Shown one piece after another: positions 1 through 64,000 of a stretch of 64,000 bases of DNA. The notes beneath the pieces are model-generated. The model made no database searches and was not told where the DNA came from. It saw only the letters and a program-made list of their open reading frames with translations. The DNA is from Shewanella woodyi ATCC 51908. GTDB lineage: Bacteria; Pseudomonadota; Gammaproteobacteria; Enterobacterales; Shewanellaceae. The translations under genes were made by a program, and so were the position numbers. The stretch is from assembly GCF_000019525.1 (NCBI RefSeq), contig NC_010506.1:3100001-3164000 (forward strand), read 5' to 3'. Positions within the stretch are counted from its first letter, which is position 1, and each line of letters begins with the position of its first letter.

Positions 1-101
1 AGATAGAGAACATAGCGCGTATTGCGCTCTCCATCATGATTGAGATGTGCGAATTGGTGCGGATGTTGCCATGGTGCTATTGAATGCTGCTTCTCAGTCA
101 T
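1..101 (-). CDS. dmeF: Cation efflux protein, DmeF-like (N-terminal fragment)
   Basis: The first 33 residues of a minus-strand gene are present and the rest lies beyond the left edge. Reading from the ATG at 101 down, the protein begins MTEKQHSIAPWQHPHQFAHL and continues with an E-R-N-T-R-Y-V segment. A His-rich stretch with W-x-H-x-H-x-F followed by ER-x-TR-x-V is how cation diffusion facilitator proteins of the DmeF type (Co(II)/Ni(II) efflux, inner membrane) begin. No transmembrane segment is inside the window, so the call rests on this short N-terminus. The ribosome-binding site is weak. The gene is divergent from ecotin and shares with it an upstream region that carries two operator-like palindromes. 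Any His-rich member of the family remains possible. Confidence 0.6.
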   Translation of the reverse strand, partial: MTEKQHSIAPWQHPHQFAHLNHDGERNTRYVLY

Positions 102-163
102 ATCTAACTTACTCTATATTCCTGTACATGGGATTTATCACTTTTTGATTAAGAAATAGATAC

Positions 164-209
164 TTTGATAATCAAACTAAAATCATTCTAATATAGTTTG
201 ACTATCAAA
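164..209. promoter_or_regulatory. Tandem TTTGAy-N-ATCAAA palindromes (candidate operators)
   Basis: Two 13-bp palindromes, TTTGATAATCAAA at 164-176 and TTTGACTATCAAA at 197-209, have centres 33 bp apart, close to three helical turns. Together with flanking bases (161-177 and 196-212) they also form a larger inverted repeat with 16 of 17 positions matching. A further half-site TTTGAT lies at 144-149. They sit between the divergent dmeF-like and ecotin genes in AT-rich promoter DNA. The arrangement fits cooperative binding by a dimeric regulator. The regulator is not identified. Confidence 0.5.
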
Positions 210-301
210 GTATATTTAATTTAAAAATAATTAACCCTTTTCTGTATCCGATGCGTTTATAGAGTTAAATTACATTTTATATAAGTCCATACGGAGACAT
301 T

Positions 302-874
302 ATGACAACACCTAGCATCAGTTTTTCGGCTAAACGTATTATCACAGCATCAGCATTGGCACTCTCAATGCTCTCATTCAATGCATTGGCAACTAGCCCT
401 GCCCACCCAAGTGGACTCAATCAAAACATGATCACCTCAACGGCTTTCGACTCTACGAACTATCTAGCCGAAAAGAAAACTGAGATGTTTCCCGTGCCAA
501 GTGAAGGTATGGAGCAGCATATTTTAACCTTACTACCCCTAGATAACGAAAGTGACTATATGGTCGAGATACAGATAGGGAAAACACAATTAGTAGATTG
601 CAACAAGCATGGTTTATCTGGTGAGCTTACAGAGAACACTGTCAAAGGTTGGGGTTATAACTACTATCAAGTAGATAGCATTAACCCAGGACCGAGCACC
701 ATGATGGCTTGCTTTGACAAGGCCAAAACCGAAGCCTTCTTATCTATCCCTGGCTCTTTAAAAGTTAACTATGACAGTCGCTTACCTAAGGTATTCTACT
801 TACCAAAAGGAAGTGAGCTTAGGTACCGGATCTGGCGTGTTGAGAGCGAGTTCAATGTCTCTAAAATAAAGTAA
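302..874 (+). CDS. eco: Ecotin, periplasmic serine protease inhibitor
   Basis: This is a 190-residue secreted protein. A signal peptide ends around residue 30 (S-F-N-A-L-A). The mature part has the ecotin signatures: EGM about 60-70 residues in, a V-D-C-N-x-H segment, G-W-G-Y-x-Y-Y, and the reactive loop S-T-M-M-A-C in which the P1 position is methionine as in E. coli ecotin. The two cysteines that form the ecotin disulfide (V-D-C-N and M-M-A-C) are present. The family inhibits trypsin-fold proteases as a dimer in the periplasm. The start is supported by GGAG seven bases upstream of the ATG. The gene is single and is closed by a bidirectional terminator shared with eda. Confidence 0.93.
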
Positions 875-896
875 ATTAAATTTTCATACCCAACAA

Positions 897-926
897 AAAA
901 GGCTACCAGATGGTAGCCTTTTCTTA
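897..926. terminator. Bidirectional rho-independent terminator between eco and eda
   Basis: An 11-bp perfect stem (AAAAGGCTACC / GGTAGCCTTTT) closes a 4-base loop AGAT at 908-911. Runs of A before the stem and T after it let it work on both strands. It lies between the convergent eco and eda genes. Confidence 0.9.
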
Positions 927-946
927 TAAGACGAGTTCCAATTAAA

Positions 947-1588
947 TTAGATCCCGCTGATCGCTTCTTTACAAAGCTGAGTGATACGCGACCAATCTCC
1001 CTGCTCCATCGCATCAGTAGGCGCTATCCAACTTCCACCAATACAATCAACGTTTTTAAGTGCTAAATAATCTTTATAGCTGCTTGGGGTTATACCACCA
1101 GTAGGGCAGAAACGGATATCAGCAAGTGGACCAGAAAAAGCCTTAAGTGCGTTCACACCACCAGATGCCTCAGCTGGGAAAAACTTAAAGTTGGTGTAAC
1201 CAAGCGACATACCTGTCATCACTTCAGAGATACTAGCAACACCAGGAATTAATGGCACAGTACCTTCCATCGCCGCCTTCAATAAGCTTGGAGTTGCACC
1301 AGGCGTAATGACAAACTGTGCTCCTGCATCAACCGCTTGCTGTAGCTGTTCTTCATTTAAGATGGTGCCAGCACCAACCAATGCATCAGGCACCTCTTCG
1401 GCAATCTTAGTGATCGCTTCTAAGGCGCAAGGTGTACGTAACGTAACTTCTAATACGCTTATTCCACCAGCCACTAACGCTTTAGCCAATGGTACAGCGT
1501 CTTCAATCTTGTTGATCACCATTACAGGAACAATCGGGCTACGATTAAAAATATCTTGTGGTTGTAATGACCAGTTATTCTTAGACAT
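947..1588 (-). CDS. eda: KDPG/KHG aldolase
   Basis: 2-dehydro-3-deoxyphosphogluconate aldolase splits KDPG into pyruvate and glyceraldehyde-3-phosphate, the last step of the Entner-Doudoroff pathway, in the cytoplasm. The 213-residue protein has family length. The catalytic residues are visible: Glu47 and Arg51 in E-V-T-L-R-T and the Schiff-base Lys135 in N-F-K-F-F-P-A-E. The phosphate-binding G-G-I-T-P segment lies near residue 173. It is the last gene of the zwf-pgl-edd-eda unit, starting 17 bp after the edd stop, so co-transcription is likely. Confidence 0.97.
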
Positions 1589-1605
1589 TGCGGTATTTTT
1601 CCTAA

Positions 1606-3432
1606 TTAATAGTTTTCATCAATGGCACTGGTGCAACGAGCGCCAGTTTCCGGACTACTTAAATTTGAACGTAATGCACCAAATAGCTCTCGGCCCATTC
1701 CATAGCTTGTACTGCGAAGGTCGACCTTTTCAGGCTCTCTCGCTGCAATTTCTGGCTCAGAAACTAGCAGTGTTAGTTCACCCGTTTTAGCATCAACTCT
1801 GATCATATCGCCATTTTGAACCTTAGCGATTAATCCACCATCTAACGCTTCTGGCGTGAGGTGGATTGCCGCAGGTACCTTGCCCGATGCACCAGACATA
1901 CGGCCATCAGTAAGTAGTGCGACTTTAAAGCCGCGATCTTGCAGCGTGCCTAAAATCGGTGTGAGTTTATGCAGCTCAGGCATACCAACGGCTTTAGGGC
2001 CTTGACCCTTTACCACTACAACACAATCTTTATCTAACTCACCCGCTTTAAAGATGGCATCAAGCTTATTTTGATCGTCAATCACAACAGCTGGCGCTTC
2101 AACGATACGATGCTGTTCCTGTACCGCAGAGACTTTAATCACTGCTCGGCCAAGGTTACCTTTCAGTAGCTTAAGGCCACCGTTTGCTTGGAAAGGCTCA
2201 CTGACTTTAGTTAACACTTCAGCATCTAAACTATCGACTTGGCCATCTACCCAAGTAAGCTCACCATCAATAAGACGAGGCTCTTGGGTGTATTTACGTA
2301 AACCGTAACCTGCAACGGTATTCACATCTTCATGTAAAAGACCTGCATCAAGCAGCTCTCGTACTAAAAATGCCATGCCACCAGCAGCGTGGAAATGGTT
2401 GATATCTGCATGGCCATTTGGATAAACACGTGCAATTAATGGCACTGCATCCGATAGCTCAGAGAAATCATCCCAGTTAACAATGATGCCAGCAGCGCGA
2501 GCCGCAGCCACGATATGCATGGTTAAGTTAGTAGAGCCACCTGTCGCTAACAATGCAACGATGCCGTTCACGATAGACTTTTCATTGACCACTTCACCAA
2601 TAGGCGTGTATTGAGTACCCATTTGTGTCAAACGGCACACCTGCTTAGCGGCAGTTTTATTGAGCTCCTCACGCAGTGGGTCGTCAGGATTAACAAATGA
2701 TGATCCTGGCAGTTGCAGACCCATCACCTCTAGCATTAACTGATTACTGTTAGCCGTGCCATAGAAGGTACATGTACCAGCACTGTGATAAGAGGCAGAC
2801 TCAGCTTCGAGTAACGCATTGCGATCAACCTTCCCTTGAGCGAACTGCTGACGTATACGCGCCTTCTCTTTATTTGGGATCCCTGATTTCATAGGGCCGG
2901 CTGGTACAAATAACATTGGTAGATGACCAAAGCTCAATGCACCGATCAACAGACCTGGTACAATCTTGTCGCAAATACCCAGTAGTAAAGCACCATCAAA
3001 CATATTGTGAGAGAGACCAACGGCTGTAGACATGGCAATAACTTCACGGCTTAGCAAGCTAAGCTCCATGCCAGGTTGACCTTGGGTCACACCATCACAC
3101 ATAGCAGGGACACCTGCAGCGACTTGTGCAACACTGCCTACGTCATTACATGCTTTTTTAAGCAAGTCAGGGTAAGTTTCATAGGGTTGGTGCGCCGAAA
3201 GCATGTCATTAAACGCGGTAACAATGCCGATATTGGCCTTAGTTAACGCCTTGATTGACTGCTTCTCATCGGGTTTACAAGCTGCAAAACCATGGGCTAG
3301 ATTACCGCAACTCAGAGAACTACGGTGAACGCCACTGTTCTTGGCCTCATCAAGAGCCGCGAGGTATTGAGCTCTGGACGCTTGACTTCGAGCTATGATT
3401 CTATCTGTTACTGTCTGGACTACTGAGTGCAT
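1606..3432 (-). CDS. edd: 6-phosphogluconate dehydratase
   Basis: Edd dehydrates 6-phosphogluconate to KDPG, the first committed Entner-Doudoroff step, using an iron-sulfur cluster. The 608-residue length is standard for the IlvD/Edd family. Characteristic segments are present: a C-D-G-V-T-Q-G motif near residue 114, G-I-C-D-K-I-V-P-G in the middle, [11 protein letters not shown], and the C-terminal [10 protein letters not shown] motif typical of the family. The gene lies 9 bp after pgl and 17 bp before eda on the same strand. Confidence 0.97.
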
Positions 3433-3441
3433 AATTTCTCC

Positions 3442-4143
3442 TTAAGCGCTCCAATAAACGTCGACAGGTGTCTTATGTTGATCTAAGACAGCTCTGATCG
3501 GCATGCTATTAGCATCTTGGCTTTCGAGCGCTTGACGATAAACAGCTAACTTTTGTTCACCGACAATGTGTAAATAAATTTGGCGACTGGCTAAGATCGC
3601 TGTTTTTGACAGCGAAAGTCGTGGATTTGGTGCAGCACCTGGATTCACGGCGATACAAAGTTTATCCGTTGAGAGTGCTTGTTCAATCTCTTTTGAGCAG
3701 GGGAACCAAGAACAAGTATGGCCATCATTGCCCATACCTAACACCACGACATCGAAAGGACGTGGAAAGTGCGACAACTGCTCAATCGCCATGTCACAAC
3801 CCTCTTCAGGCGTTGAGAACATGTTCTTTAAGCCACGGAACTTGGCATTGGCTGCTTTGTTTTGTAGAAGATGAGCTCTAACAAGTTTCTCATTAGAATC
3901 ATCAGAGTCTCCATCCACCCAACGCTCATCCGCTAGGGTGATATACACATCGCTCCACTCAATCGGCTTATTACTGAGAAGTTGAAATAGTTTCAATGGC
4001 GTAGAGCCACCAGAGACAATTAAGCTTGCCTTTCCGCGGGAGTCAACAGCCTCTTGAAGTTGCTTTGCAATGCGCTCAGCAAGCTGATTTTCTAACGCTT
4101 CTTTGTTATCAAATGATTTGAATACACTTTCTTTAATCATCAT
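3442..4143 (-). CDS. pgl: 6-phosphogluconolactonase
   Basis: Pgl hydrolyses 6-phosphogluconolactone to 6-phosphogluconate between Zwf and Edd. The 233-residue protein belongs to the glucosamine-6-phosphate isomerase-like (DevB) family. It shows S-G-G-S-T-P near residue 45, a D-E-R-W-V segment and a G-x-G-x-D-G-H-T loop near residue 138. Two ATG codons are adjacent (4143 and 4140). A GGATTGAG ribosome-binding site precedes them, so either could be used. The gene is 9 bp downstream of zwf and 9 bp upstream of edd. Confidence 0.95.
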   Translation of the reverse strand: MMIKESVFKSFDNKEALENQLAERIAKQLQEAVDSRGKASLIVSGGSTPLKLFQLLSNKPIEWSDVYITLADERWVDGDSDDSNEKLVRAHLLQNKAANAKFRGLKNMFSTPEEGCDMAIEQLSHFPRPFDVVVLGMGNDGHTCSWFPCSKEIEQALSTDKLCIAVNPGAAPNPRLSLSKTAILASRQIYLHIVGEQKLAVYRQALESQDANSMPIRAVLDQHKTPVDVYWSA

Positions 4144-4152
4144 CTCAATCCT

Positions 4153-5625
4153 TTACTCGTCCCAAGAACGGCCATCTTTGGCTATCAAAGCAACTGATGC
4201 TACCGGTCCCCAGCTACCCGCTGGATAAGGTTTAGGCTTCTCGTTACTCTCTTCCCAAGATTGAATAATTCCATCAACCCAGGTCCAAGCCTGCTCGACC
4301 TCATCACGACGAACAAATAGCGCCTGATTGCCTAACATTGCCTCAAGCAGCAAACGCTCATAAGCATCTGCAATACGCTCATTTTTAAAGGTATCGGTAA
4401 AGCTTAAATCCAGCTTGGTGGTTTGAAGACGCTGCTTCTGCTCAAGGCCTGGTACCTTGTTCATCATCTGGATCTCAACACCTTCATGGGGCTGGAGACG
4501 AATAGTCAACTTATTTGGTGGCAAGTTACGGTAGTTAGAACGGTAGAGATTATGGGGTGGATTTTTAAAATACACCACAATCTCAGAGCTCTTAGTTGGC
4601 ATGCGTTTACCACTTCGAAGATAGAAAGGTACGCCCGCCCAACGCCAGTTGTCGATATCGACACGCAGAGCAACAAAAGTTTCTGCATTTGATTGGGTAT
4701 TTGCGCCCTCCTCTTCCAAGTAACCTGGAACTGGCGAACCTTTTAAGAATCCTGAAGAGTACTGCCCTCGCACGGTATTCTCATAGATGTTATCGAGATT
4801 AATTGGGCGAAGTGACTTAAGCACTTTCACCTTTTCATCACGAATGCTGTCAGCATCAAGGTTAACTGGAGGATCCATCGCAACAAGTGTTAATACTTGC
4901 AAAAGGTGGTTCTGGATCATGTCTCTCATCTGACCCGCTTTATCGAAATAGCCCCAACGACCTTCGATACCAACCTCTTCAGCAACGGTGATCTGTACAT
5001 GATCTATGGTTCTGTTATCCCACTTAGAGGCAAACAGAGAGTTGGCAAAACGCAGAGCGATAAGGTTTTGTACCGTTTCTTTACCTAAATAGTGGTCGAT
5101 TCGGTAGACCTGATCCTCATTATAAAACGCAGCAACTTGATCGTTGATCACTTTCGATGAAGCGAGATCTGAGCCAATAGGCTTTTCAAGTACAACGCGG
5201 GAATCAGATTGAATAAGGTTTTGTTCGTGAAGACAGCGACAGATATCACCGAAGATGGCAGGCGGAGTGGCGAAATAACTGACCATCACGCGTTTGTGTG
5301 GTTCTAACAGTTCATGAAAAGCCTGATAACCTTCTGACTCTGTAAAGTTCGTGCCGATGTAGTGACAACGAGTTAGGAAGCGGGCTAGAGTCTCTTCACA
5401 GAGTTCCTCTTTTACAAAGCCTCTTAACGCTTTGACAACTAACTCATTAAACTCTTCATGGGTAAAAGCATCTTTAGCAACGCCGATCACTTTCGTATCT
5501 TCGTTAAGCAAACCAGCCTTATCCAATTGGTATAAAGAAGGCAGTAATTTGCGACGAGCCAAGTCACCTTTAGTTCCAAACAATACAAAATCACAAGCTT
5601 TGGCTTCTGGTGTTGTTATGCCCAT
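4153..5625 (-). CDS. zwf: Glucose-6-phosphate 1-dehydrogenase
   Basis: Zwf oxidises glucose-6-phosphate with NAD(P)+ and feeds both the pentose phosphate and Entner-Doudoroff routes. The 490-residue protein has the N-terminal Rossmann motif G-T-K-G-D-L-A-R-R-K and the active-site signature R-I-D-H-Y-L-G-K-E-T. The start at 5625 is supported by GGAG ten bases upstream. It is the first gene of the zwf-pgl-edd-eda unit and diverges from hexR. The 308-bp gap between them holds two palindromes that are candidate HexR operators. Confidence 0.97.
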   Translation of the reverse strand: MGITTPEAKACDFVLFGTKGDLARRKLLPSLYQLDKAGLLNEDTKVIGVAKDAFTHEEFNELVVKALRGFVKEELCEETLARFLTRCHYIGTNFTESEGYQAFHELLEPHKRVMVSYFATPPAIFGDICRCLHEQNLIQSDSRVVLEKPIGSDLASSKVINDQVAAFYNEDQVYRIDHYLGKETVQNLIALRFANSLFASKWDNRTIDHVQITVAEEVGIEGRWGYFDKAGQMRDMIQNHLLQVLTLVAMDPPVNLDADSIRDEKVKVLKSLRPINLDNIYENTVRGQYSSGFLKGSPVPGYLEEEGANTQSNAETFVALRVDIDNWRWAGVPFYLRSGKRMPTKSSEIVVYFKNPPHNLYRSNYRNLPPNKLTIRLQPHEGVEIQMMNKVPGLEQKQRLQTTKLDLSFTDTFKNERIADAYERLLLEAMLGNQALFVRRDEVEQAWTWVDGIIQSWEESNEKPKPYPAGSWGPVASVALIAKDGRSWDE

Positions 5626-5683
5626 AGCTTCTTAATCTCCTTTCATCGCTGTGTCCCATCGAATCGATGAGAATTCACATGTT

Positions 5684-5701
5684 TGTTGTAATATAACAAC
5701 A
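5684..5701. promoter_or_regulatory. Palindrome upstream of zwf
   Basis: TGTTGT and ACAACA arms flank AATATA, giving an 18-bp near-palindrome 59 bp upstream of the zwf start. It contains a TGTAATA half that partly resembles a HexR half-site. It could be a second, weaker HexR site or a site for another regulator. Confidence 0.4.
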
Positions 5702-5784
5702 GAATTTATGAATTGCATCAAAATTCTGCAAAAAGACGACACTTACTGAACTAGGCATTTCTATGAATTATCTGATATGCTTTT

Positions 5785-5799
5785 TGTGATTAAATTACT
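5785..5799. promoter_or_regulatory. Candidate HexR operator
   Basis: TGTGATTAAATTACT matches 13 of 15 positions of the TGTAATTAAATTACA-type palindrome that I recall for HexR in Shewanella. It lies between the divergent zwf and hexR genes, where HexR (released by KDPG) would control both the catabolic operon and itself. Motif recall is from memory, so the assignment is an inference. Confidence 0.65.
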
Positions 5800-5933
5800 A
5801 TATATAGTAGAAAGTTTTATCAGTTCATTAATTATAATTCGTCGTACAGGTCAAGTTTCTACCTTTTAGAAACTTTCGAAACCGACAAAAAAGAAAAAAT
5901 ATAATTACATTACTTTCGAGTGGATATACGCAT

Positions 5934-6788
5934 ATGAATACCCTAGAAAAGGTTCAAAAAAGCCTTACACATTTTAGTAAATCAGAGCGAAAAGTAGCAG
6001 AGGTTATATTAGCCTCCCCTCAAACCGCGATCCACTCTAGTATCGCAACACTGGCTAAAATGGCTGATGTGAGTGAGCCTACTGTAAATCGTTTCTGCCG
6101 CCGCTTAGACACTAAAGGTTTTCCTGACTTTAAACTTCACTTAGCCCAAAGCTTAGCGAACGGTACACCCTATGTTAGTCGGCATGTAGAGGAGGATGAC
6201 AGTCCTGACTCATACACAACAAAAATCTTTGAATCATCAATGGCTTCCCTTGATACTGCAAGGCAAAGCATAGACACAGCAGCCATTAACAAGGCCGTTG
6301 ATATCTTGACTCAAGCCAAAAAGATCTCCTTTTTTGGCCTAGGCGCATCGGCTTCTGTGGCCCATGACGCTCAAAATAAATTCTTCCGTTTTAACGTGCC
6401 TGTTATCTGTTTTGATGACGTTTTGATGCAACGTATGAGTTGTATCAATAGCGGAGAAGGTGATGTCATTGTACTCATTTCGCACACTGGACGCACTAAA
6501 TCTATGATAGATATTGCCCGAATAGCCCGTGAAAACGGCGCGGCAGTCATAGGTATTACGGCCCGTTACTCCCCCTTGTCAACTGAGTGTACTCTGCCGG
6601 TGACAATGGAAGTACCTGAAGATACAGATATGTACCTCCCCATGGCCTCACGTTTAGCACAATTGGTGGTCGTTGATGTCCTAGCAACAGGTTTCACTCT
6701 ACGCCGTGGACCACGTTTTAGAGAAAGTTTAAAACGTGTAAAAGAGGTTTTAAAAGAGTCTAGGATCGACAAAGATTCAGTACTGTAA
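5934..6788 (+). CDS. hexR: HexR, RpiR-family regulator of central carbon metabolism
   Basis: This 284-residue DNA-binding protein has an N-terminal RpiR-type helix-turn-helix (residues about 1-77, with S-E-P-T-V-N-R-F-C-R-R as recognition helix) and a C-terminal SIS sugar-phosphate domain (about 120-260, beginning F-F-G-L-G-A-S-A-S-V). HexR of Gammaproteobacteria senses KDPG and controls zwf, edd-eda, pyk and related genes. Its position between zwf and pykA, with HexR-like palindromes on both sides, supports this assignment over other RpiR members. The ribosome-binding site is weak (GAGTGG). Confidence 0.95.
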   Translation: MNTLEKVQKSLTHFSKSERKVAEVILASPQTAIHSSIATLAKMADVSEPTVNRFCRRLDTKGFPDFKLHLAQSLANGTPYVSRHVEEDDSPDSYTTKIFESSMASLDTARQSIDTAAINKAVDILTQAKKISFFGLGASASVAHDAQNKFFRFNVPVICFDDVLMQRMSCINSGEGDVIVLISHTGRTKSMIDIARIARENGAAVIGITARYSPLSTECTLPVTMEVPEDTDMYLPMASRLAQLVVVDVLATGFTLRRGPRFRESLKRVKEVLKESRIDKDSVL

Positions 6789-6897
6789 CTCAATTTCCTT
6801 CCCAAAGTGGCAGTACGACTTTCTTATTACTGCCACAATTCTTGCCTAATTTAGCTTAACTTCACATATTTTATATCTTGCGCTAGATCATTTTGTT

Positions 6898-6912
6898 TGT
6901 AATTTTCCTACA
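6898..6912. promoter_or_regulatory. Candidate HexR operator upstream of pykA
   Basis: TGTAATTTTCCTACA keeps both outer ends of the HexR-type palindrome (TGTAATT and ACA, about 11 of 15 positions) and lies 61 bp upstream of the pykA start, next to an AT-rich promoter. Control of pykA by HexR is known in Shewanella; this particular site is inferred. Confidence 0.5.
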
Positions 6913-6972
6913 AAACCACAAATTCTCTGTTAATATAGTGTCAGATTTTTTTTAAACTTACCGGAGTATCCC

Positions 6973-8412
6973 ATGTTCCGCAGAACCAAAATCGTAACAA
7001 CTCTAGGCCCAGCAACTGACCGCGATGACAATTTACGTCGTATTATCAAAGCTGGCGCAAATGTCGTTCGTCTTAACTTCTCTCACGGTTCACCTGAAGA
7101 TCACCTAAAACGTGCTACTGATGCACGCAATATAGCAAAAGAGCTAGGTGTTCATGTTGCTATTCTTGGCGATCTTCAAGGTCCAAAGATCCGCGTATCA
7201 ACTTTCAAAGACAACAAAAAGGTGCAGCTAGACTTAGGTAATAGCTTCATCTTGGATGCTGATCTTGAAAAAGGTGAAGGCGACGAGCATCAAGTTGGTA
7301 TCGACTACAAAGAACTTCCAAATGATGTCAACATCGGCGATATCCTGATGCTTGATGATGGTCGCGTTCAACTACGTGTTGAAAAAGTAGAAGGCAATAA
7401 GGTTCACACCACAGTCACAGTTGCGGGTCCTTTATCTAATAATAAAGGGATCAACAAGCAAGGCGGTGGTTTATCAGCAGCAGCGCTTACTGAAAAAGAC
7501 AAGCGTGACATTGTCACCGCCGCTGAGATTCAAGTTGACTACCTTGCCGTCTCTTTCCCTCGCAGTGGTGCAGATCTTAATTATGCTCGCTCATTGGCAC
7601 AGGCTGCAGGTAGTAATGCACTGATTGTCTCTAAAGTTGAACGCGCTGAAGCTGTGGCAACTGATGAAGCGATGGATGATGTTATCCTGGCTTCTGATGT
7701 GGTAATGGTTGCACGTGGTGACTTAGGTGTTGAGATTGGCGATCCAGCGTTAGTCGCTGTACAGAAGAAGTTAATCAGCCGCTCTCGTCAACTAAACAAG
7801 AGTGTGATCACTGCAACTCAAATGATGGAGTCGATGATCACTAGCCCTATGCCAACCCGCGCAGAAGTGATGGATGTGGCGAATGCGGTTCTTGATGGAA
7901 CTGATGCGGTTATGCTTTCAGCTGAAACAGCTGCTGGTGACTTCCCTGAAGAGACAGTAAAAGCGATGTCGAACGTCTGTCTTGGTGCTGAAGCTCACCC
8001 AAGTGTGCAAGTATCAAAGCACAGACTCGATGAGAGCTTTGACTCAGTTGAAGAGACAATCGCCTTATCGACTATGTATGCAGCCAACCACCTTAAAGGT
8101 ATCAAAGCTATTGTGGCACTCACTGAGTCTGGTGCTACAGCACAGTTAATGTCTCGTATTAGTTCAGCTCTGCCTATCTTTGCTCTATCACGCCATGAAG
8201 TGACATTGGCAAAGATGGCACTGTACCGTGGTGTTAAGCCAGTTCACTTTGATTCAACCACTGTAAGCGCAGATGATATCGCACGTAAAGCATTAGAAAC
8301 TCTTGCAGAATCTGGTGATTTGAAAAGCGGCGATATGGTTCTGATGACTAAAGGTGATTCAATGGAGACTATCGGTGGCACCAATACTTGTAAAGTATTG
8401 ATCGTCGCATAA
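6973..8412 (+). CDS. pykA: Pyruvate kinase
   Basis: Pyruvate kinase transfers phosphate from phosphoenolpyruvate to ADP, the last step of glycolysis and of the lower Entner-Doudoroff branch. The 479-residue protein begins [14 protein letters not shown] as PykA-type enzymes do. It contains [14 protein letters not shown], the catalytic segment [19 protein letters not shown] and [15 protein letters not shown] lies just upstream of the ATG. The gene follows hexR by 184 bp with its own candidate HexR site and is closed by a strong terminator. Confidence 0.96.
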
Positions 8413-8430
8413 TCTTTATCTAGTGATGAT

Positions 8431-8458
8431 AAAAGGTTCGCCGCGGCGAACCTTTTTT
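8431..8458 (+). terminator. Rho-independent terminator of pykA
   Basis: A GC-rich perfect palindrome (GGTTCGC stem around CGCG) with A-rich lead and a run of six T follows the pykA stop by about 18 bp. Confidence 0.92.
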
Positions 8459-8482
8459 ATGCCTAACAGTTTGCAGAGAAAC

Positions 8483-8510
8483 AAAAAAGGACGCTACGGC
8501 GTCCTTTTTT
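8483..8510. terminator. Bidirectional terminator between pykA and fadE
   Basis: A 12-bp stem (AAAAAAGGACGC / GCGTCCTTTTTT) closes a TACG loop. It has A and T runs for both directions and lies just past the fadE stop on the minus strand. Confidence 0.9.
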
Positions 8511-8534
8511 CATTTAGCTTTTTCAATTTAGCAA

Positions 8535-10811
8535 CTACAAGCTTTTAAAATCATCAACATTAATTGCCGCAAGACGCAGTTCATCGGCTTTAAGCAATGA
8601 GTTGAGCTCATCTTGAGTGATAATGGACTGCTCTGCTGCTAAGGCAAATAACTCAAGGCCAGCTAACTTCTTCGGCAATGTGCCATCACGCTGAGCCACT
8701 TTTATCTTTTTATAGATGTTACGGCACTCATATTGCGCCAAAAATGCCGCTTCAACTTCCGCAATACCACCTTTATCCTGTTCAAAATCAGGACAGAGGA
8801 AGGTTAAACGGTCACGAGCAGGCCCAGGTTGCATCATCCCCTTAACAAGCTCAGTGGTCATCTTGTCACTCGGTCCATTGAAATGGTTACCTAACGGGAA
8901 GATCAATGCTCTCATCATCCAGGCAACAGGACGATTAGGGAAGTTACGTAGCGCCCCTTGAAGTGCATTAGCTGCATTTTGCAAACGAGTCATCATCACA
9001 TAACGTACCGCGGGCAGATCATCATGTTGACGACCATTATCTTCGAACATCTTTAATGTAGCCGATGCTAGATATAGCTCACTCAATACGTCACCCATAC
9101 GCGCTGAAAGCATCTCTTTTCGCTTAAGATCGCCTCCCATGATCAACATCGAGAGATCGGTCATCAAAGCCAAAGCCGATGATAGTCGAGTCATATCGCG
9201 GTAGTACTGCTGAGTTTCACCACTAACAGGAGACTGGTTAAAGCGACTTCCAGTTAAAGCGCTAAAGAGTGAGCTAAACGCATTTCTTGCTCCATAACCA
9301 AGGTGACCAAGCAGCAAGGAGTCAAAACGTTCCAAAGCTGCACAAGTATCCTCCATCGCAGCCGTTTCCATCTCAGCGAGCACATAAGGGTGACAACGTG
9401 TTGCACCTTGACCAAAGATCATCAAGCTGCGAGTTAGAATGTTAGCTCCCTCGACAGTAATAGAGATGGGGTTCGCCATATAGGGCTGACCTAAATAGTT
9501 CTTAGGGCCGAGTTGGATCCCCTTACCCGACTGAATATCCATTGCATCATTAAGCACATCACGACTCATCTCAGTCATGTGGTATTTGGCAATAGCAGTC
9601 ACTACAGAGGGTTTAACCTTAAGATCGATCCCCGTAGTTGTTAGGCGTCTTGCAGCCTCCAACTGATAGGTATTGGCGATGATCCGAGCAAGGGCCTCCT
9701 GAACACCTTCAAAATGACCGATAGATAGGCCAAATTGGTGACGGACATAACTGTATGCCGTTGTTGTCTTAGTCGCAGTGTGACCCGATGCGGTTGAAAG
9801 TGCAGGCAGTGAGATACCACGCCCCGCCGAGAGACACTCAACTAGCATACGCCAGCCACGTCCTGCATACTGAGGCCCACCAATGATCCAATCAAGAGGA
9901 ATAAACACATCCTTACCTTGAGTTGTACCATTCATAAAGGCCATGTTTAATGGATTGTGTCTCTGTCCAATGACCACTCCTTCATGATCTGTTGGGATAA
10001 GCGCACAGGTAATTCCGAGCTCCTTCTTATCCCCTAACAGTCCATCTGGATCTTCCATCTGAAATGCCAGACCCAATACCGTTGAAACTGGGGCTAACGT
10101 GATATAACGCTTATCCCAGTTCAACCTTAATCCCAATACCTCTTCACCTTCAAATGTCTCTCTACAGACAACACCGGTATCGGGAATTGCGCCTGCATCA
10201 CTGCCCGCTTCAGGACCTGTCAGAGCGAAACAAGGCACTGCTTCACCAGATGCCAGTTTTGGTAACCAATATTCACGTTGCTCTTTGGTACCATAATGTG
10301 TCAGTAATTCACCTGGTCCTAGAGAGTTGGGAACCATAACAGTCACAGCCGCACTAACACTTCGGCTAGCGAGCTTGGCAACTATCGTCGAGCTAGCGTA
10401 TGCAGAGAAGGCCTTACCGCCATACTCTTTTGGTATTATAAGGGCAAAGAACCCCTCTTTTTTAAAGTAATCCCATAGCTCTGGTGGCAAATCTTTGCGG
10501 TTTTGTACAATATCAAAATCATCAATTAAAGTGAGAGCTGTCATCACTTGATTTTCAATAAAATCCTGCTCCTCAGCAGTTAGTTTAGGTTTACCGTAGC
10601 TATGCAGAGTATCCCAATTGGGTTTACCTCTAAACAACTCACCTTCCCACCACACATCACCCGCTTCCATCGCTTCTTTTTCAGTATCTGAAAGCGGAGG
10701 AAGTACCTTTTTAAAAAACGAAAAAATTGGACGCGTAATAAATTGCATCCTAATACTTTTGACACCAAACAGCACAATAACAACCAGTAGTGCAAGTATA
10801 AATAGAGTCAT
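8535..10811 (-). CDS. fadE: Acyl-CoA dehydrogenase FadE
   Basis: FadE catalyses the first oxidation step of fatty-acid beta-oxidation (acyl-CoA to trans-2-enoyl-CoA, FAD-dependent). The 758-residue protein is slightly shorter than E. coli FadE (814). It has an N-terminal membrane segment (residues 1-20), an acyl-CoA dehydrogenase core (about 80-480, with C-F-A-L-T-G-P-E-A-G-S-D-A-G and G-R-G-I-S-L-P-A segments), and the long C-terminal extension (DUF1974 type) specific to FadE. An AAGG ribosome-binding site precedes the ATG. The gene begins 23 bp after a PsrA-type repressor on the same strand, so the two form one transcription unit. Confidence 0.94.
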   Translation of the reverse strand: MTLFILALLVVIVLFGVKSIRMQFITRPIFSFFKKVLPPLSDTEKEAMEAGDVWWEGELFRGKPNWDTLHSYGKPKLTAEEQDFIENQVMTALTLIDDFDIVQNRKDLPPELWDYFKKEGFFALIIPKEYGGKAFSAYASSTIVAKLASRSVSAAVTVMVPNSLGPGELLTHYGTKEQREYWLPKLASGEAVPCFALTGPEAGSDAGAIPDTGVVCRETFEGEEVLGLRLNWDKRYITLAPVSTVLGLAFQMEDPDGLLGDKKELGITCALIPTDHEGVVIGQRHNPLNMAFMNGTTQGKDVFIPLDWIIGGPQYAGRGWRMLVECLSAGRGISLPALSTASGHTATKTTTAYSYVRHQFGLSIGHFEGVQEALARIIANTYQLEAARRLTTTGIDLKVKPSVVTAIAKYHMTEMSRDVLNDAMDIQSGKGIQLGPKNYLGQPYMANPISITVEGANILTRSLMIFGQGATRCHPYVLAEMETAAMEDTCAALERFDSLLLGHLGYGARNAFSSLFSALTGSRFNQSPVSGETQQYYRDMTRLSSALALMTDLSMLIMGGDLKRKEMLSARMGDVLSELYLASATLKMFEDNGRQHDDLPAVRYVMMTRLQNAANALQGALRNFPNRPVAWMMRALIFPLGNHFNGPSDKMTTELVKGMMQPGPARDRLTFLCPDFEQDKGGIAEVEAAFLAQYECRNIYKKIKVAQRDGTLPKKLAGLELFALAAEQSIITQDELNSLLKADELRLAAINVDDFKSL

Positions 10812-10834
10812 GGATTTACCTTTTAAAAAACACC

Positions 10835-11470
10835 TTAATTAACCGGTACTGAAACCCCGGCAGAGAGATAGGGAATAACTTTTCGAATAACGGCTTCTAT
10901 GTCATTATGTTCGTTAAAATCTGCCGCTGCAATCTCTGTTAACGCATCGGCCGATGCCATAGTGAAAACCACAGTACCTAAGGTGAAGTGTAAGCGCCAA
11001 AACATCTCTGCAGGTGGGATATGAGGAGCACTATCTGCTACAGCTTTAACAAACTGAGTCAAATGTTCACCATAATGAGTGGTAATAAACCACCTCAGAT
11101 GCCCTTGACTCTCGATATACCCGCGGCCAAGAAGCTGTAGAAATGTACTAGTACCTTCCGCTCTTAATTGATTTAAGTCCAGTAATGGTTCCACAAGGGA
11201 TGAGAAAATATCATTTAACGATGCCCCCTCTTCTGAACTTTGTAATGTCACAATTCTTGCCGATGCTACAGGCATAAATACGTCAAGATAACGAGCCAAA
11301 ACGGCTCTGATCAACTCTTTTTTAGAGCCAAAGTGATAATTGACTGAGGCAAGATTCACCTCAGCCTTACTGGTTATCAAACGCAATGAGGTCTCTGAAA
11401 AGCCTCGTTCTGCAAATAATTTTTCCGCTGCATCCAGTATTCTTGTTTTTGTATCGGATCGATTTGCCAT
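10835..11470 (-). CDS. psrA: PsrA-type TetR regulator of fatty-acid oxidation
   Basis: This is a 211-residue TetR-family repressor. The N-terminal helix-turn-helix (about 8-55) has T-R-I-L-D-A-A-E-K-L-F-A-E-R-G-F and N-Y-H-F-G-S-K, as in PsrA-like members. PsrA represses beta-oxidation genes and is released by long-chain fatty acids or acyl-CoA. Two features support the assignment: fadE is the next gene in the same unit, and a PsrA-like palindrome lies 21 bp upstream of the start codon. AGGAAGG precedes the ATG at 11470. A different TetR subfamily is possible but less likely. Confidence 0.85.
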   Translation of the reverse strand: MANRSDTKTRILDAAEKLFAERGFSETSLRLITSKAEVNLASVNYHFGSKKELIRAVLARYLDVFMPVASARIVTLQSSEEGASLNDIFSSLVEPLLDLNQLRAEGTSTFLQLLGRGYIESQGHLRWFITTHYGEHLTQFVKAVADSAPHIPPAEMFWRLHFTLGTVVFTMASADALTEIAAADFNEHNDIEAVIRKVIPYLSAGVSVPVN

Positions 11471-11490
11471 TCCGTTGCCTTCCTAACTCT

Positions 11491-11512
11491 ATTTAAAACA
11501 CTCGTTTAAATT
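11491..11512. promoter_or_regulatory. Candidate PsrA operator
   Basis: TTTAAAAC-ACTC-GTTTAAAT has the AAAC-N4-GTTT core with AT flanks typical of PsrA/FadR-type TetR operators. It lies directly upstream of psrA, consistent with autorepression of the psrA-fadE unit. Confidence 0.65.
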
Positions 11513-11665
11513 AAACATTGACACCCTTCTTGTCAAACTAAATTACTGTCAATTTATCTCCACACTAGTAAATATGGCTATAAACGGCTTTTACTATCTG
11601 CAGTTATTAAAAACTGTGCATTGAGTTAGAATACTCAACACAAAAATAACAAGGGATATGAATTC

Positions 11666-13504
11666 ATGAAACTTTCCACTGCAAGACTTTCAAAGATCTC
11701 GCTGCTGGTCGGCTTAACATTAGCCGCCACAGCTTGTCAAAAAGTGCAGTCTGACGAAACAGTATCAGCACAAACCAGCGTTGCAGAAGCCGAGCAATTT
11801 ATAACACAATCCGAACAAGCCTTGAGCGAACTCTCTATCGAAGTTAATCGTTCAGAGTGGATCTACAGCAACTTTATTACGGAAGATACCGCTGCCTTAT
11901 CAGCTTCAGTTGGAGAGAAATACACCGCGACGACTGTGAAGCTTGCCACAGTTGCTGCAAACTACACTCAACTTCCTCTCAGTGCCGATAATTTACGTAA
12001 GCTCAACATTCTACGCAGCGCACTAGTCCTGCCAGCACCTTTAGATCCAAAGAAAAATGCTGAACTTGCCAGCATCAGTTCAGAACTCAATGGACTCTAT
12101 GGTAAAGGAAAGTACTGTTTTGACGATGGTCGCTGCCTAACACAACCTGAACTGTCAGCCATTATGGGAGAATCCCAAGACCCTGCACTTTTATTAGAGG
12201 TGTGGAAAGGATGGCGTGATATAGCCAAACCTATGCGTCCTCTGTTTAAGAGAGAAGTTGAACTTGCCAATGAAGGAGCACGGGATCTAGGCTATGCCGA
12301 TCTTTCAGAGCTATGGCGTAGCCAATACGATATGGAGCCTGATGAGTTCTCTAATGAACTGGACAGACTCTGGGGACAAGTGAAACCACTGTACGATTCA
12401 CTTCACTGTTATGTCAGAGGTGAGCTAAATGAGAAGTACGGTGATGATGTAGTATCAAAACAGGGACCTATTCCTGCTCATCTACTGGGCAATATGTGGG
12501 CCCAAAGTTGGGGCAATATCTACAACCAAGTTGCACCAGAAGATGCAGATCCCGGTTATGATGTCACCGAGCTGCTTGCACAGCATGGTTATGATGAGAT
12601 CAAGATGGTGAAACAAGCTGAAAGCTTTTTCAGCTCACTGGGTTTTGAGCCACTTCCAGATACCTTCTGGGAACGCTCTTTATTTGTCCAACCTAAAGAC
12701 AGAGATGTTGTGTGTCATGCATCAGCCTGGGCTCTGGACGACAAAGATGATATCCGCATCAAGATGTGTATCCAGAAAACGGCAGAGGACTTCACTGTTA
12801 TTCATCATGAGCTAGGGCATAACTATTATCAAAGAGCCTATAAGAACCAGCCATTTATTTTCAAAAACAGCGCAAATGATGGTTTCCATGAAGCCATAGG
12901 TGACACTGTTGCCCTCTCTATCACACCCAATTACTTAAAACAGATTGGTCTGTTGGATGAGGTGCCTGATGCCTCTAAAGACATTGGTCTGTTACTCAAA
13001 CAAGCACTCGACAAGGTCGCCTTCATGCCATTTGGCTTAATGATAGATCAATGGCGATGGAAAGTGTTTAGTGGTGAAATAACTCCAGAGCAATACAACC
13101 AGGCTTGGTGGGAGTTAAGGGAGAAGTATCAAGGGGTGAAGTCACCAATCAGTCGTGATGAAAAAGATTTTGATCCTGGAGCTAAATACCATGTACCAGG
13201 AAATGTCCCCTATACACGCTACTTCTTAGCTCATATCTTACAGTTCCAGTTCCACAAAGCTTTGTGTGACATCGCTGGCGATAAGGGCCCTGTACACCGT
13301 TGTAGTATCTACGGCAATAAAGACGCGGGCACTAAGCTAAATACCATGCTTGAGATGGGACAAAGTCAACCTTGGCCAGAAGCCTTAGCCGTTGTGACAG
13401 GCAGTAAAGAGATGGACGCCAATGCAGTACTTGATTACTTTGCACCATTACAAACTTGGTTAAATGAGCAAAATAGCCAAGCCAATAGACAATGTGGTTG
13501 GTAA
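11666..13504 (+). CDS. M2-family (ACE-like) dipeptidyl carboxypeptidase, probable lipoprotein
   Basis: This 612-residue zinc metallopeptidase resembles angiotensin-converting enzyme (family M2). The zinc site is intact: H381-E-L-G-H385 and the third ligand Glu409 in G-F-H-E-A-I-G-D. The C-terminal half also carries the M2 segments W-W-x-L-R-x-K-Y-Q-G and Y-H-V-P-G-N-V-P-Y-x-R-Y. The N-terminus is a signal peptide ending L-A-A-T-A-C, a fair lipobox, so the enzyme is probably anchored in the periplasm. Bacterial members remove C-terminal dipeptides from peptides. It is monocistronic, with its own terminator, and diverges from psrA. Confidence 0.92.
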   Translation: MKLSTARLSKISLLVGLTLAATACQKVQSDETVSAQTSVAEAEQFITQSEQALSELSIEVNRSEWIYSNFITEDTAALSASVGEKYTATTVKLATVAANYTQLPLSADNLRKLNILRSALVLPAPLDPKKNAELASISSELNGLYGKGKYCFDDGRCLTQPELSAIMGESQDPALLLEVWKGWRDIAKPMRPLFKREVELANEGARDLGYADLSELWRSQYDMEPDEFSNELDRLWGQVKPLYDSLHCYVRGELNEKYGDDVVSKQGPIPAHLLGNMWAQSWGNIYNQVAPEDADPGYDVTELLAQHGYDEIKMVKQAESFFSSLGFEPLPDTFWERSLFVQPKDRDVVCHASAWALDDKDDIRIKMCIQKTAEDFTVIHHELGHNYYQRAYKNQPFIFKNSANDGFHEAIGDTVALSITPNYLKQIGLLDEVPDASKDIGLLLKQALDKVAFMPFGLMIDQWRWKVFSGEITPEQYNQAWWELREKYQGVKSPISRDEKDFDPGAKYHVPGNVPYTRYFLAHILQFQFHKALCDIAGDKGPVHRCSIYGNKDAGTKLNTMLEMGQSQPWPEALAVVTGSKEMDANAVLDYFAPLQTWLNEQNSQANRQCGW

Positions 13505-13571
13505 GTAAAAGTATCAATTTGTGTTTATGCGGGTAAATGTTCACAGATAAACCCAATCGTAAACAAAAGCT

Positions 13572-13607
13572 AAAATGCTAAGCTAATGGTTGCTTAGCAT
13601 TTTTTTA
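13572..13607 (+). terminator. Rho-independent terminator after the M2 peptidase
   Basis: A 12-bp stem (AAAATGCTAAGC / GCTTAGCATTTT) closes an 8-base loop and is followed by a T run. The rest of the gap to 13807 is AT-rich and shows no other gene. Confidence 0.88.
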
Positions 13608-13807
13608 TCTTTTAAAAGTAAAGTTTACTCGATAAGTAAAACACTTAGTCACAATATAGCCATAAGCCCCCACTATAGATAAGGGCTGTAAGGCCGTTTA
13701 AATCAGCGAGTTTTTCAACATAGACACACTTTGTTAATAACTAAAACTTTAGTTCATATAGTCCATCTATTATAGTGACATCAGTAACCATTGATTTGAA
13801 CGCATTA

Positions 13808-14377
13808 ATGACTTTTATTAAATACACAGCAACTTGTACTATTTTCCTTCTCCTGCAACTGTCTTCAGCCTCGGCAAATTCAGATGATAATGCTGCCTTA
13901 AATCAATTTTACACTCAGTTTACTCAAGCTTTTGAAACGTTAGATGCTCAAAAAGTAAAAAACATCTATGCAGAAGACGCCTGTTACATTCCTGAAAATC
14001 AAAGTAAAGCTATCACCATGGGGCGAGATAACATTATTGAGCTCTACAATAAGTTTTTTGGCAAGATCAAACATAAAGAAGCACGGATCGAAGTGGACTT
14101 CAGAGTTCTAGATAGACAGGTAGAAGCTAATAATGCAACAGACATTGGTTATTACCTCATCCGTTTTCATCCACCATTAGATGCAGAAGAGCCCGTCAGT
14201 GAATTTGCAGGTAAATTTGTCACAGTCTCTAAAAAGAAAAAAGATGGGAAGTGGTATCTCACCGTTGATACCAATAATCGTTCAGAACCCTCTTTTTACT
14301 ACGATGCAAAACCCACTCCAAACCTGTATTATGGGCACCAGTTCACCCCATTAACTACAGCAAAGAATGACGACTGA
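13808..14377 (+). CDS. Exported NTF2/SnoaL-like (DUF4440-type) protein
   Basis: With the ATG at 13808 the product is 189 residues and starts with a clear signal peptide ending S-S-A-S-A. A GTG at 13775 in the same frame would add 11 residues ahead of it and is less likely; neither start has a strong ribosome-binding site. The mature part reads as an NTF2-like fold: D-N-A-A-L-N-Q-F-Y-T-Q-F, A-E-D-A-C-Y-I-P and M-G-R-D-N-I segments, as in DUF4440 and SnoaL-like proteins. The biochemical role is unknown. Its end overlaps the start of ychJ by 11 bp, so the two are probably translated together. Confidence 0.75.
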   Translation: MTFIKYTATCTIFLLLQLSSASANSDDNAALNQFYTQFTQAFETLDAQKVKNIYAEDACYIPENQSKAITMGRDNIIELYNKFFGKIKHKEARIEVDFRVLDRQVEANNATDIGYYLIRFHPPLDAEEPVSEFAGKFVTVSKKKKDGKWYLTVDTNNRSEPSFYYDAKPTPNLYYGHQFTPLTTAKNDD

Positions 14378-14849
14378 AACAGAAACTTTATGCCCATGCG
14401 GTCAAAATGACCGCGAACACCCTCACCTCTACACAGATTGTTGCGCCCCCTACCACCAAAATATCAAAACGGCAGGCACACCTGAAAAATTAATGAGAAG
14501 CCGTTATGCCGCCTTTGTACTCGGTGAATACGACTATTTAATTCAAACTCATCACCGCGATTACTTAGGTGATCTTACTGTAGAAGTATTAGCCGAACAT
14601 ACACCACAATGGCTCTCTCTGCAGGTGCTATCAACTCAAACTAAGGGGGATATGGGTGAAGTTTGCTTCCAAGCTTGGTACCGTGATGGCAACAACATTG
14701 ATGCGATTCATGAATGTTCCCAGTTTGTACAGGAAGCAAACAGATGGTTTTATACTCAGGGGACACAAAAGCCAGCAATTTATCCAAAGAGAAACGATAC
14801 TTGTCTATGTAATAGTGGCAGAAAATACAAGCAATGCTGCCTAAAATGA
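14367..14849 (+). CDS. ychJ: YchJ-family SEC-C motif protein
   Basis: This 160-residue protein has a Cys-rich SEC-C zinc motif at each end: C-P-C-G with a downstream C-C near residues 8-30, and C-L-C-N-S-G-R-K-Y-K-Q-C-C at the C-terminus. Between them lies the NTF2-like YchJ domain, with R-S-R-Y-A-A-F-V at its start. The architecture and length match E. coli YchJ, whose function is not settled. It overlaps the preceding NTF2-like gene and has no obvious terminator before the convergent gene at 14874. Confidence 0.92.
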   Translation: MTTETETLCPCGQNDREHPHLYTDCCAPYHQNIKTAGTPEKLMRSRYAAFVLGEYDYLIQTHHRDYLGDLTVEVLAEHTPQWLSLQVLSTQTKGDMGEVCFQAWYRDGNNIDAIHECSQFVQEANRWFYTQGTQKPAIYPKRNDTCLCNSGRKYKQCCLK

Positions 14850-14873
14850 AACCAAAGTGGTTCTCATTGAGTT

Positions 14874-17042
14874 TTAACAGCTATTTAAAAAACTATCTTT
14901 CTCTAAGAATTGGCTAAATTCAGATTCTCTAAGCGCTGGACTATAGAGGAACCCTTGGGCTTGATGACAATGATGATCTGCTAAGAAAAGCTCCTGCTCC
15001 TTAGTCTCTACCCCCTCAGCTGTTAATGAAATATTTAGCGCAGATGCCATGGCAATAATAGCACTAACAATTTCCTGACTTTCATGGCTAACTGATAGGT
15101 CAGAGATAAAGGAGCGGTCAATCTTAAGTTTACTGATTGGAAACTGCTTAAGGTAACGCATCGAACTGTAACCCGTACCAAAATCATCAATGGCTAAACC
15201 TACGCCAAGCTCTGTGAGCTCTTTACATAGATTGGTCGCATATTTAATATCTTCCATCAACTCTGTTTCGGTGATCTCCAAAATTAAGCTGCCTGGCTTT
15301 AAACGATAACGTGTGATCAAGGCCCACACTTGGTCATATAAGTTGCCACTGAAAAACTGCCTAGCGGCAACATTGACGTGCATCGAAAGGTTAATATTAT
15401 GATGCTGCCATAGATTCAACTGCTTGCAAGCAGCCTCAAGCACCCAAGCACCGATAGCATTGATATGCCCCGTTTGCTCGGCTATATCAATAAAAGCACC
15501 TGGATACAGCACTCCTTTTTTGGGATGGTGCCATCGAATAAGCGCTTCAGCCCCAATGTAGGCTCTTTTTTGCAGATCTTTTAGAGGTTGATAGTAGAGT
15601 TCAAACTCTCTTCCCCTCAGAGCTGTTTGTAAATCTCGCTCAATCTCCGCATTCGCTTTAAAGGTATTCAGCAACGAGTTATTAAATACCTGTATCGCGT
15701 CACCCTGCTTCTTTTTCGCATATTGAAGCGCAATATCAGCGCAAGCTAGCGGTAGAAACTTAGCCTCAATGCCAGCAATTTCTACAATGGCAAGTGCAGG
15801 TTTGGGTTCAATCTGCTCACGGCCAATCGAGACTGGCAAAGTGATCTGGCGATATAACCTTGAAGTGGCGTATTCAAGATCCTCCAAATTCATCTCAGGC
15901 AAAATAATAGCAAACTCATCACTGCCGACTCTGGCAAGTAACTCAGTGTGATTAACCTTACCGAAATGCCGTAGCCTTCTAGCTATCTCAATAAGCAGTA
16001 GATCGCCACTCTCATGACCATAAGTGTCATTAAAACGCTTAAAACCACGCAGATCGATGAGCAGCAGGTAACCTTTCCTAACTTTCTCAAGCTCTTTAGT
16101 AAAATAGGTTCGGTTATATAAATCAGTTAAACGACAGCGCCAAGCTAGCTTTTCAAGCTCAATTTTATGCTTGTGCTCTTCACTGCAATCCTCAGCATTA
16201 AGCAGTGCAAAACAGTTCCCTCTGTCGGTAATAAACTGTTTAACAGAGTATCGGATCCAACTTTGAGAGCCATCTTGCTTAACGATTTTGTTTTCGCCTT
16301 TAACCACACTACCAAGTTTTACTTGGGTAAGTGCAACTCTGGTCTCATCCGGGTGTTGGCTAACAAAACTCAGCTCCTGTAGCGAGCTTCCTATCACACT
16401 GGATTTGGGTTTTCCTGTAATGGTCTCGTGCGCTTGATTAACATATTCAACTACTTCTGTTTTCAGATTGATCAGCATAGTGACTTGATCTGAATGCTCA
16501 GCAGCATTCAATAGCAGCGTAAGCTTCTCCTCTTTATCGTAAGCATCACGCGTGGCGAGTGTCAGTGCTAATTGGTCTGCAACTTGAGAAGCTATCTGTA
16601 TTTCGCTATCAGACCAATGGGAAAACGCCATTCTCTCGAGAAACAACACCCCTTCCAGATGACCATTGATCCGAATCGCAATATCTAACGTCGACCTAAC
16701 ACCATTAGATGTAAAATAATTAGATGAGAGCTCACAGAGTCTGGAGTCATTGCGGGTATCAAAAGCATCGATAAGGCGCTTTGTCCTTAACTCTGCAATA
16801 TATTTTGGGCATAAGTCTGGGGCTGGACGTAGAAATTCAGCAGGTGAAATATGGCCGTAATTAGCCACAGGCAAGATGGTATTATTCTCACAAGAGATGA
16901 TTGCCACACCCACATGAGTCACTAATAGCTGCTGACAGAGTAATTCAGCAGCCAGTTTAGCCGTGCTGTGAAAATCACCCATCTGTTTAGCTTCAGAGTT
17001 AACAATCAACTCTAATAAGTGCTGATACTTACGCTTCGTCAC
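14874..17042 (-). CDS. GAF-PAS-GGDEF-EAL cyclic-di-GMP protein
   Basis: This is a 722-residue soluble signalling protein. In order it has a GAF domain (about 10-165), a PAS domain (about 175-290), a GGDEF domain (about 300-455) and an EAL domain (about 465-715). The EAL part looks catalytically complete: E-A-L-I-R-W, the Asn of N-V-A-A-R-Q-F, E-I-T-E-T-E-L, D-D-F-G-T-G-Y-S-S and A-E-G-V-E-T. The GGDEF signature reads G-S-D-E-F, an unusual second position. The overall activity is therefore probably phosphodiesterase, with the GGDEF part regulatory or weakly active. No transmembrane segment is seen. It is transcribed alone and converges on ychJ. Confidence 0.92.
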   Translation of the reverse strand: MTKRKYQHLLELIVNSEAKQMGDFHSTAKLAAELLCQQLLVTHVGVAIISCENNTILPVANYGHISPAEFLRPAPDLCPKYIAELRTKRLIDAFDTRNDSRLCELSSNYFTSNGVRSTLDIAIRINGHLEGVLFLERMAFSHWSDSEIQIASQVADQLALTLATRDAYDKEEKLTLLLNAAEHSDQVTMLINLKTEVVEYVNQAHETITGKPKSSVIGSSLQELSFVSQHPDETRVALTQVKLGSVVKGENKIVKQDGSQSWIRYSVKQFITDRGNCFALLNAEDCSEEHKHKIELEKLAWRCRLTDLYNRTYFTKELEKVRKGYLLLIDLRGFKRFNDTYGHESGDLLLIEIARRLRHFGKVNHTELLARVGSDEFAIILPEMNLEDLEYATSRLYRQITLPVSIGREQIEPKPALAIVEIAGIEAKFLPLACADIALQYAKKKQGDAIQVFNNSLLNTFKANAEIERDLQTALRGREFELYYQPLKDLQKRAYIGAEALIRWHHPKKGVLYPGAFIDIAEQTGHINAIGAWVLEAACKQLNLWQHHNINLSMHVNVAARQFFSGNLYDQVWALITRYRLKPGSLILEITETELMEDIKYATNLCKELTELGVGLAIDDFGTGYSSMRYLKQFPISKLKIDRSFISDLSVSHESQEIVSAIIAMASALNISLTAEGVETKEQELFLADHHCHQAQGFLYSPALRESEFSQFLEKDSFLNSC

Positions 17043-17197
17043 TTAGCTCCCTAAAAAGAGTAAGCTTTTATCCGCTTACTCAATGTTCCATTTAACTGAT
17101 CGTATATGCCAATTTTTGAAACTAGATAGTATTAAAATAATAATGAGCTAGTCAGACTACATGACCAAGTAGCAGATTTGCAACATACTAGTGAATT

Positions 17198-17485
17198 TTA
17201 AATACCATTTTCTAGCTGAAATATCATTTTCTCAGCACTGTAAGCAAAATGGATAACTAAACTTGTCAGATCACTATCGGTCTTTATCTCGCTTTCAACA
17301 CCATCAAATCGACTTTTTGCCTTAAGTGCGACAGCTTCAGCTTCCACTTTTGCATCAACGCCAGTAAACGAGATACTAAGCTGCGTATCATGCTCATCAA
17401 TCACAGCTCCGATATCGGCATAACTGCCACAATCATTACAGGTATCGTTCACTAAAGCTGATTGGGATTCTTGAATATTTTTCAT
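17198..17485 (-). CDS. DUF406 (YfcZ/YiiS-like) small protein
   Basis: This 95-residue cytoplasmic protein has the YfcZ/YiiS pattern: C-N-D-C-G-S-Y-A-D-I-G-A-V-I-D near the N-terminus, an A-E-A-E-A-V-A-L-K-A-K-S helix in the middle and E-K-M-I-F-Q-L at the C-terminus. Function is unknown in the family. It stands alone between the cyclic-di-GMP protein and the gene at 17594, on the same strand as both. Confidence 0.8.
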   Translation of the reverse strand: MKNIQESQSALVNDTCNDCGSYADIGAVIDEHDTQLSISFTGVDAKVEAEAVALKAKSRFDGVESEIKTDSDLTSLVIHFAYSAEKMIFQLENGI

Positions 17486-17593
17486 TGTTTATAACTCATC
17501 AATTCACGTCCGCCTATTATACGCTAATCACCTATTGCCTTGGCATTAATAAGCAAAAGGTAAATCACAAATTGACAAGATAGTGAGATAAAA

Positions 17594-18085
17594 TCAGGCC
17601 AGTGTTCGACTCATCTGTCTCTGCTGGGCTAATTGATCAACAAAATGGGTATCTAAGGCGTGGTAAAGTTCAGATTTAGCACTGTGATTAAACTTTTGCC
17701 GAGTCAGTAGATCGCAATTAGTCAGCACTCTCTGCATCTGCGCCGACTTATCCCCTCTTATAACAAGTGCCTCGGGCTTCAATGCTTGCATAAGTTGAAA
17801 TGCTCTTACCCCACCATGAGAGAAAGCAGAGCTGTTATCAATGGGAGAGTCCTGTATCGTCAAGTCATTAATTAACGCTTGCGCTTCTGGCAGCTCAAAT
17901 TTTTTACGCAAAGCAAGCTCAGGCTCAAGAGCCCCATCATCGAGCTGAAACTGAGCCATATCCCGAGCATCACAAGAGAGTAGTGCCAATAAAAGGGCAA
18001 ACTCTCCACGCCTATCATGATCAATAGCATGATTAAGGCGTGTCCCAAGTTGGGACTCATTGATTAAAACAGCACTTGGTCGCAT
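17594..18085 (-). CDS. Conserved protein, VC2046/SO_2500-like
   Basis: This 163-residue protein has no signal peptide or membrane segment. It begins M-R-P-S-A-V-L-I-N-E-S-Q-L-G-T-R-L-N and is rich in Leu, Asp and charged helices. It resembles from memory the VC2046/SO_2500 family, conserved in Vibrio and Shewanella with no assigned function. The start is followed upstream by the tRNA-Tyr promoter on the opposite strand. The family name is a recollection and could be wrong; the reading frame itself is well supported. Confidence 0.7.
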   Translation of the reverse strand: MRPSAVLINESQLGTRLNHAIDHDRRGEFALLLALLSCDARDMAQFQLDDGALEPELALRKKFELPEAQALINDLTIQDSPIDNSSAFSHGGVRAFQLMQALKPEALVIRGDKSAQMQRVLTNCDLLTRQKFNHSAKSELYHALDTHFVDQLAQQRQMSRTLA

Positions 18086-18166
18086 AAAAAAACATCACTA
18101 AAACAGCTCGTTGATAGTTAATCGACCGCTTAATACATAACTTTAGATATTTTTTAAATTATGGCC

Positions 18167-18195
18167 TTTACACATACACAGTTTGTGTCTACTAT
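18167..18195 (+). promoter_or_regulatory. Promoter of the tRNA-Tyr array
   Basis: TTTACA at 18167-18172 and TACTAT at 18190-18195 are separated by 17 bp and lie just upstream of the first tRNA-Tyr. They are followed by a GC-rich discriminator (TGCCGCCGC), typical of growth-rate and stringently controlled stable-RNA promoters. Confidence 0.75.
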
Positions 18196-18210
18196 TGCCG
18201 CCGCAAGTGA

Positions 18211-18295
18211 GGAGGGGTTCCCGAGTGGCCAAAGGGATCAGACTGTAAATCTGACGGCTCAGCCTTCGAAGGTTCGAATCCTTCTCCCTCCACCA
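18211..18295 (+). tRNA. tRNA-Tyr(GTA), copy 1
   Basis: An 85-nt class II tRNA with anticodon GTA, long variable arm, GGTTCGAATCC T-arm and encoded CCA. It is the first of four identical tandem copies. Confidence 0.98.
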
Positions 18296-18334
18296 TTTGC
18301 ATAATTGGTAAAAATGACAATAAAGATTATTCGT

Positions 18335-18419
18335 GGAGGGGTTCCCGAGTGGCCAAAGGGATCAGACTGTAAATCTGACGGCTCAGCCTTCGAAGGTTCG
18401 AATCCTTCTCCCTCCACCA
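18335..18419 (+). tRNA. tRNA-Tyr(GTA), copy 2
   Basis: Identical in sequence to copy 1, 39 bp downstream of it, with encoded CCA. Confidence 0.98.
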
Positions 18420-18481
18420 TCTTTACTCTTTTGCGTCATGGTTATTAAGTGTTAAAGCGGTACTGTAAAATAAGTTGAAAT

Positions 18482-18566
18482 GGAGGGGTTCCCGAGTGGC
18501 CAAAGGGATCAGACTGTAAATCTGACGGCTCAGCCTTCGAAGGTTCGAATCCTTCTCCCTCCACCA
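18482..18566 (+). tRNA. tRNA-Tyr(GTA), copy 3
   Basis: Identical to copy 1, 62 bp after copy 2. The spacer sequence differs from the others, so the array is old or has diverged between the tRNA units. Confidence 0.98.
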
Positions 18567-18627
18567 TCTCTTATTTACGCTACAAAGCTATAACGATTTA
18601 ATACCACCAATATTGATAGAAACATGT

Positions 18628-18712
18628 GGAGGGGTTCCCGAGTGGCCAAAGGGATCAGACTGTAAATCTGACGGCTCAGCCTTCGAAGGTTCGAATCCTT
18701 CTCCCTCCACCA
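18628..18712 (+). tRNA. tRNA-Tyr(GTA), copy 4
   Basis: Identical to copy 1, 61 bp after copy 3. It is the last of the array. Confidence 0.98.
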
Positions 18713-18898
18713 CTTCTATCTAAACTCCTCTCGGTTTTCCCAATACGAATCCAAATTAGTTAGTCTTTAACGATATCAAGCCAAACCTATTCTCCCTTCG
18801 TCACATTTAATTCATCAGAGTAAAGTTTCCACTTTGACTTCCTACCTAAACTCATATTGATTACTATCAAGGTAACTCCATCTAGGTATAGGGCAAAT

Positions 18899-19960
18899 AT
18901 GACAAACTCATGGGTTAACACAGCAGTCGAGAAGATCGAATCAGACTACCAGCGTAGTGCCGATACTCATTTAATTAAACTCGATATTCCTCAACTAACG
19001 GGGATCGATATCTACTTAAAAGATGAGAGTACCCACCCAACAGGTAGTTTGAAGCACAGGCTTGCTCGTTCGCTATTTCTCTATGGACTCTGTAACGGGT
19101 GGATCAAGGAAGGCACGACAATCATCGAGTCTTCTTCCGGTAGTACCGCCGTATCTGAAGCTTATTTTGCCCGCATGCTTGGTTTGCCCTTTATTGCTGT
19201 TATGCCTAAGAGTACCGCTAAGAGAAAAATTCAACAGATAGAGTTTTATGGTGGGACTTGCCATTTCGTTAATCACTCCAGCGAGATCTATGCAGCATCA
19301 GAGCAGTTAGCCACGCAACTAAATGGCCATTATATGGATCAATTTACCTATGCAGAGCGAGCAACGGATTGGCGTGGAAATAATAATATTGCCAATTCAA
19401 TTTTCGAACAGATGACACTTGAGCCCCACCCTATCCCCAAGTGGATTGTCATGAGTCCAGGAACAGGAGGAACATCGGCAACGATCGGTCGCTATATTCG
19501 TTATCAGCAACTCGACACACAACTTTGTGTGGTTGACCCTGAACACTCAGTATTTTATGACTACTTCACAACCGGTGATAAAAGCTTAACTTCGTGCCAT
19601 GGAAGCAAAATAGAGGGGATAGGAAGACCAAGAGCAGAGCCCTCTTTCATTCCGGGTGTCATTGATCATATGGAGAAAATACCAGATGCTGCTTCAGTGG
19701 CAACCATCTACTGGCTTGAGAAATTAATCGGTAGAAAAGCAGGCCCTTCAACTGGCACCAACTTGTATGGCGCTCTTAATATCGCATGTGACATGCTAGC
19801 AAAAGGTCAACAGGGCTCTATCGTTACCCTTTTGTGTGACTCAGGGGAGCGATACCTAGACAGCTATTACAACCCTGATTGGGTTAACGATAACATTGGA
19901 GAACTTACAGAGTATGAGGCTAAATTGGCTCAATTTAACCTCACAGCTAGCTTAAACTGA
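18899..19960 (+). CDS. PLP-dependent cysteine-synthase-like enzyme
   Basis: With the ATG at 18899 (AGG-rich site upstream) the product is 353 residues; a TTG at 18857 would extend it by 14. It is a fold-type II pyridoxal-phosphate enzyme. The PLP lysine lies in P-T-G-S-L-K-H-R, followed by the substrate loop S-S-S-G-S-T-A-V-S-E and the phosphate-binding G-T-G-G-T-S-A-T. These resemble CysK/CBS-type beta-replacement enzymes, but the protein is divergent and the substrate is not predictable. A C-terminal segment with S-G-E-R-Y is shared with the cysteine synthase family. It follows the tRNA-Tyr array and converges on queE. Confidence 0.82.
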   Translation: MTNSWVNTAVEKIESDYQRSADTHLIKLDIPQLTGIDIYLKDESTHPTGSLKHRLARSLFLYGLCNGWIKEGTTIIESSSGSTAVSEAYFARMLGLPFIAVMPKSTAKRKIQQIEFYGGTCHFVNHSSEIYAASEQLATQLNGHYMDQFTYAERATDWRGNNNIANSIFEQMTLEPHPIPKWIVMSPGTGGTSATIGRYIRYQQLDTQLCVVDPEHSVFYDYFTTGDKSLTSCHGSKIEGIGRPRAEPSFIPGVIDHMEKIPDAASVATIYWLEKLIGRKAGPSTGTNLYGALNIACDMLAKGQQGSIVTLLCDSGERYLDSYYNPDWVNDNIGELTEYEAKLAQFNLTASLN

Positions 19961-19971
19961 TAAAGACCAGA

Positions 19972-20640
19972 TTAATCGATATCTAAATATTTATGGGTCT
20001 GTATTGAGAGGCGCCAGTTTCGCTCGATACAGACACGCATCGCTAGCTCCGTCGCTCTGGTTTTCTGACTAATGGGCTGCAAACAGATTGTTTTACCTTT
20101 TAGATCAACCCCATTTAGCAACTCATCAAGATCATCAATGTGAGACGCTGTCGCTACCGGGTGTTTAATCTCATTAGCACGCTTTAATGCTTGTGGCAGT
20201 ACTGCAAGTCCCGCTTTCATCTTTAACTTAGGTGAAACGGTTACCCAGGTTTTCTCTGAGCAGTGAACCTCAAATGTGCCACTGGTTTCAATCTGAGTTG
20301 AATAACCTGCATCATTGAACTCTTCAGTCATGGCCGTTAGGTCATGTAAACAAGGCTCTCCCCCTGTAATTACAACATGGGATGCCGTAAACTCTTTTTG
20401 TTTTAAAAAGCTAATTAATTCTGATGTCGTTAACTCTGACCAGCGACCGATAGTACCATCAACCTGGATCACCATCTCAGGTTGAACCTTGTTCACATCA
20501 AGTAATTCCCAAGTATGTTTAGTATCACACCAGCTGCACCCTACTGGGCACCCCTGAAGACGTACAAAAATAGCGGGCACTCCAGTGTAAAAACCTTCGC
20601 CTTGAATCGTCTCAAATACTTCATTAACCGGATACTTCAT
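19972..20640 (-). CDS. queE: 7-carboxy-7-deazaguanine synthase
   Basis: QueE is a radical SAM enzyme that converts 6-carboxytetrahydropterin to 7-carboxy-7-deazaguanine, on the route to queuosine in tRNA. The start is set at the ATG at 20640 (222 residues) because GAGG lies upstream and the family starts near M-K-Y-P-V-N-E-V-F-E-T-I-Q-G-E-G. An upstream in-frame start at 20718 would add 26 unlikely residues. The Fe-S motif is C-P-V-G-C-S-W-C-D, and H-V-V-I-T-G-G-E-P follows. The gene is divergent from queC with about 220 bp between. No preQ1 riboswitch was seen there. Confidence 0.95.
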   Translation of the reverse strand: MKYPVNEVFETIQGEGFYTGVPAIFVRLQGCPVGCSWCDTKHTWELLDVNKVQPEMVIQVDGTIGRWSELTTSELISFLKQKEFTASHVVITGGEPCLHDLTAMTEEFNDAGYSTQIETSGTFEVHCSEKTWVTVSPKLKMKAGLAVLPQALKRANEIKHPVATASHIDDLDELLNGVDLKGKTICLQPISQKTRATELAMRVCIERNWRLSIQTHKYLDID

Positions 20641-20861
20641 GTTTAACCTCAAAAAGATTGGTCGGCATTTATAGTTGATTTTCCCTTTACAGGCAAGCCC
20701 AATATATACAATCTCCATTTGCTCTAACGTACTCAGAACCAGATATACTAGCTTTTGAGTAATTAGACCCTACTCATTTGATTCACTTTTTTGCGTTTAT
20801 CATTTGCAAGCTTACCTCTGTCCGTTAAAATGAACGCTGTTTATTTCAATCAGTGATCATT

Positions 20862-21563
20862 ATGTCAAAAGCGGTATCCAAGGCAGTTGTCGTATTCAGC
20901 GGCGGCCAAGACTCAACCACTTGTCTTATTCAAGCTCTTACTCAGTATGATGAAGTTCATGGGATCACATTTGATTACGGTCAACGTCATCGCCAAGAGA
21001 TAGAAGTTGCCGAGACTTTAGGTCAACAACTTGGACTAAAGAGCCACAAGACTCTTGATGTGTCCATGCTCAATGAGCTCGCCATCTCTGCACTGACAAG
21101 AGATTCGATTCAGGTCTCTAATGAGTTAATGGATAACGGCTTACCCAACACCTTCGTCCCTGGCCGTAATATTCTCTTTTTAACCCTTGCGGGTATTTTT
21201 GCTTATCAACTGGGCGCCGATACTGTGATAACCGGAGTCTGTGAAACTGACTTTTCTGGTTACCCCGATTGTCGCAACGATTTTGTTAAAGCGATGCAGT
21301 CAGCACTTGAACAAGGTATGGATAGAAAGCTCACACTATCAACTCCATTGATGTGGCTAAATAAAGCAGAAACCTGGGCACTTGCTGATAAATACCACAG
21401 TCTTGATTTAGTCAGAGATGAAACGCTGACCTGTTATAACGGCATTGTTGGTACTGGTTGTGGCACCTGCCCCGCTTGTCTACTTAGACAGAAAGGCTTA
21501 GATGACTACTGCAACAATAAAGAGCAGGTACAACAAGAGCTGAACACTAAGTGTCAAAGTTAA
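20862..21563 (+). CDS. queC: 7-cyano-7-deazaguanine (preQ0) synthase
   Basis: QueC turns 7-carboxy-7-deazaguanine into preQ0 with ATP and ammonia, the step after QueE. The ATG at 20862 gives 233 residues; a GTG three codons earlier is possible. It has the PP-loop S-G-G-Q-D-S-T-T, an F-D-Y-G-Q-R-H segment and the C-terminal zinc cysteines [16 protein letters not shown]. The start of rrtA overlaps its last 13 bp, so the two genes are translationally linked. Confidence 0.96.
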
Positions 21564-22159
21564 CATCGCTTTTCGGTAAAAGCTTTCCAGTATTGGTGCT
21601 CTTTACACTCTGTGCTATTGGCTTTTATTACGCGGGTTTTGATAATGAGCTGGCATATAGACGCAGCGAAATAACGGCGGGAGAGTATTGGCGTCTTTTT
21701 AGCGGCAATCTGCTCCACACTAATGGCTGGCACCTTATGATGAACTTAGCTGGCCTTTGGGTGATCATCTTATTACATCAACAGTACTACCGCTCATTAG
21801 GCTTCGCGCTGATCTTCATCTTACTGTGTTGGTTACAGGGAATAGGCTTATACCTCTTCTATCCAGGCTTGCTTGGTTACGTAGGCTTAAGCGGTATGTT
21901 GCACGGCTTATTCGCCTATGGCGCACTCAAAGATATCAGTGTCGGTATGCGATCAGGTTACCTGTTACTGATCGGTGTTATAGTCAAAGTCGCTTATGAA
22001 CAGTGGTTTGGTGCAAGTGAGCAGGTAACTGAGATGATCGGTGCACGAGTCGCGACAGAAGCTCATTTGATCGGGGTTGTCACTGGCATATTACTTTTTG
22101 CTGTAGTCGCGATTTACCAAAAGTATTTTACAAACAAACCAAAGGAAAAAGCGGAGTAA
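21551..22159 (+). CDS. rrtA: Rhombosortase (GlyGly-CTERM processing rhomboid protease)
   Basis: This 202-residue integral membrane rhomboid protease has about six helices. The catalytic pair is visible: Ser114 in G-L-S-G-M-L-H-G and His172 in E-A-H-L-I-G. The compact size, the [12 protein letters not shown] loop and the [11 protein letters not shown] segment match the rhombosortase subfamily, which cleaves GlyGly-CTERM tails of exported proteins in Shewanella and Vibrio. The GTG start at 21551 overlaps the queC end by 13 bp. No GlyGly-CTERM substrate is encoded in this window, so it acts on distant gene products. Confidence 0.88.
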
Positions 22160-22169
22160 AACTCCGCTT
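22149..22169 (-). terminator. Terminator of uvrB, partly inside the rrtA end
   Basis: A 9-bp stem (AAGCGGAGT / ACTCCGCTT) closes a 3-base loop. On the minus strand it is followed by a T run, so it ends uvrB. It overlaps the last codons of rrtA and lacks a good T run for the plus strand. Confidence 0.75.
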
Positions 22170-22179
22170 CAAATCTTCT

Positions 22180-24195
22180 TTACGCTTTAATCAACTCATC
22201 ATGAAGACGCCTGACCTGATCTCGAACTGCGGCTGCTTGCTCAAACTCCAGGTTTTTAGCATGTTCATGCATCTTTTTCTCTAACGTATCGATCTGATGG
22301 CTAATGCTCGCCACATCATTCACTTTGTAGTCGCCTTTGGATTCGGCAATATCTCTTATCGAAGCAAGATCATTTTGCACATACTCTTTCTCACCCACAT
22401 CCATCACGTCGGTGATCTTCTTAGAAACGCCTTTTGGTACTAAACCATTATCGAGATTGAACTGATGTTGCAACTTACGCCTACGTTCAGTTTCACCCAT
22501 CGCTTTTGCCATCGAATCTGTGATCTTATCGGCGTAAAGAATAACTTTACCATTCATATTACGAGCCGCACGACCTATGGTCTGTATTAATGAGCGCTCT
22601 GAACGTAAAAAACCCTCTTTATCCGCATCAAGAATACAGACTAACGAGACCTCAGGCAGATCAAGTCCCTCTCTAAGCAAGTTAATACCAACAAGTACAT
22701 CAAAAACACCTAATCTGAGATCGCGGATGATCTCCACTCGCTCGACAGTATCGATATCTGAGTGTAGATACCTTACTTTAACCCCATGCTCATCTAAGTA
22801 TTCAGTGAGATCCTCTGACATGCGCTTAGTTAAGGTCGTCACCAACACACGCTCTTGAACCTTAACTCTCTTCCTAACCTCAGATAATAGATCATCAACC
22901 TGAATCGCCACGGGACGGACTTCAAGCTCAGGGTCTAGCAAACCAGTCGGCCTAATCACCTGTTCAGCAATCTCACCATCACTCTTCTCTATCTCATAAT
23001 TTGCTGGCGTAGCAGAGACAAAGATAGTTTGGGGCATCAGACTTTCAAACTCTTCAAATTTAAGGGGTCTATTGTCCAACGCAGAGGGCAAGCGAAAACC
23101 ATACTCAACCAAGTTCATCTTTCTGGAGCGATCACCTTTATACATAGCCCCAATTTGTGGCACGGTCACATGGGACTCATCAATGATAAGCAAACCGTCA
23201 TCAGGTAGATAATCAAGCAGAGTTGGCGGCCCAGCTCCCTCTTCACGCCCAGAGAGGTATCTTGAGTAGTTTTCGATGCCAGAGCAGTAACCAAGCTCTA
23301 CCATCATCTCAATATCATATTGTACCCGCTCGGTGATCCGCTGCTCCTCAATCAATTTGTTGTTATCGAGTAGTTGCTTCTTCCGCTCCCTAAGCTCCTC
23401 TTTAATCTCTTCGCTGGCCGCTAATATTTTCTCTCTTGGGGTTACGTAGTGGCTCTTAGGGTAAACAGTCGTGCGTGCGATCCGCTGCAAAATATGACCA
23501 GTTAAAGGGTCAAATAAGCTTAACCTTTCAATCTCATCATCAAACAGCTCAACACGGATCGCATTGCTATCTGAGTCAGCAGCGAAAATATCAATCACTT
23601 CCCCTCTAACACGGTAAGTGCCTCGTTTGAGTTCAATATCATTACGGGTATATTGCAGCTCACTAAGCCGATGTAATATATCCCTCTGACCCATAGTATC
23701 GCCCTGCCTTAGGTGCAATAACATCTTCATATATGAGTCTGGGTCGCCTAGACCATAGATAGCTGACACTGAAGCTATCAGCACAACATCTTTTCTCTCT
23801 AACAAAGCTTTAGTCGCTGACAGACGCATCTGCTCAATATGGGCATTGACCGATGCATCTTTCTCAATAAAGGTATTCGTGGAAGGAACGTACGCTTCAG
23901 GCTGGTAATAGTCATAGTAGGAGACAAAGTACTCGACCGCGTTATGGGGGAAAAACTCCTTCATCTCCCCATAAAGCTGTGCCGCCAAGGTTTTATTAGG
24001 CGCCATGATAATCGTGGGCCTAGACATCTCCTTTATCACATTAGCAATAGTGAATGTTTTACCCGACCCGGTCACACCCAACAGAGTTTGACAGGCTAAA
24101 CCAGACTCAATGCCATCTACTAGTTTCTTAATCGCTTTAGGCTGATCGCCAGCGGGTACATATTGTGATTCAAGTTGAAAAGATGATTCTGCCAC
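22180..24195 (-). CDS. uvrB: Excinuclease ABC subunit B
   Basis: UvrB is the damage-verifying helicase-like subunit of nucleotide excision repair and hands DNA from UvrA2 to UvrC. The 671-residue length is standard. Walker A G-V-T-G-S-G-K-T lies near residue 40, the flexible beta-hairpin region with [11 protein letters not shown] near 92-105, D-E-S-H in the middle, the helicase motif Q-T-I-G-R-A-A-R-N near 540 and a UVR domain at the C-terminus (F-E-Q-A-A-A-V-R-D). No canonical LexA box (CTG-N10-CAG) was found in the 100 bp upstream. Confidence 0.97.
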
Positions 24196-25115
24196 TAACG
24201 ACTCTTCCTAGGTGATTGTGCTTATATTCTAATCCTGTAATGACTAAATACCAGTGGAATCTCAACCTAGTGTCAATAAATTTTTCGATATCAAATGACA
24301 CATACACGATTAATCGATCTAGCCGCTCTTTAACAAGACCCATAGCGTAAAGATAGATATGAAATTTTAGAACAGAGGAAAAATAGTTATGTTTTGTCCA
24401 TGAAAACGCCTAAAACCTGAATAATATGGCAAACTAATGCACAAGTTCGCACATTTAAACCGTTACATTTTAACAACAGATGCAAACATTAAAAAATTTA
24501 GCCCTTGATTTTAACAACTAGTTGTTTATTAAAACAATAAAATATTACCAATTAAAATGTGCATTTTAACCTCAAGCCGCTATTCTCAAGGCTTTGAAAC
24601 ACTTTTTCGGGCTTAACCCACAGGCTTATCCACAGATTTAGTGGATAACTCAAGCTACCCCTTATAGCACGGGACTTTAACCCCTATTCTCTAATCCAGC
24701 ACTTAAAAATAGAAACGGTGTAATTTTGCTACATTTGGATGTCGAGAAGAATATTTTTTGCAAATCCTCTATCTCTAAAAATTGCATATGACTCATTAAT
24801 TGACTATATAGGGTCAGTAAAACGCTGTCCTAAATAGCCTCCTCACACATATACTCAAAAGATCGAGTTATCCTCGCAATTCTCTGCTATATAACAGGAA
24901 GCAAAGATATTGCAGTCACGAAACAAGCTGATACTCAGCCACAACCAAGCCCAAATAAAAAACTTGATCATTGAATACCGACTAAGCGTGTGATTTATTA
25001 CAGTTATATAAAACTTAAAAGTGGCCAGTCTCGCTTCATAACGATGGAATCTACGCCATGATGGGCGTTTGATGAGCACTTAACTACTTAAATACACTTT
25101 TTTTTGTCCGTCGAG
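24196..25115. other. Gene-free AT-rich region with paired DnaA-box-like sites
   Basis: I see no convincing coding frame or RNA gene here. It holds TTATCCACA at 24626-24634, a perfect match to the DnaA box, and an inverted partner AGTGGATAA at 24640-24648 (one mismatch), 5 bp apart. The segment 24460-24590 is very AT-rich and repeats ATTTTAAC three times. It separates uvrB from the tRNA-Asn promoter. The possible roles are a DnaA-binding or regulatory site or simple spacer; the sequence does not decide. Confidence 0.5.
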
Positions 25116-25144
25116 TTGACTCATCATGAAGAGCGATTTAATAT
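25116..25144 (+). promoter_or_regulatory. Promoter of the tRNA-Asn array
   Basis: TTGACT at 25116-25121 and TAATAT at 25139-25144 are spaced by 17 bp, about 36 bp upstream of the first tRNA-Asn. A GC-rich discriminator (GCGCTCCG) follows, as at the tRNA-Tyr promoter. Confidence 0.8.
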
Positions 25145-25180
25145 GCGCTCCGTCTTCAACGATGAATAGCTTTATTCGAT

Positions 25181-25256
25181 TCCCCTGTAGTTCAGTTGGT
25201 AGAACGGCGGACTGTTAATCCGTATGTCACTGGTTCAAGTCCAGTCTGGGGAGCCA
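25181..25256 (+). tRNA. tRNA-Asn(GTT), copy 1
   Basis: A 76-nt tRNA with anticodon GTT (positions 34-36) and encoded CCA. It is the first of nine tandem copies. Confidence 0.98.
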
Positions 25257-25309
25257 AAGTTATTTAAGATTAAAGGCAGATAGGTGTTAACCTAGTATAT
25301 AAAGTCAAA

Positions 25310-25385
25310 TCCCCTGTAGTTCAGTTGGTAGAACGGCGGACTGTTAATCCGTATGTCACTGGTTCGAGTCCAGTCTGGGGAGCCA
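25310..25385 (+). tRNA. tRNA-Asn(GTT), copy 2
   Basis: Same as copy 1 except the T-loop reads TTCGAG instead of TTCAAG. Confidence 0.98.
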
Positions 25386-25417
25386 AGCTTTATAGACAAA
25401 GTAAAAATTAAATCGAT

Positions 25418-25493
25418 TCCCCTGTAGTTCAGTTGGTAGAACGGCGGACTGTTAATCCGTATGTCACTGGTTCGAGTCCAGTCTGGGGAGCCA
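25418..25493 (+). tRNA. tRNA-Asn(GTT), copy 3
   Basis: Carries the TTCGAG T-loop variant, like copy 2, with encoded CCA. Confidence 0.98.
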
Positions 25494-25519
25494 ATTTAAA
25501 TAGTAAAAGTTAAAGCGAT

Positions 25520-25595
25520 TCCCCTGTAGTTCAGTTGGTAGAACGGCGGACTGTTAATCCGTATGTCACTGGTTCAAGTCCAGTCTGGGGAGCCA
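25520..25595 (+). tRNA. tRNA-Asn(GTT), copy 4
   Basis: TTCAAG T-loop. From here to copy 9 the units repeat every 102-103 bp with almost identical spacers. Confidence 0.98.
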
Positions 25596-25622
25596 ATTTA
25601 AGATAGTAAAAGTTAAAGCGAT

Positions 25623-25698
25623 TCCCCTGTAGTTCAGTTGGTAGAACGGCGGACTGTTAATCCGTATGTCACTGGTTCAAGTCCAGTCTGGGGAGCCA
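25623..25698 (+). tRNA. tRNA-Asn(GTT), copy 5
   Basis: Identical to copy 4, 103 bp downstream of it. Confidence 0.98.
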
Positions 25699-25725
25699 AT
25701 TTAAGATAGTAAAAGATAAATCGAT

Positions 25726-25801
25726 TCCCCTGTAGTTCAGTTGGTAGAACGGCGGACTGTTAATCCGTATGTCACTGGTTCAAGTCCAGTCTGGGGAGCC
25801 A
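25726..25801 (+). tRNA. tRNA-Asn(GTT), copy 6
   Basis: Identical to copy 4, 103 bp after copy 5. Confidence 0.98.
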
Positions 25802-25828
25802 ATTTAAGATAGTAAAAGATAAATCGAT

Positions 25829-25904
25829 TCCCCTGTAGTTCAGTTGGTAGAACGGCGGACTGTTAATCCGTATGTCACTGGTTCAAGTCCAGTCTGGGGA
25901 GCCA
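25829..25904 (+). tRNA. tRNA-Asn(GTT), copy 7
   Basis: Identical to copy 4, 103 bp after copy 6. Confidence 0.98.
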
Positions 25905-25931
25905 ATTTAAGATAGTAAAAGATAAATCGAT

Positions 25932-26007
25932 TCCCCTGTAGTTCAGTTGGTAGAACGGCGGACTGTTAATCCGTATGTCACTGGTTCAAGTCCAGTCTGG
26001 GGAGCCA
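25932..26007 (+). tRNA. tRNA-Asn(GTT), copy 8
   Basis: Identical to copy 4, 103 bp after copy 7. Confidence 0.98.
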
Positions 26008-26033
26008 ATTTAAGATAGTAAAAGTAAATCAAT

Positions 26034-26109
26034 TCCCCTGTAGTTCAGTTGGTAGAACGGCGGACTGTTAATCCGTATGTCACTGGTTCAAGTCCAGTCT
26101 GGGGAGCCA
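26034..26109 (+). tRNA. tRNA-Asn(GTT), copy 9
   Basis: Identical to copy 4, 102 bp after copy 8. It ends the array. Confidence 0.98.
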
Positions 26110-26284
26110 CTATCCCTTCTTATTAAGACCACATCATCAAACAAAGTTTCCTGTTAATTTAGCAAAAGCCAATAAACATAACGCTTTAAAATTCCGCTTT
26201 GGTCACTTTTCCGATAGAATAACTCTCAGAATTAACTAAAATTATAACATCGTCGACTACTGTAGTTATACGAATGGGTTCTTT

Positions 26285-28189
26285 ATGAGCGTTTCAAAAC
26301 TTTTTCATAGTTTTCTTTTTTTACTTTTTACAGGGCTGACTCTCCTTGTTTACGTCGAGCTAACCCAGCAATTAACAGAAAAAGCGGATCAACGGCTATC
26401 TGATTTTCAATCTTATATGAATTTACCCCGCACTTGGCCAAGTGACGGTCCGCAACTCTACTCACAGATAGAGTCCCAGGCCAAACTGCAATTTTTTCAA
26501 TTCATTCATTCTACAGACAGCAGTGCAAACTTAACCAAAGGTGAGCTCAACTTCGTATCAGATCACCCTTTATCTCCCTTATTTCAACAAGAGCTACCTG
26601 ATACTCGGACACTAGAAGATGGTAGGCTGCAGCTAAAACTCGCAACCGATGATTTAACCCTCAATGCACTCACCCAATTCCAACAATTTTGTGCATTCAT
26701 CTGGGCTATCTATCTGACCATAACCGTCGTCTTTGTTCTATTGATGATGAAAAATAAACGTACCATCATTTATGCAAGCAGTTACGTCAATGATCTATCC
26801 AGTCATAAGTACAATGCATTAGAAAGCTCTAAACTAAAGGCTGAGTTTAAGCCATTAGCCAGTGCATTAGAGCATTGTCGTAGTGAATTGAAAAAAAGAG
26901 ATGAAGAGTTTGCAAAAGAACATGAGCGACTTAATAAAGCCGCTTTTGAAGATCAGATAACAGGGTTTGCAACCCGTACACGCTTTACACAGAAGTTAGA
27001 GTCTTTATCTGCGGAAGGAAAAAGCCAAATTGGTTTAATGGCGTTAATTAAAGCTTCTGAGTTAGGTATCATTAATGACAGTTTAGGCAGATCCGCTGGA
27101 GATGAATATCTAGCAAAAATTGCCAACTGTATTCGCCACTCGATGACAAAATACCCAAATTCAGATTGCTACAGAATTTCAACTGCAGACTTTGCTGTCT
27201 TCATTCCAGGCCTAGTCATTAAAGATGGACTCCCCTTTGTCGAAAACTTGAAAGCACAGTTTGACGAATACCAGCAAACAATCAACAACGAATCGATAGC
27301 CCATACTGGATTGGTTCCCTATGAACATGATAGTGAACCAGGCAAGCTTCTGTCACAAGGTGATACCGCTGTCAGTATCGCTCAAACTTTGGGGCCTAAT
27401 TGTTTTTACCTTCACGAAAAAGGTAAAAATGATGATCTCTATGGAGACACAAAATGGAAAGAGTCTATCGGGGACCTTATTAATAGACGGGCGATAAAAT
27501 TTTACCAGCAGGCGATATTACCCTGCCGAAAAGATGCCAAGATCTACAATGAGCTATTTTCCAGATTCTATAACAGTGAGGGGAAATTTTTACCCACTGC
27601 AACCGTGATAGCCATGGCGGAACGTCATGATATGGTCGTCGATCTCGACAAACTTATTGTTATCACAACACTAAAGATGTTAATTGAAAACCCTGCATTA
27701 ACAGGCTCCTACGGCATAAATATTAGCTCCTCATCAATAATGCAGGAAACCTTTATTGCCTGGCTTAAAGCGCTGTTAGTCAAGCAACGGCATATTGCTG
27801 CCAGACTTGTTTTTGAGGTCAATGAATCAGGTATGCAAACTAATCTGGTGGCCAGCTACAAGTTCGTGCAAACCATTCATAGCGTTGGCGCAAAAGTGTC
27901 TGTTGAACATTTCGGCATGGGCTTTACCTCATTCAAGTTCTTTAAACAGGTCCGACCCGACTTTATTAAACTCGACGGCACTTATTCAAACAACATAGAT
28001 ACAGACACCAATAATCAATTTTTTGTTAAGATGATTATCAATATCGCACGTAGATTAAACATCCAAGTGATCTCCACTAGTGTCGAACGTCAGGAGGAGA
28101 AGTTTGTACTGGAAAAGTTACTGGTTGATGGGCTACAAGGTTACTATGTAGCCGAGCCTCAAGCCCTTCAAAACAAAGCAATATCCTAA
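26285..28189 (+). CDS. Membrane protein with degenerate GGDEF and EAL domains (CsrD- or LapD-like)
   Basis: This 634-residue inner-membrane protein has transmembrane segments at about 6-24 and 134-155, a periplasmic region between them, then a GGDEF-like (about 215-375) and an EAL-like domain (about 385-625). Both catalytic signatures are lost. The GGDEF position reads R-I-S-T-A-D-F, the EAL position reads N-E-L-F-S-R-F, and D-D-F-G-x-G is replaced by E-H-F-G-M-G. It therefore probably neither makes nor cleaves cyclic di-GMP and may act by binding it or through protein contacts. Length and topology fit CsrD (regulator of CsrB/C RNA decay), though LapD-like receptors have a similar plan. It lies 110 bp upstream of rsxA on the same strand. 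Confidence 0.8.
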   Translation: MSVSKLFHSFLFLLFTGLTLLVYVELTQQLTEKADQRLSDFQSYMNLPRTWPSDGPQLYSQIESQAKLQFFQFIHSTDSSANLTKGELNFVSDHPLSPLFQQELPDTRTLEDGRLQLKLATDDLTLNALTQFQQFCAFIWAIYLTITVVFVLLMMKNKRTIIYASSYVNDLSSHKYNALESSKLKAEFKPLASALEHCRSELKKRDEEFAKEHERLNKAAFEDQITGFATRTRFTQKLESLSAEGKSQIGLMALIKASELGIINDSLGRSAGDEYLAKIANCIRHSMTKYPNSDCYRISTADFAVFIPGLVIKDGLPFVENLKAQFDEYQQTINNESIAHTGLVPYEHDSEPGKLLSQGDTAVSIAQTLGPNCFYLHEKGKNDDLYGDTKWKESIGDLINRRAIKFYQQAILPCRKDAKIYNELFSRFYNSEGKFLPTATVIAMAERHDMVVDLDKLIVITTLKMLIENPALTGSYGINISSSSIMQETFIAWLKALLVKQRHIAARLVFEVNESGMQTNLVASYKFVQTIHSVGAKVSVEHFGMGFTSFKFFKQVRPDFIKLDGTYSNNIDTDTNNQFFVKMIINIARRLNIQVISTSVERQEEKFVLEKLLVDGLQGYYVAEPQALQNKAIS

Positions 28190-28299
28190 AATAGACTAGA
28201 AGTTGAGCGCTTTGTGCAAAACCTTGTATTCTATGTGTTGTTAATAGGCTCATAAAAGCCGATAATAACAGGTATAACTGTTATAAATAATGAATTGAG

Positions 28300-28878
28300 A
28301 TGAGTGAATATCTCCTATTATTGGTAAGCACTGTGCTTGTCAATAATTTTGTATTAGTAAAATTCCTTGGTCTTTGCCCTTTTATGGGGGTATCCAGCAA
28401 GCTTGAGTCAGCCATCGGCATGTCTATGGCCACGACTTTTGTTCTCACTTTAGCCTCAATCTTGAGCTATCTGGTAAACCAATACCTGCTTTTACCCTTT
28501 GAACTCGGTTACCTAAGAACAATGAGCTTCATTTTGGTGATCGCCGTCGTCGTTCAATTTACAGAGATGGTCGTACAGAAAACCAGTGCTTCTCTGTACC
28601 GCGCATTAGGTATCTACCTACCTTTGATCACCACTAACTGTGCTGTATTAGGTGTTGCACTGCTTAATATCAATGAAAAACATGGTTTTGTTGAGTCTGC
28701 CATTTATGGTTTTGGCGCTGCAGTCGGTTTCTCTCTTGTTCTTATTTTATTTTCAGCCATGCGCGAACGACTGGCTGCTGCCGATGTTCCCCTTCCGTTT
28801 AAAGGCGGCGCAATCGCAATGATCACAGCAGGACTCATGTCTCTGGCATTTATGGGCTTTACTGGGTTGGTTAATTAA
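28300..28878 (+). CDS. rsxA: Rsx/Rnf electron transport complex subunit A
   Basis: RsxA is a 192-residue integral membrane subunit with about six helices. It begins [10 protein letters not shown] and contains [10 protein letters not shown] and T-T-N-C-A-V-L-G, the Cys-bearing half-helices that hold the membrane 2Fe-2S centre together with RsxE. The Rnf/Rsx complex moves electrons between ferredoxin-type carriers and NADH across the inner membrane; in E. coli Rsx keeps SoxR reduced. It is first in rsxABCDGE, 2 bp ahead of rsxB. Confidence 0.97.
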
Positions 28879-28880
28879 CT

Positions 28881-29450
28881 ATGTCAGGTATTTTAATTGC
28901 GATCGTTTTATTGACGATCTTAGCCCTATTCTTTGGTGTCTTACTGGGCTTTGCGGCAGAAAAATTCAAAGTTGAAGGTGATCCACTTGTCGACCAACTT
29001 GAAGCCCTCTTACCGCAAACACAATGTGGCCAATGCGGCTACCCAGGTTGCAGACCCTACGCAGAAGCGATCGCTGGCGGAGAAAAGGTCAATAAATGCC
29101 CTCCAGGCGGCACAGCAACCATGGAAAAGCTCGCCGATATGGCAGGTGTAGAGCCTGAGCCTCTGACGGTAAGTGAAGAGGTTCAAGTCAAAAAAGTGGC
29201 CTACATTCGCGAAGATGAATGTATAGGTTGCACTAAGTGTATCCAAGCTTGCCCTGTTGATGCCATTTTAGGCACAGGCAAACAGATGCACACAGTGATC
29301 ACTGATTACTGCACTGGTTGCGATTTATGTGTTGCCCCCTGCCCAGTCGATTGCATCGATATGCTACCTATTACACCAACAGTTAAAAACTGGGATTGGA
29401 AATTAAACGCCATCCCAGTACAGATGCTTGAAGAGGACACCAAGTGCTAA
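28881..29450 (+). CDS. rsxB: Rsx/Rnf electron transport complex subunit B (iron-sulfur)
   Basis: RsxB is a 189-residue membrane-anchored ferredoxin-like protein. It has an N-terminal hydrophobic helix (residues 4-25), a 4Fe-4S Fer4_15-type motif C-G-Q-C-G-Y-P-G-C near 46-55, and two 4Fe-4S ferredoxin motifs ([12 protein letters not shown] and [12 protein letters not shown]). It passes electrons toward RsxC. The GTG start of rsxC overlaps its last 7 bp. Confidence 0.97.
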
Positions 29451-31798
29451 CTTTATTGGAACAGATTGATAAAGGGACACTTTGGCGCGCCATTGGTGGT
29501 ATTCATCCACCTGAGCAAAAAGTGCTCTCAAACACCACAAACATAGCATCTTTACCTATTGCTGATGAGTATGTGATCCCCATACCTCAAGTGGGTGATA
29601 ATGCGACATTGTCGGTCTCTGTCGGTGATTATGTGACTAAAGGTGAAGTATTAACCAATGGCAGCCATTTTGGCTACCTGCCAGTTCATGCCCCCACATC
29701 TGGCCATATTAGCCATATTGAGCAACGCCCAAGTAACCACGCATCTGGCCTGCCAGTACTTAGTTGTGTAATAAAGCCTGATGGACTAGACACCTTAAGT
29801 GATAAGGTTCACCCTAAGCTTGCACTTACTGATATTGAGCACTTATCGAACCAAGAGATATTGAGTAAGATACAACAAGCGGGTATCGCGGGCTTAGGTG
29901 GAGCAGCTTTCCCAAGTCATATTAAGCTCAACCCAGCCAGTGATATCGAGTTACTGATCATTAATGCGATAGAGTGTGAGCCTTATATCACCTCTGATGA
30001 CATGATAATGAGAGAGCAAAGCGATGCCATAATGCAAGGTATCGCTATTGTCCATAGGCTGTTAAAGCCTAAACGACTTATCATCGCTATAGAAGATAAT
30101 AAACCTCAAGCCATCTCGATAATGCAGCAAGCCTTAAGCCGCAGCGTATTGCCAGAGGATGGAGTTAGGATCACAACCCTACCAACCCTCTACCCCTCTG
30201 GTGGTGAGAAACAGCTTATTCAGATCTTAACTGGACAGGAGGTGCCTTCTGGCGCCATTCCTGCTCAGCTCGGTATTTTAGTTCAAAATGTCGCCACCTG
30301 TTACGCAATTCAAGATGCCGTTTTGCGAAACTACCCTCTCATTGAACGCGTGGTGACCATTACAGGCAATAATGTGGCTAAACCTGGCAACTATTGGCTT
30401 CCAATTGGTACTCCTATCTCTCACCTTCTGTCTCAAACTGATTTTAAAGGCTTGGATACGGACAAGGTGATCATCGGTGGCCCTATGATGGGTTATGCAC
30501 TTTACAATGATAGCGCCCCTACACTTAAAGGCACTAACTGTATCCTGCTGCCTAATGCTAATGAGATGGCCCCAGAGCAGAAGGAACTCCCCTGTATTCG
30601 TTGTGGTGAATGTGCCGTAGTCTGCCCAGCTCAACTTTTACCTCAACAACTCTTCTGGCATTCAAAAGCACAAGAGTATGATAAAGCGGTGAGTTATAAC
30701 CTCAATGACTGTATTGAATGCGGCTGCTGTAGCTATGTTTGTCCAAGTAATATTCCTTTAGTCGAGTATTACCGCGTCGCCAAGTCTGCGGTCAAAAATG
30801 AAATTGAAGAGAAGAAGCAAGCAGAGCTAGCTAAACAGAGGTTTGAGCTACGCACACAGCGCCTTGAAGATGAGAAGCTCGCCCGTGAAGCTAAGCAAAA
30901 AGAGGCTGCTGATAGACGTAAAGCCAATATGTCTGGCACGGATAAAGATGCCGTCGCTCAGGCTATGGCCAGAATTAAAGCCAAAAAAGAGGCTGAAGCA
31001 AACAGTGAAGTGACAACCTCAGCACCAGCAGATAAACGCGATGCTGTCGCAGCTGCAGTTGCACGAGCAAAAGCGAAAAAAGCAGCTCAAACATCCACTG
31101 AGAAGCTTGAATCCTCAACAACAGAGGAACCAGTCGACGATAAAAAAGCCAAGGTAGCGGCAGCAGTCGCCCGGGCTAAAGGCAAAAAAGCAGCACTTAA
31201 ATCGGCAGATGCTAGTACTATTGAGCCAAAAACCGATATAGCAACATCAGAGCCAGCAATCGATGCGCCTGTTATCGATGTCGATGACAAAAAAGCCAAG
31301 ATAGCAGCTGCTGTGGCCCGTGCTAAAGCCAAGAAAGCAGCACTTAAGGCAGCTGATGCAAGTGCTACTGAGCCGCAAAGTGATTCAGAAACATCAGAGG
31401 TAATACCGGATACTTCAGTAGCTCAAATCGATGACAAAAAAGCCAAGATAGCGGCTGCTGTTGCCCGTGCAAAAGCAAAAAAAGCAGCGCTTAAAGCAGC
31501 AGATACAAGCATTAAGCACCAAAATGATGCCGAAGCATCAGAGTCTGTACCCGATACTCCAGTTGTAGAAGTCGACGACAAGAAAGCAAAAATTGCAGCT
31601 GCTGTAGCTAAAGCTAAGGCCAAGAAAGCGGCACTTAACGCTATTGATCCGCAAAACGATTCAGCAACTTCAGAGCCTGCAACCGATGCCCCAATAGCTG
31701 ATGTTGATGACAAAAAGGCCAAGATAGCCGCTGCTGTGGCAAAAGCAAAGGCTAATAAATTAGCCAAGCAAGCAAAATTAGATAATGGGAAGGACTAA
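29444..31798 (+). CDS. rsxC: Rsx/Rnf electron transport complex subunit C with long repeat tail
   Basis: RsxC is the NADH- and FMN-binding peripheral subunit. The conserved part (about residues 1-450) has the Rnf C N-terminal domain, the glycine-rich [10 protein letters not shown] loop, the I-E-C-E-P-Y-I segment and two 4Fe-4S motifs ([12 protein letters not shown] and [12 protein letters not shown]). The last 300 residues are a charged Ala/Lys tail in which [20 protein letters not shown] recurs five times with two degenerate copies before it. The spacers between repeats are acidic. The GTG start at 29444 overlaps rsxB. Tail function is unknown; such tails vary in length among Gammaproteobacteria. 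Confidence 0.95.
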
Positions 31799-31801
31799 CT
31801 G

Positions 31802-32854
31802 ATGGCATTTAAAATTGCCTCTTCGCCTCACTTGAGCCGAAACTTTCAAACCAGCACGTTAATGCAACGCGTAATACTCTGTACGCTTCCAGGTGTGGCC
31901 ACCCAATGTTATTTCTTTGGCTGGGGCGTATTGATACAGGTAGCGCTAGCTATCACTGTAGCCCTAATCAGTGAAGCCATTGTACTTCAACTGAGAAAGC
32001 GTCCAGTAACGGACACATTAAAAGATAACAGCGCCCTGCTTACCGCATTGCTTTTAGGCATAGCTATCCCGCCACTTGCTCCTTGGTGGTTGACTGTCAT
32101 GGGTGTGCTTTTCGCTATAGTGATCGTAAAACATCTCTATGGAGGGCTTGGACATAACATTTTCAACCCTGCGATGGCAGGATATGTGATGCTACTTATC
32201 TCATTCCCTGTTCAGATGACGAGCTGGGTTGCGCCAATGATGTTGGCCAGCCAACCAGTTGATCTATTAGGTTCGTTGCAACTGATATTTCTTAACCCTT
32301 CAGCCAGTGAGATAGAAGCCTATAAATTGGGCTTTGACGGCGTTGCTATGGCGACCCCGCTTGATACCATCAAGACAGATCTTTCCATGGGACTCACTAG
32401 CATAGAGAGCCTAACCAAATCCATCTTCAATGACGGCTTTGGCGTAGGTTGGTTCTGGGTCAACATGGCTTACTTGGCAGGTGGTTTGGCGATGATAAAG
32501 CTTAACCTCATACGTTGGCATATTCCCGTGGGAGTACTGGCAAGTTTGTTTATCTGTGCCAGTGTAGGATACCTGCTCAACCCAGATACGCATGTTGGCC
32601 CCTTGCTTCACCTCTTCAGTGGTGCAACTATGTTGGCGGCCTTCTTTATTGCAACCGATCCCGTCACTGCTGCAACCAGTGTTAGGGGACGTTTGCTATT
32701 TGGCGCATTAATAGGGGTTCTCGTTTACGTGATCCGAACCTATGGTGGCTATCCAGACGCATTTGCATTCGCTATCTTATTAGCCAATCTTTGTGCACCG
32801 TTTATCGATCACTACATTAAGCCCCGAACCTATGGTCACAGATCAAGAAGTTAA
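31802..32854 (+). CDS. rsxD: Rsx/Rnf electron transport complex subunit D
   Basis: This 350-residue integral membrane subunit of the Rnf/NqrB family has about nine helices. The covalent FMN site is visible as F-S-G-A-T-M near residue 276, followed by [10 protein letters not shown]. The N-terminal H-L-S-R-N-F-Q-T and G-H-N-I-F-N-P-A-M segments are also conserved. The ATG lies 3 bp after the rsxC stop. Confidence 0.97.
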
Positions 32855-32871
32855 GCAAACCGGAGTATAAC

Positions 32872-33510
32872 GTGAAAAAATCTATGTTAAGAAACGGTTT
32901 GATATTAGCGATATTTGCATTTTTCTGTACAGCACTTGTCGCTTTGGTCGATAGACAAACCTTCGATAAGATCAAAGAGCAGCAACAGCTAGAGCTTAAA
33001 CGTGTATTGCACCAAATTATTCCAGATACGCTCCATGATAATGAACTCATTGAGCACTGCATCTTAATACACGATGAAGAGGTATTAGGTATTGATAGCC
33101 CACTGCCCTCCTATATCGCCAGTATGAAAGAGGTACCTGTCGCGATCGCCATGGAAACTGTAGCACCAGATGGCTACAGCGGTAATATACGGCTAATTAT
33201 AGGCATTAGCACTGAAGGTGAAGTTCTCGGTGTCAGAACCCTCTCTCATGCTGAGACTCCAGGACTAGGCGATAAGATAGAACTGAGAAAGTCCGATTGG
33301 GTACTCGGTTTTAATGGTATGTTCCTATTGTCTGAAGATGATGCTCGATGGAACGTTAAGAAAGATGGCGGAGAGATTGACCAATTTACCGGTGCAACCA
33401 TTACCCCAAGAGCTTATGTTAAGGCCATTAAACGTGCACTCGTCTATTTTAATGCTAATAAAGATAGATTATTAGCCAGACCGGCTAATTGCGAGGTTAA
33501 CTATCAATGA
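32872..33510 (+). CDS. rsxG: Rsx/Rnf electron transport complex subunit G
   Basis: This 212-residue protein has an N-terminal membrane helix and a periplasmic FMN-binding domain. The covalent FMN motif is F-T-G-A-T-I-T-P near residue 170, preceded by H-A-E-T-P-G-L-G. The start is GTG at 32872 with CCGGAG upstream. Its TGA overlaps the ATG of rsxE (ATGA). Confidence 0.96.
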
Positions 33511-34205
33511 ATGAATATAAACAGATAGCATTACAGGGCCTTTGGAAGAATAATCCAGGACTTGTGCAACTGCTCGGGCTTTGCCCTCTGCTCGCAGTAA
33601 CTGCAACCTTGACCAATGCTTTGGGTTTAGGCTTAGCCACTATGCTGGTATTGATTGGCTCAAATGTTCTCGTGTCATTAGTGAAGAGCCTTGTTCCAAA
33701 AGAGATCCGTATCCCGATCTTTGTCATGATCATCGCAGCCTTAGTAACATGCGTACAGCTGCTGGTTAATGCTTACGCTTATGGATTATATCTCTCTTTG
33801 GGGATATTCCTGCCTTTGATTGTGACCAACTGTGTGATTATAGGTAGAGCTGAAGCCTTTGCTTCACGCAATTCAGTTGTAAAATCTGCTTTTGACGGTT
33901 TTATGATGGGCCTAGGTTTTTTACTCGTACTATCAGTATTGGGCGCAAGCCGTGAAATATTAAGTCAAGGTACACTATTTGCGGGGGCTGATCTTCTGCT
34001 TGGTGATTGGGCTGCTGACCTCACTATCCATTTTTGGCAGTTAGATACCAGCTTCTTATTAGCCATGTTGCCGCCAGGCGCTTTTATTGCCATGGGCTTT
34101 TTAATTGCTTTCAAAAATATTATCGATAAGAAGTTGGCCGACAGAGCACCGACACCCGATACCGTAGAAGTTGTTACCCGTGCCCGCGTCACTAAAGTAA
34201 GTTAA
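33507..34205 (+). CDS. rsxE: Rsx/Rnf electron transport complex subunit E
   Basis: This 232-residue integral membrane subunit is homologous to RsxA, with [17 protein letters not shown] near the start and V-T-N-C-V-I-I-G in the middle. The two cysteines pair with those of RsxA at the membrane 2Fe-2S centre. It overlaps rsxG by 4 bp, so translation is coupled. nth follows after 53 bp. Confidence 0.97.
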
Positions 34206-34258
34206 TCAGTGGTAGTCAAACCTAAAAAGAACAATTAGAAAATGAGCGACTAAAAGAG

Positions 34259-34897
34259 ATGAATAAAGAGAAACGACAAGCGATCTTATCGATCCTCAGA
34301 GAAAATAACCCTCACCCTGAAACTGAGCTAAATTTTTCGAGCCCCTTTGAGCTACTTGTCGCTGTGACTCTGTCAGCTCAGGCTACCGATGTTAGCGTTA
34401 ACAAAGCAACAGATAAGCTCTTTCCCATCGCAAATACTGCCCAATCTATCTACGCGTTAGGGGTTGATGGACTCAAAGAGTATATAAAGACCATTGGCTT
34501 ATACAATAATAAAGCAATTAATGTCATCAAGGCATGTGAGATATTAATCGAGAAGTATAATGGTGAAGTACCTGAAGATCGTGAGGCATTAGAGTCCCTT
34601 CCTGGTGTTGGTCGTAAAACCGCAAATGTTGTACTAAACACAGCTTTTGGCTGGCCAACTATCGCTATTGATACCCATATTTTTCGTGTCGCCAACCGCA
34701 CAAAATTTGCCATGGGGAAAAATGTCGATCAGGTTGAAGAGAAGATGTTAAAAGTCGTTCCTGCGGAGTTTAAGGTTGATGTACACCACTGGTTTATTCT
34801 CCATGGCCGCTATACCTGCGTTGCCCGCAAACCTCGTTGTGGCAGCTGTCTAATCGAAGAGCTGTGCGAGTTTAAAGAGAAGGTCTATCCTGAGTGA
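34259..34897 (+). CDS. nth: Endonuclease III
   Basis: Nth removes oxidised pyrimidines and nicks the abasic site. The 212-residue protein has the helix-hairpin-helix L-P-G-V-G-R-K-T-A-N-V-V with the catalytic lysine, the catalytic aspartate in A-I-D-T-H-I-F-R-V-A-N-R, and the C-terminal 4Fe-4S loop with four cysteines (C-V-A-R-K-P-R-C, C and C-E-F). It is commonly downstream of rsx in Gammaproteobacteria. A strong terminator follows. Confidence 0.97.
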   Translation: MNKEKRQAILSILRENNPHPETELNFSSPFELLVAVTLSAQATDVSVNKATDKLFPIANTAQSIYALGVDGLKEYIKTIGLYNNKAINVIKACEILIEKYNGEVPEDREALESLPGVGRKTANVVLNTAFGWPTIAIDTHIFRVANRTKFAMGKNVDQVEEKMLKVVPAEFKVDVHHWFILHGRYTCVARKPRCGSCLIEELCEFKEKVYPE

Positions 34898-34930
34898 TGA
34901 TAACACAATTGCTATAGCTTACATTTCCAT

Positions 34931-34957
34931 AAAAAAAGCCGCAATGCGGCTTTTTTT
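34931..34957. terminator. Bidirectional terminator after nth
   Basis: A 12-bp stem (AAAAAAAGCCGC / GCGGCTTTTTTT) closes an AAT loop. It serves nth on the plus strand and the small ynhF-like gene on the minus strand. Confidence 0.92.
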
Positions 34958-34966
34958 ATGACTCTA

Positions 34967-35050
34967 TTAATATAAACAGACAAAGAAGATAGAGAGGAAT
35001 GCACCGATAATTGCGGTTGTCGCCAAAGCCATTTTTAATTCTATGTTCAT
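34967..35050 (-). CDS. ynhF: Small single-helix membrane protein, YnhF-like
   Basis: A 27-codon minus-strand frame starts at the ATG at 35050 and ends at TAA at 34967. It has a good ribosome-binding site (TTTGGAG, seven bases from the ATG). The product begins M-N-I-E-L-K-M-A-L-A-T-T-A-I-I-G and continues as one hydrophobic helix to the end. The E-L-K-x-A-L-x-T-T start resembles E. coli YnhF (M-S-T-D-L-K-F-S-L-V-T-T), a 29-residue inner-membrane protein of unknown function. It is too short for usual gene finders. A terminator follows directly. The YnhF name is from pattern similarity only; the coding call is stronger than the name. Confidence 0.7.
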   Translation of the reverse strand: MNIELKMALATTAIIGAFLSIFFVCLY

Positions 35051-35196
35051 GTTAAACTCCAAAATTACATTTAAGCTATTATCGGAATTTATGAAGCGAC
35101 TTCAAACTCTTGTCTATTAAAACTGTGAAGTTAAGCAAGCTTAATGATATATTCCAGCCTACTCTCTCCCCCAACTTTTACACTTAAGAGGCAAGC

Positions 35197-35607
35197 ATGT
35201 CACAACTGCTCCATACCATGATCCGCGTCACCAACCTTGAAGCCAGCATTGAATTCTATACACAGGTGTTGGGCATGAAACTGCTGCGGAAATCTGAAAA
35301 CAGTGAATACAGATACACCTTAGCATTTGTCGGCTTCAGTGATGAAGCAAGCGGCAGTGCCGTTATCGAACTTACCTATAACTGGGATACTGACAGCTAT
35401 GATCACGGTAATGCTTTTGGTCACCTAGCAATTGGTGAAGAGGATATTTACGCTCGCTGTAAAGCCATAGAGGCTGCCGGAGGCAAGATAATCAGAGCAC
35501 CAGGGCCTGTCGCAGGTGGAAGCACTGAGATTGCATTTGTTGAAGATCCTGATGGCTACAAAATTGAATTTATTCAAATGAGTTCAGCGCAGAAAGGATT
35601 AGGCTAG
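35197..35607 (+). CDS. gloA: Lactoylglutathione lyase (glyoxalase I)
   Basis: GloA converts the methylglyoxal-glutathione hemithioacetal to S-lactoylglutathione, a detoxification step. The 136-residue protein is a standard two-module vicinal-oxygen-chelate enzyme. Metal ligands are visible as His6 (L-L-H-T-M-I-R-V), Glu in V-I-E-L-T-Y-N-W, His in F-G-H-L-A-I and Glu in Y-K-I-E-F-I-Q. AGAGG lies upstream of the ATG. It is monocistronic and its downstream gap holds the insertion sequence. Confidence 0.96.
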   Translation: MSQLLHTMIRVTNLEASIEFYTQVLGMKLLRKSENSEYRYTLAFVGFSDEASGSAVIELTYNWDTDSYDHGNAFGHLAIGEEDIYARCKAIEAAGGKIIRAPGPVAGGSTEIAFVEDPDGYKIEFIQMSSAQKGLG

Positions 35608-35679
35608 TACCAATCAAAGTAAAGAATCCACCTTCTGAAGAAGGTGGCTTTGTATTAGCCCCCTAAAAGGGGGCGTTAT

Positions 35680-36114
35680 CTACTTCAAATCTAATTGCGG
35701 CTGCTCCTGTTTTTCAACCTTTTCTTGATGCCTTACATATCTTCGAATCACTTCCTCATTAATCCCCACTGTGTCAACAAAGTAACCTCTTTGCCAAAAG
35801 TGATTTCCCCATAGCTTATTTTTCCGAAGATACGGATACTTGCTAAACATTTTCAAAGCAATTTTACCTTTTAAAGCACCCATCAACTTTGAAATCGATA
35901 GCTTCGGAGGAACTTTGATAACCAGATGTACATGGTCTATTTGTACATTCAACTCTACAACCACACACCCTAACTGCTCACTATAGACATGAATACATCG
36001 GTAAACATCTTTTCCTAACTTATTCTTTAAAATCCTAAACCTATACTTAGGTGTCCAAACTATGTGATATTGACATCGCCAATACACATGCGATGCTTTC
36101 TCATATCTACTCAT
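35680..36114 (-). CDS. tnpA: IS200-family TnpA transposase (Y1 HUH)
   Basis: This 144-residue single-strand transposase has the HUH motif in Q-I-D-H-V-H-L-V-I-K-V near residue 60 and the catalytic tyrosine helix with I-R-R-Y-V-R-H-Q-E near residue 125. Y-H-I-V-W-T-P-K-Y-R lies near the N-terminus, as in IS200-like enzymes. Length is normal, so it looks intact. The ribosome-binding site is GAGG eight bases before the ATG, and the start region lies in a predicted inhibitory stem-loop. Confidence 0.92.
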   Translation of the reverse strand: MSRYEKASHVYWRCQYHIVWTPKYRFRILKNKLGKDVYRCIHVYSEQLGCVVVELNVQIDHVHLVIKVPPKLSISKLMGALKGKIALKMFSKYPYLRKNKLWGNHFWQRGYFVDTVGINEEVIRRYVRHQEKVEKQEQPQLDLK

Positions 36115-36172
36115 GTTTTTTATCCTCTATTACTTCGCTAAAAGTTAGAGTTCAATTAACATGAGTAGATAT
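36103..36172 (-). promoter_or_regulatory. Start-codon-sequestering stem-loop of tnpA
   Basis: A perfect 15-bp inverted repeat (36103-36117 against 36158-36172) flanks a 40-base loop. In the tnpA transcript the 3' arm contains the tnpA ATG, so folding would hide the start codon. IS200 is known for a leader hairpin that represses transposase translation; this appears to be the same logic. Confidence 0.7.
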
Positions 36173-36233
36173 TCAGGCAAAGCCTAATTGATGATAACCA
36201 CCTACTGAAGTAGGTGGTTTAGGGCTGAAAACA

Positions 36234-36257
36234 AAAAAGCGCCTTTCGGCGCTTTTT
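36234..36257 (-). terminator. Terminator of the TonB-dependent receptor gene
   Basis: A 10-bp stem (AAAAAGCGCC / GGCGCTTTTT) closes a TTTC loop just beyond the receptor stop. A/T runs on both sides make it usable on both strands. Confidence 0.88.
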
Positions 36258-36281
36258 ATTTAAGTCGATAGCCTTAGCTAT

Positions 36282-38813
36282 TTAGAACTTCATTGTTACA
36301 CCAGCAAAGTATGTACGACCAATAACGTCATAAACTTCTGGTACTGTTCCACCGTCACTACCGTTAGATACTTTTGATGGATCTTCATCAGTAAAGTTCT
36401 TAACACCAGCGCTTAACATCCAGTCATCGTTGATGAAGTATGTAGCTGACAGGTTGTGGTACAGAACTGAATCTACAGTATCACCTGTCGCTAAATCATC
36501 CATTTCACCGATATAACGGTTGAAGTACATAACGCTCCAATCGTCTTGGCCAGCTTTAATGCTGAAGTTGTTACGAACTTCTGCATATGCACCGAAGTTA
36601 CCATCGATTGTGCCAGTGTACTCTTTACCGTCTTGCTCGAAATTCAACAAGTAGGTGGTATCGTTGCTTACAACCCAATCAAGGTTTAATGCTTCAAAGT
36701 TGTAGGCTAAGTTAAAGTCAACACCGCTTGTATCTTGGAAACCAACGTTAGTTAGTGAGTTAGTCAAGTTAGACAAATCACCGTCTGCACCAATATTAAA
36801 GGTTTCACATGCTGATGCATCTCCCCCATAACAAGCATCGATACCAGCTTGTGTGTCGAGACGCGTAATGGCGTTTTCAACTTTAAAGCGCCAGTAGTCA
36901 ACAGTTAACGATAGACCGTCAACATAGCTTGGCGAGTAAACTAAACCAGCAGTATAAGACTCTGACTCTTCAGGCTTAAGATCTTCATCTGAAGTACGGT
37001 TGACTAAGATCTGTGGGTCTTTCTCGTTACCCCATGGATCAACCAAGTAGTCGTAAGAACCTGAGTTACCACCGTATAGTTCACTAACGCTTGGTGCACG
37101 GAAGCCTGTAGCCGCTACTGTACGGAGCATTAAGTCATCAGTTGCTTCATAAGTAAGACCAATCTTCCAAGTAGATGCATTACCAAATGTTGAGTAGTCA
37201 TCAAAACGTAGTGCGAATTCACCGGTTAGTTTATCAGTAAACGGCACGCTCACTTCTTGGAATACCGAGATAACATTGTAACTACCATCTGTTGGATCTT
37301 GCTGCGCTGCAGTACTTTCACCCGCTACAACAATTGGATCTGGATTGTAGTATCCGCTCTCGTAGCGATACTCAGCACCGATAGCGAATGCAACGGCACC
37401 TGCATCTAGGTCAAACAGTTCACCGTTAAGGCCTGCTGAGAATACATGCTGCTCGTTACCACCGTCAGCTTCTTCATCATAAGAAACACTATTGAGTACA
37501 TCTTGATCAGTCATTGGCTTGCCAGTTAACCAAGGATCTTGGTCAGCATAGATAGCATCGGCCATCAAGTTAGCGTTAATAGAGTTCTCTACGCCAGTTT
37601 TTGCTTTGTTATTACCGTAAGTGTACGAAGCATCCCAGTTCATACCTGTATTGATATCTAACGAACCTTCAAGGCCTGCAGAGATACGCCATGTATCAGT
37701 GTCCTGATTATAAATACGTGGACCCACGTCATTCATACGTTTTCTGTAGTTAACCTGACCGTTCTTGTCTGGGCTAATGCCTGCATCAATCATATCTTGA
37801 TCAAGCTCTAGGCAAGTCATAGGGTCATCACCAGGGGCACAAACATCTAGCATGATGTTGGCAGGCTGTGGTGCTAGCTGCTGGTTTGACTTACGCTTGG
37901 TATATAGAATGTCACCGGTCATTACGATGTCATCACCTAGCTCTTGAGTCATGTTAGCAAATAGGCTGTAACGCTTGCTTGGTGTCTGGTAGAAGCTGTC
38001 TTGTGTAAAGTCGTAGCCTTCTGAGCGGTCTACCCAGTTACCATTTTCATCTTTCACTTTACCGCCCAAAGAGCCGTTTGGAATAAATGAACTATTACCT
38101 GGATCTGTCCAGTCGCGATCAGACTGAATTACACCTTTACGCTCTGAATATGCGGCACCAAATGTGTAGTTTCCGGTATCTGTGTTAAAGCCATAAAGGG
38201 CGCTGATCTCACCATTTTCGCCATCGCTCTTATCGGTCATGCCACCTTGAACGTCAACTTGGAAACCTTCGAAGTCTTTCTTAGTGATAATGTTTACTAC
38301 ACCAGCAATAGCGTCTGAGCCATAAACAGCTGATGCGCCATCTTTTAAGATTTCAACACGTGCAATCATTGCTACAGGGATAGAGTTAAGGTCAACAGAG
38401 CTGTTTGCACCTGAACCTGAGTTCACCATACGGCGGCCATTTAGCAATACAAGTGTACGCTGTGAGCCCATTCCGCGAAGGTCTACTTGAGCTACACCGT
38501 CTGCGCCGTTGTTAGTGCTTGAACCTACTGCTTTACCGCCCATAGATGTTTGAGCTTGTAGCAATTCGTCAACGGTAGTAAAACCTTCGGCACGAATTTC
38601 GTCAGCACCAATTACGGTTACTGGCGATGCAGTTTCCATGTCTTGGCGCTGGATGCGGGAGCCTGTAACTGCAATGCGTTCAACGTCTGCACCCGCTTCT
38701 TCTGCAAAAGCAGTATTTGATACTGTAAATGTAGTACTTGATACTGATGCAATTAAACCTAGTTTAATTGCTGTCGCTAATTTATTACGTGAATGCTGTG
38801 ATGTTCTTATCAT
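36282..38813 (-). CDS. TonB-dependent outer membrane receptor
   Basis: This is an 843-residue receptor. The signal peptide ends about residue 37 (S-N-T-A-F-A). A TonB-box-like E-R-I-A-V-T-G-S follows, then the plug domain (about 60-180, with V-E-I-L-K-D-G-A-S-A-V-Y-G-S-D-A-I-A-G-V-V-N-I-I-T) and a 22-strand barrel ending F-A-G-V-T-M-K-F with the terminal aromatic needed for barrel insertion. This subfamily, common in Shewanella and other Alteromonadales, imports unknown substrates, probably peptides or sugars. No siderophore gene is nearby. Its long upstream region (38814-39482) holds a perfect CRP-like site. Confidence 0.93.
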   Translation of the reverse strand: MIRTSQHSRNKLATAIKLGLIASVSSTTFTVSNTAFAEEAGADVERIAVTGSRIQRQDMETASPVTVIGADEIRAEGFTTVDELLQAQTSMGGKAVGSSTNNGADGVAQVDLRGMGSQRTLVLLNGRRMVNSGSGANSSVDLNSIPVAMIARVEILKDGASAVYGSDAIAGVVNIITKKDFEGFQVDVQGGMTDKSDGENGEISALYGFNTDTGNYTFGAAYSERKGVIQSDRDWTDPGNSSFIPNGSLGGKVKDENGNWVDRSEGYDFTQDSFYQTPSKRYSLFANMTQELGDDIVMTGDILYTKRKSNQQLAPQPANIMLDVCAPGDDPMTCLELDQDMIDAGISPDKNGQVNYRKRMNDVGPRIYNQDTDTWRISAGLEGSLDINTGMNWDASYTYGNNKAKTGVENSINANLMADAIYADQDPWLTGKPMTDQDVLNSVSYDEEADGGNEQHVFSAGLNGELFDLDAGAVAFAIGAEYRYESGYYNPDPIVVAGESTAAQQDPTDGSYNVISVFQEVSVPFTDKLTGEFALRFDDYSTFGNASTWKIGLTYEATDDLMLRTVAATGFRAPSVSELYGGNSGSYDYLVDPWGNEKDPQILVNRTSDEDLKPEESESYTAGLVYSPSYVDGLSLTVDYWRFKVENAITRLDTQAGIDACYGGDASACETFNIGADGDLSNLTNSLTNVGFQDTSGVDFNLAYNFEALNLDWVVSNDTTYLLNFEQDGKEYTGTIDGNFGAYAEVRNNFSIKAGQDDWSVMYFNRYIGEMDDLATGDTVDSVLYHNLSATYFINDDWMLSAGVKNFTDEDPSKVSNGSDGGTVPEVYDVIGRTYFAGVTMKF

Positions 38814-39115
38814 TAAGGTTTACTCCCTCACTTGTTTATTATTATTGCGCCTTTTCTTGTTTCGAAAATGAATAATTATGGCGTTGCATTCGATACTGAA
38901 GTTTCACCTTAATACAGTCAATCAGCTATTTTATTAACGACTGATACAGCAAAGTTAAATAAAATAAGCTAATAGGTAAACAGGACAAATAGACAATGGT
39001 TTGCGCGCTATAAAACATCGAAATTGGTAGTGTTTGGCGCTAATATTCACTAAAAAAGTAGGGATTAACTTCGAGAGAGCGTTAACACTAGCGTAACCTT
39101 CGAAAATACAAATTT

Positions 39116-39131
39116 TGTGACACAGGTCACA
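39116..39131. promoter_or_regulatory. CRP-like site upstream of the TonB-dependent receptor
   Basis: TGTGA-CACAGG-TCACA matches the CRP consensus halves exactly with the required 6-bp spacing. It lies in the 669-bp gap 38814-39482, which has no gene, about 300 bp upstream of the receptor start. No other gene start is near, so catabolite control of the receptor is the likely meaning. Confidence 0.7.
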
Positions 39132-39482
39132 GAACTAGCTATAACCATGCTCATTCAGGCTCAATTTCATGGGTAGAATTTAAAGAGTTCAACAGAACAT
39201 CTGTAGTTTTTTAACGCTGTACAGCAAATATTCAGCTATATACTTGCTAGTAAGATAGGAATTAAAGAATATTTAACACCTAACCATAGTTACATATAGA
39301 TACAAGTTATTTGCGTAAGTTATACGGATTTTGTATTGCAACAAATAATCAATATATACTCATCACCGATATATTAATAATAGAGTTAAGCCAGATTAAA
39401 TTATATGCACAAGGTAGGATGTTATTTTATTTGTTATCCGCGTAAAATCTGAACTACATATTTTAAATTATAGAAATATTGC

Positions 39483-39914
39483 TCAAAAATAGTTCACTTC
39501 AACCGTATATGTAATTTGATGTTGTCCCTTCTCCATGGCTCTTTTTATCATCAACTCACCACCTACATTAAACTCAAACTCATCCTTGGTTAACTGGTAA
39601 TTTTGCTCTGATGTCTCATTCTCAAGTAGGGGAGTAAAATCGATATCTTGAGAATCCGCAGAGTAGACTCGGATCTGAACATCGGCATTCCCTGCACTAT
39701 TGATACGAAACATTCCAAGTGTCGATGGCGACTGGATACAGGCATCTCCAGTACGTGAGCCTAGTGTCATTCGACAGGATACATTAGCCTGATTTAAAAT
39801 ATCACCAAAATGGACCGACTTGGTTTCAGTGATCTGCAAAGGATCTATTAAGTTAAAACCAACTTGACCAACTAAACTGACAAATAGCACGGCACTTAGC
39901 ATATGCTTGACCAA
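39483..39914 (-). CDS. DUF4402-type minor pilin or adhesin subunit
   Basis: This 143-residue secreted protein follows the DUF4402 pattern: a short signal segment, I-T-E-T-K-S-V-H-F-G-D-I near residue 30, C and a second C in the middle, and a C-terminal beta strand ending H-Q-I-T-Y-T-V-E-V-N-Y-F. It is the last gene of the pilus unit, 48 bp after the usher gene, a position usual for a tip or minor subunit. The start here is TTG at 39914; an ATG at 39902 is the alternative and would lose the Lys of the signal peptide. Neither has a strong ribosome-binding site. Confidence 0.7.
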   Translation of the reverse strand: MVKHMLSAVLFVSLVGQVGFNLIDPLQITETKSVHFGDILNQANVSCRMTLGSRTGDACIQSPSTLGMFRINSAGNADVQIRVYSADSQDIDFTPLLENETSEQNYQLTKDEFEFNVGGELMIKRAMEKGQHQITYTVEVNYF

Positions 39915-39962
39915 TCACATTGAGTTTCAATCAATTATAGTCAGAAATGATAATAAAACAGG

Positions 39963-42900
39963 CTAATGGATCACGTTTCCCTCTCCGGTAAGCGCTATTA
40001 CGCCTAAATCAAGGTACTCACCTGGCTTTAGGTCCACATTGTCGTGAAACTTATCTCCAACAATGAGCTTATAGCGGCCAGGCAGAATACGTTCAAAAAT
40101 AAAAACACCATCAAACTCAACCCTGACTGCATATTCATTTTCAGCTGTATGACTTTGCAGTTTAATTGGCACTCCCTTTGCCACAGAGCCAGATGTTGTA
40201 AACAACTGCCCCTCCATCTCAGCGGTATATAGAATAGGAAATGGTACTTTCTCAATGTGCCCAGGATGCGGTTTAACACTAATCACACTTGCTAGCGGAA
40301 TAAGGAAGGGATCTGGCAGGCTGGCCTCATTCAGTTTTAGTCGTTGAGCTTGGGTAGTTTGCAGGTGAGTAATAAGCAACTCACCATTGTTATCCGTCTT
40401 CTCCCCGCCTCTGCTATGGCCTGAAAATGACAGTCCCCTAACTGGGAGCTCCCCATCATCTAGCTCACCATTTGCATTATCATCCTGAAATGCTTTTATA
40501 ATAATGGCCCCAGTATTTAAATAACTCGCACTGTCTTGTAGCAATAGGCCTGAGCTGGGTTGCCACAAAAAGGAGCTGCTCCATTTTAGTTGTGCAAACC
40601 AGTCTCCATCAGAAAAATTTTCTAAAACTAATCGAAGCGAGCTTTGATCAAAAAGGTATGAGATGGAATTTCTTATACTGTGAGCATTCTGCTCTTGAGC
40701 CTGATAACTCATCTCAACTTGGTAGTTAACATCATCACTTAACGCGGTATTCGCATTAACGACCCATTGGTTAAGCTCAAGCTCAGGTAAAATATCAATA
40801 TCGAGATAACTTCGAAGATACCAACTAAATAGCTTTCCAGAGATTGCAATGCGATCGTTCACAAGCTCTTGCGATCCATTGGACTGCCAACGTATGTTAT
40901 TGCTGTATGAGAGGCGGTTAAACTGACCAGCTAGTTGAGCATTTATCTGAATAAAATCATCAATCTGCATATACTCTTTCCAATTAGCTGATAACGCTAA
41001 GCTAAGTGAAGAGTCTTCAATATTGGTGTTAAGACTAAGGTTAGCCTCCTGTACTAACTCAGTTTGAGCACTTTCCCAAGAGTTAAAATTGTCAAAAAAC
41101 TGCCAATCTGCATTCCAATCAAAATTATCACTGCTCCCTTGCAGAGCAGCTCCTAAGGCATAACCGTCTCCACTATGAGCTAAATTGAGCTGAAAAAGGT
41201 TCTCCCCACCGAGTAAATTCATGCTCAATTTAGGAAGAAACTGCCAATCTCCGTCAGCGCGCTCCTGATTGATGAGGGACAAGCCTGCGGTGATATTTTC
41301 TGTTACTGCCCAGTTAGTATGCAAATAGTACTGCTTCAGGTGATCTTGATCTCTGACCATGGCACCTGCACTGACTCCTACACTTCCCTGTTCAAGTACT
41401 GACTGATCCAACACTTTACTAAATGATTCACTGCGACTCTCGCCACTGGGTCCGAAGAACCTTAACTGATATTGGTTTGTTCCTATATAGTAAGGCACCT
41501 CTGTAAAACGGTATCTTGCATCAACTCCCACCCGCTGAATCGCGATTAGGCTATTGTTTCTATAGAGTTCCACATCCCAATCAGGTTCAATTTCTCCTTC
41601 AATCACAATATGCCTAAAGTCATTTGTATAGCCATCACCAGCCGTAATAATGACGCCTAAGCCTGAACTGGACTCTGACACTAATGGCAAGGAGTGAGAG
41701 TCAACACTGCCGACTCGGTAATGTTTTACCCATTGATCGCTTAAAAATTTTTCAATATAGCCGTTGATATATTTTCCAGAATCAGACCAGGAATAACCCA
41801 GATAAGCATTATGTCCACCAAGATCACTTCGCCCCTGTATAAAGCCCTCATCACTCGTTCTCTTTACATCACCTAATTGCTGAGAGACGATCCCAAGATC
41901 AATATGCCCAGCGAGATCGCCGATATTGGCATTAAGGCTTTCTACAACCATAATCTGTTGTGATGCAAGCTTTTTCTGCTCCGCTTCAAACGCTTTAAAC
42001 TTTTGTTCTCTTGCTAAGAGTTGTGAAAGAGGAATATCGTTGGAAGCTTGTATCGTAAACCTTTGCCTTGAAGCATCGAAACGAATATTCAAACCAAACA
42101 TATGCTCTATCAGCCCTTTATCTAAATAAAGATCCCAGTCATCAAAGAAAACCTCTCCATCAGGAAACCCGCATGCTCCTTTATTATTCCAATAACTTAG
42201 TAGACCATTGCTCAGCTCTATTTTTCGTTCAGGAGATATAAACCAACCTGATAACGATAGGGACTCGGAATCAAGTTGTACTGGCAGCAAGAGCAGTTCT
42301 GCAAGTAGTTGAATAGGCAAATATTGGACGCCACCTTGCTGGTAAGCAAACATCTCATCACTTAATACCTGATCGCCATACTTCAGCTGACTGATAATAA
42401 AAAGTTCATCTGAAGTTGGTGAGCTTTCATAAGCGTAATACACTGTGTGCCCACACTCAGAGCTATTTACTCTCGTTGTAAAAATATTGGTGTCACTTGC
42501 TAATTTTTTTTTGGGCAGTAACCTTTGCTCTTTTACCAATATAGGTTCTTTTATAGTGGCTTGTAGTGGGATCTTCTCCCCTTGAATCATCTTCACCTGC
42601 TGTTGAGAAGAGCTGGGACTAGATAGCTCAGCATTAGGGTTAAGATTTACTGGCCTCATTGACCTGTTGCCCGTCGTTTTTTGCTCTAAACGGCGCCGCT
42701 CAGAGACGAACACCTCGACCTCATCAGAAGCAACGACTACTTGCTCCTTGCTATATTTAAACTCTTTCTCAAACAATGCATCGCTTAAAGATTGAGTTGA
42801 GTCAGTAGCATCGGCAACTCTTTCAAACCCTTTTAGACTCCGACCCTTAGCTTTATTGTTCTGTAAAATATTTTGATCAGTACCTTGCTTAGTATCACCT

Positions 42901-43079
42901 TTAGTATATTGGTTAGCTTCTAGTTCTTCCCGTTCAATGCTGGTAGTAGGATAAGGAGACACCTCTTCTAAATAGAGATAGATAAAGAAGAGTAAAAGTA
43001 ATGTGATAGAAAGTAGAAAAAGCATAGGCCATGATGACTTATGCTTTGACACTATATGATGTGATTCGTCTTTAGACAC
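39963..43079 (-). CDS. TcfC-like outer membrane usher with N-terminal membrane anchor segment
   Basis: This 1038-residue protein fits the CS1/alpha-type (TcfC-like) usher plan. It has a hydrophobic segment at about 19-38, a polar linker to about 200, and a domain at 205-345 with paired cysteines (S-S-E-C-G-H and G-A-C-G-F). Next come a large beta-rich barrel region (about 380-870) and a C-terminal region containing a carboxypeptidase-regulatory-like domain (D-D-N-A-N-G-E-L-D-D-G-E). Ushers translocate and assemble pilins through the outer membrane. The N-terminus carries 18 hydrophilic residues before the hydrophobic stretch, longer than a normal signal peptide. The chaperone gene ends 11 bp upstream, so they are co-expressed. 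Confidence 0.78.
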   Translation of the reverse strand: MSKDESHHIVSKHKSSWPMLFLLSITLLLLFFIYLYLEEVSPYPTTSIEREELEANQYTKGDTKQGTDQNILQNNKAKGRSLKGFERVADATDSTQSLSDALFEKEFKYSKEQVVVASDEVEVFVSERRRLEQKTTGNRSMRPVNLNPNAELSSPSSSQQQVKMIQGEKIPLQATIKEPILVKEQRLLPKKKLASDTNIFTTRVNSSECGHTVYYAYESSPTSDELFIISQLKYGDQVLSDEMFAYQQGGVQYLPIQLLAELLLLPVQLDSESLSLSGWFISPERKIELSNGLLSYWNNKGACGFPDGEVFFDDWDLYLDKGLIEHMFGLNIRFDASRQRFTIQASNDIPLSQLLAREQKFKAFEAEQKKLASQQIMVVESLNANIGDLAGHIDLGIVSQQLGDVKRTSDEGFIQGRSDLGGHNAYLGYSWSDSGKYINGYIEKFLSDQWVKHYRVGSVDSHSLPLVSESSSGLGVIITAGDGYTNDFRHIVIEGEIEPDWDVELYRNNSLIAIQRVGVDARYRFTEVPYYIGTNQYQLRFFGPSGESRSESFSKVLDQSVLEQGSVGVSAGAMVRDQDHLKQYYLHTNWAVTENITAGLSLINQERADGDWQFLPKLSMNLLGGENLFQLNLAHSGDGYALGAALQGSSDNFDWNADWQFFDNFNSWESAQTELVQEANLSLNTNIEDSSLSLALSANWKEYMQIDDFIQINAQLAGQFNRLSYSNNIRWQSNGSQELVNDRIAISGKLFSWYLRSYLDIDILPELELNQWVVNANTALSDDVNYQVEMSYQAQEQNAHSIRNSISYLFDQSSLRLVLENFSDGDWFAQLKWSSSFLWQPSSGLLLQDSASYLNTGAIIIKAFQDDNANGELDDGELPVRGLSFSGHSRGGEKTDNNGELLITHLQTTQAQRLKLNEASLPDPFLIPLASVISVKPHPGHIEKVPFPILYTAEMEGQLFTTSGSVAKGVPIKLQSHTAENEYAVRVEFDGVFIFERILPGRYKLIVGDKFHDNVDLKPGEYLDLGVIALTGEGNVIH

Positions 43080-43090
43080 AAATAGAATTT

Positions 43091-43882
43091 TTAAAGAACG
43101 ATTCGAGTCTCAACTACTTTTGCATCGGATAAGCTCTCACTCTCCCGATAACGCACAATGAGTTCACGACCTCTCTCAACTGGCTTAGATAACTCAATAG
43201 CAAAGGTGCGCGCTGTTAACTCTGTGTATACAGCTGCATTTTTATAACTACCTACGTTTTCTAACTCCTGACCACTTGATACCAAAAATAGTTCAATATC
43301 GCCATAACTACTTCTTAGCCCTTCACGCACTAGAGTAACCTCAACACTGGATTGAGTTTTCCTATCTAAATCAGCATCGATAAAGACTTCAGATGAGAGA
43401 GCGCCAAGCCTTAAGATCACTGGAATAGAGATCCGCATATAAGCTGTTACCGATAAACTCAAGGTATTGCTGGTATTTTTTTGTTCATTATCGATAGCTG
43501 TTGGTGCTAATGGGATCTGATGAAAGACAATATAACTTCGGTACTCACCTTCTGGGGTACCTTTAGGTAACCTTAAAGCCATCCTGACTCTCGTCCCCTC
43601 CTCAGGGGCCAAACTCACGCGCCTAGGAGAGTAACGAACAAATTTAGCTAAAGAGGTAGATGAGTTTTCCAAAGAGACATAATCCCCTGTTGGAAGTAAC
43701 TTTTTATCTTCAAAGTAGATATTATATCTGGCGTCTTGCTTGCCTTTGTTAACTAACGAAAATACAGCACTACGCTGCGCTTTATTATCTAACTCTACAC
43801 GAGTTGGCGTCACAAGAAGGTTGGCATAAGCCGCAGAACTAAAAAGTGAAGCTATAAAATAGCTCAAAAAAAATTTTTTCAT
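43091..43882 (-). CDS. Pilus assembly chaperone (PapD-like)
   Basis: This 263-residue periplasmic protein has a signal peptide ending A-A-Y-A-N. The N-terminal immunoglobulin domain shows V-T-P-T-R-V-E-L, an R-x-A-V-F-S-L-V-N-K-G segment, F-V-R-Y-S-P-R-R-V-S-L and R-V-R-M-A-L-R-L-P, matching chaperones of the alternative (CS1/EcpB-like) class. It would hold DUF4402 subunits for delivery to the usher. It lies between the major pilin gene and the usher gene on the same strand. A stem-loop precedes it in the pilin transcript. Confidence 0.85.
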   Translation of the reverse strand: MKKFFLSYFIASLFSSAAYANLLVTPTRVELDNKAQRSAVFSLVNKGKQDARYNIYFEDKKLLPTGDYVSLENSSTSLAKFVRYSPRRVSLAPEEGTRVRMALRLPKGTPEGEYRSYIVFHQIPLAPTAIDNEQKNTSNTLSLSVTAYMRISIPVILRLGALSSEVFIDADLDRKTQSSVEVTLVREGLRSSYGDIELFLVSSGQELENVGSYKNAAVYTELTARTFAIELSKPVERGRELIVRYRESESLSDAKVVETRIVL

Positions 43883-43965
43883 TATTATCGCCCAGCTAAT
43901 TTATATGAGACTGAATCTCAATATTTATTATTGGTTAGCTTGTACTACGAGCATGGTCTCTTTTT

Positions 43966-43999
43966 AACCGCTAAATATTTAAAGAGATACTTAGCGGTT
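43966..43999 (-). promoter_or_regulatory. Intercistronic stem-loop between pilin and chaperone genes
   Basis: A 9-bp stem (AACCGCTAA / TTAGCGGTT) closes a 16-base loop. It lies just after the pilin stop without a T run on the minus strand. It is more likely an mRNA-stabilising or attenuating structure that lets pilin exceed chaperone and usher than a full terminator. Confidence 0.5.
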
Positions 44000-44012
44000 T
44001 ATACAGGTACTT

Positions 44013-44483
44013 TTAGTACGTTACATCGACAGTATAAGTCAGGTTTTTAGCACCTGCTGTCGCACTTGCCGCAACGATATCTAAACTACCACCTACTTTT
44101 AACACAGCACTATTGCCAGTGACTGTTAATGTGTTACTTGACACACTGGGAGTAAAAGTTACACCAGGAACACTGGCTGAATCGGCCGCAGAAAGGGCAA
44201 TATTGACCGTTGTGTTATCAGCAGCGATGGTAAACTCACCAGATAAAGCGGCATTACCACCAGCAACACAAGCTGTACCTGAAGTGTTATCTGCATAGCC
44301 TAAAGTACAGTTACCGTCAGCAAGAATACTCACATCACCAAACTCCATCACAGCAGTTTCAGTGACAGAAATTGGGTAAACCAGATTGAAATTTGCCGTA
44401 CCTGTCGCTTGAGCAGCGTCAGCTTGAGCTGAGATAAAAAAAGTAGACGCAATCAGAGTAGAAAGTAGAATATTATTCTTCAT
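44013..44483 (-). CDS. DUF4402-type major pilin
   Basis: This 156-residue secreted protein has a signal peptide ending A-Q-A-D-A-A, then the DUF4402 domain: I-S-V-T-E-T-A-V-M-E-F-G-D near residue 38, two cysteines (N-C-T-L and T-A-C-V) and a C-terminal N-L-T-Y-T-V-D-V-T-Y strand. It is Ala/Thr/Ser/Val rich, as pilins are. Being first in the unit with a following stem-loop, it is the probable major subunit. The minor subunit at 39483 is a distant paralogue. No experimental role is known to me for this family. Confidence 0.8.
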   Translation of the reverse strand: MKNNILLSTLIASTFFISAQADAAQATGTANFNLVYPISVTETAVMEFGDVSILADGNCTLGYADNTSGTACVAGGNAALSGEFTIAADNTTVNIALSAADSASVPGVTFTPSVSSNTLTVTGNSAVLKVGGSLDIVAASATAGAKNLTYTVDVTY

Positions 44484-44971
44484 TATTTAAATCCCAAATA
44501 TTTTTATATTATTTTGTACCCTATGCCTAAAATAATTTTCACTGTTGTAAATAGCTCAAATTAAAAGCACAAGCTAATGTAAAAATGCTAGTTAAGCTAG
44601 CACCTTAAGAGCATAAGATATCAAACAAGAAACATTTTGCAACATCTTCGTTACAATCTTAGAAAAATAATATAATATAGCCGAAGACTCAAACAAATAA
44701 TGAACTCAAATCGTAACCATATTTGGCGAACAAAACAAAACCACAATATTTACAATGAGATAAAAAATATTATTTCTCCGAAGTATATTTATGGATAACA
44801 TTATTTTACCCATAAATATATTATGGATATATTTAACTCGTATTTTATAGGCAATTTGTTTTGAGAGAGTATCACAATGACAAATTGTATATTAAATAAA
44901 ATGTATTCATGTATTACCACAAGCTATTTAGTTTAGCCTCATATAAGACCACAATAAAATAATGGAATAAC
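44484..44971. promoter_or_regulatory. AT-rich divergent control region of the pilus locus
   Basis: This 488-bp gap has no gene. It is strongly AT-rich and would hold promoters for the pilin unit and the divergent gene at 44972. It contains an 11-bp perfect inverted repeat, TATATTTATGG (44784-44794) and CCATAAATATA (44810-44820), followed by a further TTATGGATATATTT copy at 44821. The arms are too short and close for a site-specific invertible switch. Regulator binding is more likely. Confidence 0.5.
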
Positions 44972-45571
44972 ATGTATAAATCCCTATTTACATACCGAGA
45001 TAAAAATACTCCTAAAAAAGAAGTTCAGCGGTTTGTAGTTGTATATTTTTCACCCAAGTTAAATCTGACTAAAATTGCTCACAGAGCAGTCAAAGCAGTC
45101 TATAAAACACGAGTTAGCAAACTCATTACCCTATTGATAATTAGCTTCCCATTTCATGCTACTGCCGCTATCACGATTACAGAGATACAACCTCTTAAGT
45201 ATCCCAGTGCTATAAAAAATAGCAGTAAGAGTTCAATTGTTGTCGTTAACTGGAAAGGAAAACTGGGGAAAGCGACGAATACTACCCTACTTGATAATGA
45301 CTACCATCAGGGTCGATACCTTATTACCTCTGATAGTACAGCCCCAATATCCATCGATTTTTTCCAGTTGGCTAATGAATACAAGATTAATTTGAAGAGT
45401 TTACGCGTCAGATACAAAAATCAGACATTGAAGTCATTTCCTGCAAGCGGATTAGCGAGCCCTGGTTTAGAGGGTGAGTATATTGATATTGGTGCTAAGG
45501 TTGTGGCGGGAAAAAATGCAACTCCAGGTATGAAGTCGCCTCAATACATCCTACGAATTGAAGAGCAGTGA
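44972..45571 (+). CDS. DUF4402-like pilus subunit with extended leader
   Basis: This 199-residue protein is divergent from the pilin operon. Residues 1-50 are basic and polar. A hydrophobic segment (about 51-66, L-I-T-L-L-I-I-S-F-P-F-H-A-T-A-A) follows, then a beta-rich domain. Its strands I-T-E-I-Q-P-L-K-Y and I-D-I-G-A-K-V-V-A-G-K-N-A echo the DUF4402 subunits, including the pilin L-K-V-G-G-S-L-D-I-V-A pattern. No good internal start closer to the signal segment exists, so the leader seems genuinely long. It lacks cysteines in the mature part. It may be another subunit or a tip protein; the homology is weak. Confidence 0.55.
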   Translation: MYKSLFTYRDKNTPKKEVQRFVVVYFSPKLNLTKIAHRAVKAVYKTRVSKLITLLIISFPFHATAAITITEIQPLKYPSAIKNSSKSSIVVVNWKGKLGKATNTTLLDNDYHQGRYLITSDSTAPISIDFFQLANEYKINLKSLRVRYKNQTLKSFPASGLASPGLEGEYIDIGAKVVAGKNATPGMKSPQYILRIEEQ

Positions 45572-45615
45572 GCCTTAGGCAAGCTCCCTGCTCTGCAAAT
45601 ACCATTAATTAATCA

Positions 45616-46632
45616 CTATTTTTCTGGTTGAATGATATCAAAATGCCGATAGGCACGATCGGTAGCAATCCTTCCCCTTGGTGTTCGTTGAATAAAGCCC
45701 TGCTGGATCAAAAAAGGCTCTAAAACATCTTCAATCGTTTCACGCTCTTCACCAATCGCAGCAGCCAGATTATCTAAGCCTACTGGTCCACCCATAAATT
45801 TATCTATGATGGCAAGAAGGAGTTTACGATCCATATAATCAAACCCTTCTGAATCAATATCAAGCATATCCAAAGCAAGTTCGGCAACCTGCTTGGTTAT
45901 CTCTCCATCATGTTTTACCTCAGCAAAGTCACGTACACGTCTTAATAAACGGTTAGCGATCCTTGGAGTACCACGTGAACGCCTTGCTAACTCAATGGCA
46001 CCAGCTTCATCAATAGGTAGCTCAAGTACATTTGCTGAACGGGTCACAATTGAACTCAAGTCTTTGACATTGTAAAACTCTAATCGCAGTGGGATCCCAA
46101 ATCTTGCTCTTAATGGGGACGTTAACGCCCCAGCTCGCGTTGTTGCGCCAATTAACGTAAATGGAGGCAGATCTAATTTTATTGAACGTGCAGCAGGACC
46201 TTCACCTATCATAATATCAAGCTGATAATCCTCCATGGCAGGATAGAGGATCTCTTCAACCACAGAACTCAGACGGTGTATTTCATCAATAAACAGCACA
46301 TCGCCAGGTTCGAGGTTAGTCAGCAAGGCTGCCAAATCCCCTGCTTTTTCCAGTACAGGACCGGAGGTTGATTTTATATTAACCCCCATCTCATTAGCTA
46401 CAATCATGGCCAAGGTAGTTTTACCTAAACCTGGCGGACCATAAATCAGCATATGATCAAGCGCTTCATCACGGTTTTGAGCCGCTTGAATAAATATTTT
46501 TAATTGAGCACGGCTGTCATCTTGACCAGTATACTCATCAAGCATCTTAGGGCGCATCGCCCTATCAATCTGCTCATCACGCTCCTCTATGCCTTGAGGC
46601 TCAGCGTGAATTAAACGATCTGCTTCTATCAT
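45616..46632 (-). CDS. ruvB: Holliday junction branch migration helicase RuvB
   Basis: RuvB is the AAA+ hexameric motor that drives branch migration with RuvA. The 338-residue protein has Walker A (G-P-P-G-L-G-K-T) near residue 66, Walker B (L-F-I-D-E-I-H-R-L) near 117, the sensor G-A-T-T-R-A-G near 165 and a C-terminal winged helix ending [10 protein letters not shown]. It lies 18 bp after ruvA on the same strand. Confidence 0.98.
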
Positions 46633-46650
46633 CTCTATCTCTATTGATAA

Positions 46651-47268
46651 TTATAACATTGACTTAAGTGACGACTTAATCAAGTCTTCAGAGCTCATGC
46701 CCTCTTTGAATGCCGCAGAAACAGCCTTGCTCGCTTGCGCCGGTTTATAGCCTAACGATAACAGTGCAGCAATAGCATCCTCTTCGGCGGTATTAACCAC
46801 AGGCGCAGGTGTATAGTTGCTTTTAAGCATAAACTCACGTTCACTGCCCGCCGAGGTCTCCAGTAAGCTTTTAAGCTTATCACGCATCTCAACCAATAAC
46901 CTTTCTGCGGTTTTCTTCCCAACACCAGGCAATTTTACTAAGGTCGCAATATCATCTCGCTCAACACAAGCGACAAACTCACCCGCCGTCATCCCTGATA
47001 AAATAGTCAAGCCTAATTTGGGGCCAACACCATTGGTTTTTATCAACAGACGAAAGAGTGCTCTCTCCTGCTTAGTGATAAAGCCGTATAACAGTTGTGC
47101 ATCTTCACGCACCACAAAATGGGTATATATCTGTGCTTCCTGATTGAGATCTGGTAGCTCATAAAAACTGGTCAGTGGCATCTGAACTTCATATCCTAAA
47201 CCAGCCACTTCAAGCAATATCTCTGGTGCTTGTTTCTCAACAAGCACACCGCGTAAACGACCTATCAT
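46651..47268 (-). CDS. ruvA: Holliday junction protein RuvA
   Basis: RuvA binds four-way junctions and recruits RuvB. The 205-residue protein begins M-I-G-R-L-R-G and has two helix-hairpin-helix motifs (V-G-P-K-L-G-L-T and [11 protein letters not shown]). The C-terminal RuvB-binding domain (A-L-L-S-L-G-Y-K-P) is complete. Its ATG overlaps the ruvC end by 4 bp. Confidence 0.98.
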
Positions 47269-47786
47269 CTATAACGTCCATATGTTCGGGTATTAGCTCT
47301 TCCCCCCAAAGAGACAAGGCTCTGGCTCGTGTGAAAATGGCAGATGGCGACGCCTAATGCATCAGCAGCATCGGCTTGTGGAGCCGCGGGGAGTTTCAGG
47401 ATCTGTTGAACCATGTGTTGTACTTGCGTTTTTTCAGCCTTTCCTGTTCCAACAACAGCACTTTTTATCTGGGTTGCAGAATACTCTGCAACAGGAAGAT
47501 CGGCATTCGTCGCGGCAACAATTGCAGCGCCGCGTGCTTGGCCTAATTTAAGTGCTGAGTCGGCATTTTTGGCTAAAAAGACTCGCTCTATGGCGAAAAA
47601 ATTGGGTTGATATTGACGGATAATCTCAGAAACGCCATCAAAAATCTGCTTTAGTCGATAAGGAAAATCATCGGAAGCGGTACGAATACAACCACTTCCT
47701 AAATAGATTTGGCTTCGACCATTACACTGGATCACACCATAGCCTGTGATCCTTGAACCGGGATCGATACCAAGAATTATTGCCAT
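47265..47786 (-). CDS. ruvC: Holliday junction resolvase RuvC
   Basis: RuvC cuts Holliday junctions symmetrically. The 173-residue protein has the four acidic catalytic residues: Asp7 in I-D-P-G-S, Glu in A-I-E-R-V-F, and Asp pair in A-A-D-A-L-G. It lies 3 bp after yebC and overlaps ruvA by 4 bp, forming yebC-ruvC-ruvA-ruvB. Confidence 0.98.
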
Positions 47787-47789
47787 ATT

Positions 47790-48536
47790 TTATTCTAACG
47801 ATTCCATGATCTCATCTGAGATCTCTGCATTATGATAAACCTCTTGAACATCATCATGATCTTCAAGATTATCAATCAACCGCATAAATTTAGGTGCAGT
47901 ACTGGCATCAAGATCGGCTTTAGTCGACGGGATCATGGTCACTTCAGCATTGACGGATTCAAACCCTGCACTATCGAGTGCATCTTTAACACCACCAAAG
48001 TCTTCTGGTGTAGTAAAGACATCAATTGAACCATCATCATGGGTCACGACATCATCAGCTCCCGCTTCAAGCGCGGCGTCCATAATAGTATCTTCATCAA
48101 TCCCTTCACCGTAAGAGATCACTCCACGCTTATCAAAAAGGTATGAGACTGAACCATCTGTCCCTAAATTGCCGCCTGACTTACTAAAAGCATTACGAAC
48201 GCCGGAAACCGTGCGGTTTTTATTATCTGTCATGGTCTCAACCATCACAGCAGTGCCACCAGGTCCATAACCTTCATACATGATGGTTTCAAGTACTTGA
48301 CCATCAAGTTCACCAGCGCCACGCTTAATTGCACGCTCAACCGTGTCACGGGTCATATTGTTAGATAAGGCTTTATCGATCGCTGCGCGCAGGCGTGGAT
48401 TGGCATCAGCATCTGAACCGCCTTCACGAGCGGCAACAGTTAGCTCACGAATAAATTTGGTAAACAACTTGCCACGTTTTGCATCTTGAGCGGCTTTACG
48501 GTGTTTGATGTTGGCCCATTTACTATGACCTGCCAT
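47790..48536 (-). CDS. yebC: YebC/PmpR-family translation or transcription factor
   Basis: This 248-residue protein begins [16 protein letters not shown], the family start. YebC-family proteins act as transcription regulators and have been linked to translation of proline stretches. Its position just before ruvC is conserved in Gammaproteobacteria. An aspS terminator lies upstream, so yebC-ruvCAB has its own promoter region of only about 50 bp. Confidence 0.96.
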
Positions 48537-48586
48537 ACTTCATTCCCCTTATCGAAACTGTCTCTAATTCTAGCTAAAATACGCTT

Positions 48587-48615
48587 AAAAAAGCCGAGAT
48601 AAACTCGGCTTTTTT
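48587..48615 (-). terminator. Rho-independent terminator of aspS
   Basis: A 12-bp stem (AAAAAAGCCGAG / CTCGGCTTTTTT) closes a 5-base loop, 4 bp past the aspS stop. A/T runs allow action on both strands. Confidence 0.92.
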
Positions 48616-48618
48616 GCT

Positions 48619-50406
48619 TTATGCTTGCTCTTCTTTACTCTCTTGGTTTTCGATAACCTCAATACCAAGTTCAATGAGTTGTGCGGGATTTGCAAACCCC
48701 GGCGCATTGGTAAGCGGACACGCTGCTGTGGTGGTCTTAGGAAATGCCATCACATCACGAATAGAGCTTGCCCCAGTCATCAACATGATGATGCGATCTA
48801 ACCCGAAAGCAAGTCCCGCATGAGGAGGCGTACCATAACGTAGCGCTTCAAGTAGGAAACCAAACTTCTCATTTGCTTCCTCCTCTTCGATACCTAAGAT
48901 ACGAAATACTGCCGATTGCATCTCACTATTGTGAATACGCACAGAACCACCACCTAGCTCACAGCCATTTAGGACCATGTCATAAGCATCAGAGATAGCA
49001 GCAGTTGGATCCGCTTCAAGTTGCTCAGGGCTGATGCCTGTTGGCGCAGTGAACGGGTGATGCATTGCATGTAAGCCGCCATCAGATGTTCTTTCAAACA
49101 TAGGGAAATCAACAACCCAAAGTGGTTTCCACTCGCCTTGTAGTAAGTCAAAGTCTTCGCCAGCTTTAAGACGAAGTGCGCCCATAGCTTCTGCAACTAT
49201 GTTCGCTTTATCTGCGCCAAATAGGATTAGATCGCCTGTTTGTGCGCCAGTACGATCAAGTAACGCTTTAACCACGTCTTCGCTTAGGAACTTTAGTACT
49301 GGAGACTGAATGCCTTCCATGCCTTGGTCAAGATCATTAACCTTCATCCAAGCCAGACCTTTGGCACCGTAAATAGTCACATACTTAGCGTATTCATCTA
49401 ACTGCTTACGTGACAGTTTAGCGCCACCAGGAATGCTTAGTACTGCAACGCGACCTTCTGGATCGTTTGCAGGGCCATTAAATACTGCAAACTCAACCTC
49501 TTTAACGATATCTGCGATATCAATCAGCTCTAGCGGGTTACGTAAATCAGGCTTGTCTGAGCCAAAACGACGCATCGCTTCTGCAAAAGTCATCTTAGGG
49601 AATTCGCCTAAGTCGACATTTAATAGGTCATTAAAGAGACCGCGAACCATCTCTTCAGTTTTAGCCATCACTTGCTCAGATGACATAAATGAAGTTTCGA
49701 TATCTATCTGAGTAAATTCAGGTTGACGGTCAGCACGTAAGTCTTCATCACGGAAACACTTAACAATCTGATAGTAACGATCAAAGCCTGACATCATCAA
49801 CAACTGCTTAAAGAGTTGTGGTGACTGTGGCAACGCAAAAAATTGACCTTTATATGTGCGGCTAGGCACTAGATAGTCACGGGCACCTTCAGGTGTCGCC
49901 TTAGTCAAAATAGGGGTTTCGATATCTAGGAAGCCACTGTCATCAAGGAAACGACGAACTGCACTGGTCACTTTAGAGCGAAATACAATACGATCAGCCA
50001 TCTCAGGGCGGCGTAGATCTAAATAACGGTATTTTAATCTTTGCTCTTCAGTGTTGTGCTGATTCTTATCCATGTTAATCGGCAAAGGCGCTGAGCTGTT
50101 TAGAATAGTTAAGCCTTTACCTAAGATCTCAATCCCACCGGTACGCATATCCTGATTAACTTGACTATCTGGACGCGCACGAACTAAACCGGTTACCTGA
50201 ACACAAAATTCACTGCGTAGTGTACTTGCGACATCGAACACCTCAGGTAAGTCAGGATCATAAACAACCTGAACTATGCCTTCTCTATCACGTAGATCAA
50301 GAAAAACAACCCCGCCTAAATCACGACTACGGTTTACCCAACCTACTAAGGTTACTTCTTGTCCAACGTGAGACTTATTAACGTCTCCACAATATTGACT
50401 GCGCAT
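48619..50406 (-). CDS. aspS: Aspartate-tRNA ligase
   Basis: AspS charges tRNA-Asp. The 595-residue protein is bacterial-type with an N-terminal OB fold ([13 protein letters not shown]), class II motif 2 ([14 protein letters not shown]) near residue 217, the GAD insertion (about 290-420) and motif 3 (G-L-A-F-G-L-D-R) near 537. Upstream of yebC-ruvCAB is a usual place. Confidence 0.98.
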
Positions 50407-50577
50407 CTAACTCTTTCCTTTATCCGCAAACCGATGGCTGAGGAATATTCTAAACAACACAAAAGCGGCATTATAGTTAAATATTGCCGATTAAAAAACA
50501 ACTTCACCGTTAGTCGGCTAAGTATCACTCAATTGTTTGACTAAACACACTCACAGGATGCATTTATTGCACTATTA

Positions 50578-53394
50578 TCATGATGATTTATAACAATTTC
50601 CACCACTTTTTTTCGCCCTAGACATTAATTCATCCGCGGTTTTCAATAACTCGACAGCCACATCACCATCAGCTGGGTACATGGCAATACCAATATTGGT
50701 GATCACATTCACATCAATCTGTTCAATTTCGAAAGATTTTGAAAGGTTACTGATGATGGTTTCAGCAACCTGACACACAATATCTAAGTCTTTAGTGCGA
50801 TTTAAAATCACCACAAACTCATCACTGGAAAAGCGTGCCACGGTATCTGAGCGACGCACCGATTGCCTTAACCCTTGAGCCAACTTTTTCATCAGCTGAT
50901 CGCCCACCTGATGGCCTAATTCGGTATTAACAGATTTTACTCCGCTAAAATCTATAAATAGCACAGCAAACATACCAAGCTCGCGAGCATGGAGTAAAAT
51001 CGCCTGTTCTAGCCTATCATCCAACAGTGAACGATTCGGCAGAAGAGTTAAGGTATCATAATTTGTCAGGTGCAAAAGCTTCTCTTCTAGCTCTTTTCGC
51101 TTTTTTACCTCTTTAGAGAGTAAAAATTTCACGAAGATAAAGAGAGTGACAAAAATTATCAGGAAAACACAGATAATCATACACGCCCAATAACCTACTC
51201 TTGAAGGCTCAGCAGCGGTTTTTGACACCCAATTTCGGTAGATGTCTTGACGCATTGGTTGATTAACACCGCTCAATACCTGATTAATCAAGGGCACTAG
51301 TCTTGCTCTATCTGGGTGAACTCCAAAATGACTATGCTGTTCAGAGAAATCGGCCAAAACCGACATTTTCAGCTGGTTAACCTGCTGAAGCTTCAATTGA
51401 GCGGCCATATTAATGACTTTTTCAATAAAGGCATCAGCGAGACCATCAGAGACAGCTTTCAATCCCGCTTCAGTATCTGCAACTAACACTAACTCTATGC
51501 CATATTCGGACCCTAACAGCTCGTTGATCAGCTGGTAACCCTCAACAATTGCCACCCTTTGACCCGATAACTGTTGAATATTAAAGACAGATTCTTTATC
51601 AATTCCCGTCGCTAAGGCCCACGGCGATGGCCAATAAGGTTCACTGAATAGTAGCTGCCTTGAGCGGTCTTGAGTTTTAGCTACACTCCCTGCAAGTTCG
51701 ACCTCACCTTTGAGTAGTGCAGAGATCAAGCTCTGCCAATTTGGATACTCAACGGCTTCAACTTCGATTGCTAATTTATCTTGTAAGAGCTCTACAAGTT
51801 CGCTGTTTACACCAGAAAAAATGCCAGCTTGATTAGTAAATTCCATCGGTTTCCAGTTAGCCAGATAACCGACCTTCAAAGGGGGCATATTCGCAAGATA
51901 CGCCTTATCCTGCTCAGATATTTCAAGTAGATGTACCTTATCGGTATAGATCCGATTGTTACTGTCTAATACCCATTTTTGCTCTATTTCTGCAAACTCT
52001 TCTTGGCTGATTAATGCAAACCCCTGCTTAATCCGCTTTGATAGTCCACTGTTTCCTACTTGGGAGAGAACAAAGATATCGGTATTAAACTCTAAGTCCA
52101 TAAACTGATAGAAATCAGGCCCAACCCCCTTTTGAACTAAGTAGTGCTGAGTCCATGCAGAAGAAGCAACAAAGCTTGAAATGTTCCCTGCTTGAGCAGC
52201 TTCTATCATGGCATCGACAGAGTCATACAGTTTCAATTCGGCTTCTGGAAATGTCTGCTTTAATTTATCTAAGTAAGGCGCTGTAGGTACCGCACCTATA
52301 CGGGTGTGGTTTATCGCTGACAAGGTATCAATAGGCGCACCGACACTAAATAAACGGCTTTTCACTTGATACAGAAGCTGCAACCTTTGTAAACCAGTAT
52401 TAAGGGCATCACTTTCGGGATAACCAATATGAACATCTGCTTTACCTTTGCGGACAAAATCCAGTGAACTATTCATATCACCAGTGGCGTAGCTGACTGG
52501 GATCCCAGTTTTCTCAGACCATAAATCCCAGATATCAACATATAAACCATGTGGTCTGCCATCAACACCTAAATTGACATAAGGTTCGATATTTAACGTT
52601 GCTGCAATTCTTACTCCCTCTTGCTCCTGAGCAATGCCTAGCCAGTGCGCCTCAATCTCTCTAATACGCGCGTTATCTAGCAGAGAAAAACCTGAATTGA
52701 TCTTAGCTAATAGTTGAGTCTCTCCATGTTTAACCGCGGGACTTAACCCCACCTGTTTTATCAGTAAACGACTCCTATTAGGAAATAGCTCTGCAATCTG
52801 ACGACTGGTCTTACTGCTTTTTATCTGCCCTTCCATCCCAGCAAATACCAACACTTCACCAATAAGCGCAGCCTGTAACAACGCATTGCGGTTTTTGTAA
52901 TACTTAAATGTCAGCTTCGGTGAAAGTGCCAATAACGAAGCCTCATGGGAAGAGCCTGAGACTATGCCCACATGATAAGGCTGAAGCTCTTCTATGTTGT
53001 GCTTTTTATTTAGCGTCTTATGCAGATACAGATGAGTATTAACTGTTGAAATTGGCGTTGCAAAATCGAAGCGTTGCAGACGCTTATCTGTTACTGCCAT
53101 GCCAATATGTACACTGGCTTGACCTGAGTCGAGCTGTTCAAGCCCCTCTTTCCAATGCCGGGCAACGAAGACGACTTCCTCACCGACTTGCTGTGACCAC
53201 GCTCTCCATAGATCAACCAGTAAGCCTTCGGACTCTCCCGTCTCTCCAATAAACTGGTAAGGGTAACTGTCGGCGCCCATCACAATGACTAGTGGCTTTT
53301 TATCATTAGCGGCGAGTACAGATGTGAATAAAAGAAAAAAGAAAACGCTCAAACATCTAATAAATAATTTCAAATCCAATTCCCGAAAGGTCAC
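50578..53394 (-). CDS. Sensor with three tandem solute-binding domains and a degenerate GGDEF domain
   Basis: This is a 938-residue membrane protein. A signal segment (about 8-28) is followed by three consecutive periplasmic SBP_bac_3-type domains (about 32-255, 262-475, 505-725), a transmembrane helix (about 735-760), and a GGDEF domain (about 780-935). Each periplasmic domain repeats the pattern of an aromatic-rich start, D-x-W and an internal G-x-x-D segment. The GGDEF signature reads S-S-D-E-F, so cyclase activity is doubtful. The listed start is GTG at 53394; a TTG at 53373 with GGGA upstream gives a cleaner signal peptide. It is transcribed alone between aspS and cmoA. Ligands are unknown, probably amino acids or similar. 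Confidence 0.88.
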   Translation of the reverse strand: MTFRELDLKLFIRCLSVFFFLLFTSVLAANDKKPLVIVMGADSYPYQFIGETGESEGLLVDLWRAWSQQVGEEVVFVARHWKEGLEQLDSGQASVHIGMAVTDKRLQRFDFATPISTVNTHLYLHKTLNKKHNIEELQPYHVGIVSGSSHEASLLALSPKLTFKYYKNRNALLQAALIGEVLVFAGMEGQIKSSKTSRQIAELFPNRSRLLIKQVGLSPAVKHGETQLLAKINSGFSLLDNARIREIEAHWLGIAQEQEGVRIAATLNIEPYVNLGVDGRPHGLYVDIWDLWSEKTGIPVSYATGDMNSSLDFVRKGKADVHIGYPESDALNTGLQRLQLLYQVKSRLFSVGAPIDTLSAINHTRIGAVPTAPYLDKLKQTFPEAELKLYDSVDAMIEAAQAGNISSFVASSAWTQHYLVQKGVGPDFYQFMDLEFNTDIFVLSQVGNSGLSKRIKQGFALISQEEFAEIEQKWVLDSNNRIYTDKVHLLEISEQDKAYLANMPPLKVGYLANWKPMEFTNQAGIFSGVNSELVELLQDKLAIEVEAVEYPNWQSLISALLKGEVELAGSVAKTQDRSRQLLFSEPYWPSPWALATGIDKESVFNIQQLSGQRVAIVEGYQLINELLGSEYGIELVLVADTEAGLKAVSDGLADAFIEKVINMAAQLKLQQVNQLKMSVLADFSEQHSHFGVHPDRARLVPLINQVLSGVNQPMRQDIYRNWVSKTAAEPSRVGYWACMIICVFLIIFVTLFIFVKFLLSKEVKKRKELEEKLLHLTNYDTLTLLPNRSLLDDRLEQAILLHARELGMFAVLFIDFSGVKSVNTELGHQVGDQLMKKLAQGLRQSVRRSDTVARFSSDEFVVILNRTKDLDIVCQVAETIISNLSKSFEIEQIDVNVITNIGIAMYPADGDVAVELLKTADELMSRAKKSGGNCYKSS

Positions 53395-53522
53395 AAAACT
53401 GTAAATGCGATGTTGCTTTTACGCTATTAGACAAAATTTTATGGAAAATTTCCAGTAGCAGACTTGCTGCTAACAGCTATGTTTCGTTAGAATGACACGT
53501 TGAATTTACACATTTAAATCGA

Positions 53523-54254
53523 ATGAACTCTTCTCAAGATACTATCTACGCACAAGCATGTGAAAACATTAGTGACTTTCAGTTCGACGAAAAAGTCGCT
53601 GGTGTGTTTAATGACATGATCCGTCGCTCCGTACCAGGTTACGGTCAAATCATTCAAACACTTGGGGAACTGGCCCATAAATATGTTACGCCAGACAGCC
53701 ATGTCTACGACTTAGGTTGTTCACTCGGCGCAGCAACATTAAGCATTCGTCGCAAAATAGGTTCACGTAACTGTACCATCATTGCCGTCGATAATAGCCA
53801 GTCAATGATTGAGCGTTGTCAGGAAAATTTGGGGGCTTATGTCAGTGACACCCCTGTTGATCTTGTCTGTGGCGACATACGAGATATCAAGATTGAGAAT
53901 GCTTCTATGGTCGTGCTTAACTTTACCATGCAGTTTTTAGCACCTAACGACAGAGATGCATTAGTCAATAAGATATACAAAGGCTTAAAACCTGGCGGTA
54001 TTCTAGTACTATCTGAGAAGTTAAACTTTGAGGACAGTTCAGTCCAAAGTCTACTTGATGATCTTCACCTCGACTTTAAAAGAGCCAATGGTTACAGTGA
54101 ATTAGAAATAAGTCAAAAGCGTAGTTCACTAGAGCATGTCATGAAACCAGATACCTTAGCGCAACACGAAATGCGATTAAAAGCCCAAGGCTTTACCCAC
54201 TTCAACTTGTGGTTTCAATGCTTCAACTTTGCCTCTATGGTTGCAATCAAGTGA
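53523..54254 (+). CDS. cmoA: Carboxy-S-adenosyl-L-methionine synthase
   Basis: CmoA makes carboxy-SAM from SAM and prephenate for the cmo5U34 modification of tRNA wobble uridine. The 243-residue class I methyltransferase-fold protein has motif [14 protein letters not shown] near residue 63 and a V-L-N-F-T-M-Q-F-L segment typical of CmoA. It precedes cmoB on the same strand with a 91-bp gap that carries a hairpin. Confidence 0.96.
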
Positions 54255-54275
54255 TACCTGTTCACCCATTAATAC

Positions 54276-54300
54276 AAGGAGAGCCAACTAAGCTCTCCTT
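54276..54300 (+). terminator. Hairpin between cmoA and cmoB
   Basis: A 9-bp stem (AAGGAGAGC / GCTCTCCTT) closes a 7-base loop. The T run after it is poor, so it may attenuate rather than stop transcription into cmoB. Confidence 0.45.
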
Positions 54301-54345
54301 AACATCTATGCTTTATTCTCATACTCCTTTAAAAGGTGGCATTAA

Positions 54346-55338
54346 GTGATCAGTTTTAGCTCATTTTATAAAAAAATTGCGGATTCGAGCCTTCAACATT
54401 GGCTTGAAACACTGCCTGCTATCTTAGGCCAGTGGCAACGTGAACATAAACACGGCACCTTGCCTAAATGGGAGAAAGTACTAAACAAACTCCATTACCC
54501 TAATCCTGACACATTAGAACTAAAAGACTCAGTAACCATAGGCAGCGGTCAGCAACTCACCTCTGGGGAGCAGCAGAAGCTGGAAAACTTGCTGAGAATT
54601 TTTCAACCTTGGCGCAAAGGGCCTTTCTCGGTTCATGGTATTAACATAGATACAGAGTGGCGTTCAGACTGGAAGTGGGAGCGTATTCTTCCTCACCTTT
54701 CCCCTCTTAACAATCGAACCGTATTAGATGTAGGGTGTGGTAGTGGTTATCACATGTGGCGCATGTTAGGAGAAGGGGCGAATCATGTTGTCGGCATTGA
54801 CCCATCAACCCTATTTCTTTGCCAATTTGAAGCCATTAAACGTTTAGCGGGTGAAGAGCAGCCCATCCACCTCTTACCCTTAGGCATAGAAGAATTGCCA
54901 CCGTTAGATGCTTTTGACACCGTATTCTCTATGGGTGTTTTGTATCACAGACGTTCTCCCATTGATCATTTGTTACAACTTAGGGATCAATTGCGAACAG
55001 GTGGTGAACTGGTTTTAGAAACATTAGTTATCGACGGTGACGAAAATACGGTTCTGGTGCCAGAAGATAGATATGGCAAAATGAATAATGTATGGTTTCT
55101 TCCCTCTGCTGCGGCATTGGCACTTTGGCTAAAGAAAGCTGACTTTGTAGATATTAGATGCGTTGATATCGATGTGACATCACTTGCAGAGCAAAGAAGC
55201 ACTGATTGGATGCCAAATGAGTCGCTGGTCGACTACCTTGATCCAAGCAATATTGATCTGACAGTAGAGGGGTACCCTGCGCCTAAACGTGCAACGTTTA
55301 TCGCAACTAAAAATCAACCCAATAAAGATCTGATCTAA
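54346..55338 (+). CDS. cmoB: tRNA U34 carboxymethyltransferase
   Basis: CmoB transfers the carboxymethyl group from carboxy-SAM to 5-hydroxyuridine-34 of tRNA. The 330-residue protein has the CmoB N-terminal region (W-L-E-T-L-P-A, R-K-G-P-F) and a SAM motif [14 protein letters not shown] near residue 128, with [10 protein letters not shown] after it. The start is GTG at 54346, with AGGTGG upstream. Confidence 0.96.
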
Positions 55339-55434
55339 CAAGCTAGCTTATCCACTTTGGCTAGAGTCAAAGTGATAAATATGGCTAAAGAAGTTATTTT
55401 TACAGAACAAATACATAAGTAAATGGGAAGCACT

Positions 55435-56181
55435 ATGTTTAAACAGATAATCTGTATTGCGATAGCAGCGGGACTAACCGGTTGTGCAGCGACATCTCAG
55501 GAAAACGCAAACTTACCTAAACCAGTAGATGTTACTGTGTTAGACACAAGTTTAGCGCGACAACAAGCAGATTTGATTCAGATCATGGATGACAGTAACA
55601 CCGCTCAATCAGCTGCAATTTCAGGACTATCAAAACAGATTGTCTCTTTAGAGAAGAAGCTTTCAACACTTAAACTATCACCTGAAGAAAAAGTTGTCCC
55701 AGTCGCGCTCGATTGTCCTCCCTCACCTCTAGCCGGTAAGTTTCTTCTTGGTGCTATTGAAAATGTCTTTGTTGAGGAGGTAAAAGCCAGTTTCAATACT
55801 CGTATTGATACTGGTGCAGAGTCATCATCCCTTGATGCCCGTAACATCATTCTATTTGAACGTGATGGAAAGCAATGGGTTAGATTTGATGTATTTACAT
55901 TAGGCGAAGATGCACCAGCACAAACCTTTGAATCAAAAGTAGAACGCTTTGTCAGAATTAAGCAAGATTCAGATGAAAAAACCGATCGCCGACCTGTTAT
56001 TCACGCGCATCTGAAGATTGGCCAATACTCGGCTGAGACGGATCTTAACTTAGTCGATCGCAGTCACTTAGATTTCCCGCTTCTACTCGGTCGTAAATTT
56101 ATGCAAGATATCGCTGTCGTTGATGTAGGACAGACCTATATTCATGGCAAAAAGAAGCCAGCTGTAGAATCAGCTAAATAG
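55435..56181 (+). CDS. Retropepsin-like lipoprotein (ATP-dependent zinc protease family)
   Basis: With the ATG at 55435 (GGGAAG upstream) the product is 248 residues and starts with a lipoprotein signal ending L-T-G-C, so it is likely anchored in the periplasm. An earlier ATG at 55423 adds 4 residues. After a coiled region, the protease domain shows R-I-D-T-G-A-E-S-S-S, the aspartic retropepsin D-T-G-A motif, and F-P-L-L-L-G-R-K-F-M near the end. The family (PF05618 type) was named a zinc protease, but the motif points to an aspartic protease. It is the first gene of a five-gene unit, 10 bp before the next gene. Confidence 0.85.
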   Translation: MFKQIICIAIAAGLTGCAATSQENANLPKPVDVTVLDTSLARQQADLIQIMDDSNTAQSAAISGLSKQIVSLEKKLSTLKLSPEEKVVPVALDCPPSPLAGKFLLGAIENVFVEEVKASFNTRIDTGAESSSLDARNIILFERDGKQWVRFDVFTLGEDAPAQTFESKVERFVRIKQDSDEKTDRRPVIHAHLKIGQYSAETDLNLVDRSHLDFPLLLGRKFMQDIAVVDVGQTYIHGKKKPAVESAK

Positions 56182-56191
56182 GAATTTGTAA

Positions 56192-57706
56192 ATGCACTCT
56201 AAAAAACCTTTTTACATACTGGTTGCCCTGCTATTTATATCAGGCATAGCCGCAAGTGTATTTCGCGGTATCGAGCATAATGTCCCTTTCCTACCTGGCA
56301 AACAGGTCCAAAGCTGGGCTGTCGATGCTAAAGTTAGCTTTCAAGGTATAGGTGAGCCTGCAGAGGTCTCCTTCTCTCTTCCTAACGATCCTGCATTTGA
56401 AGTGCTTGTTGAGAATGCATCTTCACCTGGATATGGCCTGACAATAAGCCAAGATAACCAGGACCAAGAACGCCGCGCACTTTGGTCTGTACGCTCGGCA
56501 ACTGGACTGCAAAACCTTTACTACAAAGTCACACTGATCCCAACAGGGACAACACAAGTGATAGCAGAGCAGGAGCCTACTGCACCTAAAGACTTCATCT
56601 GGCCAGCAACAGAGAAAGATGCAGCTGAGCAGGTGATTAGTAAAGTTTGGGCTAAAAGTGCGACTAACTTAACCTTTGCCCAACAACTCAATAAGGCATT
56701 AAATGCTGCGGAAAGAACTCAAAACGTAGAGCTGCTATTAAGCAGCAATACCCCAACAAAGCTCTTCCTGCATATGCTTCACAGTAAAGGGGTTCCAGCG
56801 CAGGAGGTCAGTGGCTTATACCTTGAAGATCAGCGCCGTAGACAACAATTAAGTAGCTTTGTTGAAGTTTACAATGATGGTGAGTGGATACTGTTCGATC
56901 CATCAAACGGTACTCAAGGCCGAAAAGACAACTTACTACTTTGGGATCGCTCAGGGAAATCAACCTTAGATGTTACCGGCGGCGTTAACTCACAAGTTAA
57001 CTTCTCCATGCTACAAGACACACGCTCAGCCCTTGCCACCTCTTTGGATGTCATGAAAAATCAAGGAGCATTAGATTTCTCCTTGTATCAACTTCCACTT
57101 GAAGAGCAAAGCCTATTTAAAGGGATATTATTGATCCCTATTGGCGTGCTTATGGTCGTTTTTCTACGTGTTATCGTTGGACTTAAAACCTCTGGCACTT
57201 TCATGCCAGTGCTTATTGCCCTCGCATTTATTCAAACAACACTGCTCACAGGTTTAATTGGTTTCATTCTTATCGTAGCCTGTGGCTTGATGATCCGCTC
57301 CTACTTGTCACAGCTCAACTTACTGCTTATTTCACGAATATCGGCAGTGATCATTGTTGTTATAGGCATCATAGGCATATTTACTCTCCTGTCCTACAAG
57401 TTTGGTTTGAGCGAAGGCTTAACCATCACCTTCTTCCCGATGATAATCTTAGCTTGGACCATTGAGAGAATGTCTATCTTGTGGGAGGAGGAAGGTCCTA
57501 AAGAGGTACTTTTACAAGGCGGAGGAAGCTTATTTGTCGCAACACTAGCCTATCTGGCCATGAGCGCAACTTGGGTTCAGCACTGGGTGTTTAACTTCCT
57601 TGGTATTCATCTTGTGATATTGGCGATTGTCTTACTGATGGGACAGTATACAGGTTACCGTTTACTCGAACTTAGACGCTTTAAGCCATTGGCAGGGGAT
57701 AAGTAA
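56192..57706 (+). CDS. Inactive transglutaminase domain fused to seven membrane helices
   Basis: This is a 504-residue protein. An N-terminal membrane segment (about 7-24) precedes a periplasmic region (about 25-300) with a transglutaminase-like part: L-H-M-L-H-S-K-G-V-P-A-Q-E-V-S-G and V-E-V-Y-N-D-G-E-W-I-L-F-D-P-S. The catalytic Cys is not present where the fold expects it, so the domain is probably inactive and binds peptide. From about residue 305 to the end there are about seven hydrophobic helices. This matches the 7TM-transglutaminase-inactive family. The stop overlaps the next gene's ATG by one base, so translation is coupled. Confidence 0.85.
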   Translation: MHSKKPFYILVALLFISGIAASVFRGIEHNVPFLPGKQVQSWAVDAKVSFQGIGEPAEVSFSLPNDPAFEVLVENASSPGYGLTISQDNQDQERRALWSVRSATGLQNLYYKVTLIPTGTTQVIAEQEPTAPKDFIWPATEKDAAEQVISKVWAKSATNLTFAQQLNKALNAAERTQNVELLLSSNTPTKLFLHMLHSKGVPAQEVSGLYLEDQRRRQQLSSFVEVYNDGEWILFDPSNGTQGRKDNLLLWDRSGKSTLDVTGGVNSQVNFSMLQDTRSALATSLDVMKNQGALDFSLYQLPLEEQSLFKGILLIPIGVLMVVFLRVIVGLKTSGTFMPVLIALAFIQTTLLTGLIGFILIVACGLMIRSYLSQLNLLLISRISAVIIVVIGIIGIFTLLSYKFGLSEGLTITFFPMIILAWTIERMSILWEEEGPKEVLLQGGGSLFVATLAYLAMSATWVQHWVFNFLGIHLVILAIVLLMGQYTGYRLLELRRFKPLAGDK

Positions 57707-58668
57707 TGAGATTCGAATTTGCCATGCCTTCTTCGCTGCACAAGAGTGGCGTCTTGGGCATGAACAAGCGCAATATTGACTATATTGGTCGTTATAATCC
57801 GCGTAAGTTTTATAAGCGTGTCGATGATAAACTCACCACAAAACAGCTAGCGATAGCCAATGATATTGCCGTCCCTGCACTCATTGGTGTTGTACGTGAA
57901 CAACATGAGATTGAAGAGATCCCAGCTATGGTCGAGGGCGAATCAGGGTTTGTTATCAAACCTTCGAAGGGCTCTGGCGGTAAAGGGATCTTGGTAATCA
58001 CTAAAGTCGAAGGTGATCGCTACTTTAAGCCTAATGGCCAGGAGGTCACACACAGTGAAATCTATCGCCATGTATCCAACATCTTAAGTGGCCTATTCTC
58101 GCTTGGTGGTGCCCCAGATGTAGGTATCGTCGAGGGCTTGATCCAATTCGATCCTGTATTCGATGGATACTCCTATGAAGGTGTACCGGATATCAGATTA
58201 ATCGTCTACAAGGGCTTCCCTGTTATGGGGATGCTAAGACTTTCGACAGCAGCATCTGACGGTAAAGCGAACTTACACCAGGGCGCGGTTGGTGTTGGTG
58301 TCGATATTGGTACAGGTAAAGGGCTACATGCGGTGCAATTTGACACTCCAGTTGATCTGCACCCTGATACCAATAAAAAATTAACCGACATTCAGGTACC
58401 TCAGTGGGATTTTTTACTTAATACCGCCTCAAAAGCCTATGAGATGTGCGAAATGGGTTATCTGGGCACAGATATGGTACTTGATAAAGTGAAAGGGCCA
58501 CTTCTGCTTGAGCTTAACGCCAGACCAGGACTCGCCATTCAGATCGCAAATGGAAGGGGAATTCTTCCCTATCTAAATCATGTCGATTCGTTAGGCAACC
58601 ATAATATGACAGTAAGTAAACGTGTTGAATATGCTAAAAAGCATTTTAGCCATAACGCTGAAAGTTAG
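57706..58668 (+). CDS. RimK-like ATP-grasp ligase (alpha-L-glutamate ligase-like)
   Basis: This is a 320-residue cytoplasmic ATP-grasp enzyme. ATP-binding segments are G-F-V-I-K-P-S-K-G-S-G-G-K-G near residue 85 and the metal-binding E-L-N-A-R-P-G-L-A near 273. The N-terminus M-N-K-R-N-I-D-Y-I-G-R-Y-N-P-R lies in the first 30 residues. The family joins an amino acid such as glutamate to a carboxylate or peptide using ATP; the substrate is unknown. It overlaps the 7TM gene by 1 bp and the following gene by about 38-47 bp. Confidence 0.88.
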   Translation: MRFEFAMPSSLHKSGVLGMNKRNIDYIGRYNPRKFYKRVDDKLTTKQLAIANDIAVPALIGVVREQHEIEEIPAMVEGESGFVIKPSKGSGGKGILVITKVEGDRYFKPNGQEVTHSEIYRHVSNILSGLFSLGGAPDVGIVEGLIQFDPVFDGYSYEGVPDIRLIVYKGFPVMGMLRLSTAASDGKANLHQGAVGVGVDIGTGKGLHAVQFDTPVDLHPDTNKKLTDIQVPQWDFLLNTASKAYEMCEMGYLGTDMVLDKVKGPLLLELNARPGLAIQIANGRGILPYLNHVDSLGNHNMTVSKRVEYAKKHFSHNAES

Positions 58669-60364
58669 TTTTTTACTAACAGTTACAACGGCGGCTCAGG
58701 CCGCCGTTTCACCACTGCCCATACTCATAGATCAGTGTCTACAACTCCCCTCACCTGCAAAACAGCTCTCTCAATCTGACACTGAGCGACATACACAACA
58801 AAATACGCGCACCCAGAGTCATCAGTTAGAGCTAACTTTACTGAGCTTGTTTAACATTAAAGACCGCCTAGCCTATTACAAAACTTTCCCACTCAAGCCT
58901 CTATACAAAGAGGGGCTGCTCCAGTGCCAGCTCCGTCTTTCGGATATGGTTGATGACACCCTTAACCTGCCTCAGATCCATCAACTTGCCTCCTCCTTAC
59001 TAAAAAGTGGTGATCCAGAGTTAAGCCAACTGGGCATACGAGTCAAAAGATTAATTAACGAAAATAAAGCGCAAACCTTTAAGTCTCAACTCTATACTGC
59101 ATTGGCCAGCATCAGGCAGGGGCTGAGAAGTAAAGATCTGACCTTAACGTTTTCCGGCACATCATGCCAGCTTCCCGTTAATAGTCTTGAAGTAAATAGC
59201 ACTCAGGATAACTTTCATCAATCTATTGCTTCCTACTTACTTGAGCAGGATGACAAATCTTGTCAAAAACTTGTCTGGCAGGCATACCAAGGACGAGCGA
59301 AAGATAAAAGCACTCCGGCGTTAACCCGTATTGCCAACCTCAAGCATCGTGAAGCAATAAAAGCCGGATTTAAAGACCATAGCTCCCATGCATTATCAAA
59401 CCAGTTTCTCTCCTCAACAGAACTGGTGGGAGCTTTTCTCGATATAGAAACAGCCTTATTCAATACTCCACCGTGGGAGATAGGACAGAGATTAGCTGCT
59501 GCAGATAAGACGCTAGTCAAACAAGTCAGCTCAGCAACCTTTATTCAACAGATCTATGGTAAAGCCAAAAAACTTGGATTTAAATTTGAGGTAGTAACCG
59601 AGCATATTCATCGCATATGGCATCAAAATAGACTGTTAGGAGAGATCTATCTCAATACAAGCAAGCGCGCAGGCGTTTACAGGTTAAGAGCTCCCATTCT
59701 GGGGTTTCAGTTTGCCCAGATACAGCTCAATATGAAGCCAGAGCTCTCAAGCTTACGTGATAAACAACAGCTCGTGTCGGCAATGGCCACAGCAATATCC
59801 GAGCTCTCTAGTAGTAGTCATTACTATCTCGTCAACACCTTAGGTGAGACCTCTGACAGCTATCTTTTAGGCCAACTCTGGTTAACTGAGTTTCTCTCTG
59901 AAGACATACTGGAAGTTAAACAACCTGGAAGCAGAGAGGAGATAGCCAGTAAATATTCCACACAACTAAAAGTATTTCGCGCCAAAGTGGCTTTAAATTT
60001 TTATCAGAACAAGGACACGAAAACTTACCACGATCTCGCAGCTGAATTTAGTCATGCCTTTGGTCAAACTTGGTCAGAAACAGATAGTTACCCCTATAGC
60101 TTCTTTGCGCTTGCAGATCTCGGTCCACTCTATTATCAGGATATTTGGCAAGAAGCATTAGCCGATTTAATATTCCAAAGCACTAAGGGCTGTATAAACC
60201 AACAAAAAGTATTGGCGCAGTTGTTGATCAATGAAGATTCACTCAGCCTTAGCCAAGTCTTAACCACCTTGCTAGGTGAGCCTGTTGATCCCATTTCACT
60301 CATTAAAAGGATAGAAGATGTCTCCTACTCTAAAGACAAGTCTGCTCTCTCTTGCACTCTTTAG
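58631..60364 (+). CDS. M3-peptidase-like exported protein lacking the zinc motif
   Basis: With the ATG at 58631 (577 residues; a GTG at 58622 is possible) it starts with a signal peptide ending A-A-Q-A. The second half resembles M3 oligopeptidases: K-K-L-G-F-K-F-E-V-V, L-L-G-E-I-Y-L-N-T, and near the C-terminus L-G-P-L-Y-Y-Q-D-I-W-Q-E-A-L-A-D-L-I-F, which matches the M3 Y-Y-S-Y-x-W-x-x-x-x-A motif. Where M3 enzymes carry H-E-x-x-H, this protein reads A-T-A-I-S-E-L-S. No H-E-x-x-H occurs anywhere in it. It is therefore probably a pseudo-peptidase that binds peptides. Similarity was judged by eye. It overlaps both neighbours. Confidence 0.6.
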   Translation: MLKSILAITLKVSFLLTVTTAAQAAVSPLPILIDQCLQLPSPAKQLSQSDTERHTQQNTRTQSHQLELTLLSLFNIKDRLAYYKTFPLKPLYKEGLLQCQLRLSDMVDDTLNLPQIHQLASSLLKSGDPELSQLGIRVKRLINENKAQTFKSQLYTALASIRQGLRSKDLTLTFSGTSCQLPVNSLEVNSTQDNFHQSIASYLLEQDDKSCQKLVWQAYQGRAKDKSTPALTRIANLKHREAIKAGFKDHSSHALSNQFLSSTELVGAFLDIETALFNTPPWEIGQRLAAADKTLVKQVSSATFIQQIYGKAKKLGFKFEVVTEHIHRIWHQNRLLGEIYLNTSKRAGVYRLRAPILGFQFAQIQLNMKPELSSLRDKQQLVSAMATAISELSSSSHYYLVNTLGETSDSYLLGQLWLTEFLSEDILEVKQPGSREEIASKYSTQLKVFRAKVALNFYQNKDTKTYHDLAAEFSHAFGQTWSETDSYPYSFFALADLGPLYYQDIWQEALADLIFQSTKGCINQQKVLAQLLINEDSLSLSQVLTTLLGEPVDPISLIKRIEDVSYSKDKSALSCTL

Positions 60365-61418
60365 TATCACAGCAATCACGCCAGCCATTGCCGCTAAGAG
60401 TGATCTAGAACTAGATACCCCTACTCACCAACAGGTTTATGATGGCATAAAAAGTAATCTTGAAGATCACCTTTATCAGCTACCTCCCAGAGTCCAAGGG
60501 CATTATGGGATTAGACAATACCGAATGACTGGCAATGATATTTATGCGAACGCAGCCCTTGTTGATCTCTATGCAGTAACAGAGTCTCAAGCCTTCTACG
60601 CATGCCAACTAGATAAACCTGGCTTCATTGATACAGAAGCTAAGAAAGCGATATCAGTGCTCGGTAAAGGACCGAGAGCCAAAGCACGTAAAAAAGCCCT
60701 TAAACCATTTCCAGAGTTTCTTTTTTATACCGATGTATTGTTGCGCTTCTCTAGCCGTATCGATGAGTTTGGATTAACTGGCCCCTGTAATGACAAGCTT
60801 ATCTCAACGCTGAAGAAAGCTAACCTAGAACAGGGATTAACCGATAAGGCGATGATCAAATCATGGGCAGCCCAACTAATTAACTATGTATATTGGGCAA
60901 AGCAGCTCGGAGTTGGGGATTACCTTTCATCTTATAAACAAGCATTTATTGAAGTTTACCCCAATGAGAACGATCATAAATTAAGTAAAAAGCAGTTTAG
61001 AAACAAACTCTATGGCATGACACACTTTATTTTTGCTGCCAGTGAGTATTACCAACACCAAGTCGATGCCAAAGAGTTTGACTGGATATTGAAATACTTT
61101 GAAAACAACATCGAGCGGATACTTAAAGATGCAACTGACGATATTATCGCTGAAGTAGGGATAAGTTTTCATCTAGCTGGGCTATCAGATAACAAAGTGG
61201 TATCACTTACACAAAACCACATTATCAATGCCTATGATCCTAAAGAGCAGTTTATTTTATCCCCGATGGGAAATCCAGATATGGCAATGGGTGAGCATAG
61301 AAACGTGTTAGCCATGATGTTACTTGACTGGCCAAAGGAGCTTCATCAAGGTCCCTACTTCCATAAAATTAAAGCGACGAAGAAATACCTCCCTAAGCTC
61401 GTCGAGATAAAACAATAG
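60318..61418 (+). CDS. DUF3541-like exported protein
   Basis: This 366-residue protein has a signal peptide (T-I-T-P-A-I-A-A) and a mostly helical mature part beginning D-L-E-L-D-T-P-T-H-Q-Q-V-Y. It has segments H-Y-G-I-R-Q-Y-R-M-T-G and Y-G-M-T-H-F-I-F-A-A-S. From memory it fits DUF3541, a family with no known activity. A few conserved-looking His and Glu residues (E-V-G-I-S-F-H, G-E-H-R) could form a metal or active site; that is speculation. Its ATG overlaps the preceding gene by 47 bp, with AGGA upstream. It is the last gene before a 33-bp palindrome. Confidence 0.7.
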   Translation: MSPTLKTSLLSLALFSITAITPAIAAKSDLELDTPTHQQVYDGIKSNLEDHLYQLPPRVQGHYGIRQYRMTGNDIYANAALVDLYAVTESQAFYACQLDKPGFIDTEAKKAISVLGKGPRAKARKKALKPFPEFLFYTDVLLRFSSRIDEFGLTGPCNDKLISTLKKANLEQGLTDKAMIKSWAAQLINYVYWAKQLGVGDYLSSYKQAFIEVYPNENDHKLSKKQFRNKLYGMTHFIFAASEYYQHQVDAKEFDWILKYFENNIERILKDATDDIIAEVGISFHLAGLSDNKVVSLTQNHIINAYDPKEQFILSPMGNPDMAMGEHRNVLAMMLLDWPKELHQGPYFHKIKATKKYLPKLVEIKQ

Positions 61419-61425
61419 TTTTAAC

Positions 61426-61458
61426 CCCGTTGGCTTGAGCAGTGCTCAAGCCAACGGG
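61426..61458. promoter_or_regulatory. 33-bp perfect palindrome before the LysR gene
   Basis: Two 16-base arms (CCCGTTGGCTTGAGCA and its complement) surround one base, with no mismatch. It begins 8 bp past the DUF3541 stop and ends 2 bp before an ATG of the LysR gene. The T run needed for a rho-independent terminator is absent. It could be a terminator-like RNA hairpin or an operator. Confidence 0.7.
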
Positions 61459-61487
61459 CAATGTTATCGACCACAATGGGATCGAAC

Positions 61488-62387
61488 ATGGACAGAGCAA
61501 AATCAACCCTTGAACAATGGCGGATCCTTCAAGCTGTAGTCGATCATAGCGGCTACTCTCAAGCTGCCAAACAACTAAATAAAAGCCAATCCTCCTTGAA
61601 TCATGCGGTTGCAAAACTGCAAGATCAGCTTGGTGTACAACTACTTGAAGTCAAAGGACGAAAAGCCTACTTAACGGCTCAGGGAGAGGTACTGCTGAGA
61701 CGCTCTAGGCACATCACAAACTCTGTTAATGAGCTTGAACAACTGGCAAATAATTTAGAGAAAGGTTGGGAGCCAAACCTGACAATCGCCAGAGAGATTA
61801 TCTACCCCATGCCCACACTTGTTAACGCATTAAAACGATTCCAACCAGATAGCCGAGGTACAAGAGTCACGATTTTAGATTCAGTGATCAATGGGACTCA
61901 AGAGTTAATCCGCGACGGTGAGGTAGATATAGCAATATGTGGCGGAGTGCCACCAAAGGGGTTTATTGCAGAACCCTTGTGCCACATAAACTTCTTACTG
62001 GTGTGTCACCCCAATCACCCACTGTGCTCTGAAACAGTTATTGAAGATGATCTTATCTTGGCTCAACATCTACAGATAGTCATTAAGGACACAGGTCAAT
62101 CCATTAGCACTGAAGCAGGCTGGTTAAAAGCGGAGCAAAGATGGACTGTATCAAATTTTCATGAAGCGATAGAGATCCTTGAACAAAATATTGGTTTTTG
62201 TTGGGTACCTGAATATCTGGTTTGTAACTTAATCCAAGCGGGTAGACTTAAGAAGTTACGCTTAAAAGGAAACACCCACAAAAAAGCGCTATTGCACTTG
62301 GTGATCCCAAATCGCGATCTACAGGGACCAGCAAGTGAACATTTGGAGTCGCTAATTTTAAGAGAACATAAGAAAGATATTGATTAA
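61488..62387 (+). CDS. LysR-type transcriptional regulator
   Basis: With the ATG at 61488 the product is 299 residues; ATGs at 61461 and 61476 are in frame, but the first would sit directly on the preceding palindrome. The N-terminal helix-turn-helix (about 6-65) has G-Y-S-Q-A-A-K-Q-L-N-K-S-Q-S-S-L-N-H-A-V. The rest is a substrate-binding-like effector domain with D-G-E-V-D-I-A-I-C-G-G. No ligand can be read. It follows the five-gene envelope operon on the same strand and overlaps the end of the convergent SprA-related gene by 4 bp. Confidence 0.9.
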   Translation: MDRAKSTLEQWRILQAVVDHSGYSQAAKQLNKSQSSLNHAVAKLQDQLGVQLLEVKGRKAYLTAQGEVLLRRSRHITNSVNELEQLANNLEKGWEPNLTIAREIIYPMPTLVNALKRFQPDSRGTRVTILDSVINGTQELIRDGEVDIAICGGVPPKGFIAEPLCHINFLLVCHPNHPLCSETVIEDDLILAQHLQIVIKDTGQSISTEAGWLKAEQRWTVSNFHEAIEILEQNIGFCWVPEYLVCNLIQAGRLKKLRLKGNTHKKALLHLVIPNRDLQGPASEHLESLILREHKKDID

Positions 62388-63691
62388 ACAGAAAAACTTA
62401 AAGAGCTAGCGACACTGGATCTGGGCTCATAGCGCTCTGAAACAGTCTCTGTTAAATAGTGATGGGAGTCCGTCTCCAAAGTCATTGATTGGGCACTGAG
62501 CTGACTATTTATCTTATCAACTGAGTCAGACACAGGATTAACCTCATCAAGCTGAGGCTTAGTAATGGCGCCAGTTTCATCCACATCACCAGCCGTTGTA
62601 AACTTAGGAGGGTCAAAAATAGGGGTCTGATCAATACTCGATTGTGCACCAAGCAGTGGAGCCATCTCCTCAATAGAGGGCGCGTCGTTAACTCTTTGCT
62701 CCGCCAACTCAGCTCTAGCTTGATTTAACTTTCTCATCGCCTCTGCTGCCACTCGAATATCAGCCATAGAGGGATCGGTTGGTGCCATCGCAGCAGCGTA
62801 CACTTGCCTCATCTTGTTGATTGTCGCTAAAGGGTTACCTGGCACAGTAGAGATATCAATTGAGACCTCTCCGTCGACAGCATAACGTCTACCATCACTG
62901 CCCTGCTCATAACTTAGCTGTGGACTCTGAGCATGTACGCCACCTACAGTTGCATGCGCTTGTTCATGAGAGCGAACCTCCGCATCTCTCTTCGCTAGTT
63001 CAGCTAAGATCTTTTGCTCTAATACTAACGCTTTGGCACTGCTCTCTTCTGAAGCTTTATCTTCCTCTTGTGTTGATTCAAAAGGATTAAAAACTGGTTT
63101 ACTTCCTTCATCAATATGTTCAGGTCTTTCCTGACTAGGTTCGAGTGAAGGCTTGGATGCTGACTCTTGCCCTGAAAATACAGGAGATGCATCTGCACCA
63201 GTTACAGGGCTAAAACTTGTATCAGGTTCAAGTTGGGGCTCCTTAACACCTGTTATCTGGCTAGCGGGTAGTTCACCGCCCTGTTGTAATGCAGAGCTAC
63301 TTATATTTGTACTTGTACTCACCAAACCATTAATAGATAAGGCACCTTGAGTTAAACTAAAGCTGCTAGGGGGTAAAGAGGAACTTACGGGTGGCAATTC
63401 CGCGGTTAAGGTCGACTCAGCTCCTAACTCTGCTCCTATTTGAACACTTAAATCCGCTGCTGTATTGGCATTAAGTGAAGCATTATTAACTTCAACAGTC
63501 GGTGGTGCATGGTTTGAAGATAAAGTGCCTTTTAGGGTTGGCTTAGTCGATAACGAGCTTGGGGATGTAGAGTTTGGCGATACCGTTACAGTCGAAACAG
63601 ATGTCGAGTAGGATATTCCAGACAAGCGCTTTGTGGGCGAAAGGTTATCACTTCCCCCCGACAAAGCAGATGAAACATTAACGCCTAGCAT
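62384..63691 (-). CDS. SprA-related putative metalloprotease (CJM1_0395 family)
   Basis: This 435-residue protein has a long Ser/Thr/Pro-rich low-complexity N-terminal half and a conserved block around residues 225-320. The block includes R-S-H242-E-Q-A-H246, a possible H-E-x-x-H zinc motif, then Y-E-Q-G-S-D-G-R-R-Y-A-V-D-G-E-V and A-P-T-D-P-S-M-A-D-I-R-V-A. This is the SprA-related family, also annotated as putative metalloprotease CJM1_0395; activity is unproven. No clear signal peptide is seen. It follows the small gene at 63697 by 5 bp on the same strand, so the two are one unit. Confidence 0.8.
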   Translation of the reverse strand: MLGVNVSSALSGGSDNLSPTKRLSGISYSTSVSTVTVSPNSTSPSSLSTKPTLKGTLSSNHAPPTVEVNNASLNANTAADLSVQIGAELGAESTLTAELPPVSSSLPPSSFSLTQGALSINGLVSTSTNISSSALQQGGELPASQITGVKEPQLEPDTSFSPVTGADASPVFSGQESASKPSLEPSQERPEHIDEGSKPVFNPFESTQEEDKASEESSAKALVLEQKILAELAKRDAEVRSHEQAHATVGGVHAQSPQLSYEQGSDGRRYAVDGEVSIDISTVPGNPLATINKMRQVYAAAMAPTDPSMADIRVAAEAMRKLNQARAELAEQRVNDAPSIEEMAPLLGAQSSIDQTPIFDPPKFTTAGDVDETGAITKPQLDEVNPVSDSVDKINSQLSAQSMTLETDSHHYLTETVSERYEPRSSVASSLSFSV

Positions 63692-63696
63692 GGAAA

Positions 63697-63969
63697 CTAG
63701 ACCTCAATATTAATAATTGTACCCAAAGTTTCTGATGAGGTTTCTAGCACTTCAGCAGCGGCTTCACCTTGATTTTGTGCCTCAACGGCTGACACTAACG
63801 CTTCTGTTTTATCTACATTTTCAACGGGTCTAGCTTCTTGCGTCTCTGCACTTTGGGTCGGTTGAGCAGGTGGTGTTGGAGAGGCAACATCAACTGTGGC
63901 TTGTGTTAAACCAGTCTGCGCACTCTGCAACCCGACTTGACCGGATGAAAAACTGGGTGGTATTTGCAT
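63697..63969 (-). CDS. Small Ala/Gln-rich protein, unknown function
   Basis: This 90-residue acidic protein begins M-Q-I-P-P-S-F-S-S-G-Q-V-G-L and ends L-G-T-I-I-N-I-E-V. It is rich in Ala, Gln, Pro and Glu and lacks membrane segments. The L-G-T-x-I-N-I-x-V end loosely resembles YjfB-like putative motility proteins, but the rest does not help. It lies 5 bp upstream of the SprA-related gene on the same strand and probably pairs with it. The remaining 31 bp to the window end show no gene. Confidence 0.6.
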   Translation of the reverse strand: MQIPPSFSSGQVGLQSAQTGLTQATVDVASPTPPAQPTQSAETQEARPVENVDKTEALVSAVEAQNQGEAAAEVLETSSETLGTIINIEV

Positions 63970-64000
63970 AGCTTTGGCTCCAAGTCAGCTTCAAATAAAT

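What the first reader, a model, noticed from the sequence alone, without database searches (positions are those of the whole stretch)
55435..61418. Five-gene envelope operon combining retropepsin, 7TM inactive transglutaminase, ATP-grasp ligase, M3 pseudo-peptidase and DUF3541
The genes are tightly coupled (gaps or overlaps of +10, -1, about -38 and -47 bp). One product is a predicted lipoprotein protease, one a multi-pass membrane peptide-binding protein, one a cytoplasmic ligase, and two are exported proteins. Together they could form an ATP-driven peptide- or glutamate-tagging and trimming system across the inner membrane. The first three members are known to co-occur in Proteobacteria with no settled function. 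The last two added genes are the less described part here.
Basis: partly seen in the sequence, partly recalled or inferred. Interest (0 to 1): 0.7.

Follow-up and report, generated by a model that had tools for sequence, protein, structure and literature searches.

The report
Extended rlo operon with DUF3541 partner
This marine bacterium carries a known but poorly understood set of three cell-envelope genes, extended here by two exported proteins, one of which (DUF3541) turned up almost only in genomes that also hold the core membrane gene, which suggests a partner for a pathway whose product is still unknown.

Summary
The five genes are real and placed as described. The first three are the published rlo operon (retropepsin RloA, membrane protein RloB, ATP-grasp RloC; PMC12239564), so that core is known. 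The last two are additions. The order rloB–M3-like–DUF3541 is conserved in 100 of 129 Shewanella genomes. It recurs with M3 proteins that keep their zinc motif in Thalassotalea, Gallaecimonas-group genomes and G134, and with one that lacks it in Paraferrimonas.

The two added genes behave differently. DUF3541 depends on rlo: none of the 19 Shewanella genomes that lost rloABC from the locus has it. In the order sample all 36 DUF3541 genomes hold rloB (100 of 197 genomes do), 20 of them unlinked. Of 22 further records picked through DUF3541, 21 hold rloB. The M3-like protein has lost its zinc motif (0 of 127), evolves fast, and stays under similar constraint after rloABC and DUF3541 are gone, so it is not tied to Rlo.

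Best reading: an envelope poly-glutamate make-and-trim pathway (biochemistry inferred from Pseudomonas), with DUF3541 as an Rlo-dependent periplasmic step and an M3-derived protein as a loosely attached neighbour. One-system idea: supported for four genes, not for the M3-like gene.

The parts
55423..56181 (+). rloA: lipoprotein-like exported retropepsin-type aspartic protease (start 55435 also possible)
   Evidence: PF05618 124.6 bits; DTGA in 108 of 108 Shewanella RloA, RPV[IVL] in 108, DR-type motif in 101, lipobox-like pattern in 96; aligned to solved chains 9g58, 9g59 and 2pma
56192..57706 (+). rloB: inactive transglutaminase domain fused to 7 transmembrane helices
   Evidence: PF14400 and PF14402 over cut-off; only PF14402 match in the genome
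57706..58668 (+). rloC: cytoplasmic ATP-grasp, alpha-L-glutamate ligase-like
   Evidence: TIGR02291 447.4 bits against cut-off 314.2; PF14397; lowest median dN/dS of the eight genes, 0.012
58631..60364 (+). M3-derived exported protein without the zinc motif (alternative start GTG 58622)
   Evidence: fold; family hits; HExxH in 0 of 127 Shewanella copies, 3 of which are short fragments; intact HExxH in operon-linked relatives of the Gallaecimonas group, G134 and Thalassotalea
60318..61418 (+). DUF3541 exported protein, all-helical, possibly an alpha/alpha toroid
61426..61458 (+). 15-bp perfect hairpin between DUF3541 and the LysR gene, no U-run; possible operon end
   Evidence: -30.8 kcal/mol, z -6.9; one place in the genome with up to 2 mismatches
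53523..55338 (+). cmoA and cmoB, upstream neighbours (not part of the system)
   Evidence: found in 128 of 128 stretches (127 Shewanella, 1 outgroup)
61461..62387 (+). LysR-type regulator downstream; stays in place when rlo is lost (19 of 19)

Best explanation
An rlo-type operon extended by two exported proteins. RloC (cytoplasm) uses ATP to build poly-alpha-glutamate on an unknown acceptor. RloB presents or moves it through the inner membrane. RloA, a lipoprotein-like retropepsin, cuts the chain in the periplasm. DUF3541 is an exported, possibly toroid-shaped protein that acts on the RloB/RloC-dependent product (binding, cutting or removing it) and has no use without it. The M3-derived protein descends from an oligopeptidase that could finish off short peptides in related operons (zinc motif intact in Thalassotalea, the Gallaecimonas group and G134). 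In Shewanella it has no zinc motif, evolves fast, and its role no longer depends on Rlo. Shown here: gene order, conservation, co-occurrence of DUF3541 with rloB, loss of the zinc motif, persistence of the M3-like gene without rlo. Shown by others in Pseudomonas: poly-Glu cleavage by RloA and the genetic interaction with rloB/rloC. Inferred: that RloC makes poly-glutamate, the role of RloB, the step done by DUF3541, and any activity of the M3 proteins.
For: Published core (PMC12239564). Catalytic DTGA and the equivalents of poly-Glu residues R114 and R137 are present in the window's RloA (my reading of the alignment by spacing; K46 is Arg here). Order rloB-M3L-DUF3541 in 100 of 129 genomes. 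DUF3541 with rloB: 36 of 36 in the order sample, where 100 of 197 have rloB (by genus 6 of 6 against 28 of 79, chance 0.0014 if genera were independent); 104 of 104 in the genus sample, which shares 12 of these genomes with the order sample; 3 of 3 in the class sample with 79 of 369, the window's genome being one of the 3 and G674's match a 52-position fragment; 21 of 22 records reached through DUF3541, the exception a MAG; at least two of the 22 are genomes of the order sample again (identical rloB places: G692 and G128, G699 and G189). In 20 of the 36 order-sample genomes the copies are unlinked, so neighbourhood alone does not explain it. Median dN/dS groups DUF3541 (0.055) with rloA (0.051), rloB (0.026) and rloC (0.012), against 0.179 for the M3-like gene. 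Envelope role in the same genus: disrupting the inactive-transglutaminase 7TM gene of S. vesiculosa HM13 raised vesicle output 1.9-fold and changed vesicle size (PMC12096838).
Against: No one in what I read has shown that RloC makes poly-glutamate or that a natural Rlo substrate is glutamylated. DUF3541's tie to rloB rests on few independent lineages; on the Shewanella tree the paired test gives 3 of 4 pairs the same way, none the other way, 1 no difference, p 0.25. One of 22 records has DUF3541 and no rloB found. rlo is kept without DUF3541 at the locus in 8 of 108 genomes and without any DUF3541 in 64 of 100 order-sample genomes, so DUF3541 is not needed for Rlo. The RloA here lacks the disulphide cysteines said to mark periplasmic orthologues, and both it and RloB score far under NCBI's named models. 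The vesicle phenotype was not complemented for this gene and could be polar on downstream genes; whether HM13 carries the five-gene order was not checked.
Confidence: 0.5

Rival explanations
1. The core acts on peptidoglycan or its regulators rather than on poly-glutamate; DUF3541 is a glycan-active toroid (hydrolase or lyase-like) that works on the same cell-wall or surface glycan.
For: rloA triple mutants have cell-shape and cell-wall-antibiotic defects, and the authors suggest an effect on peptidoglycan enzymes (PMC12239564). The rows listed include glucoamylase, GH88/GH105, unsaturated glucuronyl hydrolases and a polysaccharide lyase; Pfam gives a weak GH127 hit, E 0.016, under its cut-off.
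Against: The same list holds squalene cyclases, LanC-like proteins and transcobalamin, so the fold does not choose a chemistry. RloA's positively charged channel and its cleavage of 8 or more Glu favour an anionic peptide.
Confidence: 0.25
2. The M3-like protein is a dedicated Rlo partner, for example a peptide-binding pseudo-enzyme that regulates RloA.
For: It lies between rloC and DUF3541 in 100 of 129 genomes; M3 proteins of this locus, with and without the zinc motif, fall on one side of a 100/100 branch against other M3 proteins in the pruned tree; a GP-x-[YF][YF] pattern of the M3 substrate site survives in 83 of 127.
Against: Kept in 19 of 19 Shewanella genomes whose locus lacks rloABC and DUF3541, with similar dN/dS; kept without rloB in two unnamed f20 genomes, G044 and G098; fastest evolving of the eight genes measured. 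The first, unpruned tree did not show the grouping.
Confidence: 0.2
3. DUF3541 follows rloB only because both are common in the same marine lineages; it has no functional tie.
For: Genomes are related; independent events are few and the paired test is not significant.
Against: Unlinked DUF3541 copies in Vibrio, Photobacterium and Zooshikella genomes also co-occur with rloB, while 64 of 100 rloB genomes of the order sample lack DUF3541: a one-way pattern.
Confidence: 0.2

Closest known systems
rlo operon of Pseudomonas aeruginosa (RloA, RloB, RloC; PMC12239564)
   Same: Same three gene families in the same order: exported retropepsin with DTGA, inactive transglutaminase with 7 TM helices, cytoplasmic ATP-grasp.
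   Different: Two further exported proteins; RloA is a lipoprotein-like divergent form without the disulphide pair, below NCBI's cut-offs for RloA1, RloA2 and RloA3; RloB is below NCBI's RloB cut-off; cmoAB lie upstream.
RimB-RimK ribosome-modification system
   Same: Retropepsin plus ATP-grasp glutamate ligase; the paper suggests rlo might have originated from it.
   Different: RimB is cytoplasmic; no membrane protein; substrate RpsF is in the cytoplasm.
M3 oligopeptidases (thimet oligopeptidase, neurolysin, Dcp)
   Same: Fold of the M3-like protein; relatives at the same locus in Thalassotalea, the Gallaecimonas group and G134 keep HExxH.
   Different: No zinc motif in the Shewanella and Paraferrimonas copies.
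DUF3541 (PF12060)
   Same: Window protein is a full-length member.
   Different: No paper found in the library under 'DUF3541' or 'PF12060'; linkage to rlo not reported in what I read.

Membership tests
rlo operon, broad sense | Exported retropepsin (PF05618) with DTGA motif | tested here: met
   signal/lipobox by reading the N-terminus
rlo operon, broad sense | RloB: inactive transglutaminase fused to 7 TM helices | tested here: met
   PF14400 and PF14402 over cut-off; helices not counted separately
rlo operon, broad sense | RloC: ATP-grasp, glutamate-ligase-like | tested here: met
   TIGR02291 447.4 against 314.2 bits
rlo operon, broad sense | Genes contiguous in the order A-B-C | tested here: met
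   rloA, rloB and rloC all in the stretch in 108 of 108 rlo-bearing Shewanella loci
rlo operon, broad sense | Cleaves poly-glutamate; rloB/rloC loss rescues rloA loss | not testable with these tools
   shown in Pseudomonas only (PMC12239564)
NCBIfam named RloA1, RloA2, RloA3 and RloB | Curated cut-off of each named model | tested here: not met
   RloA2 101 of 250, RloA3 99 of 210, RloA1 81.3 of 280, RloB 325.6 of 900 bits
Pseudomonas-type periplasmic RloA | Disulphide cysteine pair in the protease domain | tested here: not met
   no Cys in the aligned protease domain of the window protein (by reading)
Peptidase family M3 | HExxH zinc motif | tested here: not met
   0 of 64 rows; 0 of 127 Shewanella copies
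Peptidase family M3 | M3 fold | tested here: met
   neurolysin E 1e-12, TM by query length 0.56-0.69 in the top ten
DUF3541 | PF12060 over cut-off | tested here: met
   466.5 against 28.2 bits
alpha/alpha toroid enzymes (glycoside hydrolase, terpene cyclase, LanC) | (alpha/alpha)6 fold | tested here: inconclusive

The most novel reading that the evidence does not exclude
A complete envelope poly-glutamate cycle: RloC and RloB make and display a glutamate polymer, RloA cuts chains of 8 or more, a periplasmic M3 oligopeptidase digests the shorter products, and DUF3541 is a new enzyme class with a conserved Arg/His/Glu core that removes or transfers the polymer at its anchor. In Shewanella the M3 step has been lost and its protein reused. 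DUF3541 would then mark genomes with an active Rlo product.
Probability: 0.17. Interest if true: 0.75.

Novelty: new variant of a known kind. Interest (0 to 1): 0.5.

Why it matters
The substrate of the Rlo system is unknown although the system governs osmotic tolerance, biofilm and antibiotic response in Pseudomonas. A family found with rloB in nearly every genome sampled here, even when encoded elsewhere, offers an independent handle on the pathway's product: a soluble, single-domain, confidently modelled protein that can be purified and used to find what it binds. The Shewanella operon also gives a setting in which natural loss of the pathway can be compared between near relatives.

Tried and rejected
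PF14401 was a wrong guess at a family and gave nothing. Rfam found nothing in 53000-64000 at its gathering scores. PDB sequence searches found no relative of DUF3541 (E up to 1), RloB (0.1) or RloC (0.01). Promoter-like and terminator-like sites are at chance level.

The first M3 tree (31 rows: 16 of 127 Shewanella copies, 10 others from this kind of locus including the Anammoxibacter-titled record, and 5 other M3 rows; 10 loci were tried for the latter, 5 gave no usable frame) did not separate locus-type from other M3 proteins; holding all 26 rows together was not rejected (AU p 0.107). I then dropped L084 (a wrong or cut frame) and the rows G051, G005, G226 and Paraferrimonas. In the second tree (26 rows, 13 of 127 Shewanella copies) 21 locus-type rows lie on one side of a 100/100 branch, the Anammoxibacter-titled row with the other M3 proteins. 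The group was therefore chosen after seeing a tree.

The independent-pairs test of rlo and DUF3541 loss is not significant (p 0.25). In dN/dS (NG86) pairs with dS outside 0.05-2.5 were dropped, at most 25 pairs per group were used (of 26 and 6 chosen), and the rlo-minus M3 value rests on 5 pairs. In the 19 rlo-minus genomes the loss of rloB and DUF3541 is genome-wide, that of rloA and rloC was looked at only within the locus. Idea rejected: all five genes as one inseparable system. No supplementary files of papers could be read.
Full report
What is there. Pfam and NCBIfam identify PF05618, PF14400 with PF14402, PF14397/TIGR02291 and PF12060. The fourth protein has no library hit of its own, yet 35 of 40 members of its family hit Peptidase_M3 at E 0.1 or better and its model matches neurolysin and thimet oligopeptidase at best E 1e-12. 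The window is from a Shewanella of 5.94 Mb; the M3-like protein is 94% identical to one named S. woodyi, and I recall that strain ATCC 51908 has this genome size.

The core is known. The first three genes are the rlo operon described in 2025 in P. aeruginosa (PMC12239564; I read abstract, passages, and sections 7, 8 and 12). RloA cleaves runs of 8 or more Glu in vitro, triple rloA mutants fail in low-salt medium, and rloB or rloC deletion rescues that growth. The authors note that rlo is widely conserved in Gammaproteobacteria and that its V. cholerae orthologues are upregulated under VxrB. In the window's RloA the DTGA motif and the arginines that I equate by spacing with R114 and R137 are present; DTGA is in 108 of 108 Shewanella RloA. 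The protein is a divergent form: it scores below NCBI's named RloA cut-offs, as RloB does below its own, and it lacks the protease-domain cysteines.

A same-genus phenotype exists. In S. [quoted passage not shown] abstract, passages and section 9 read). Mutants in a dipeptidyl carboxypeptidase and a glutamate synthase subunit also made more vesicles, and one in a glutamate dehydrogenase made fewer. The hm2192 effect was not complemented, and I did not check that strain's gene order.

How far the five genes go together. In 129 Shewanella genomes (the window's included) rloB is in 108, DUF3541 in 104 and the M3-like gene (E 1e-20 or better) in 127; the two without it are an 810-contig and a 52%-complete assembly. 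By coordinates 100 have rloB, M3-like and DUF3541 in line; 4 have rloB and M3-like but no DUF3541; 4 have DUF3541 elsewhere or on the other strand; 19 have the M3-like gene but neither rloB nor DUF3541. Fetched stretches of 127 genomes and one outgroup show rloA, rloB and rloC together in 108 and all absent from the stretch in those 19, where the M3-like gene still sits between cmoB and LysR (twelve of the 19 laid out). Outside the genus the full set rloA-rloB-rloC-M3-DUF3541 occurs in an uncultured Thalassotalea (two DUF3541 genes), Paraferrimonas, three genomes of the Gallaecimonas group (two DUF3541 genes each; named through the contig length that G040 shares with P0183) and G134 (two DUF3541 domains fused, 701 aa). 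In the order sample I found the M3 gene at the locus in 18 of 100 rloB genomes and DUF3541 in 16, so the extension is a minority form.

DUF3541 goes with Rlo genome-wide. In the order sample 36 of 36 DUF3541 genomes have rloB, against 100 of 197 overall; 20 of the 36 have no DUF3541 near rloB. By genus this is 6 of 6 against 28 of 79 (chance 0.0014, counting genera as independent). In the genus sample it is 104 of 104. In the class sample it is 3 of 3 against 79 of 369; the window's genome is one of the three and G674's match is a 52-position fragment. The scan of named genome contigs kept the best 80 of 338 DUF3541 loci; 22 of the 80 are not titled Shewanella, and of these 22 assemblies 21 have rloB, including both Zooshikella, whose DUF3541 pair has no rlo gene within the stretch read; the exception is a Vibrionaceae MAG. 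The samples share genomes: at least two of the 22 are in the order sample, by identical rloB places. The pattern is one-way: 64 of 100 rloB genomes of the order sample have no DUF3541. On the CmoA-CmoB tree rlo changes 5 times and local DUF3541 9 times; the paired test has too few events to be significant.

The M3-like protein is different. None of 127 Shewanella copies has HExxH (three are short fragments), nor has the Paraferrimonas copy. The operon-linked proteins of the Gallaecimonas group, G134 and Thalassotalea keep it, and in G134 the following glutamate region aligns with thimet oligopeptidase; their activity is not shown. Copies in three f20 genomes (G082 with rlo; G044 and G098 without rloB) also lack it. 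In the pruned tree the copies without the motif form one group (98/99). Median dN/dS is 0.179 for the M3-like gene against 0.012-0.055 for rloA, rloB, rloC and DUF3541, and 0.169 (5 pairs) where rlo is gone. It is under purifying selection, but apparently not because of Rlo.

Mechanism. I take the core as published, infer that RloC builds poly-glutamate and RloB exposes it, and place DUF3541 downstream on that product. The M3 protein would digest short leftovers where active; RloA did not cut runs of 6 or fewer Glu. In Shewanella that step would be lost. Interest is moderate: the core is known, but the near-complete co-occurrence of an unstudied family with rloB is new to what I read (searches listed no report of it).

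After the returned check I recounted against the calls, confirmed that rloC and both DUF3541 copies are present in the Gallaecimonas-group loci, and reworded 'active' M3 to 'keeps its zinc motif'.

Noticed in passing
G044 (L097) and G098 (L098); G082 (L096): In family f20 the zinc-less M3-like gene is followed by a SohB-like gene (PF08496 and PF01343 over cut-off in G082; by reading in the other two), with or without rlo.
   Followed up: partly
Thalassotalea L240, Gallaecimonas group L093-L095, G134 L092: Operons whose M3 keeps the zinc motif have two DUF3541 copies or domains; those without it (Shewanella, Paraferrimonas) have one at the locus. Few lineages, not tested.
   Followed up: no
L299, L301 (Zooshikella): Tandem DUF3541 pair with no rlo or M3 gene in the stretch, though rloB is elsewhere in both genomes.
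   Followed up: partly
window 61426-61458: Perfect 15-bp hairpin with a 3-base loop, single place in the genome, no U-run.
   Followed up: partly
window 11666-13504: Exported M2-type (ACE-like) peptidase with an HHELGH motif by reading; a second metallopeptidase of a related fold in the same window.
   Followed up: no
window 39483-44483, - strand: Chaperone-usher-like cluster (263-aa chaperone-like, 1038-aa usher-like, small pilin-like proteins), by reading only.
   Followed up: no
window 35680-36114, - strand: IS200/IS605-type transposase by reading.
   Followed up: no
L241 (record titled Candidatus Anammoxibacter MAG): Two DUF3541 genes beside an M3 gene with HExxH on the opposite strand; one DUF3541 is 58% identical to the Thalassotalea query, so the contig may be mis-binned.
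   Followed up: no
28 of 128 stretches: The LysR gene is not found within the fetched stretch although it is otherwise the usual downstream neighbour.
   Followed up: no
P. aeruginosa PA1768-PA1767-PA1766 (PMC7314104, passage read): Insertions in a predicted operon of this make-up (export signal, membrane protein, ATP-grasp) appear in a suppressor table of a study of flagellar mutants and exopolysaccharide.
   Followed up: no
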